Virus record (IMG/VR): IMGVR_UViG_3300031660_000030
Coordinates: 1 to 29,844 of that record
Reading direction: 5' to 3' (one strand)
DNA: 29,844 nucleotides
DNA from: a virus
Below the pieces are notes generated by a model that was not told the origin of the DNA, did not search any database, and worked only from the letters and a program-made list of their open reading frames with translations. This document shows, piece by piece, positions 1 to 29,844 of the stretch. Position 1 is the stretch's first letter. Each line of letters starts with the position of its first letter. The position numbers and the translations under genes were made by a program.

Positions 1-48
1 CACACGGTGACGTATTGCTTTGAAGTTATATCGAAACAAGAGGGGTAA
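1..48 (+). CDS. possible C-terminal end of an upstream gene (partial)
   Basis: Frame 1 is open from the first base to a TAA at 46-48 and encodes 15 residues ending in SKQEG. It could be the tail end of a late gene starting left of the window, since all genes here run rightward. Fifteen codons are too few to prove coding. No family can be recognised. Confidence 0.3.
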   Translation, partial: HTVTYCFEVISKQEG

Positions 49-59
49 TTATGTTGTAT

Positions 60-87
60 ATGACAAACAGGGAAAAGTTGTTATAAT
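60..87 (+). promoter_or_regulatory. sigma70-like promoter ahead of the lysis cassette
   Basis: ATGACA at 60-65 (5 of 6 matches to the -35 consensus) is followed after 16 nt by a perfect TATAAT at 82-87. The expected start point is near 94, about 40 nt before the first lysis gene at 135. It lies in one of the few non-coding gaps of the rightward block, which supports a real host-type promoter. The call rests on consensus matching only. Confidence 0.55.
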
Positions 88-102
88 AACGCACCACAAG
101 AG

Positions 103-118
103 GTACGCGATTGCGTAC
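103..118 (+). promoter_or_regulatory. small leader hairpin before the first lysis gene
   Basis: GTACGC at 103-108 and GCGTAC at 113-118 form a perfect 6-bp stem with a GATT loop. It sits between the predicted promoter at 60-87 and the Shine-Dalgarno AAGGAG near 121-126 that serves the ATG at 135. It could tune translation or stability of the lysis mRNA. There is no T tract, so it does not look like a terminator. Confidence 0.4.
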
Positions 119-134
119 GCAAGGAGTTTGAAAG

Positions 135-446
135 ATGACAGAGTTTGAAGCAGCGGACACCAACGGCAGCGGCGCTGTTGAAAAAGAAGAGTGGGATGCT
201 CTGGCTTTGGAGGACCGCAGGCGCAGGCTTGATGACGAGGATAGTAAGCGGGACCAACAGCGCAAGATGGTTTGGTTTGCTTTGCTTGGGATGTTGTTGT
301 ACCCTGCGTCTATCGTAGTAACGTCAGCGATAGGTTTAGGCGAGGCCACTGCTTCCCTTACGTCTATTGCTGGGGTGTACTTTGTAAGCGTAAGCGCCAT
401 TGTCGGTGCCTTCTTTGGGTTTAATGCCATGGAGTCTAGGAAATGA
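135..446 (+). CDS. EF-hand, two-TM small membrane protein (possible lysis or holin accessory)
   Basis: The 103-aa product has a canonical EF-hand calcium loop at residues 8-19 (D8, N10, S12, G13, E16, E19 at loop positions 1, 3, 5, 6, 9 and 12). A highly charged segment follows (about 20-44), then two hydrophobic helices at about 45-66 and 76-97. The start is supported by AAGGAG 8 nt upstream of the ATG. The stop overlaps the next start by 4 nt (ATGA), and that next gene is holin-like, with an endolysin after it. Position and topology suggest a second holin, antiholin or lysis regulator, possibly Ca2+-sensing. That function is inference; a single EF-hand loop without its partner may bind calcium weakly. 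Confidence 0.75.
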   Translation: MTEFEAADTNGSGAVEKEEWDALALEDRRRRLDDEDSKRDQQRKMVWFALLGMLLYPASIVVTSAIGLGEATASLTSIAGVYFVSVSAIVGAFFGFNAMESRK

Positions 447-835
447 TACAAGCTATACTCGGCCCGATAGGGTCACTCGCAAGCACATGGTTGTCCTCTA
501 AGGTCGAAACCAAGGCTGCTGAAACACGCATGAAAGTTTCTGAGGCTGACGCCAAAGCTAAAATTATGTTATCTGCTGCTACGTCAGAGGCCGACTGGGA
601 AAAGATCATGGCGCAAGGAACCCAGAACTCATGGAAAGACGAGTACCTTGTTATACTTTTTTCTATACCGTTAATCTTGGCCTTCCTACCTTTTGAGTGG
701 GCAGATAAAGCCGTGGCTAATGGGTTTGCTGCATTGGGTACCATGCCAGATTGGTACAGCTATACGTTAGGTGTAATTGTAGCTAGTAGCTTCGCCGTAC
801 GGTCAGCAACTAAATTCTTTGGGGGTAAGAAATAA
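443..835 (+). CDS. putative holin, two TM segments
   Basis: This 130-aa protein has an amphipathic, Ala/Lys/Glu-rich N-terminal half (about residues 15-55) and two hydrophobic segments near 68-84 and 105-122, ending in the basic tail FFGGKK. The layout resembles phage and gene-transfer-agent holins, whose N-terminal helix precedes a short TM cluster. It directly precedes the endolysin and overlaps it by one base (TAATG), a typical lysis cassette arrangement. Holins form the inner-membrane holes that release the muralytic enzyme. Identification rests on topology and context, not on a diagnostic motif. Confidence 0.6.
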   Translation: MIQAILGPIGSLASTWLSSKVETKAAETRMKVSEADAKAKIMLSAATSEADWEKIMAQGTQNSWKDEYLVILFSIPLILAFLPFEWADKAVANGFAALGTMPDWYSYTLGVIVASSFAVRSATKFFGGKK

Positions 836-1290
836 TGTTTAAACTTTCAAAACGCAGTCTTGATAGACTGAGCGGCGTGGATGAACGCCTGCAAGCGGTT
901 GTTAATTCAGCCATACACCGTAGTAAAATTGATTTCGGCGTGATTTGCGGCCTAAGAACTATGGATGAACAACGTGCCTTGGTCGAAAAGGGTGCGTCCC
1001 AAACTATGAAAAGCAAGCACCTTGAGGGCTTGGCCGTTGATTTAATGGTTTATATTGGTTCGAGGGGATCGTGGGAACTGAATTTGTACGACGATGTTGC
1101 TGACGCTATGGCCGAAGCTGCTCGCGAAGTTGACGTTCCGATTCGTTGGGGTGCTGCATGGACAGTCCCAAACATTGCTCAATTCTCCGGTGGTACTATG
1201 GAAGACGCTATGAACAGCTACATTGATGAGCGCCGCGCACAGAACCGCCGTCCGTTTATTGATGGACCGCACTTTGAATTGATGGTGTAA
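835..1290 (+). CDS. M15-type peptidoglycan peptidase (endolysin)
   Basis: The 151-aa protein carries the metal and catalytic signature of the phage T5-type L-alanyl-D-glutamate peptidase (peptidase M15) family. SKHLEGLAVDL supplies H62 and D69, and DGPHFEL supplies D143 and H146. The spacing H-x6-D and D-x2-H matches the zinc ligands and catalytic Asp of that family. The length is that of a single-domain endolysin; there is no signal peptide and no separate wall-binding domain. It would cleave the peptide stem of peptidoglycan in the periplasm after holin opening. It is the third gene of the lysis cassette. Confidence 0.88.
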   Translation: MFKLSKRSLDRLSGVDERLQAVVNSAIHRSKIDFGVICGLRTMDEQRALVEKGASQTMKSKHLEGLAVDLMVYIGSRGSWELNLYDDVADAMAEAAREVDVPIRWGAAWTVPNIAQFSGGTMEDAMNSYIDERRAQNRRPFIDGPHFELMV

Positions 1291-1291
1291 T

Positions 1292-3712
1292 ATGGCAGGG
1301 GTTAAGATACAAAAGTTCTACGGTAAGGCTCCTAAGATAGCCTCTGAACTATTACCGGATACGGCTGCTCAGGTTGCCACAAATATTAAGTTATATTCCG
1401 GTGACTTAATCCCGTACCCTACACCTGTTATCGTAGATAATACTGAGCGCACAGGTACTGTAAAGAAGTTGCACGCTCTTCGTGCGCCCAGTACTGGCGA
1501 GTTAAAGTGGCTGTCGTGGGCTACTGATGTAGATATTGCTACCCCCTCTGGGGCCGCAGACGCTGATGAACAGCGGTTCTATTACACTGGGGACGGTGCG
1601 CCAAAAGTAAGTACATACGCACTAGCTACCACTGGTTCAGAGCCTTACCCTGTGGACTACTATAATCTTGGGCTACCCCTGCCTGACACTATACCAGCTG
1701 TAGCAGCTGCAGCGTTTACTACAAAGAGTACAACCAACTATGCTAGAGACGCCAGTGGTGTAGTCACACTTACTACAAGTGCTAACCACGGTCTAAAGTC
1801 AGGTGCTATCGCCACCATCACAGGGTTTACCCACATAGACGGTACGTACTCGCAGTCCGGCACTACTATAACTGTCTCTGTTACTGGACACGGGCTAGAA
1901 TCAGGTGCGCAAGTTATTCTACGTTATACGTCTGGTACTGCTGTGAGTGGCGTGTTTACCATGACTAAGGTTAATGCCAACAGTTTTACAGTAACGTCTG
2001 CCACATCAGTAACTACATCTGGTAATGTCGAGTGGGATTTACGATCTTTTAACGCACGCTCTATCGAAGTCAATGCACCATCTGACACAACTCTTACATA
2101 CACAAGTCCCGGTTTTCCTGTAGGGGTTACAGCCAACACAGATGGTAAAGTTGATCTAGCCGGTAACATCCGCTCACGTAATTACCTTTACACATGGTTT
2201 ACTCCATGGAGTGAGGAGTCAATCGGTTCTGAGCCGTCTGACCCTTTGTTTATTCGTGAGGGTCAAGTCGTAACCGTTACCAATCTGCCTAGTGCTAAGC
2301 CTACAGGTAAGAACTTTGTGCGTGGTATACGACTATACCGTACAGTCACTGGCACTACCACAGCCGACTACTTGCGTATTGCTACGCTGTGGTTCCCTAC
2401 GGCTCTAGCTAGTGTGCAGAGAACCAGTAACGTGTCTAGGGTAACTACGTCAGACCCGCATAACACCTCAGTCGGCACGTTCTTTAAGATAGCTAACTGC
2501 TCTGTGTCTTCGTTTAATATTGCAGGAGGCGAGGTCACTGAGATTATAGACGACTATACTTTTGAGTACGCACAGACAGCTGCTAATGTGTCTGCCACTT
2601 CTGCTACAGGTACGCTGTACCACGATACATCTGAAAACCCCGGCGTAGACACTGCTAGGTATTGGGGCGAAAGTAACTATACATTTATAGACGACTTTGC
2701 CGTAGCTAGCCTTGGCAACGTACTAACCACTAACGACTTTGCTCCCCCGCCCGAAACTTTGCAGGGGCTTACAGCCATCCAAAACAACGTTCTTGCTGGG
2801 TTCGTTAATAATGAAGTCTATTTCTCTGAGCCGGGAGCGTACCACGCTTGGCCCGAAGCGTCTAAGCTTACCCTAGAAGACAACGTAGTAGGGTTTGCCC
2901 TCTTTAGTGGTAGCCTTATCGTTATGACAGAAGCCTATGCGTACATTGTATCTGGCAGTAACCCCGCAGTATTTTCTTTAACTCGTACAGATGCTAGGTT
3001 TCCGTGTCTGAATAAGAACAGTATCGTTAACACTGGCGTGGGTGTTATGTATGCGACTCACGATGGCATTGCTCTGTACTCTACCACTACTGGTGCGCAG
3101 TTAGCCACAAAGGCTCTATATAATAGCGACACTTGGGGTGATGACCTAGACCCGTCTACGCTGACAGGTACGTACTTTAACGATGCGTACTTTGCGTCTC
3201 ACTCTAACGGCAGTATCATCTTTGAGCTAGACGAAAAAGCTGGCGGGTTCTTCGTGGACACTACGTATAGTTTTACTGCTGCTTGGTACGATGTGCTTAC
3301 GAACATACTGTACTACGTGGACGGTACTGATGGGGACATTTACCGTTGGGACGATAGTAGCCAACCGCTATCTAACTATACATGGAAGTCTAAAACGCTA
3401 ATAACTAAGGAGCCGCTTAACCTTGGGGCGGCTAAAGTTGTGGCTGATTACACTGTTAATACGACAGCTGCTTGGGATGCTGTGACAGACGATTGGGAAG
3501 ATACAACTATACGTTGGGACGGAGCTAACGAGGTAACATTTAAACTGTACGTAGACAAAGCTTTAAAGTTTACAACGTCACTATCCAACAGTAAAACGTT
3601 TCGATTGCCTTCAGGCTATAAATCGGATACATTTGAGGTGGAACTTGAAAGCGTTGTACGTGTAAGGTCTATACATCTTGCGGATACACCGGTAGGGTTA
3701 AGAGAAGCGTAA
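1292..3712 (+). CDS. large tail nozzle/hub-like structural protein
   Basis: The 806-aa, beta-rich, Thr/Ser/Tyr-rich protein starts with a pattern typical of phage tail proteins that open with a short IQKFYGKAPKIASELLP-type segment followed by AAQVATNIKLYSGDLIPYP. I place it with the T7 gp12-like tail nozzle group on that basis and on position before the internal virion proteins. It contains repeated modules with a T-x3-HGL-x-SG core: H166 and H200 are clear copies and H390 is a weaker one. Each is followed by a beta stretch such as NSFTVTSA. The start has only a weak Shine-Dalgarno and follows the endolysin by 1 nt. A receptor-binding or tail-fibre role cannot be excluded. Confidence 0.6.
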   Translation: MAGVKIQKFYGKAPKIASELLPDTAAQVATNIKLYSGDLIPYPTPVIVDNTERTGTVKKLHALRAPSTGELKWLSWATDVDIATPSGAADADEQRFYYTGDGAPKVSTYALATTGSEPYPVDYYNLGLPLPDTIPAVAAAAFTTKSTTNYARDASGVVTLTTSANHGLKSGAIATITGFTHIDGTYSQSGTTITVSVTGHGLESGAQVILRYTSGTAVSGVFTMTKVNANSFTVTSATSVTTSGNVEWDLRSFNARSIEVNAPSDTTLTYTSPGFPVGVTANTDGKVDLAGNIRSRNYLYTWFTPWSEESIGSEPSDPLFIREGQVVTVTNLPSAKPTGKNFVRGIRLYRTVTGTTTADYLRIATLWFPTALASVQRTSNVSRVTTSDPHNTSVGTFFKIANCSVSSFNIAGGEVTEIIDDYTFEYAQTAANVSATSATGTLYHDTSENPGVDTARYWGESNYTFIDDFAVASLGNVLTTNDFAPPPETLQGLTAIQNNVLAGFVNNEVYFSEPGAYHAWPEASKLTLEDNVVGFALFSGSLIVMTEAYAYIVSGSNPAVFSLTRTDARFPCLNKNSIVNTGVGVMYATHDGIALYSTTTGAQLATKALYNSDTWGDDLDPSTLTGTYFNDAYFASHSNGSIIFELDEKAGGFFVDTTYSFTAAWYDVLTNILYYVDGTDGDIYRWDDSSQPLSNYTWKSKTLITKEPLNLGAAKVVADYTVNTTAAWDAVTDDWEDTTIRWDGANEVTFKLYVDKALKFTTSLSNSKTFRLPSGYKSDTFEVELESVVRVRSIHLADTPVGLREA

Positions 3713-4110
3713 TGGCATTATCGACTAGATATTCAGGTATACCTGCTGTACCTACCACTGGGGTAGACGAATGGCAGTCGCGCATGTTATCTGCGATTAA
3801 AGAAAATGTTGAGCTTCTGGCTGGCATACGTGGCGAATCTGACCTTGCGAGTAAAGCCATAACCAAAGCACAAGTAAGTATAAGTGATCCGGTTGCACAG
3901 GTAATGACTAATGTCTCAGCCGCAGGCGCTGGTACAAACGTACTTACTAGCTTCAGCATTTCTGGCAATGTAGTTACCGTAACAGGGCAAGCTAGTGTTC
4001 CAGTATTAGACGACTATACAAATTTAGTAGTAGACGTACAGTCTTTGGCCAATGACGTGGCTAACTTACGTGCTACAGTACAATTACTTCTAACACAGTT
4101 GAGGAGCTAG
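3712..4110 (+). CDS. small structural-type protein of unknown function
   Basis: The family of this 132-aa protein is not recognised. The N-terminal half is mixed. A middle beta-like stretch (about residues 75-95, Val/Thr rich) precedes a heptad-like helix at about 98-132 (VDVQSLANDVANLRATVQLL), likely a short coiled coil for oligomerisation. It starts in the stop of the nozzle-like gene (TAATG, 1-nt overlap) and is followed after 3 nt by another structural-type gene, so it is almost certainly co-expressed with the virion genes. A tail accessory or fibre-adaptor role is possible but unproven. Confidence 0.6.
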   Translation: MALSTRYSGIPAVPTTGVDEWQSRMLSAIKENVELLAGIRGESDLASKAITKAQVSISDPVAQVMTNVSAAGAGTNVLTSFSISGNVVTVTGQASVPVLDDYTNLVVDVQSLANDVANLRATVQLLLTQLRS

Positions 4111-4113
4111 GCT

Positions 4114-4878
4114 ATGGCACAGCAACCTACAGGTTTACCACCAGTACTACAAGGTATTATGAATATGCCTTCACCTCCAGTCACAACACCTATGGGTAGC
4201 GGCATAGCTAGTACCATGAGCGCAAGTACATTGCCGCAGTATCAGATGGGTGGCCAAGTCGGTCCCGGTGGTCAGCCAGTACCGGGTACTCAAGGACCGG
4301 GTGGGCTGCAACCTACAAGCACTATGGCAGGCGGTGCGCCAGCACAACCTACAAATCCTGATGTGATGGAAATGCAAATCCAAGAGTTTATGAATACTCG
4401 CCCACAAGAAGTAGCTCAGGTGCAGGAAGCCGTCAGTATGGCGCTGCAATCTGGTGAGCTAACACCACAAGAACTTAACACAGCAGCACAACTGGCAACA
4501 GCAGCTTTACGTAACCCGTCAATGTACCCGCAGATTAGACAGTTCGCTATTCAGCAGGGACTTGCTACGGAACAAGATATATCACCAGAGTATGACGAAG
4601 GTTTTATTTTCGGTCTCATCGTGGCATCACGCGCCGCACAGAATACGCCGACAGGCCAGAATGTTATGGCCCCAGCACAAGCACCAATGGCCCCCGGCCA
4701 GCAAGCTCCTATGCCGTCCATGGCTGCAGGTGGACAAGTACCCACAAGTAAGTCGCCTACAGGTGAAGTCCCTATCATGGCCCACGAAAAAGAGATGGTC
4801 ATTCCTAGGTGGCTAGTAGAAGAAAAAGGTACGGCGTTCTTTAAAGGTATGATTAGTAAGGGTCCGATGAGTGACTGA
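4114..4878 (+). CDS. Pro/Gly/Gln-rich virion-associated protein
   Basis: The first third (residues 1-85) of this 254-aa protein is low complexity, rich in Pro, Gly, Gln and Met. A helical Gln/Ala-rich part covers about 88-155. A second Pro/Met/Gln-rich linker (about 183-215) leads to the C-terminal segment PIMAHEKEMVIPRWLV at about 222-237. That segment resembles the conserved GE-x-VIP-type motif seen near the C-termini of many marine podovirus structural proteins. GAGGAG lies just upstream of the ATG, inside the end of the preceding gene. The function is unknown; a scaffold-like or internal virion role is plausible given the next genes. Confidence 0.6.
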   Translation: MAQQPTGLPPVLQGIMNMPSPPVTTPMGSGIASTMSASTLPQYQMGGQVGPGGQPVPGTQGPGGLQPTSTMAGGAPAQPTNPDVMEMQIQEFMNTRPQEVAQVQEAVSMALQSGELTPQELNTAAQLATAALRNPSMYPQIRQFAIQQGLATEQDISPEYDEGFIFGLIVASRAAQNTPTGQNVMAPAQAPMAPGQQAPMPSMAAGGQVPTSKSPTGEVPIMAHEKEMVIPRWLVEEKGTAFFKGMISKGPMSD

Positions 4879-5308
4879 GCGTAACTTAAATATAGAGATG
4901 CTAACACCTGAACGGGTTGACGAACTGTGGACTTGGTTAGAGCCACTGCTTACTGCTTCTTGTCAGAGTAACGAAATAGGTGCGGACGATATAACTTCTG
5001 GCGATATTTATTGCTTAGCTCAGACTGATCAATGTGTACTGTTTATCTGTACGGATAACGGCAAACCTCAGTGTGTGATTGGTATACAGTTTCATATGGC
5101 CAATGGTAAAAAAGGTGCGGACCTAATAGCCATGGCCGGTAAGAACCTATCCAGATGCAGAGACGCTTTCTGGGAGTCTATATTAAACTGGTTACGGGTG
5201 AATGATTGCGTGTTTTTGGACGCGTATGGAAATGAACGATTAGCAAAACACTACATAAAACGCTTTGGGTTTAGTAAATCCTGCACTTATGTACGAATGA
5301 TTCTGTAG
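4871..5308 (+). CDS. GNAT-fold protein resembling T7 gp13 (internal virion-type)
   Basis: The protein has 145 aa from a GTG start that overlaps the preceding gene by 8 nt (GTGACTGA), with AAGG about 10 nt upstream. The C-terminal part, GNERLAKHYIKRFGFSKSC, fits the last helix and strand of GNAT acetyltransferases, where F-x-K-x-GF is common. T7 gp13 has a similar size and fold and lies immediately before gp14, as here before a gp14-like gene. The classic acetyl-CoA loop (R/Q-x2-G-x-G/A) is not evident, so enzymatic activity is doubtful. A virion assembly role by analogy with gp13 is more likely. A real acetyltransferase is the alternative. Confidence 0.65.
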   Translation: MTERNLNIEMLTPERVDELWTWLEPLLTASCQSNEIGADDITSGDIYCLAQTDQCVLFICTDNGKPQCVIGIQFHMANGKKGADLIAMAGKNLSRCRDAFWESILNWLRVNDCVFLDAYGNERLAKHYIKRFGFSKSCTYVRMIL

Positions 5309-5317
5309 GAGAATATT

Positions 5318-6439
5318 ATGGCCAAAGCGGTAAAAGCAGTAGTAGCAGTGGCAATAGCAGTAGCTATTCCTTTCGTAGCGCCAGCAATCGCTGCAAGTAT
5401 CGGCGCATCAGCGGCGCTCACGTCAGTGGCTACCACTCTTGGGGCAGGGGCTATTAGTACAACGGCGGCAGCTACGATAGGGACTACCATTGCATCGGCG
5501 GGGGTAGGAGCGGTACTAGGTGCAGCTAATGCTAAAGTTACAGGCGGTGATGTTAAAACAGGTGCGTTAATGGGTGGTCTTACAGGCGGGTTCGGCGGAT
5601 ATACTTCTGCTACCGCTGGACTAAACACAGCAAACGCACCCGTAGCCGAAGGTGCTGCAGCAAACGTGACACCTGAAATGACAGCGGCAGCAAATAATGC
5701 TGGAACAACTATTACCTCAGTAGCAGCTGACGGTACCGCTGTTCTAGCCAATGGTGGAACTGTAGCCGCAGGCGCAAATGTAGCCACAGCGCCTACAATA
5801 ACAGGCGCTTTAAAAGCAGGACTTACTACAACTATAGCTAATATAACCAGTCCTGAAACTCTCGGTAGACTAACTGTTCTGGCCCTAGCTGAAAACCCTG
5901 ACGTAACAGGGCTAAGCGCAGAAGAAGCAGAGCTAGTTCAGTTACGTAAAGCAGAACTACAGCGTATGGCCTCTGAGAATAGAGCATTGTTCGAGCAACA
6001 GGTTCTGTCAGCACAAGAGTTTATGCAGGCTGCTGACCAACAGGGTGCCAACCCAGAAGCTGCATACGCAGAAACAAAAATTAGAACTGAGCGGGAGCTT
6101 GCCGAAGATACCCGTGGTCTTTCATCTGACAGGGCAGCTTCTATCCGCCGTGGCGCTCAGATTGGCAGCACCGAAGCAGCTACCGTGGCCGCAGCAGCAG
6201 AACAAGAACGCGGCTCCGCAGCACAGATGCGCCTACGTCAAGCTGGGTTGAGTGCGCTGCCCACAGCTGCACCTGAAGGTTACGCTGGACTAGCTACTCC
6301 TTTGTACGCAGACTTGGCTGAGCGTAGACGCCAAGCCCAAGGTGATCTAGTGTATGGTACTTCTAGGGCGCTTGGCTTAGGCGACATCGGCGGCAGTTCT
6401 AATAAGTCTAGTAGCGGTCTGTACGGAAACATCGGGTAA
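5318..6439 (+). CDS. gp14-like internal virion / ejection protein
   Basis: This 373-aa protein opens with a very hydrophobic Ala/Gly/Val/Thr-rich region (residues 1-110, with repeated small-residue stretches able to insert into membranes). A mid-protein helical region at about 198-295 is rich in Glu, Gln, Arg and Ala (coiled-coil character), and the tail is flexible and Gly/Ser rich. This matches the composition and position of T7 gp14, the ejection protein that forms the outer-membrane part of the DNA-ejection channel. AGGAG lies 8 nt before the ATG. It is followed after 10 nt by the transglycosylase-containing ejection protein. Assignment is by composition, order and size rather than motif. 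Confidence 0.65.
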   Translation: MAKAVKAVVAVAIAVAIPFVAPAIAASIGASAALTSVATTLGAGAISTTAAATIGTTIASAGVGAVLGAANAKVTGGDVKTGALMGGLTGGFGGYTSATAGLNTANAPVAEGAAANVTPEMTAAANNAGTTITSVAADGTAVLANGGTVAAGANVATAPTITGALKAGLTTTIANITSPETLGRLTVLALAENPDVTGLSAEEAELVQLRKAELQRMASENRALFEQQVLSAQEFMQAADQQGANPEAAYAETKIRTERELAEDTRGLSSDRAASIRRGAQIGSTEAATVAAAAEQERGSAAQMRLRQAGLSALPTAAPEGYAGLATPLYADLAERRRQAQGDLVYGTSRALGLGDIGGSSNKSSSGLYGNIG

Positions 6440-6449
6440 GGAGAAAACC

Positions 6450-9152
6450 ATGGCTGCAACATATGGCCCAACATGGGCGCAGACTACAGCTGCCGGGGGC
6501 CTTGGCGCTGTCGCAGGTTTATCTCCAGCTGAACGCATGGACGAAGCCATGTTGCAAAAGCAGAAACAGGAGCAGAACGCATTAGCCTTAGATACTACTA
6601 GGTTACAGCAGCAACGCACTGGCCAACTGCTTGAACAAGAAGAATTAAATCTACGAAAACTACGTGATTTAGAAGCGTACAGAACAGGTGCAAACGTATC
6701 TGGAGCAGCAGCTGCCCCTATTGTTTCACCCGCTTATAGCGGTGGTACCTTAACTCAAGCGAGTCCTTCAGTATTTGATCCTGCTGCGGTGCAAGCAGGG
6801 GCAGACTATACACAGTCTAACTACCAAGCTGCTGCCTTTGGTGGTACACCACCTGCAGTTATTACATCTGACGCTGCCCCTGCTGCTAGTGCCGCCAAGC
6901 AGCCACCGCTAATGCGTGACGCGGCTAAACTTGTAAAAGATTTGGAGCCTGTATGGGCTAACCTTGAGAGTAGATTTGGTTTACCGGAAGGGTATCTACG
7001 GCGGACTGCTGAGATAGAGAGTTCACTCGACCCTAACGCGCAGAACCCTAACTCGTCAGCTGGCGGGTTGTTCCAATTCATAGACGGCACAGCAGCTGAG
7101 TTTAATTTAGAAAATCGTTTTGACCCAATACAAGCATCTAATGCTGCGGCAAAGCTAGCATCTAGGAACGCTAGAATTTTAGCTGGTGTGCTGGGTAGAC
7201 AGCCTACTGCCGGTGAACTTTACCTTGCTCATCAACAAGGAGCCGGTGGCGCGTCTGTGTTACTAGACCCTGCCAACCAAGATAAAATAGCTGTGGATGT
7301 AGTAAGCGATCCTCGATTTGTACTGCTAAACGGCGGCGACGCCTATACGTCAGTCGCAGAGTTTGTTAAAAAATGGGGGAAAGAAAAGTGGGCAGGCGAT
7401 AGGTATACCTTTGATCAAAAACAAGCATTAAACCGTGGCGAAGGTCCAGTGGGTCTAAAGGGTAATATCTATGGTAAAAAAGGCTTGGGTTTATCAATAA
7501 ACCGTGCGCTTGATGAGTTTTACAAGCCAGAAAGAAATTCAGCTACAGGCGAGATGGACTTTAGTTTCCCATCACCAGTAGAACCAAAAGAAGCAACTGG
7601 GTTGTATCCATCAGGCGAAGAAGTCCTTGCCGCTGCTGAGAAAACTGGTGCGAGACCGGGACAAAGGCCATTGCCTGCCACAGCAGGCGGACATCCTATT
7701 GTAGTTAATACTTTTACCCCTGAGAAGAACGATATTTGGCGGAGGTTTCCTAATCTTACAAAACAATACATGGGGGTTAGAACAGTTGATGGTGTAACGT
7801 ATTCTTTAGAGGGTAGAGAAGCTGACGGCGTACCGTTTTATATAAACCAAGAGACTGGTGATTATGTAGACATGCACTCTCTCCAACAAAATCCGGACCA
7901 GCGTCAGCTATTTAAAAAATTGCGTGACGCATTTACAGGTGCCGGAACATCAATGATTGGCAGTGCCGGTGGTGTAGGCTCTGGTCCTGAACGTAGCCTA
8001 GAAGAAGTAGAACAAAACCTAACAGACGCTATAAATTCTGCTAACAGCAACCCAACTGGTGCAACGCTGCAACGAGTTAAAGATTTAACAGCTGAGAAAA
8101 AAGAATTAGTACTGGAACGCCAAAGGTTTAAAGGTGTTTTTCGTGGTGAGCGTGACGTAACATCAGGCGAAGGCCCTGAAGCTGGTATAACTCCTGAAAT
8201 TGAGGCGGCTAACCTTAAAAAATTACAGGACGCAGAGGCCAAAGTTAGTAAAGTAACAGCTACGGTAACTGAAGTAGAGCAAGAGGCAGCTGCGGGAACC
8301 CTTACACCGACAGAGATACAGGCCAAGATAGATGCTGCGGTAAAAGTAGCCGTTAAAACCGCTGGGTTGGATACCAGTGGTAGACCTAAAGTTGATGGTA
8401 ATATTATTGCAGATGCAACAGTTTACGGAATAGACTCTGTAAAATTTGCCGCCGCACAGACAATGATACAAGAGACTGAAGGTACGCTGGCTGTACTAGA
8501 AGAATTGCAAAAGCTAAGTAGGTTAGCAGGGGACAGAACGACCTTTGCCGCCCAAGCCTTAGAGATCAGACGCTTACGACAGAATATGATTAGCACAAAA
8601 AGCTACCTCAAAGGTATGAATATTTTAGGACAGGTTAAGGGCGGTGACCTTATGCCTTTTGTAAACCTAATGGCTAACACGTACCAGACAAATAATGTGG
8701 AGCTTAGAGAGACTGACGGTAAGTGGACGTTGTTTATTAATGGCCAAAAAGATACGACAGTAAACTCTATGACTGCAAATGATATATCCAACCATATAGG
8801 CTTTTTGTTTGACCAAGATTATAAAGCTGCACAAATTGCAAACGCCAAAACTAACGTAGATTTGCAGCAAGAGATGAGACTGGAATCACATAAGGCTGCG
8901 CTTACTGCTACAACAGAACTAGCTAAAGCAACAAGCAAAGCGCAAGCAGATGTAATACTAGAACGCCTTAAAAACTCTGGTAAATACCAAGTAATCCAAA
9001 CGGAAAACGGCGAGGCTTATTTAGGTATGGACGAAACAGGTAATAGGATCATACTGTATCCTCAATACGTAGCACCGGGGCTAGATTTAACACCTTCTCC
9101 TGCTGTGTTTATTGAGAAAAACGGTACATACGTTCCGCTGCAATCCAACTAG
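6450..9152 (+). CDS. internal virion protein with lytic transglycosylase domain
   Basis: The 900-aa protein has a Gln/Glu/Lys-rich N-terminal helix (about 28-75), an Ala-rich linker (80-150) and an SLT-type lytic transglycosylase domain at about 160-285. The probable catalytic Glu is E190 in AEIESSLDPNA, followed by GLFQF (206-210) and the late motif YLAHQQGAGGA (258-268). The rest (about 300-900) is helical, with a long coiled-coil stretch near 500-620, and has no motif I recognise. The enzyme would cleave glycan strands so that the ejection channel crosses the wall. In T7 the transglycosylase lies in gp16; here it is in the penultimate ejection gene. AAGGAG precedes the ATG. Confidence 0.82.
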   Translation: MAATYGPTWAQTTAAGGLGAVAGLSPAERMDEAMLQKQKQEQNALALDTTRLQQQRTGQLLEQEELNLRKLRDLEAYRTGANVSGAAAAPIVSPAYSGGTLTQASPSVFDPAAVQAGADYTQSNYQAAAFGGTPPAVITSDAAPAASAAKQPPLMRDAAKLVKDLEPVWANLESRFGLPEGYLRRTAEIESSLDPNAQNPNSSAGGLFQFIDGTAAEFNLENRFDPIQASNAAAKLASRNARILAGVLGRQPTAGELYLAHQQGAGGASVLLDPANQDKIAVDVVSDPRFVLLNGGDAYTSVAEFVKKWGKEKWAGDRYTFDQKQALNRGEGPVGLKGNIYGKKGLGLSINRALDEFYKPERNSATGEMDFSFPSPVEPKEATGLYPSGEEVLAAAEKTGARPGQRPLPATAGGHPIVVNTFTPEKNDIWRRFPNLTKQYMGVRTVDGVTYSLEGREADGVPFYINQETGDYVDMHSLQQNPDQRQLFKKLRDAFTGAGTSMIGSAGGVGSGPERSLEEVEQNLTDAINSANSNPTGATLQRVKDLTAEKKELVLERQRFKGVFRGERDVTSGEGPEAGITPEIEAANLKKLQDAEAKVSKVTATVTEVEQEAAAGTLTPTEIQAKIDAAVKVAVKTAGLDTSGRPKVDGNIIADATVYGIDSVKFAAAQTMIQETEGTLAVLEELQKLSRLAGDRTTFAAQALEIRRLRQNMISTKSYLKGMNILGQVKGGDLMPFVNLMANTYQTNNVELRETDGKWTLFINGQKDTTVNSMTANDISNHIGFLFDQDYKAAQIANAKTNVDLQQEMRLESHKAALTATTELAKATSKAQADVILERLKNSGKYQVIQTENGEAYLGMDETGNRIILYPQYVAPGLDLTPSPAVFIEKNGTYVPLQSN

Positions 9153-9161
9153 GAGAAACCC

Positions 9162-12100
9162 ATGGCGGATAGAACTTTGCGATATGGCCAATCTCCAGAA
9201 GAGGCAATGGGTATTGGGCTACGGCCTCGGCTTAACGATCCTTGGAGTGCATCAGCTGCGACAGGCCTAGGCGGTCTCACACCGTCTACTGCGGATTCGC
9301 TAATACAAAAGATGCCGGACACTACCCTTGGTAGTTTCGACTATAGCGCACCCGACATGGCACCGTCTCCTTCGGGCGGCGACGACATCTTATATGATGC
9401 TGGCAGTGGGTTAATGTCTGTCAACGGGTTTGAGTTCCAAGCTGATGATTACTCTGATGCGGTAAAGTCCAAGCAATACCTAGGACAAGGCGGTGCGCCA
9501 CGTAAACCGGGAGCTTGGTCGCCCTTATCCAGAGACCAGTACTCTGAATACCTAGGACGTATTGAAGACCCAACACTAGGCACACGGTTTAAACGTAGCT
9601 TTGAGCTTGGCACACAAGGGCTAAAGACTTTAGGTGGTGCAGGCTTGCAGTTTGCAGGCGCAGAAGAACTAGGCTCAGGCATAGTAGAACGTGCAGGTAT
9701 TCGTTCAGAAGAACTGTCGCCATTCCAAGCCAGTGCAGCTGACGTAGCTTCCGGTGAGATCAGTGCTATTGAATACGCTGTGTCTATGATCGGACAGCAA
9801 GGACCAAACATTATTGAGACTGTAGGTGTAGGCCTTGCAGGTTTTGCTGTAGGTACAGCCTCTACTGCTAACCCATTGGGCGGTGCGCTTGCTGGTGTTG
9901 GCGCTATGTTTAGTAAGGCTGCGTTTAAAAAACTAGCCGTAGAAGCTGCCGAAGCGTACGCAAAAGGTGGCGTTAAGAGCCTAAGTCTTGCACAACGTAA
10001 AGCCTTATCCCAACTGGGCGGTGCGGGTGCAGCCACTGCGATTAACAACTACGGTATCGGCATAGCTGATATATACAATGAACAACGTGAGCGCGGTGCG
10101 CTAGCAGATGACAACAGTGCCAGAGGTATAGCCGCTACTCTTGGTATCCCATACGCTATTCTGTCTACAATACCGGAAGCTATTGCTGCGAGTAAACTAT
10201 TCGGCTTGACGGGTGTAACTCCCGGCAACATCCTAAAACGTGGGGCTAAAGGTTTCCTAGTAGGCGGTGCGTTAGAAGGCGCAACCGAAGCAGGCCAAGA
10301 AGCATTAGCTATGGGCGCGGGTGGCCGGTACGAAAAATATGATGACGATGAGTACCTGTCTAGGCTAATTGAATCTGCTGTCGCTGGCTTCACAGTTGGT
10401 GGTACAATCGGTGGTATTGTTAACCTACGCAAAGGTAAACCTGTTGACGCATTAGGTAGTGCCACGGAGACAGAGGTAGAGGCAGCGCCTACTGTACCTG
10501 AAACAAAACCTTTGCTTGCACTACCGGCTCCAGCACTTGCGCTGCCAGCCCCAGCTGCTGACACCAGTCCGATTGTTACGCCGCCGCCGCCAGCTGCACC
10601 ACTTGGGTTGCCCTCTCCGCCTCGTGCGTTAGCTCCGCCCACAAGTTTGCCGGGGCAAGTTGTTACCCCTCCGCCTGCTCTTATTACGCCTGCGCCTGTT
10701 GCGCCTGCCCCACAAATTACCCCTGACCTAGAAACAGGCCAAGCGGAAATGTTTACCCCCACTGAGATGGGGCTACCTACGGCTACGCAAGCGCGTGTTA
10801 CTGGGCAAGAGCTACCCTTTACTGGCAACGTACTGCGCCCTACAATACAAGTAGATACTACGCAGGCAGACCTAGAAGCCCAAGGGCAGCAGCGGTTTAC
10901 CGAATCATTTACTGCACCCCCTCCCCCACCTCCTGCCACCACAGCCATGGCTGAAGGTCTTAACCCGTTGCAGCAGGCCATGCAGCAGGCACAAGAAGAC
11001 CAGCGCCAAGCTGAAGCTACTAGGGTACAGCGAGACGCAGAGTTCCAAGCTGCGCAACAACAACGATCCGAACAAGCCTTTGCAGACACGTTGACAGTAG
11101 ATGAATACGTGGACGCTACTAGCCTGTGGGATCAGTTCAACGACAGCCGCAAGAAGTTAGCCAGTAAAGTTACGCTTGACTCACGGCAGATGGATGCCCA
11201 ACGAGAGTGGGTACAGGCTGTGCGAGATGGTACTGCTAACAAAGAGTTGTTCGACAGACTGCGTACTACTAAGCCACAGGCTAAAGGTCAGCGTGAGCCG
11301 CTGATACGTGATCCTAACGAGCCTGACGGTACGCCTACACCTACTGGCGGTAGGAAAAAACTTAGCGTTAAAAAACCTGCGCCAGTGAAAGCAAAACCTC
11401 AGCTAAAAAAGCCCGTAGCTAAAACTAAGCCTGCGCCTAAAGCAGAGGAGAAGACTGATGCCGTTCCAGAGCAAGGCCCAGCAGAGGTGGATGTACGCAA
11501 ACAAACCACAGCTAGCGAAACAGTGGCAAGCAAAGACGACAAAAGCCCAGTCCAAGAAGTTGCCAAGCAAGAAGTTGTTGTCCAAGAAGACCTAAGCGCA
11601 GGCCGTGACGCATACACCAAGTATCGTGGCGCGTTGAAAGAGCCTACATCTATCGCTGAATTTGATGCACTATCCCTCGCAGACCAGAAAAGTATAAATG
11701 ATAAGGCAAACAAAGGTACACTAACCGACAGCGCCTTAGCTACCGTGGCGCTTAACGCACCAGTGGGAGTGACCTTAGAACCAGAAGAGACTGTGTTCAG
11801 AGACTCAACCGTAGAAGATATGATAGACGCTGTGGAAACAGAAGTAGGTGGTAAGTACAAACAAAATCTGTACGGCCTCATCCGCACTGCGTACTTTGCA
11901 CCGACACAAGGTCAAGGCATGGCACGGCGTACGCAAGCCAGAGCCTACATGGAAGACTTCTCTTGGGACAACGACAGCCGTGCTGTACTACTTATTGTTG
12001 CCGAAGAACTAGATACTATAAATGTTATGGATACCAAGGGTGTTAACCCTGCGTTCTCTATCCTTTCCTCCCAAGGACTGATCCCTAACCTTAAAGCCAT

Positions 12101-15100
12101 AGGTATAGAGTTTGATATGACTAAGAAGGGCGGTAGGATTGAGACGCCGCCTGCCGTCAAAGAAGCAGTAGAGGCTATACGCCCTAACGCTGACACATCC
12201 ATCATGGAGTTTGTTGATAAGCTAAAGGAAACAGGCCGTGCATCCGGTAGGTTCTCTCTTGAGGGTGCAGTAGACGAGAACGGTACGCCTATACGTCCGA
12301 TGGCTAATGGCCGTGTCCGTATGCTAGCCCGTCAGTTCGTAGCTAAACTAGAAACAAAACCTAAGCTATTCGTATACCGCAGCCAAGCAGACCTCAAAGC
12401 ACGTAACCCTAAGCTGTATAAATCTGCTGTTGCCGCCCGTCCTGAAGGGGACTTTGATACTGCAATGGCTTCTGGCTACGCATTTAACGGCGACACTGTG
12501 GTCATCTTCTCAGATAACATAGCCAACGCCAAACACCTTAACTTTGTCATGGCTCACGAAGTACTGGGCCACTACGGCCTACGTAGCATCGTACCTAAAG
12601 CGCAATTCGACACGCTCATGGAGTCCATATACGATACCAACGAAGACGTTAGAAATTCTGTAGACAATTCAATGGATGTGTATGGCCAGAGTAAAGCTGA
12701 AGCCGTTGAAGAATACATTGCAGACTACGCAGCCGTTGTAGACACCAGTGTCATGGCCCGTGTCATGCGTACCATTAAGAAGTTCCTTAACAAGCTAGGC
12801 GTTAAGTTTGGTGATGAAGACGTACGCTATCTAGTGGATCAGTCCCGTAAGTACGTGCGTCGAAGTGCCGCAGGTAACGGCAATCTAGTTATCCTGCAAG
12901 AGGTAGCACAGCAGTACAAAGATGTGGTTACAAACACTGGAGCCACAAGCACTGGTAGGTTCGCACCTGCCAAAGACATGCGCACTGAAAGCATGATAGC
13001 TGCTAACCTTATGGCCCAAGGTAAAAGCTCCATCACAAATGTACAAGAGGCTTGGGATAACATAACAGACAAAGGCCGTGTCAAAGATGTCGTGGATAAG
13101 TTTAATAAGTTCAAAGGTCAGTACCTAAGCCTGTCGAACTTCCGCGCACGGCGGAACCTTGGCCTTAGCAAAGCATATGAGTTGTTTACTGAACACTCGA
13201 ACATAGCAAGCCGCGTACGTATTACTGCTAACGACACTATGAAGACCGCACTAGATCGTAAGATTGGTAGCGTAGGTAAGTTGGCTACTGAACAAACAGC
13301 AACTGTCAACAAGATGCTATACGATGGGCAGCGTAAAGCCGTCAATATGTACGACAAAGCAGGCCCCGGAAAAGTGTCCTTGTTGCAGGTAGATAACGAT
13401 GGCAACCCTGTGGTTAACCCACAAGAACTGAAGCGCCTGTCAGATATGGGTACCCGTACACTAGAAGAACTGCGAGATGGTTATACGTTTGAGGATGTGT
13501 ATGTAGACCCACAAGGTAAAAAAGAAACCGAGACCGTAGAGGTGCCGGGTATACCGGGGCTTACAGAGAAGAGCGCAGAATATATCTCTTACCTGCAAGT
13601 ACGTAAGGCCATGGCTGATGTGGAGATAGAACTCCTAATCGCTGGGGCAAAGGCTTATCAATACGAAAAGAACGCTACCAAGGTTAACCTCAAAAGCTTG
13701 GTCAAAGAAAAAGATAGCTTGACCAAAGATGACATGGTTATGGTGCGCAAACTCATAGAAGATATGGGTGCGATGTACACAGCTGATATGATAGAAGATA
13801 CCAACGGGATAATTACTCCTAACGCAGAGGCCATGTCTAATGCGGAAGACTTTATACAGGCGGTCAACAAGTATCTCATCGGTGCTACAAAAGACAGCGG
13901 CGCTACTGTTAAGTCTTTCTATGAGGGGCGAACCACTGATGGTGACGCAATAGTTAAACAGCTGGACGACTTACGTAAGCGCATGGCTTTCAACGAAGAT
14001 AATAAATTCCTACTGCAAGCTGAAGTACGCAGGGTTATGATGTCTGACATTCTTACACGTCAAGCTGATCGTAATACCAAGCGAACTATTGCTAATGGAT
14101 ATACGCCACTGCTTAGAACTGGCCGCTTTCAGATGCGTGTTCAAGCCACGGTAAATGGTAAGGCAGTAGAGCTTCACCCTGATCACAAGGCGCTACTGGT
14201 TTATAAACATGCTGAGAACGCTAGCCAGACAGAAAATTTTGCCACCATGTTCAATGAGGATATTGGCGGTACTAATGAGTACACAGCTTTGGTTAAGGAC
14301 GTGGACACAGGCAACTACATACCAACTAAGGTCCGCCTGAACGCTGTGTCCGAAGCGGTTGTCGATAGTGTGTCTGGCCCACCACAGTTAGACCTTAAAG
14401 ACTTTATCCGTGGTCTACAGAGCTTTGACGTAGACCTTACCCCCGCTAAAATGCAGCGTGTCATAACCGGTATGACCAAGCAGAACGCTAGCGCACGTAA
14501 ACGTCTTGAACGTAACTTTACACCCGGCGCTGATGCGGATGGTATCCTAGCCGTGTCACAGCACGTAGACAAACGAGCCTCTTCTGTAGCTAGAGTACAA
14601 CTTGCACCGCAGATGACCGACCTTATGAACCTTGGGCTGCGCAAGTCCAGTGCTATGTGGCGCATGGACGATGCGGCTACACAAGATAAACTGACGAAGC
14701 TAAAGGCTGAGTCTATAAACCCCCGCCTTACGCAGCCTCAACGCGCTGATGCGCAGCGACAGTACGCTCAACTCCAGACCATGTACAAAAACACACAGCG
14801 AGGCGCTACTAACTATGGTGCCGAGTATCATGCAGAAGCTGCTAAGGGCGTGGCCTTCCTCAACGATAACCGTGACGTGTCCATGTCTGATTCGGATGCT
14901 ACTAAGCTGGCCTCTGGTGTTAGATCGTATGCAAGTTTTTTCCAACTGGGCGGTTCTATAGCAACAGGTACCCTTAACTTCATTGGTATATACATCAACG
15001 GGTTGCCGTTTCTTGCTAGCCACAATCAGAAGACAGGTTTCGGCGGCGGCTTTGGGTTCTCTTCCATGGGTGCCATCAACAAAGCTATGTACGATGTTGG

Positions 15101-16502
15101 CCTTAGAGGTTTAGTAGGGAACACCCTAGGCGGTGACACTTCGGGGCTGAAGTTCGATAGCGCAGAGTTCTATGATGACGTTGCTGGTAGTAAGTCCTTG
15201 CAGGAAAAGCATGGGATAACTTCACTAGAGGCTGAGTTCCTAGCCCGTGAAATCCGTGAAGGTGTTATGATCCCCGCACAAGGCAATGCCATGATGGGCT
15301 TGTCCCGTGGTAACATGAGCAAAGCGTGGATGCAGAAGTTTGCTGATGCGTTTATGTATCCGTTCAACGCCACTGAACGAGGGGCGCGTAGAGGTTTCGG
15401 CCTTGCGGCATACCGCCTAGAGTTTGCACGGTTGAAGTCAGTAGGTAGAACTGATGCTGAAGCTAACGCAGGTGCCACTAAGTTCTCTGTCGAGGCAATC
15501 AACAACACGATGGGTGAATACTCCGTGCTGAACAGGCCAGCGGCTTTCCGCAGTGGCCTCATGTCCTTTGTCTATATGTATAAAGTATACCCCGTTACAT
15601 CTATCCAACTGTTCAGCAACCTGTCCCGCGCTGGGCAGGTAGGTATGTTGACCAGTCTACTTATGATGTCAGGCGTGGCAGGGTTCCCACTTGCTGAAGA
15701 CCTAGAAGATTTAATCGACACATTGGCACAAGCCCTTGGGTTCAAGTCAGGTAGCATTAGGTTCGAGGCAGCTAAGTTACTTGAAGACCTATGGCCGGGT
15801 TCATCTAAGCCACTACTCAACGGGTTCCTCAACGAGTTCTTACCTTCAGACGTTGGTGGTCGTGTGTCCTTGGGCAATGTGGGACCGGGTACTGCGTTCT
15901 TCTTGTCAGGCTCTGACAAATACAGAGAGATAAAAGATATTTTTGGCCCTGCGTTTGGGTTCCTTGAGCAGACAGGTGAGTTCGCATACCTAGCAGCTAA
16001 GGCCCCGTTCTCGTCTACTGTAAGTGCTGGCGATGTACTGCGTAAGACACCTGCTACTACAGTGCGAAACATCGGTGACATCTTTGCCTACCTTAAAGAC
16101 GGTACGGTAGTTGACAAGCGTGGCTATACTGTGACTGAGGATATGAGCGTACCACTTATGATAGGTAGAGTGTTAGGCTTCTACCCCAAAGAGGCTGCGG
16201 ACCAGTACGGTGCGATCAAGTACGCTAAACGTGTTACTGATTATCAGCGGTCTATAACTACTGAGTTCAAGCAAGCATGGCTCAAAGGGGACAGGAACCA
16301 GCGCCGCAGTATTGAACAGGAAGTAAAAGAGTGGAACCGTACTGCCAAGGGTACACCCATGGAGATCAGGAACTTCAATAAGAATGTACGCAAGGCAGAA
16401 AAAGAGGCACGTAAGACTGCCGCCCAACGTACCCTTAGAAGTTCTCCACTAGCTGCCCGTCAAGATTTGAATAATTTCTTTGACGCTATGGTAGCAGACT
16501 AA
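9162..16502 (+). CDS. giant virion ejection protein with HExxxH metallopeptidase motif and LPD38-like C-terminus
   Basis: This 2446-aa polyvalent-type protein runs to the end of the late block. In order it has: hydrophobic Gly/Ala segments at about 214-250, 327-350 and 402-423 (membrane-active); a Pro/Ala linker at about 437-600; a Gln/Arg helix; a Lys/Pro/Ala-rich basic stretch at about 730-765; a zincin-like signature HEVLGHYG at 1132-1139 with EEYIAD at 1183-1188; a long helical middle; hydrophobic segments near 1924-1952 and 2136-2178; and a C-terminal region (from about 2067, PFNATERGARRGF) resembling Large polyvalent protein-associated domain 38. AGGAG precedes the ATG. The role is probably that of T7 gp16: ejected into the host cytoplasm, perhaps with protease activity. 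No frameshift is seen. Confidence 0.8.
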   Translation: MADRTLRYGQSPEEAMGIGLRPRLNDPWSASAATGLGGLTPSTADSLIQKMPDTTLGSFDYSAPDMAPSPSGGDDILYDAGSGLMSVNGFEFQADDYSDAVKSKQYLGQGGAPRKPGAWSPLSRDQYSEYLGRIEDPTLGTRFKRSFELGTQGLKTLGGAGLQFAGAEELGSGIVERAGIRSEELSPFQASAADVASGEISAIEYAVSMIGQQGPNIIETVGVGLAGFAVGTASTANPLGGALAGVGAMFSKAAFKKLAVEAAEAYAKGGVKSLSLAQRKALSQLGGAGAATAINNYGIGIADIYNEQRERGALADDNSARGIAATLGIPYAILSTIPEAIAASKLFGLTGVTPGNILKRGAKGFLVGGALEGATEAGQEALAMGAGGRYEKYDDDEYLSRLIESAVAGFTVGGTIGGIVNLRKGKPVDALGSATETEVEAAPTVPETKPLLALPAPALALPAPAADTSPIVTPPPPAAPLGLPSPPRALAPPTSLPGQVVTPPPALITPAPVAPAPQITPDLETGQAEMFTPTEMGLPTATQARVTGQELPFTGNVLRPTIQVDTTQADLEAQGQQRFTESFTAPPPPPPATTAMAEGLNPLQQAMQQAQEDQRQAEATRVQRDAEFQAAQQQRSEQAFADTLTVDEYVDATSLWDQFNDSRKKLASKVTLDSRQMDAQREWVQAVRDGTANKELFDRLRTTKPQAKGQREPLIRDPNEPDGTPTPTGGRKKLSVKKPAPVKAKPQLKKPVAKTKPAPKAEEKTDAVPEQGPAEVDVRKQTTASETVASKDDKSPVQEVAKQEVVVQEDLSAGRDAYTKYRGALKEPTSIAEFDALSLADQKSINDKANKGTLTDSALATVALNAPVGVTLEPEETVFRDSTVEDMIDAVETEVGGKYKQNLYGLIRTAYFAPTQGQGMARRTQARAYMEDFSWDNDSRAVLLIVAEELDTINVMDTKGVNPAFSILSSQGLIPNLKAIGIEFDMTKKGGRIETPPAVKEAVEAIRPNADTSIMEFVDKLKETGRASGRFSLEGAVDENGTPIRPMANGRVRMLARQFVAKLETKPKLFVYRSQADLKARNPKLYKSAVAARPEGDFDTAMASGYAFNGDTVVIFSDNIANAKHLNFVMAHEVLGHYGLRSIVPKAQFDTLMESIYDTNEDVRNSVDNSMDVYGQSKAEAVEEYIADYAAVVDTSVMARVMRTIKKFLNKLGVKFGDEDVRYLVDQSRKYVRRSAAGNGNLVILQEVAQQYKDVVTNTGATSTGRFAPAKDMRTESMIAANLMAQGKSSITNVQEAWDNITDKGRVKDVVDKFNKFKGQYLSLSNFRARRNLGLSKAYELFTEHSNIASRVRITANDTMKTALDRKIGSVGKLATEQTATVNKMLYDGQRKAVNMYDKAGPGKVSLLQVDNDGNPVVNPQELKRLSDMGTRTLEELRDGYTFEDVYVDPQGKKETETVEVPGIPGLTEKSAEYISYLQVRKAMADVEIELLIAGAKAYQYEKNATKVNLKSLVKEKDSLTKDDMVMVRKLIEDMGAMYTADMIEDTNGIITPNAEAMSNAEDFIQAVNKYLIGATKDSGATVKSFYEGRTTDGDAIVKQLDDLRKRMAFNEDNKFLLQAEVRRVMMSDILTRQADRNTKRTIANGYTPLLRTGRFQMRVQATVNGKAVELHPDHKALLVYKHAENASQTENFATMFNEDIGGTNEYTALVKDVDTGNYIPTKVRLNAVSEAVVDSVSGPPQLDLKDFIRGLQSFDVDLTPAKMQRVITGMTKQNASARKRLERNFTPGADADGILAVSQHVDKRASSVARVQLAPQMTDLMNLGLRKSSAMWRMDDAATQDKLTKLKAESINPRLTQPQRADAQRQYAQLQTMYKNTQRGATNYGAEYHAEAAKGVAFLNDNRDVSMSDSDATKLASGVRSYASFFQLGGSIATGTLNFIGIYINGLPFLASHNQKTGFGGGFGFSSMGAINKAMYDVGLRGLVGNTLGGDTSGLKFDSAEFYDDVAGSKSLQEKHGITSLEAEFLAREIREGVMIPAQGNAMMGLSRGNMSKAWMQKFADAFMYPFNATERGARRGFGLAAYRLEFARLKSVGRTDAEANAGATKFSVEAINNTMGEYSVLNRPAAFRSGLMSFVYMYKVYPVTSIQLFSNLSRAGQVGMLTSLLMMSGVAGFPLAEDLEDLIDTLAQALGFKSGSIRFEAAKLLEDLWPGSSKPLLNGFLNEFLPSDVGGRVSLGNVGPGTAFFLSGSDKYREIKDIFGPAFGFLEQTGEFAYLAAKAPFSSTVSAGDVLRKTPATTVRNIGDIFAYLKDGTVVDKRGYTVTEDMSVPLMIGRVLGFYPKEAADQYGAIKYAKRVTDYQRSITTEFKQAWLKGDRNQRRSIEQEVKEWNRTAKGTPMEIRNFNKNVRKAEKEARKTAAQRTLRSSPLAARQDLNNFFDAMVAD

Positions 16503-19348
16503 GTTACAGGCTGCATCTGACCCAACACTAGGTCTTCGTATGCTACCTCGGCCTCATCCAACAAACCTACCATCCTAGGATGACTTAGGTTCACACCTAT
16601 AACATAGGTCTGAGGCAGCTTGATGGGTGTGTCCCTACCTAGTGATGCTTTGTTACGTACGGGAGTAGCGTCAGCTAGTTCTTGTACCAGTGTATCAGTC
16701 ACACCCTTGTAGTCGCCGCCTCTGGCAGACAACCACTTTCTAAAGTGTGCGCGGTCCAGCATTAGTGTACCGCTATCGAATGGGTCTGAAGATACCTTCC
16801 TATGCACATCTACTCTGGCTCTGATGCCGTGCCGTGGCATACGTTCGTAGTCCACCATAGGTTTCTGTTTACCAGTGTGCATAACCCGTACCGTATCTCC
16901 CGCAAACTCGTTGAGGTATTCTGATATAAGGTCGAAGGCGTCTATCTGGTTTTCAGATACTGTCTTACGCAAGGTGCCGATCTGATCTACTGCCCACTGC
17001 ATACACGGTTCTGAGCTAAACGATACTATACCCCACTCTTTGGCAAGGCGTAGTGCTAGGTCTGTAAGTACCAGAACCTGTTGCCAGTACCGTTCCTCAC
17101 CCTTGAACGCCACCCCGTAGCGACTGTGGAACTTGTCTGTAGCCTCGGCGATCATGGCGCGTACACCTTCTTCGCCTATAGCCATTAGCTTCTGGATGAA
17201 TATATCTCCAGCCGTGCCATGGTTATCAGACATGATGTCGAATAGTTTCTTGCCTATGTTAGAACTATCTGTGAACAGCTTGCTTGGCGTAACTGTCAAC
17301 TCTAGCAGCCGTGCCATCTGCGCATCGGTATCCATACCAGAAGCTATCATCTTAGAACTTAGCGGCCTGTTAGTAGATACGATACAGAACGTAGCCCAAG
17401 TCTTAGCCTCTCGCTCCTCTGCGTTTCTGTTTAGCCTAGCCTTGTCACGCCCTTGGCTTACCCAGTACAGGAAATCACCTACGTCGTTGTCTGACATCAT
17501 GGTAACTTCGTCTATGGTTACAGGTAGGTTAGCGTATAGGCCGAACCTACTGAACAACGTGTTCTGTGTATACTTGGCTTGGAAGTGTAGCTTGTCTGGG
17601 TTGCCCCATACTGACTGTGCCATTAGCTGAGCCAGTGATTTGCCGCCACCCGTCTTACCGAACAGAGATACTGTCATACCTTTTAGACCACTGAACTCAA
17701 GCATAGGTGACGCTAAACTAATGCCTATAGAGAACATATGCGCGTCCAGCTTAGCCTTCTCTAGCAACGCTGTCATACCTAACCACTTGGCGTGGTCTCC
17801 CTTCATGCCGAACATATCGCTACCGTTGCGGGTAGATGCTGATGCCAGCTTGATGGACTCCTTTTCAATCGTGGTGTCTGGCTTCCGGCGGTACAGTGTA
17901 TCACCTAACACAAACATCTTGTGGTCTTCTTTCCAACCCATAGATGCGTACAAGTTCGTCATGGTTCTAGCCATGCGCAACTCATTCATGTATGCTCTTA
18001 ACATATATTGAAAATACTCCGTCTGTTTCTTGGTAGCCAGTACGATACCTTGATCTGCTATAACGCTTACAAAATATTGGTATGTACCGTCTGCCAGATA
18101 CGCTTGTCGAAGTAGTAAATCTTGCCACCCAACATGCGGCCTCTTCCATTTAAATCTACACACCTCGTAGTTCAGTGATTCGTCTCGCCCATAACTTACT
18201 GGGTATATGTCGAAGCTGCACACATCTATATCAGTATCATCTATCGTAATTTTTATGCCACCGTTAGCTCTCTTAAACTGTTTGGGTATCTCTACCTCAA
18301 CCACCGCCTCGGCTGGTGCGTCCTGAGTTGTATCCTCTGGCTCGTATTGTGCGCCTAGTCTTGTCGGGCTACCTATCCTACCCAAAAACGGACATCCCTT
18401 GCAGCCGCCCGGTCTTGTGCTGTCAAACTTAGTACAAGTCGTTGGTCCATCTACTGCCTGTTTCCAGTTACGCAGTTTCCTAATGGTCTCAGCCTCATCG
18501 TACTGTGGGTGATGTTGGCTCCACTCTTTAGCCGTATCCTCTGGGTCTACACAAAACGCAGCTACACCTATCAGGTTGTACCACATAGGCTCTTGAACTT
18601 CGGACTGATTGTCCACAGCCCACCCAATCTGCTGGCACTTGGATTTCAAGACGCTGGCTATAGACGGGGGGAAGTCTTGCTGCACTGCCATAGCTTGTGA
18701 TAGTTGGCTGTTGCCAGAGTTCTGTCTCAGCTTGGTAGGTGCAGCTACCATATAGTTAGTAAGACATTTAGCCACGCTCTCAGGAGTACACGGCGCTCTG
18801 TCTATCAAGACCTTAGCTTGCTTGTGGCCTTTAGGATTGTGGGTACCCGCTGCCCGTAGCACCCTGACAATATCAGAAGGTACAGACATATCCTGCTTGA
18901 ACCCTCTGTCCTGTACGCACTGCTTCATAGCATCAGCAAGAGGTTGCCATTCATCTGGCTCTAGGTCTCTGGTGAATACCCAATACACATGCAGCCCGTT
19001 ACCAGACGACACGATCATAGGCTCAGGTAGACCTGTATCCTTAACGAATTTTAGTAGGGCTAGCAGACCTTCTCTCTGCGATGGGTAATCTTTACCCTCG
19101 CCGCAATCTATGTCCATGTATAACGATTTGTTTACACGTACATTATCTGATTTCCTACTACCCTTTTTTTGAAACGCACCCGTAGCAAAGTATACGTTTC
19201 TCTTACGTTTGTCTAAAGCTACAACTGCTTTTTCAAGTTCTCCAACGGTATTATAAAAGGCTTGGTTCTTACTAGTGCCATCTATAACTAACGTGCAGTA
19301 TATGCCCTCCGCTGGCAGAACTCGTTGAAGAAAATCCAACGTGTCCAT
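16499..19348 (-). CDS. primase-helicase fusion (AEP-like primase plus DUF927-type ATPase)
   Basis: The N-terminus of this 949-aa protein fits the archaeo-eukaryotic primase superfamily: MDIDCG with D79 and D81, SSGNGLHVYW (114-123, including H120), and SDIVRVLRAAGTHNP (158-172). A Cys cluster follows (C305, C316, C319; GGCKGCP), which may bind metal. The C-terminal half is a DUF927-like SF3/AAA-type ATPase with Walker A GKTGGGKS (564-571), Walker B VTIDE (610-614) and a sensor-like STN near 658-660. It would prime and unwind DNA for PolA. It is the last gene of the leftward block, preceded by a strong palindrome and overlapping the late block by 4 nt at its 3' end. The start follows GAGGG at a long spacing of about 11 nt. 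Confidence 0.87.
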   Translation of the reverse strand: MDTLDFLQRVLPAEGIYCTLVIDGTSKNQAFYNTVGELEKAVVALDKRKRNVYFATGAFQKKGSRKSDNVRVNKSLYMDIDCGEGKDYPSQREGLLALLKFVKDTGLPEPMIVSSGNGLHVYWVFTRDLEPDEWQPLADAMKQCVQDRGFKQDMSVPSDIVRVLRAAGTHNPKGHKQAKVLIDRAPCTPESVAKCLTNYMVAAPTKLRQNSGNSQLSQAMAVQQDFPPSIASVLKSKCQQIGWAVDNQSEVQEPMWYNLIGVAAFCVDPEDTAKEWSQHHPQYDEAETIRKLRNWKQAVDGPTTCTKFDSTRPGGCKGCPFLGRIGSPTRLGAQYEPEDTTQDAPAEAVVEVEIPKQFKRANGGIKITIDDTDIDVCSFDIYPVSYGRDESLNYEVCRFKWKRPHVGWQDLLLRQAYLADGTYQYFVSVIADQGIVLATKKQTEYFQYMLRAYMNELRMARTMTNLYASMGWKEDHKMFVLGDTLYRRKPDTTIEKESIKLASASTRNGSDMFGMKGDHAKWLGMTALLEKAKLDAHMFSIGISLASPMLEFSGLKGMTVSLFGKTGGGKSLAQLMAQSVWGNPDKLHFQAKYTQNTLFSRFGLYANLPVTIDEVTMMSDNDVGDFLYWVSQGRDKARLNRNAEEREAKTWATFCIVSTNRPLSSKMIASGMDTDAQMARLLELTVTPSKLFTDSSNIGKKLFDIMSDNHGTAGDIFIQKLMAIGEEGVRAMIAEATDKFHSRYGVAFKGEERYWQQVLVLTDLALRLAKEWGIVSFSSEPCMQWAVDQIGTLRKTVSENQIDAFDLISEYLNEFAGDTVRVMHTGKQKPMVDYERMPRHGIRARVDVHRKVSSDPFDSGTLMLDRAHFRKWLSARGGDYKGVTDTLVQELADATPVRNKASLGRDTPIKLPQTYVIGVNLSHPRMVGLLDEAEVAYEDLVLGQMQPVT

Positions 19349-19369
19349 GTGTGTTACTGCCCTCTATGT

Positions 19370-19395
19370 GGGGGGCCTAGGCCCCCCGTGTTTTT
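19370..19395 (+). terminator. perfect GC palindrome plus T tract (rightward terminator candidate)
   Basis: Bases 19370-19387 read GGGGGGCCTAGGCCCCCC, a perfect palindrome able to form a 7-bp GC stem with a CUAG loop. On the + strand GTG and five T (19391-19395) follow, giving an intrinsic-terminator shape. On the - strand the stem is followed by ACATAGAGGG with no U tract, so leftward termination should be weaker. It occupies most of the 52-nt gap between the HTH gene and the primase gene. It may stop late rightward transcripts that read through the primase gene, or attenuate or process the leftward mRNA. Confidence 0.6.
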
Positions 19396-19400
19396 CTACA

Positions 19401-19685
19401 TTACTCGCGGCCTTCTAAAACCTCAAGTAAAGTTTGGTATCTAACCACAGCGGTCATACTTTTCGCACCCTCAACAGGCCATTGGCCGTCCTTAACAAGA
19501 GCTATTAGTTGCCGCAGTGTGTTCTTAGCTTTGGCTTCGTTGTTCGCACGAATGGGCTTGCCTCTTACCCATCCGTAGTAAGTCATTCGTGACACACCCA
19601 TTAGCTGTGCCATATGGCTTACGGTTAGGAGCATATGCTCCCGCAGCGATTCAACCTTTCCAAAATCGAGAGGTATCTTAGTCAT
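19401..19685 (-). CDS. small helix-turn-helix protein
   Basis: This 94-aa protein has a clear HTH at about residues 20-41 (LTVSHMAQLMGVSRMTYYGW), where Ala-x3-Gly marks the turn, followed by a basic segment and a C-terminal helical part. It resembles Cro/CI-like or XRE-type DNA-binding proteins with the recognition helix SRMTYYGW. The start overlaps the stop of the ssDNA-binding gene by 8 nt (ATGACTAA), indicating translational coupling. Sitting between replication genes and just before the palindrome, it could be an operon regulator or a replication-initiation adaptor. The target site is unknown. Confidence 0.72.
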   Translation of the reverse strand: MTKIPLDFGKVESLREHMLLTVSHMAQLMGVSRMTYYGWVRGKPIRANNEAKAKNTLRQLIALVKDGQWPVEGAKSMTAVVRYQTLLEVLEGRE

Positions 19686-20646
19686 CAGCTGCTAAGTCCC
19701 CCAATAGATTGTCGATCTCATCTGCAAGAAAGGCTACATCAGTATCAACTGCTCTAGCTGCTTTAGGTTCTTCAGCTGGTGCCGCAACAGGCTTAGGCTT
19801 AGGCTCAGGCTTAGGGGCAACTACCTTCGTACCTGCTCCGAACCCACGGGTAGGAGCCTCTTCAGCTACTGGTTCTGGTGTTGCTTTTACCAGAAGAGGT
19901 TTAGGGTTCTCTGTCTTAGGTGCAGGTGCAGGTGCAAGAAGTACCTCGCCTGTTATCTCCTTAACCTCAGTAGAACCGAACACATTTTCCAGTGATGTCT
20001 GAGTGGTCTCGTCAATGAAACCGCCGAACCCGAACTTCAACTTAGGGAACGAGGCATCAGTGTCGAAGGACACAATAGTCTTAACAATCTCAGGTGGTAT
20101 ACCACGGGTAGCTAGTTCTTTCTGGTATGCGTTAAGACCCTTGAGTGCAGCGGGTGTAACTTGCAGCAGGTACACAGGACCAGTGGGATCATCGGCAGCT
20201 ACAACTGCTAACCGCTTCTGGTCGGAACAGGCTTTGAGTTGCTGCCCGTTGTTACCGATCTTGGAACCCCATGCAGCCCACTTACAGGATGCGCATACGT
20301 CATTCTGCGGTGTCTCACTATCAGGGTGTGGCCTTGTGCCGTCCAAGGAGTAGCAATCAGGTGCAGCAGGTTCCGCATCTTTGTCCCACGCTTTAGCGTA
20401 GTAGGTCTTAGATAGCTTTGGGTTGGCACCCACAATAACTACTGGTAGCTTTGTCGTGTCAAGCACAGTCTCAGTGCCGCCGTCTACAATGCGGAAGCGA
20501 CTACCTTTGATAGATATTTTAGCGAACCCACCGCTAGTGTCAGCTGCTATGCCGCCTGTTAGTGACTGCGCTAACGCAGAGGGTTGACCCATCTTACCCG
20601 CTAGGTGTGCAGGGATTTCGATATTTGTTGGTACGATGTTACTCAT
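19678..20646 (-). CDS. probable single-stranded DNA-binding protein
   Basis: The 322-aa protein has a beta-rich core (about 40-230) containing four Cys that could bind zinc (C98, C118, C121, C140). A long Pro/Ala/Lys/Glu linker covers about 237-297. It ends in a strongly acidic, hydrophobic-dotted tail (DEIDNLLGDLAADD). An acidic C-terminal tail after a disordered linker is the hallmark of SSB-type proteins that recruit polymerase and helicase, and T4 gp32 shows that phage SSBs can carry a zinc site. It sits between helicase/nuclease and primase genes. No direct motif proves DNA binding. GGAGAG lies 5-10 nt before the ATG. Confidence 0.65.
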   Translation of the reverse strand: MSNIVPTNIEIPAHLAGKMGQPSALAQSLTGGIAADTSGGFAKISIKGSRFRIVDGGTETVLDTTKLPVVIVGANPKLSKTYYAKAWDKDAEPAAPDCYSLDGTRPHPDSETPQNDVCASCKWAAWGSKIGNNGQQLKACSDQKRLAVVAADDPTGPVYLLQVTPAALKGLNAYQKELATRGIPPEIVKTIVSFDTDASFPKLKFGFGGFIDETTQTSLENVFGSTEVKEITGEVLLAPAPAPKTENPKPLLVKATPEPVAEEAPTRGFGAGTKVVAPKPEPKPKPVAAPAEEPKAARAVDTDVAFLADEIDNLLGDLAADD

Positions 20647-20647
20647 G

Positions 20648-21046
20648 TTACTCTCCTTTGAGCGCTGGTTTACGAATGTTTATGTCTAGCTTAGTGCCGT
20701 AGTTGACACCAGCAGGTACAGATTTGTTTGCCTCAATGTATCCACGTACAGCCATCTTGCTTATACGTTTCTCCAACATATCATACGCATCGTTATCTCG
20801 TATGAATGTAAGTACAGCATCCCAATCAGCTACAGCTGCGAAGTCTGTAGTGGTTAGGAAGGCAGTGCCGCTATCAGTTTTAAAAGATGTTACGCCATCC
20901 TCATCGGCCTTTTGTTTGAGCCATCCTTCTAGCTTAAACATCTTCTCCTTAAAGACCTTAACCTCTGCTTTAGCAGCAGCTTCTATGACCTCCTTCTGAT
21001 TGCGCAACTTCATGTAAGCGCCGATTACCTCTTCTACTTTAGCCAT
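20648..21046 (-). CDS. conserved-type phage replication companion, coiled coil
   Basis: This 132-aa protein begins with a helical, Lys/Glu/Ala-rich segment (residues 1-45, coiled-coil character), followed by a compact domain with TSFKTDSGTAF near 53-63, DWDAVLTFIRDN near 74-85 and a basic C-terminal end (INIRKPALKGE). I recognise the overall pattern from phage genomes where such a protein sits next to ssDNA-binding and recombination genes, but it has no proven activity that I can name. The layout loosely recalls Gam-like host-nuclease inhibitors (N-terminal helical hairpin); that is a guess. It is separated by 1 nt from the SSB gene and preceded by GGAGTAACACATG, with the helicase stop inside. 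Confidence 0.6.
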   Translation of the reverse strand: MAKVEEVIGAYMKLRNQKEVIEAAAKAEVKVFKEKMFKLEGWLKQKADEDGVTSFKTDSGTAFLTTTDFAAVADWDAVLTFIRDNDAYDMLEKRISKMAVRGYIEANKSVPAGVNYGTKLDINIRKPALKGE

Positions 21047-21049
21047 GTG

Positions 21050-22600
21050 TTACTCCATTTCTCTCTGGATTAAATCCAGTAGTAAGCCTTGTAGTTTCTG
21101 TTTATTGGCAAGCCGCTCGTACATAATATGTTCTATCTGCGTAGCTTCTATATGCACCACGTTAGACGTGTGCTTCTTACCAATCCTCTCAATCCGTCCG
21201 TTAGCTTGGACGTACTGTTCGTTGCTGGTCACTGGTCCGTACCACACAATTGTCGATGCAGATGTGAGCGTCAGGCCGTGAGCCATGGTTGCAGGGTGGG
21301 CGATCAAGACCCTTGGGTCTCGTGCGTCTTGAAAGTTTTTGAAGATCACGTTGCGCTTAGCCGCAGAGACCTGACCGTTTACCACAGCTACAGACCAGTG
21401 CTTGCTTAGCTCACGCTCTAACATATGCAGCGTACCTGTTAGTGGTACGAAGACGATGACCTTCTGCCCTGCCTCTTGTATAACCTCCTTAACAGCGTTC
21501 ACTCTGGGCTGGCAGTCCAGTTCTACGTTCTGACCATCGTCGCTGTAGGCAACGCCACAGGCTATCTGAACAAGTTTCTGTAACTTAACCGCCTCGTTCA
21601 CCGCAGTGATGGTACCTTCAACTGCTGCCTCTGTCACAAGGTGACGCATCATAGTCTGGTAATGCTTAGCTTGCTCAGGCGTTAGAGGTACTGCCCTTGT
21701 CTGGCGCACAGTGTCAGGTAGATCAAAGCACTCATCCCTAGTGTACCTGACAGCAGGTTGTAGTGTGTGCTTCACAATCTCCATGCTCTCCTGTCGAGGT
21801 ACGTATTTATACTGACCTATCTTCATCATCACTTGCTCGCGAAACCCAGTGTAGGTCTTGCTCACGTTCTGATTACCTACCAATGTAGCCAACGCCCATG
21901 CGTCAGTAGGGTCATTAGGTGTAGGTGTGCCTGTCATAAGCCACAAGCGTATGTCCTCATGCTGCTTCATCCACTTGCGGAATATCTTAAACCTACTGGT
22001 CGATGGGTTCCGAAGCACAGCTGCCTCGTCTATGATAACAAGGTCAAACATACCTATGGTCTCATCGCGTATGATATTAAATCCATCGTGGTTAATGATG
22101 TAGAAGTCAGCTTCGGTATTGAGTAACTTCTTCCGCCTAGCCGCTGTCCCGTGTAGCACAACGTGTTTACGGTGGATAAGCCCTGTAAATATACCATCGC
22201 CCCACACACGTTCGAGTGTAGATAGGGGGGACAAGATCAGAACTTTCTTTATCGCACCCACTGACATCAAGTAGTCAGCTGCCCACAATGCGCTCTGGGT
22301 TTTACCAGTACCAATCTCATTGAGTACCAAAGCTCTGGTGTTCATAGTAAGAAACGCAGAAGTCATACTTTGATGCTCGTAAGGCGTGAACTGGCCCGGC
22401 CAATCGTAGTAGTGTAGTATAGGAGATGGTGCTTTTATACCAAGCTCACGCAGCTTACCGACTTCCTTCACCCTATGAGGGGTGACTACATAGTCCGTAC
22501 CGTTCTTGTGCCACAGTTTCGCAGTCGGCATAGTAGCCAACACACGCTGTGGGTTGTTAAGCTTTAAGGCTAGCGCCTTGGATTTCTCTATTACAAGCAC
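21050..22600 (-). CDS. SNF2-like DEAD/H-box superfamily 2 helicase
   Basis: The 516-aa protein has SF2 motifs in order: Walker A NEIGTGKTQ (94-102), motif Ia LILSPLSTLERVW, motif II DEAA (191-194), motif III LMTGTP (221-226), and motif V/VI GLTLTSAS...QANGRIERIGK near 450-480. The compact form and TSASTIVW/QANGRIERIG signature fit SNF2-type ATPases of phages, which translocate on double-stranded DNA. The start is GTG at 22600, chosen because GGGAG lies 7 nt upstream. This makes a 44-nt overlap with the VRR-NUC gene. An ATG at 22531 would avoid the overlap but has no Shine-Dalgarno. It probably works with the adjacent nucleases in fork or recombination processing. Confidence 0.87.
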   Translation of the reverse strand: MLVIEKSKALALKLNNPQRVLATMPTAKLWHKNGTDYVVTPHRVKEVGKLRELGIKAPSPILHYYDWPGQFTPYEHQSMTSAFLTMNTRALVLNEIGTGKTQSALWAADYLMSVGAIKKVLILSPLSTLERVWGDGIFTGLIHRKHVVLHGTAARRKKLLNTEADFYIINHDGFNIIRDETIGMFDLVIIDEAAVLRNPSTSRFKIFRKWMKQHEDIRLWLMTGTPTPNDPTDAWALATLVGNQNVSKTYTGFREQVMMKIGQYKYVPRQESMEIVKHTLQPAVRYTRDECFDLPDTVRQTRAVPLTPEQAKHYQTMMRHLVTEAAVEGTITAVNEAVKLQKLVQIACGVAYSDDGQNVELDCQPRVNAVKEVIQEAGQKVIVFVPLTGTLHMLERELSKHWSVAVVNGQVSAAKRNVIFKNFQDARDPRVLIAHPATMAHGLTLTSASTIVWYGPVTSNEQYVQANGRIERIGKKHTSNVVHIEATQIEHIMYERLANKQKLQGLLLDLIQREME

Positions 22601-22886
22601 GAATGAACTCCCTCACCGTCTCTATTGTGTCGCTGTCACAGGCCACAAAACATTTGCCACCTGCCTTCTCTATGTTAGCCATCGCTTGCTCCTGTAGTCG
22701 CGTAGGTTTCTTTGTCCTATCTGACTTACATTCAACGCCAAGGAATAGTCCCTTAACTATAGCGATCCTATCTGGTATACCCGCTGCTCCGAACGGTCCC
22801 GCTTGTGGGCTGTAGTACCAGACGCCTTCCTCCTTAAACATTTTATCAAGGGCCTTCTTAATACGCCCCTCTGGTGTAGTAGCCAT
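22557..22886 (-). CDS. VRR-NUC domain nuclease
   Basis: The 109-aa protein has a complete minimal VRR-NUC (PD-(D/E)XK) core: E6 in the first helix, GIPDR with D39, VECK with E52 and K54, and a following helix with Q65. Stand-alone VRR-NUC proteins of this length are common in phages, usually next to an SNF2-like helicase as here, and can act as structure-specific (Holliday junction or flap) nucleases. AGGA lies 6 nt before the ATG. The C-terminus overlaps the helicase start by 44 nt in another frame. Confidence 0.88.
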   Translation of the reverse strand: MATTPEGRIKKALDKMFKEEGVWYYSPQAGPFGAAGIPDRIAIVKGLFLGVECKSDRTKKPTRLQEQAMANIEKAGGKCFVACDSDTIETVREFIRACNREIQGASLKA

Positions 22887-22898
22887 AGATATTCCTAA

Positions 22899-22917
22899 CT
22901 GTAAAGTATGTCAAGTT
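22899..22917 (-). repeat. copy 1 of a 19-bp exact direct repeat
   Basis: CTGTAAAGTATGTCAAGTT (as written on the + strand) occurs here and at 26988-27006 in the same orientation. On the transcribed - strand it reads as a TTGACA followed by TACTTTACAG. Here it fills most of the 34-nt gap between the Cas4-like nuclease and VRR-NUC genes. TTGACA with 17-nt spacing would put a -10 on the VRR-NUC start codon, so it is not a simple promoter for that gene as annotated. An operator or other regulatory element is possible. Confidence 0.6.
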
Positions 22918-22920
22918 TAA

Positions 22921-23577
22921 TTATACATATTCGCAAAAGTTTTTGCATGGACACCAGTTGCATAGGCCACTGGGTTTGGCTGGCCAGTTGTCAGAAGCTA
23001 GAGATTTCTCTACTCGAACAACCTTGTTCATAAGCCGTGACCAAAGCTCTGGCTCATCGTCTCTGGTGTACTGTTCGTGATCCATTGACAGGTCTTTGAG
23101 CCACACAAATGAGGTGCGTACCCGCTTGACATCTGGGTAGTGCTTGAACACTTGCAATGCAAACAACTCTAGCTGTGAGAAATCTGGTCTGCGCTTACCT
23201 GTCTTCCAATCAAACATCACAGCTTCTGCGCCTTGGACCACCAGTACGTCAACGATTGACCGCATCCATGCGTCCTTAGCAAACCAACTCGTAGTCTCTA
23301 GTGCTTCGTTCAACGTCAGCTGTTGCTCAACCAATAACTCCCCGCCCTCAGCCAGCTTAATGATCGACTTACATAGCGGGTCATAACGAGCAACCTCTTG
23401 TGGTAGCTCTGTCGCCTTGGCTAACCGGTCCTCAAGGAACTTGTGTACACGTTCCCCCCATATAGTAGCCTCGCCACCTTGGTCTTTAACTTCTTTGAGT
23501 ACACGCTGGTGGTAGTACCGCTTGGGGCAGTTCTCGTACATCTTGAGGGACGAAAAGGAATGAGATAGTTTTGTCAC
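22921..23577 (-). CDS. Cas4/RecB-like PD-(D/E)XK nuclease with Fe-S cysteines
   Basis: The 218-aa protein shows the PD-(D/E)XK nuclease core of the RecB/Cas4 group: H45 in GERVHKFLED, D110 in SIVDVLVV, FDWK with D123 and K125, and Q135 in the following helix. A single N-terminal Cys (C17 in YENCPKRYY) and a C-terminal C206-x2-C209-x5-C215 cluster match the 4Fe-4S ligands of Cas4/AddB-type exonucleases; C211 is extra. The likely role is 5'-3' resection for recombination or replication. No cas1/cas2 or array is nearby, so a CRISPR role is not suggested. It overlaps the polA stop by 4 nt. Confidence 0.88.
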   Translation of the reverse strand: MTKLSHSFSSLKMYENCPKRYYHQRVLKEVKDQGGEATIWGERVHKFLEDRLAKATELPQEVARYDPLCKSIIKLAEGGELLVEQQLTLNEALETTSWFAKDAWMRSIVDVLVVQGAEAVMFDWKTGKRRPDFSQLELFALQVFKHYPDVKRVRTSFVWLKDLSMDHEQYTRDDEPELWSRLMNKVVRVEKSLASDNWPAKPSGLCNWCPCKNFCEYV

Positions 23578-25406
23578 TTAGCTTCTCCATAGTTTGCACC
23601 TATGTCTGCTTCGCAAGCCACGGGTAAGTCTGATGCCCATGTGGGCGGTGTAGACATTACATCTACCATGAAATCTCTGGCCTCTTCAGCCTTATCTTCG
23701 TCCACTACGCACACAACCTCATCGTGAACCTGTAGTGCCACATGGTATCGCTGACCTATGGCAACCATCTGCTCAGCTACAACGATACGAGCAACAGCTT
23801 GTGTAATGTTCTCCACTACCTTGCCGCCGTATATCTTAGTCCAGCTTACGTTATCCATGTGCATATTTTTGTAGGCTCTTGCAGTATTTATGTACTCGAA
23901 CCCATCCTCACCTCTGCGTAGCGCAGGGTAGCGTATGTATAAACCGTTAGGCATCCTGATACCGTCGGCATCGTAGTCCAGTATGCTACACACCTGACCG
24001 CTGCCACCCGCCGCGATACCCTTTATGACGTGGTTGCATCTGTTCCATAGTGACACGATGTTGTGGTTCTTGTTGCGGTATAGATCGACAACACGTTTAG
24101 CTTCGCCTTCATCTACTGTAACTGAGGGGAACCCTGACTTGAGTGATGCTTGGAACTTCGGTGCGCCCATGCCGTAGCCCAGCCCAAGGATAGCTGTCTT
24201 ACCTACATGTCGCTCCAACTTGTTCGCCTTACTAACAGGCTTGCCATACACATCGGTGGCAAACTCTGAGTACACATCGTTAGCATCTCTAAAAGATTGT
24301 AGTAGATCGTTCTGCTCTGCCAGATACGCAACCATCCTCGCCTCGATCTGAGAGGAATCACATGCCACAATGAGTTGTCCTTTGGGTGCAGTCAGTGCTG
24401 CCCGCAGCTTGCCGTTGCGCGGTAGGTTTTGTAGGTTAACCTTATCACCACCGCTGAACCTGCCAGTGTGCGCTCCGTAGTAGTTGAGCATGATAGGTAG
24501 AGGGCCACGGTCAGCGATACCCATAAAGGATATAGTCCTACTCTCCTCAATAGTAGACTTAACACCCAGTCTAGCTTCAACGACAGCACGAACAGAGGGC
24601 TTGCTATGGTTAAGCAGTTCCTTGAACCCTTGATCTGTCTTAGCAAAAGCGTAGGCTTCCTTACCTGTCCTGATGCTGGTCTTCATGGGCGGCTCTACGC
24701 CGAGCGCACGTAATAGGTCAGCGAACTTGGGGTTGGACATCAGTATGTCCTTGGCCTTAGCCTCACCGCCGAGCTTGTCTAGTAGTGCAGCCTTGCGCTC
24801 CTGAATATATTGTAGGTGTTCCACCAACACGTTGTGGTCTAGTTCAATCGTAGGTTCTGTGTACATGCGCAGCGTCTGGTCTATCACCAGCAACTCAGCC
24901 TTGGGAAAACCCTTAGATAGTTTCTTAAACAACTTGTATGTTAGCTCTACATCTTGGACACAATAGTCTGAGTAGCGTTGCATCTCGTCTTCTGTAAAGT
25001 CTTTGCGGCGTCTACCAAGGTTGTTGAATACCTCATCACCCTTCTTGCCTAGCCTGTAGTGTGCGGCTAAGTTCTTGAGCGATCCCCCTACTGTCATCTG
25101 GTGCTTGGGTCTTGCCATAGATAGTGTGTCGAGCCACAGCTTAGGTTTGATACCAAACCTCCAGCCCAATATGGCCCCGTCGAACGCAGTGTTGTGGCAT
25201 AGTATAGCCTTGTCACTGTAGTCCATTGAGTGAAGGAACCTGCCTGTATCTGCGCCACTATACCAATCAGTAGCGTGGTCATTGACCTTAACACCCACGC
25301 CGATCACCTCAAAACGAGGGTCACGAACGTAGGCTTCGGTTGTCATCTTCGACAGAGAATAATCCCTGTCGTAGTATGTTTCAAAGTCTAGTGTTACTAG
25401 GTCCAT
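23574..25406 (-). CDS. polA: family A DNA polymerase with 3'-5' exonuclease
   Basis: The N-terminal 3'-5' exonuclease of this 610-aa protein has D7 and E9 (DFET), N72/D76 (HNTAFD) and Y148-x3-D152. The polymerase part has motif A D350-SSQIE (E355), motif B from R399 with K403 and Y411 (RHVGKTAILGLGYGMG), and motif C H561-D562-E563. No 5'-3' exonuclease is fused, as usual for phage enzymes. The residue aligned with E. coli Pol I Phe762 is Leu407. It would be the replicative polymerase, working with the primase-helicase, SSB and nucleases downstream. The start overlaps the stop of the DUF6378 gene by one base. Confidence 0.95.
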   Translation of the reverse strand: MDLVTLDFETYYDRDYSLSKMTTEAYVRDPRFEVIGVGVKVNDHATDWYSGADTGRFLHSMDYSDKAILCHNTAFDGAILGWRFGIKPKLWLDTLSMARPKHQMTVGGSLKNLAAHYRLGKKGDEVFNNLGRRRKDFTEDEMQRYSDYCVQDVELTYKLFKKLSKGFPKAELLVIDQTLRMYTEPTIELDHNVLVEHLQYIQERKAALLDKLGGEAKAKDILMSNPKFADLLRALGVEPPMKTSIRTGKEAYAFAKTDQGFKELLNHSKPSVRAVVEARLGVKSTIEESRTISFMGIADRGPLPIMLNYYGAHTGRFSGGDKVNLQNLPRNGKLRAALTAPKGQLIVACDSSQIEARMVAYLAEQNDLLQSFRDANDVYSEFATDVYGKPVSKANKLERHVGKTAILGLGYGMGAPKFQASLKSGFPSVTVDEGEAKRVVDLYRNKNHNIVSLWNRCNHVIKGIAAGGSGQVCSILDYDADGIRMPNGLYIRYPALRRGEDGFEYINTARAYKNMHMDNVSWTKIYGGKVVENITQAVARIVVAEQMVAIGQRYHVALQVHDEVVCVVDEDKAEEARDFMVDVMSTPPTWASDLPVACEADIGANYGEAK

Positions 25407-25894
25407 TACTTTGATCTCTTAGCAACGAGTTCCGCACCACACGCGAGGTACCCCGCACCATCAATCCAATTATCACAATGCTCCCTGTTCGATTTGATAC
25501 GTGCGAGTTTTAACAGGGTCATCATCACGGCAACATCATCAGAGTATACTGGCGTGTCGAGATGCAGTGACCAGTATTCCGCAATCTTGGTGAAGTTATC
25601 CTCCATGTTGCCATGGTCAGCCGCACGATCCTTAGTCACGTATTCCTTGGCTGTGTCCAACACGTATGAACGATTAACACCAACGTGTTTGTCGTATGTT
25701 GATGTGGTTTCCCCGGTACTACTGGTACTAACAACACCGCTGTTGGTCATTAACACTTCGGGTGGTGTACCGATCTTCTGCATCAGCTTATATACATAGC
25801 CGTAAGAAGATTTGGTAGCCTTAGCTATCTGGCTCACAGTAGCTTGTGGGTTCTTTAACTTATAGGCCCATATTTTTTCTTGTTTCTTAGTCAT
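25406..25894 (-). CDS. HTH plus DUF6378 domain protein
   Basis: The N-terminus of this 162-aa protein (about 17-40, ATVSQIAKATKSSYGYVYKL) is a helix-turn-helix. A Ser/Thr-rich linker (50-68) leads to an all-helical domain at about 76-158 with VLDTAKEYV, NFTKIAEYW and DVAVMMTLLKLAR (119-132), then NWIDGAGYLACGAEL. This matches the phage domain DUF6378, whose function is unknown and whose helical pattern is MazG-like. It lies immediately before polA and shares one base with it. A link to nucleotide-pool control or polymerase regulation is inference. AGGAGTGACACATG gives a good ribosome-binding site. Confidence 0.78.
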   Translation of the reverse strand: MTKKQEKIWAYKLKNPQATVSQIAKATKSSYGYVYKLMQKIGTPPEVLMTNSGVVSTSSTGETTSTYDKHVGVNRSYVLDTAKEYVTKDRAADHGNMEDNFTKIAEYWSLHLDTPVYSDDVAVMMTLLKLARIKSNREHCDNWIDGAGYLACGAELVAKRSK

Positions 25895-25903
25895 GTGTCA
25901 CTC

Positions 25904-26092
25904 CTAAATTTTATGACCTGCTTTACGCAAGTCCCTTACAAAATTGTCCAGTTCCTCCCTAGCGGCGAACAAATCCCGCTTTACAGTGGGCAGCGCATCA
26001 CGCCGGTACTGTTCGTCTTGCAACCTATCAACCTGTTGTCGCAAGTATTTCAGTTGTGAAGACGCAAACATACCTAGATCATCATCACCCAT
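25904..26092 (-). CDS. small coiled-coil protein
   Basis: This 62-aa protein is almost entirely helical and charged, with heptad-like leucines (LKYLRQQVDRLQ at 14-25, then FAAREELDNFVRDL), suggesting a short coiled coil. The family is not recognised. The start overlaps the stop of the upstream mini-gene by 8 nt (ATGGGTGA), and the gene is followed after 9 nt by the DUF6378 gene. It belongs to the chain of translationally coupled mini-genes ahead of polA. Confidence 0.6.
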   Translation of the reverse strand: MGDDDLGMFASSQLKYLRQQVDRLQDEQYRRDALPTVKRDLFAAREELDNFVRDLRKAGHKI

Positions 26093-26255
26093 CGTATTCT
26101 CCCACTAAATCCCTTTCGTCTAGGGCTAGCTCTTTGCCAGAAATTGCGTTCATTGCGATCAACATCCGCTGTAACGCCACTCCTTTCATTGGGTATCTGC
26201 CGAACACTTTCTTGAACACTTCATCCAGCATCACATCCATCTGTTGCTCATTCAT
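26085..26255 (-). CDS. 56-aa mini-protein of unknown function
   Basis: The product begins MNEQQMDVMLDEVFKKV and ends DERDLVGEYDG; it is acidic, Met rich and helical. The second of two in-frame ATGs (26255) is chosen because a very strong GGAGGAGG lies 6 nt upstream; the first ATG (26261) directly abuts that motif. The start overlaps the stop of the zinc-finger gene by 8 nt (ATGAATGA), and the stop overlaps the next start by 8 nt. No family is recognised. The strong ribosome-binding site and coupling support real expression. Confidence 0.62.
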   Translation of the reverse strand: MNEQQMDVMLDEVFKKVFGRYPMKGVALQRMLIAMNAISGKELALDERDLVGEYDG

Positions 26256-26427
26256 CTTCATCCTCCTCCACTTCTATAAGTATTTCGCCAGCGCCATCGC
26301 AGGTTTCACAGTGTGTAGCCTCTTCATACGGCTCCCCAAAGTCTCTGTCGAAACTCTGAGGTTTGAAAACCGTGACGCTCTGCACACCATCGCCAGCGCA
26401 GTCACGGCATGTAGCATATTTCTTCAT
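26248..26427 (-). CDS. 59-aa DnaJ-like zinc-finger mini-protein
   Basis: The small protein contains two C-x2-C-x-G-x-G units: CRDCAGDG (C7, C10) and CETCDGAG (C40, C43). They are separated by about 29 residues and followed by an acidic tail (EVEEDEDE). Two such units make one zinc site in the DnaJ cysteine-rich domain, so this is probably a free-standing half DnaJ zinc finger. There is no J domain. AAGGA lies 8 nt before the ATG. The stop overlaps the next gene by 8 nt. It may act as a protein-protein adaptor for the replication machinery; that is inference. Confidence 0.7.
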   Translation of the reverse strand: MKKYATCRDCAGDGVQSVTVFKPQSFDRDFGEPYEEATHCETCDGAGEILIEVEEDEDE

Positions 26428-26446
26428 TATATAATTCCTTTCGTTG

Positions 26447-26626
26447 TTAACCCTTACTTGCGTTCAACACTCGGTTAATCATACCAATCGCAGCGTTCTT
26501 AGTTACGCCAAAATGTCTGCCGATCTCATTCATACTGAACCCCTCGTCTCGAAGGTAAAGTGCTTCCAGTATCTGATCGTCTGTCCATGCCGCCGAATGT
26601 TTTCTTTTATACTCGCCCTTACCCAA
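26447..26626 (-). CDS. 59-aa GcrA-like helix-turn-helix mini-protein
   Basis: The ORF carries WTDDQILEAL (14-23) and then GFSMNEIGRHFGVTKNAAIG (29-48), followed by MINRV. This is the pattern of the N-terminal HTH of GcrA-type regulators (W-T/S-D-E ... EG-S-x2-IA ... VT-R-NAVIGK). Upstream of TTG at 26626 the frame is closed by TAA, and no ATG precedes the HTH. TTG is therefore the likely start; it overlaps the stop of the upstream mini-gene by 8 nt (TTGGGTAA). GcrA acts with sigma70 at methylated promoters in Alphaproteobacteria. A host-directed regulatory role is inference. Confidence 0.62.
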   Translation of the reverse strand: MGKGEYKRKHSAAWTDDQILEALYLRDEGFSMNEIGRHFGVTKNAAIGMINRVLNASKG

Positions 26627-26795
26627 TGCCTTTTATCCACCTTAAATCCTTGAGTAACGCCATCTTCTCCTTGGTTACACATTCAAGTTTCAGTGTAAGC
26701 CGCGCAATCTCGCTACGTTGCTTGGAGTTCTTGCTCTGAACTACAAGTATCTGTGCATCCTTACGGCGTATTAGTTCATTAAGTTCTTTACTCAT
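26619..26795 (-). CDS. 58-aa basic coiled-coil mini-protein
   Basis: The ORF runs from ATG at 26795 (MSKELNELIRRKD...) to TAA at 26619. The product is Lys/Arg/Glu/Leu rich and helical, likely a coiled coil. Its start overlaps the stop of the 254-aa gene by 4 nt (ATGA) and GGAGAGGAC lies about 8 nt upstream. Its stop overlaps the TTG start of the GcrA-like gene by 8 nt. No family is recognised. Confidence 0.6.
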   Translation of the reverse strand: MSKELNELIRRKDAQILVVQSKNSKQRSEIARLTLKLECVTKEKMALLKDLRWIKGIG

Positions 26796-27556
26796 TGGCT
26801 ATTGTCCTCTCCAAAAACGCCGAACCTCTTACGTAATTCCACGCTTTGTGCTGCCAGCATGGTGTCTACGTACCCTAATACATCAGCTGTAGTTATCTCC
26901 GCTGACCTATAGTACCCCATATATCCTGACGTTGCCTCTACTAGAGTACGCAACATATCAGTGGGGTGTTCGTTATTCTTAATACATCTGTAAAGTATGT
27001 CAAGTTCCTGAGGATTGTCAAAGGTTACGTGTCTCCACTTATTTGTATCTGCCCGTCTGGTTTTTATAACGGCGTCAATAGCACCCATCTTACCGCGTAC
27101 CTTCACACCGCGCTTCCACTTTCGCAGTGCGCTTAGCCACACCTTGCGTGCCTCTGGTATAACACGGTCCTTGAGGTCAGGCATGGGGTTAAGGCATGTA
27201 CCTGTTAGTATACTGAACTGCATACCTTGGAAGTACTCTGGTTTTTGTGAGCTACCCCAGTGAGACACCACTTTATACCTACCTACCCCTGCCCTCTGCC
27301 AATAGAGCGGCACCACATCATCCAGTGCCATAGATAGAGTGTTTGAATTATTGCGCGCCTCGGTGGGTGTCATAACAAACGTCAACACGTTGTCAGGAGA
27401 CAAGCGGAACACCGCCGTCCCGTGAATAGCAAACGTAAACACATTGTCATTGGCTAAGTATAGCCGTCCGAACGAACGGACAGGCTTGCCTTTAGCGGGG
27501 TCACGCACATTAGCAAAGTGTGCATACGCTGTTTCGTAGTTGTGAAATACTGGCAT
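26792..27556 (-). CDS. unknown phage protein
   Basis: The 254-aa protein has a beta-rich N-terminal half (FGRLYLANDNVFTFAIHGTA near 29-48 and further strands to about 115), a basic middle (KVWLSALRKWKRGVKVRGK at about 138-156) and a helical C-terminal third. There are few Cys and no signal peptide or TM segment. I do not recognise a family or catalytic motif. It follows the 227-aa unknown by 1 nt (GAGG-TAA-C-ATG junction) and shares 4 nt with the next mini-gene, so it is part of the leftward operon. The basic middle could contact nucleic acid. The 3' part of its gene contains copy 2 of the 19-bp repeat. Confidence 0.65.
   Translation of the reverse strand: MPVFHNYETAYAHFANVRDPAKGKPVRSFGRLYLANDNVFTFAIHGTAVFRLSPDNVLTFVMTPTEARNNSNTLSMALDDVVPLYWQRAGVGRYKVVSHWGSSQKPEYFQGMQFSILTGTCLNPMPDLKDRVIPEARKVWLSALRKWKRGVKVRGKMGAIDAVIKTRRADTNKWRHVTFDNPQELDILYRCIKNNEHPTDMLRTLVEATSGYMGYYRSAEITTADVLGYVDTMLAAQSVELRKRFGVFGEDNSQ
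26988..27006 (-). repeat. copy 2 of a 19-bp exact direct repeat
   Basis: This is identical to 22899-22917 and in the same orientation, but it lies inside the 254-aa coding gene, where it encodes ELDILYR. On the - strand, TTGACA (27003-26998) with a 17-nt spacer is followed by AAGAAT (4 of 6 to TATAAT). It could therefore be an internal promoter driving the mini-gene cluster and polA. Its conservation in two contexts, one intergenic and one coding, argues that the DNA sequence itself is selected. Confidence 0.55.
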
Positions 27557-27557
27557 G

Positions 27558-28241
27558 TTACCTCACCAACTTAGCTAGAGTAACAGAGGCAGTCAGGCTG
27601 CTAGTATCCATGTCTAGCTCAACAGGCTTGTTAGACCTACGCTCCACAACCTCTTTGTGTTTCGCTTTCTTGTCCTCTGGGATTAAGTCCCACAGTGCAG
27701 GCCATGCTTTAAGGGCTGGAGCTAGCGTAGAGTAGTTGTCAATGATCTTACCTACACCATCTACAAACGCATCTCGCTTAGCCTCTGCTGTTTGCACTCG
27801 CTTACCCCATGCAGTGTACTCCTCAAGTATATCTGCGAACTTATGTTGATTGTACGCCAGCCTCACACCACGGCCATAGGTTAGGTCACACCCATCGTTA
27901 GCTTTGTTCGTGTCATAGGCCCAAGGTAGGCCAGATACATCTAGCGATGGTGTCGTATAGCTGCGATGATGGTCTTCGGGCTGTCCAAAGTCTAACCTTA
28001 CACTGCGAGTGTTGGTGTCAAAGAAGCCCTCAAAGTGTAGGGTATCGTGCGTCTTAAAGAAACGAGCAGGTAGTTGTGCCATCTTGGCTTGTGTGTCTGC
28101 ATCAATCACAGCGTCATAAATCTTACGACCAAACCCTTCTGGTATACTATGCCTTGCCTTATCAATAGAAGGATCGTGGATTTTCTTTGCAGCATCCTTG
28201 ATGTTGCCCTTCAGTTCGTCACTAAATCTTACAGTAGCCAT
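27558..28241 (-). CDS. unknown phage protein
   Basis: The 227-aa protein has a mostly helical N-terminus (residues 1-65), a beta-like middle with FKTHDTLHFEGFFDTNTRSV at about 62-81 and a Gly/Asp-rich stretch, then helices and a Lys/Glu-rich segment (EDKKAKHKEVVERR at about 189-202) before a short Ser/Thr/Leu tail. It has no recognisable catalytic motif, TM segment or signal peptide. GGAGAG lies 5-10 nt before the ATG, inside the end of the upstream gene. It sits between the VWA module and the 254-aa unknown, in the same operon. Confidence 0.65.
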   Translation of the reverse strand: MATVRFSDELKGNIKDAAKKIHDPSIDKARHSIPEGFGRKIYDAVIDADTQAKMAQLPARFFKTHDTLHFEGFFDTNTRSVRLDFGQPEDHHRSYTTPSLDVSGLPWAYDTNKANDGCDLTYGRGVRLAYNQHKFADILEEYTAWGKRVQTAEAKRDAFVDGVGKIIDNYSTLAPALKAWPALWDLIPEDKKAKHKEVVERRSNKPVELDMDTSSLTASVTLAKLVR

Positions 28242-28242
28242 G

Positions 28243-28443
28243 TTACTCTCCTAGTATTTTGCGGATTTCCATCTCGCCTTGGTTGTTGAAACGAAACTCT
28301 ACCTCTTTGTTTGCCACATCGGTCAATACACTTAGGTAGAACTCACTGTTACGCTTTGCTCTCCCGCACTCTCTATGCGTTAGCAGTACGTAAATTAAGT
28401 TAGCGACCATCAGAGCCGCTAACATTAGTTGTTCTGTACTCAC
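28243..28443 (-). CDS. single-TM mini-protein
   Basis: This 66-aa protein starts at GTG, overlapping the stop of the VWA gene by 4 nt (GTGA). Residues 5-22 (QLMLAALMVANLIYVLLT) form one hydrophobic helix. The rest is charged (RECGRAKRNSEF, then ...FRFNNQGEMEIRKI), presumably cytoplasmic. The family is not recognised. Coupling to the VWA gene suggests a possible membrane anchor or partner for that module, but this is inference. Confidence 0.6.
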   Translation of the reverse strand: MSTEQLMLAALMVANLIYVLLTHRECGRAKRNSEFYLSVLTDVANKEVEFRFNNQGEMEIRKILGE

Positions 28444-29543
28444 ATCATCACCACTTCACCGAACGGTGCTTTGTCAGAGTGGGTTGATACCCATAGTACA
28501 GGGTAGTCAGGTGACGTACCAAAGTCATAGCAAACAAGGTCAGTCAGTACGACAGCAGCAACAGGCTCTATGTCGTTGTCCTGTAAGAACTGCCACAGTG
28601 GGCTGAAGGCAGTGCCACCTCCGCCGTGCGCTTTTACATGCACCTCGTCAGTAGGCTCAAACACATCGTGATGTGACACCTCACTGTCAAAGTATACAAC
28701 ATGCAGCTTACTAGGTATCAAGTCAGTGTGTACCTTACGTACTTCTGCTGCGAACTGTGCGATCTCCTCATCACCTATAGAGCCAGAGCAATCTACAAAG
28801 AACACAACCTCGCCAAGCATCTCACCAGTACGGGATGGTAGGAACAACCCCTGAGTTGCAAACCTACGGTTGGCCCTAGCAAAGCTACGCTGGTCAGTCT
28901 TACGCCGCTCCAAGAACTTATCCATAACGTCCTCCCAATTAACCTTGGGTGACAACACTGATTGGACTAGACGTTCTAACCCCTCGGATAGTTTACCTGA
29001 CATCTTAGCTGCTTGGGCTGCTTGGGCTACCTTGACGCGCCACTCGGCCTCGTCTTGTGCCTGTTCAGCAGCGTCATCAGAGGGTGCGCCTATGTCCTGA
29101 CCGATACCTCCTTCACCAGAGCTGTCATCTTGGTAATCATCTGGCAACAGGTTGTAGACACCTTCTGTAGTGCCGCCACCTCTGTCGAACAGGTCTTTAT
29201 CTAGGCAACCACCTTCGATGAAGTCACCTATACCCTCGTCCTTGAGCATCTGATTGATGATGATGTCACCAGCTATGTTCCACCTCTTAGGGTCACGACC
29301 AGACAGCCGCCATATATGGCTGAGCATAGGGTGGAAGCACTCGTGTGCTACAAGGAATACGATGTTACCATCGGTCAGTCTGTCAACAAAGTCTGGGTTG
29401 TATCGCACCTCCTTACCATTGGTACAGGCAGTAGGTATGCTGTCATCCAGTACGTTGGGCATACCAAGGGCAATAGAACCAAAGAACGGATGCTCTAGCA
29501 CCAGTGTGGTCTTAGCCTTGGATAGTCGTTTCATTATATCCAT
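28440..29543 (-). CDS. DUF2201-type metallopeptidase-like plus VWA protein
   Basis: The N-terminal putative metallopeptidase domain of this 367-aa protein has HECFH (H67-H71) and WNIAGDIIINQML (88-100, with D93 a candidate third ligand). An acidic linker (about 134-165) and a helical part follow. The C-terminal VWA domain has MIDAS D251-C-S-G-S255, GGGGT (T311) and TD at 334-335. This is the DUF2201 architecture. In cells such proteins are usually encoded next to a MoxR-type AAA+ ATPase and are thought to work as a chaperone or remodelling pair; the upstream partial gene may be that partner. GAGGA lies 7 nt before the ATG. The role in phage biology is unknown. Confidence 0.85.
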   Translation of the reverse strand: MDIMKRLSKAKTTLVLEHPFFGSIALGMPNVLDDSIPTACTNGKEVRYNPDFVDRLTDGNIVFLVAHECFHPMLSHIWRLSGRDPKRWNIAGDIIINQMLKDEGIGDFIEGGCLDKDLFDRGGGTTEGVYNLLPDDYQDDSSGEGGIGQDIGAPSDDAAEQAQDEAEWRVKVAQAAQAAKMSGKLSEGLERLVQSVLSPKVNWEDVMDKFLERRKTDQRSFARANRRFATQGLFLPSRTGEMLGEVVFFVDCSGSIGDEEIAQFAAEVRKVHTDLIPSKLHVVYFDSEVSHHDVFEPTDEVHVKAHGGGGTAFSPLWQFLQDNDIEPVAAVVLTDLVCYDFGTSPDYPVLWVSTHSDKAPFGEVVMM

Positions 29544-29716
29544 TATTTGTCCTCCTCATAATAGACGGTTAGTGTGTAGTGGAACCGATTAGGCTCCACT
29601 CCTATGTCTTTAAGCGCAGTCCTAACTACTTCATCAATGTAGATAGCGTCAGGCAGACTAGGCATACGCTCTAGTACAAGCTCTTTGTGGCCAGCTTTGA
29701 ACCACTTAGGTATCAA
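29543..29716 (-). CDS. 57-aa mini-protein, TTG start
   Basis: The ORF begins at TTG 29716, where GGGAG lies 7 nt upstream. The TTG overlaps the stop of the upstream gene (TTGA, 4 nt), and its TAA shares one base with the ATG of the VWA gene. The product (IPKWFKAGHKELVLERMP ... TLTVYYEEDK) has an amphipathic N-terminus and an alternating beta-like C-terminus. No family is recognised. Exact packing between two genes supports it as real. It may be a small accessory of the ATPase/VWA pair. Confidence 0.6.
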   Translation of the reverse strand: MIPKWFKAGHKELVLERMPSLPDAIYIDEVVRTALKDIGVEPNRFHYTLTVYYEEDK

Positions 29717-29844
29717 GATGCTGCTCCCATAAATGCGCCCATCTTAGCCATGATGTCGTTGGCTTCCTCTGCTTTGTCACGGCGTAGGTCAGGGTCATTA
29801 CGTAAGGCATCAGGGTGATACCCTACCAGCTTACCCTCAACCTC
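29713..29844 (-). CDS. C-terminal end of a gene (possible MoxR-type AAA+ ATPase), partial
   Basis: The last 43 residues of an ORF entering from the right edge are visible: they begin EVEGKLVGYHPDALRNDPDL and end in ANDIMAKMGAFMGAAS, then TGA. Only the C-terminal tail is in the window, so no ATPase motif can be seen. The AAA+ suggestion comes solely from its place directly upstream of a DUF2201/VWA gene. The reading frame is open throughout and is coupled to the next gene, so coding status is likely even though its identity is not shown. Confidence 0.5.
   Translation of the reverse strand, partial: EVEGKLVGYHPDALRNDPDLRRDKAEEANDIMAKMGAFMGAAS

Follow-up and report, generated by a model that had tools for sequence, protein, structure and literature searches.

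A gene triad of phages and megaplasmids composed of an AAA+ ATPase, a DUF3150-like protein and a zincin-like VWA protein

Phage N4 encodes a pair of proteins, gp24 and gp25, whose genes belong to the conserved core of the N4-like phages (PMC4193335, PMC7650795) and are middle genes (PMC4193335). In the N4-like roseophages RPP1 and RLP1 the homologues of gp24/gp25 are absent from the virion list, and in RPP1 the genes of four virion proteins lie close to these homologues (PMC4193335). Relatives of gp24/gp25 are present in more than 500 sequenced phages. Biochemistry, expression, proteomics and tested function were looked for, both for this pair and for the families of the triad described below, and none was found; the CRISPRi-ART paper gave no data on the essentiality of gp24/gp25. 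A pair composed of a MoxR ATPase and a metallopeptidase-vWA protein is also found in jumbo phages, and virion assembly and processing were proposed as its role by Iyer et al. 2021 (PMC7824862). The archaeal virus ATV carries p618 in its virion, and this protein binds the VWA protein p892 (PMC4124505). In NorQ/NorD, the pore of the AAA+ ring accommodates the VWA partner, which is twisted upon ATP hydrolysis and thereby acts on the client (PMC13036017).

The window, which is the whole stretch of DNA analysed here, is a 29.8-kb fragment of a bacterial virus (29,844 nt; IMG/VR record IMGVR_UViG_3300031660_000030). A preliminary description of this DNA had pointed out a VWA protein, two small genes coupled to it and a truncated gene at the edge of the window that might be the MoxR ATPase partner. 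That description missed that ATPase-VWA pairs are already known in podoviruses and jumbo phages. What is new relative to the known pair is a DUF3150-like third component.

Genes and motifs of the module

The minus-strand block that contains the module (Table 1) converges on plus-strand virion and lysis genes. The DNA polymerase of the window is nearest to those of KPP25 and the Rhizobium RHph_TM phages, not to N4-like phages, and the polymerase gene is present in each of the 12 larger contigs of relatives that were checked (46-57 kb). In most relatives an Nmad5-family gene lies downstream of the VWA gene; PF18757 is matched by 12 of the 18 members of this family (best E 2.1e-7), the window's own member staying under the cut-off (E 1.2e-4). 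The largest protein of the window (2446 aa, 9162-16502) has PHROG matches in its C-terminal part only, to phrog_11358 and phrog_21376, both of unknown function; the hallmark of Schitoviridae is a giant virion RNA polymerase.

Table 1. Coordinates of the module and of its surroundings (window positions, except where contig L002 is named).
Feature	Position	Strand	Remarks
Minus-strand block	16499..29844	-	Module, primase/helicase, SNF2 helicase, PD-(D/E)XK nuclease, family A DNA polymerase
254-aa gene	26792..27556	-	No assigned function; next in many relatives
Nmad5-family gene	27558..28241	-	Usual follower of the module
66-aa accessory gene	28243..28443	-	GTG start; single TM; 4-nt overlap with VWA stop
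DUF2201 protein, 367 aa	28440..29543	-	N-terminal zincin-like domain, C-terminal VWA domain
MIDAS D335 (TD)	28539..28541	-	Invariant in alignment
MIDAS T311 (GGGGT)	28611..28613	-	Invariant in alignment
MIDAS DxSGS (D251-x-S253-G-S255)	28779..28793	-	Residues 251-255; invariant in alignment
D93 in W-N-x-A-x-D-x-x-x-N	29265..29267	-	Candidate third zinc ligand; invariant in the 35-member and 32-row sets
HECFH (H67-E68-x-x-H71)	29331..29345	-	HExxH zinc-site motif; invariant in 35-member alignment
57-aa accessory gene	29543..29716	-	TTG start; 1-nt overlap with VWA start, 4-nt overlap with upstream stop
DUF3150-like gene, C-terminal 43 codons	29713..29844	-	Real ORF, open at window edge; completed by L002
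DUF3150-like gene, full, 285 aa	L002 2561-3418
AAA+ ATPase, 331 aa	L002 1542-2537		Walker A GAPGGGKT; one gene beyond the edge gene

Two Pfam families are matched by the VWA ORF, DUF2201_N (residues 5-238, E 1.2e-44) and DUF2201 (residues 246-367, E 1.1e-26), and the protein corresponds to PHROG 1314 (E 3.1e-98). The HECFH motif and the intact MIDAS reported in the preliminary description thus fall within recognised domains. None of the residues that define them varies among 35 aligned members, which include N4 gp25, Bacillus phage G gp576, Thermus phage phiFa and cyanophage MinM2. In a wider VWA set HExxH is retained in 31 of 32 proteins. H76 is nearly invariant, being D in RHph_X2_28B, and D93 is a candidate for the third zinc ligand. 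Residues 241-367 of the structure model match VWA domains (Z ~13, rmsd 2.4, 126 aligned), and Foldseek relates the protein to ATV ORF892 (E 2.1e-5), so the comparison with cellular MoxR-VWA pairs and with ATV made in that description was apt. A search by sequence among solved structures gave nothing meaningful for this protein.

Two observations on the family can be added. The VWA protein of a Variovorax plasmid (L089 9935-11221) has SATVLH where HExxH is expected, so that the HE is lost, and keeps its MIDAS intact; it is a candidate for a naturally peptidase-dead form and suggests that at least one lineage can do without peptidase activity. The DUF2201 VWA family carries the label 'HNH endonuclease' in PHROG 1314 and in RefSeq phage records. 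Pfam detects no HNH domain either in the window protein (28440-29543) or in N4 gp25 (L084 3165-4307), and the label is probably a mislabel propagated over hundreds of phage genomes.

The IMG/VR contig L002 is 99.92% identical to the window over 5085 bp (4 mismatches) and provides 3.3 kb of additional sequence on the right. It completes the edge gene as a DUF3150-like protein instead of an ATPase; the Walker A and B motifs that a rightward extension was expected to reveal are in the following gene. The putative MoxR-clade partner is therefore encoded in the same operon, as had been supposed, one gene further than the edge gene. This ATPase is a full-length member of PHROG 1297, the N4 gp24 family (E 7.7e-68). 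All 31 members of the AAA+ family have an AAA_5 Pfam match and the top PDB sequence match of the family is Midasin, likewise an AAA+/MIDAS machine, both of which point to the MoxR clade, a group defined by a helix-2 insert. The Walker B motif of the triad ATPases is DD in the window's phage group and in Burkholderiales plasmids, and DE in MinM2, Rhodovastum and the two-gene relatives. A 32-bp stretch of L002 with a ribosome-binding site and a start codon (CCAAGTGGAGGACTACCCTATGAAGCT) is present as a near-exact repeat before two different genes (630-661 and 2542-2572).

The assignment of the third component comes from several comparisons. Pfam PF11348 (DUF3150) is matched by 9 of 30 members of the family (best E 2.8e-4), that of the window not being among them, and aligned homologues are annotated as DUF3150 in phage MinM2 and in Cupriavidus plasmids. 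A BFVD model labelled DUF3150 is matched at E 5.1e-17. The predicted structure, of moderate confidence (pLDDT 79, pTM 0.50), is mostly helical and has no propeller. Searches of the PDB with Foldseek and VIA gave no known fold at E < 0.05, though this should not be read as a sign of a new fold; generic four-helix bundles were the sole PDB matches of the C-terminal part. Sequence searches for solved relatives of this protein gave nothing meaningful, Pfam gave no VMAP, FtsH, beta-propeller or iSTAND match, although the protein may still be of the iSTAND kind, and no mention of DUF3150 was found in the literature, whose coverage was partial, so that this last result is weak evidence. In a Candidatus Manganitrophus plasmid (L095 3860-6882), DUF3150 is accompanied by a different AAA ATPase, DUF1257 and DUF2997, with a JAB-domain gene nearby; no DUF2201 protein is present in the stretch viewed.

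Regarding the small genes, the coupling of the VWA gene to a TTG-start gene and to a single-TM gene is borne out by the overlaps and by one hydrophobic segment in the 66-aa protein (Kyte-Doolittle maximum 1.72 over 19 residues). Homologues of the 57-aa gene are found only in six relatives besides L002 (L003-L007 and L009), with 55-90% identity and an ATG or TTG start. The 66-aa gene has homologues in L003-L012, seven of them at 63-65% identity and three at 33-35%, and small hydrophobic ORFs occupy its place in some other relatives. Since these homologues vary in sequence and preserve frame and place, both are genes and not chance ORFs. Their restriction to close relatives rules them out as core parts of the module and marks them as lineage-specific add-ons.

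Conservation in phages and presence on plasmids

Synteny was sampled in 80 IMG/VR loci. The AAA+, DUF3150-like and VWA genes lie in this order on one strand in all 69 loci with enough flanking sequence, the other 11, in which no ATPase is visible, having less than ~1.6 kb of upstream sequence each. Likewise, the DUF3150-like and VWA genes follow each other in this order in 77 of 77 loci, and the remaining three have less than 300 bp of flank each; the DUF3150-like stop is at most 20 bp from the VWA start in 21 of these 77. Of the four genes named in the preliminary description, the edge gene and the VWA gene thus keep their synteny, together with the ATPase beyond, whereas the small genes are kept by close relatives only. 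An upstream gene that is not an ATPase and small ORFs that are not conserved, the observations which that description had named as contrary to its proposal, apply to the literal neighbour and to distant relatives only.

Searches with the VWA protein gave 533 to 637 phage records with relatives (kin of N4 gp24/gp25). In whole records, the HMM of the DUF3150-like family detects the protein in all 24 relatives, in MinM2 and in the four plasmids searched, and in none of seven two-gene phages (N4, SBP1, Presley, RHph_X2_28B, JWAlpha, phage G and phiFa). Phage G gp569, N4 gp30 and phiFa_35 were considered as counterparts of the DUF3150-like protein and rejected, as neither profile comparison nor the whole-record HMM gave a match.

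Besides the window's phage group, the triad is hosted by cyanophage MinM2 and by megaplasmids of Burkholderiales and Acetobacteraceae. The DUF3150-like gene was found in 44 plasmid records, the VWA gene in 57 and both in 41, with a gap of 59-118 bp between them in 39 of the 41. In each of the seven plasmid triad regions viewed, the AAA+ gene precedes the other two on their strand, and in six it is immediately adjacent; in a Simplicispira plasmid it lies ~3.6 kb from the DUF3150-like and VWA genes, with small genes between. The annotation of the flanks viewed around the plasmid triads includes no virion gene. A PRTRC or ThiF-like cassette is located ~5 kb away from two megaplasmid triads (L088, L098), and type IV secretion genes follow directly after two (L087, L098). 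A scan of bacterial genomes for chromosomal relatives with VWA patterns gave one MAG contig only (56% identity), probably phage sequence.

In a tree of the joined AAA+ and VWA sequences, all 22 triads are on the same side of a branch whose support is moderate and not decisive (85/93). Within it, MinM2 pairs with an alphaproteobacterial plasmid of Rhodovastum, apart from the other phages (100/99), and the same pairing is recovered in the DUF3150 tree (100/98). Although long branches limit these trees, the agreement between the two suggests that the triad travels as a unit and that phages and plasmids have exchanged it more than once.

Possible roles of the triad

On balance, we favour the reading that the triad is an intracellular, ATP-driven remodelling and peptidase machine of the MoxR clade, with the DUF3150-like protein as adaptor, which acts together with replication genes and is not part of the virion. 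The VWA protein would be bound by a hexameric ring of the AAA+ protein, and its MIDAS may grip an acidic residue in a partner or substrate protein. By analogy with NorQ/NorD, ATP hydrolysis would exert a pull or a twist on the VWA protein, so that the zincin-like domain attached to it could cleave or hold the substrate thus exposed. As an adaptor or third subunit, the DUF3150-like protein, encoded between the other two, may determine the choice of substrate, and the targets would be host or phage proteins of the replication phase, inside the cell. The timing is read indirectly from the position of the module in the genome.

A role as virion-assembly chaperone that also processes structural proteins, as in the jumbo-phage proposal and in ATV tail development, appears unlikely. 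It was put forward by Iyer et al. for the same kind of MoxR/metallopeptidase-vWA pair (PMC7824862), and it agrees with the binding of p892 by the ATV virion protein p618, with the fold match of the window protein to ATV ORF892 and with the four RPP1 virion proteins encoded near the gp24/gp25 homologues. However, the same triad is carried by megaplasmids, the AAA+/VWA pair is also found on pSYSA and others, the window's module is in the replication block and not in a late block, and the N4 gp24/gp25 homologues are outside the RPP1/RLP1 virion list. Two features, plasmid copies with no virion genes annotated nearby and the position among the replication genes, speak against a role that is purely structural; together with the N4 middle genes and the virion list they favour an intracellular one, with help in assembly as a possible addition. 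The job of the triad probably goes beyond the building of virus particles. The third component and the plasmid setting make the assembly proposal directly testable, because assembly cannot be the sole job if plasmids use the same machine; the plasmid and phage copies could nevertheless have diverged in function.

The presence of the triad on both kinds of mobile element also bears on a conflict module, that is, a MoxR-vWA-X ternary system directed against host defences or competing elements. The same three-part logic is seen in the ternary systems that Kaur et al. described (PMC7159879) and in the iSTAND variants (PMC12839542), and DUF262 and toxin-like genes are found close to plasmid versions with two genes. 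Nevertheless, PADLOC and NCBIfam gave no family match above chance, and the third component, conserved in 24 of 24 relatives, is not hypervariable, unlike typical accessory anti-defence genes, so this explanation is considered quite improbable. Concerning these two-gene versions, MoxR/VWA pairs were seen near DUF262 genes in pSYSA (L099 3970-6248) and in a Sphaerotilus plasmid (L100 3730-6107), toxin-antitoxin-like genes being also close in the former.

Very unlikely, in our judgement, is a machine for enzyme activation or metal insertion like NorQ/NorD, CbbQ/CbbO or CobS/CobT, acting for example on a nucleotide-modification enzyme linked to Nmad5. Activation is the role of the best understood MoxR-VWA pairs (PMC13036017) and in the window's phage group the module is often followed by a gene of the Nmad5 family, but neither the plasmid triads nor that of MinM2 have an annotated Nmad5 neighbour, and no metalloenzyme is consistently linked.

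The favoured intracellular machine admits a wider formulation, which is doubtful though worth considering: the triad would be a distinct mobile remodelling peptidase of phages and conjugative megaplasmids, and DUF3150 a new class of MoxR-VWA adaptor aimed at a host process that both kinds of element must control.

Comparison with known systems

The window's triad and N4 gp24/gp25, the core pair of Schitoviridae, share full-length homology of the AAA+ and DUF2201 VWA proteins, gene order, strand, HExxH and MIDAS. They differ in sequence (27-28% identity), in Walker B, which is DE in N4 and DD in the window's phage, and in the DUF3150-like gene, found in none of the five Schitoviridae records searched. 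The jumbo-phage pair likewise joins a MoxR AAA+ protein to a vWA protein with an N-terminal metallopeptidase; it belongs to another phage group, its description, in the part available, includes no third component, and the assembly role proposed there fits the plasmid copies poorly (PMC7824862). The ternary MoxR-vWA-X conflict systems also have three components and a vWA protein that may be fused to a peptidase, a feature present in the window protein (DUF2201_N with HExxH), whereas their third component is VMAP, FtsH, a beta-propeller or iSTAND and that of the triad is DUF3150-like (PMC7159879).

ATV p618/p892 is, like the genes described here, a viral MoxR AAA+ protein with a VWA partner; however, ATV is an archaeal virus, its p618 is in the virion and the VWA likeness is at fold level only. 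The cellular pairs RavA/ViaA, NorQ/NorD and CbbQ/CbbO present the same combination of a MoxR AAA+ protein with a VWA cochaperone and the same MIDAS logic. To our knowledge, these pairs have neither a zincin domain nor DUF3150. The megaplasmid triads, annotated as ATP-binding protein, hypothetical or DUF3150 protein and VWA-like protein, have the same three genes in the same order and share a branch with the phage triads, from which they differ in being located on conjugative or large plasmids, sometimes near PRTRC and type IV secretion genes.
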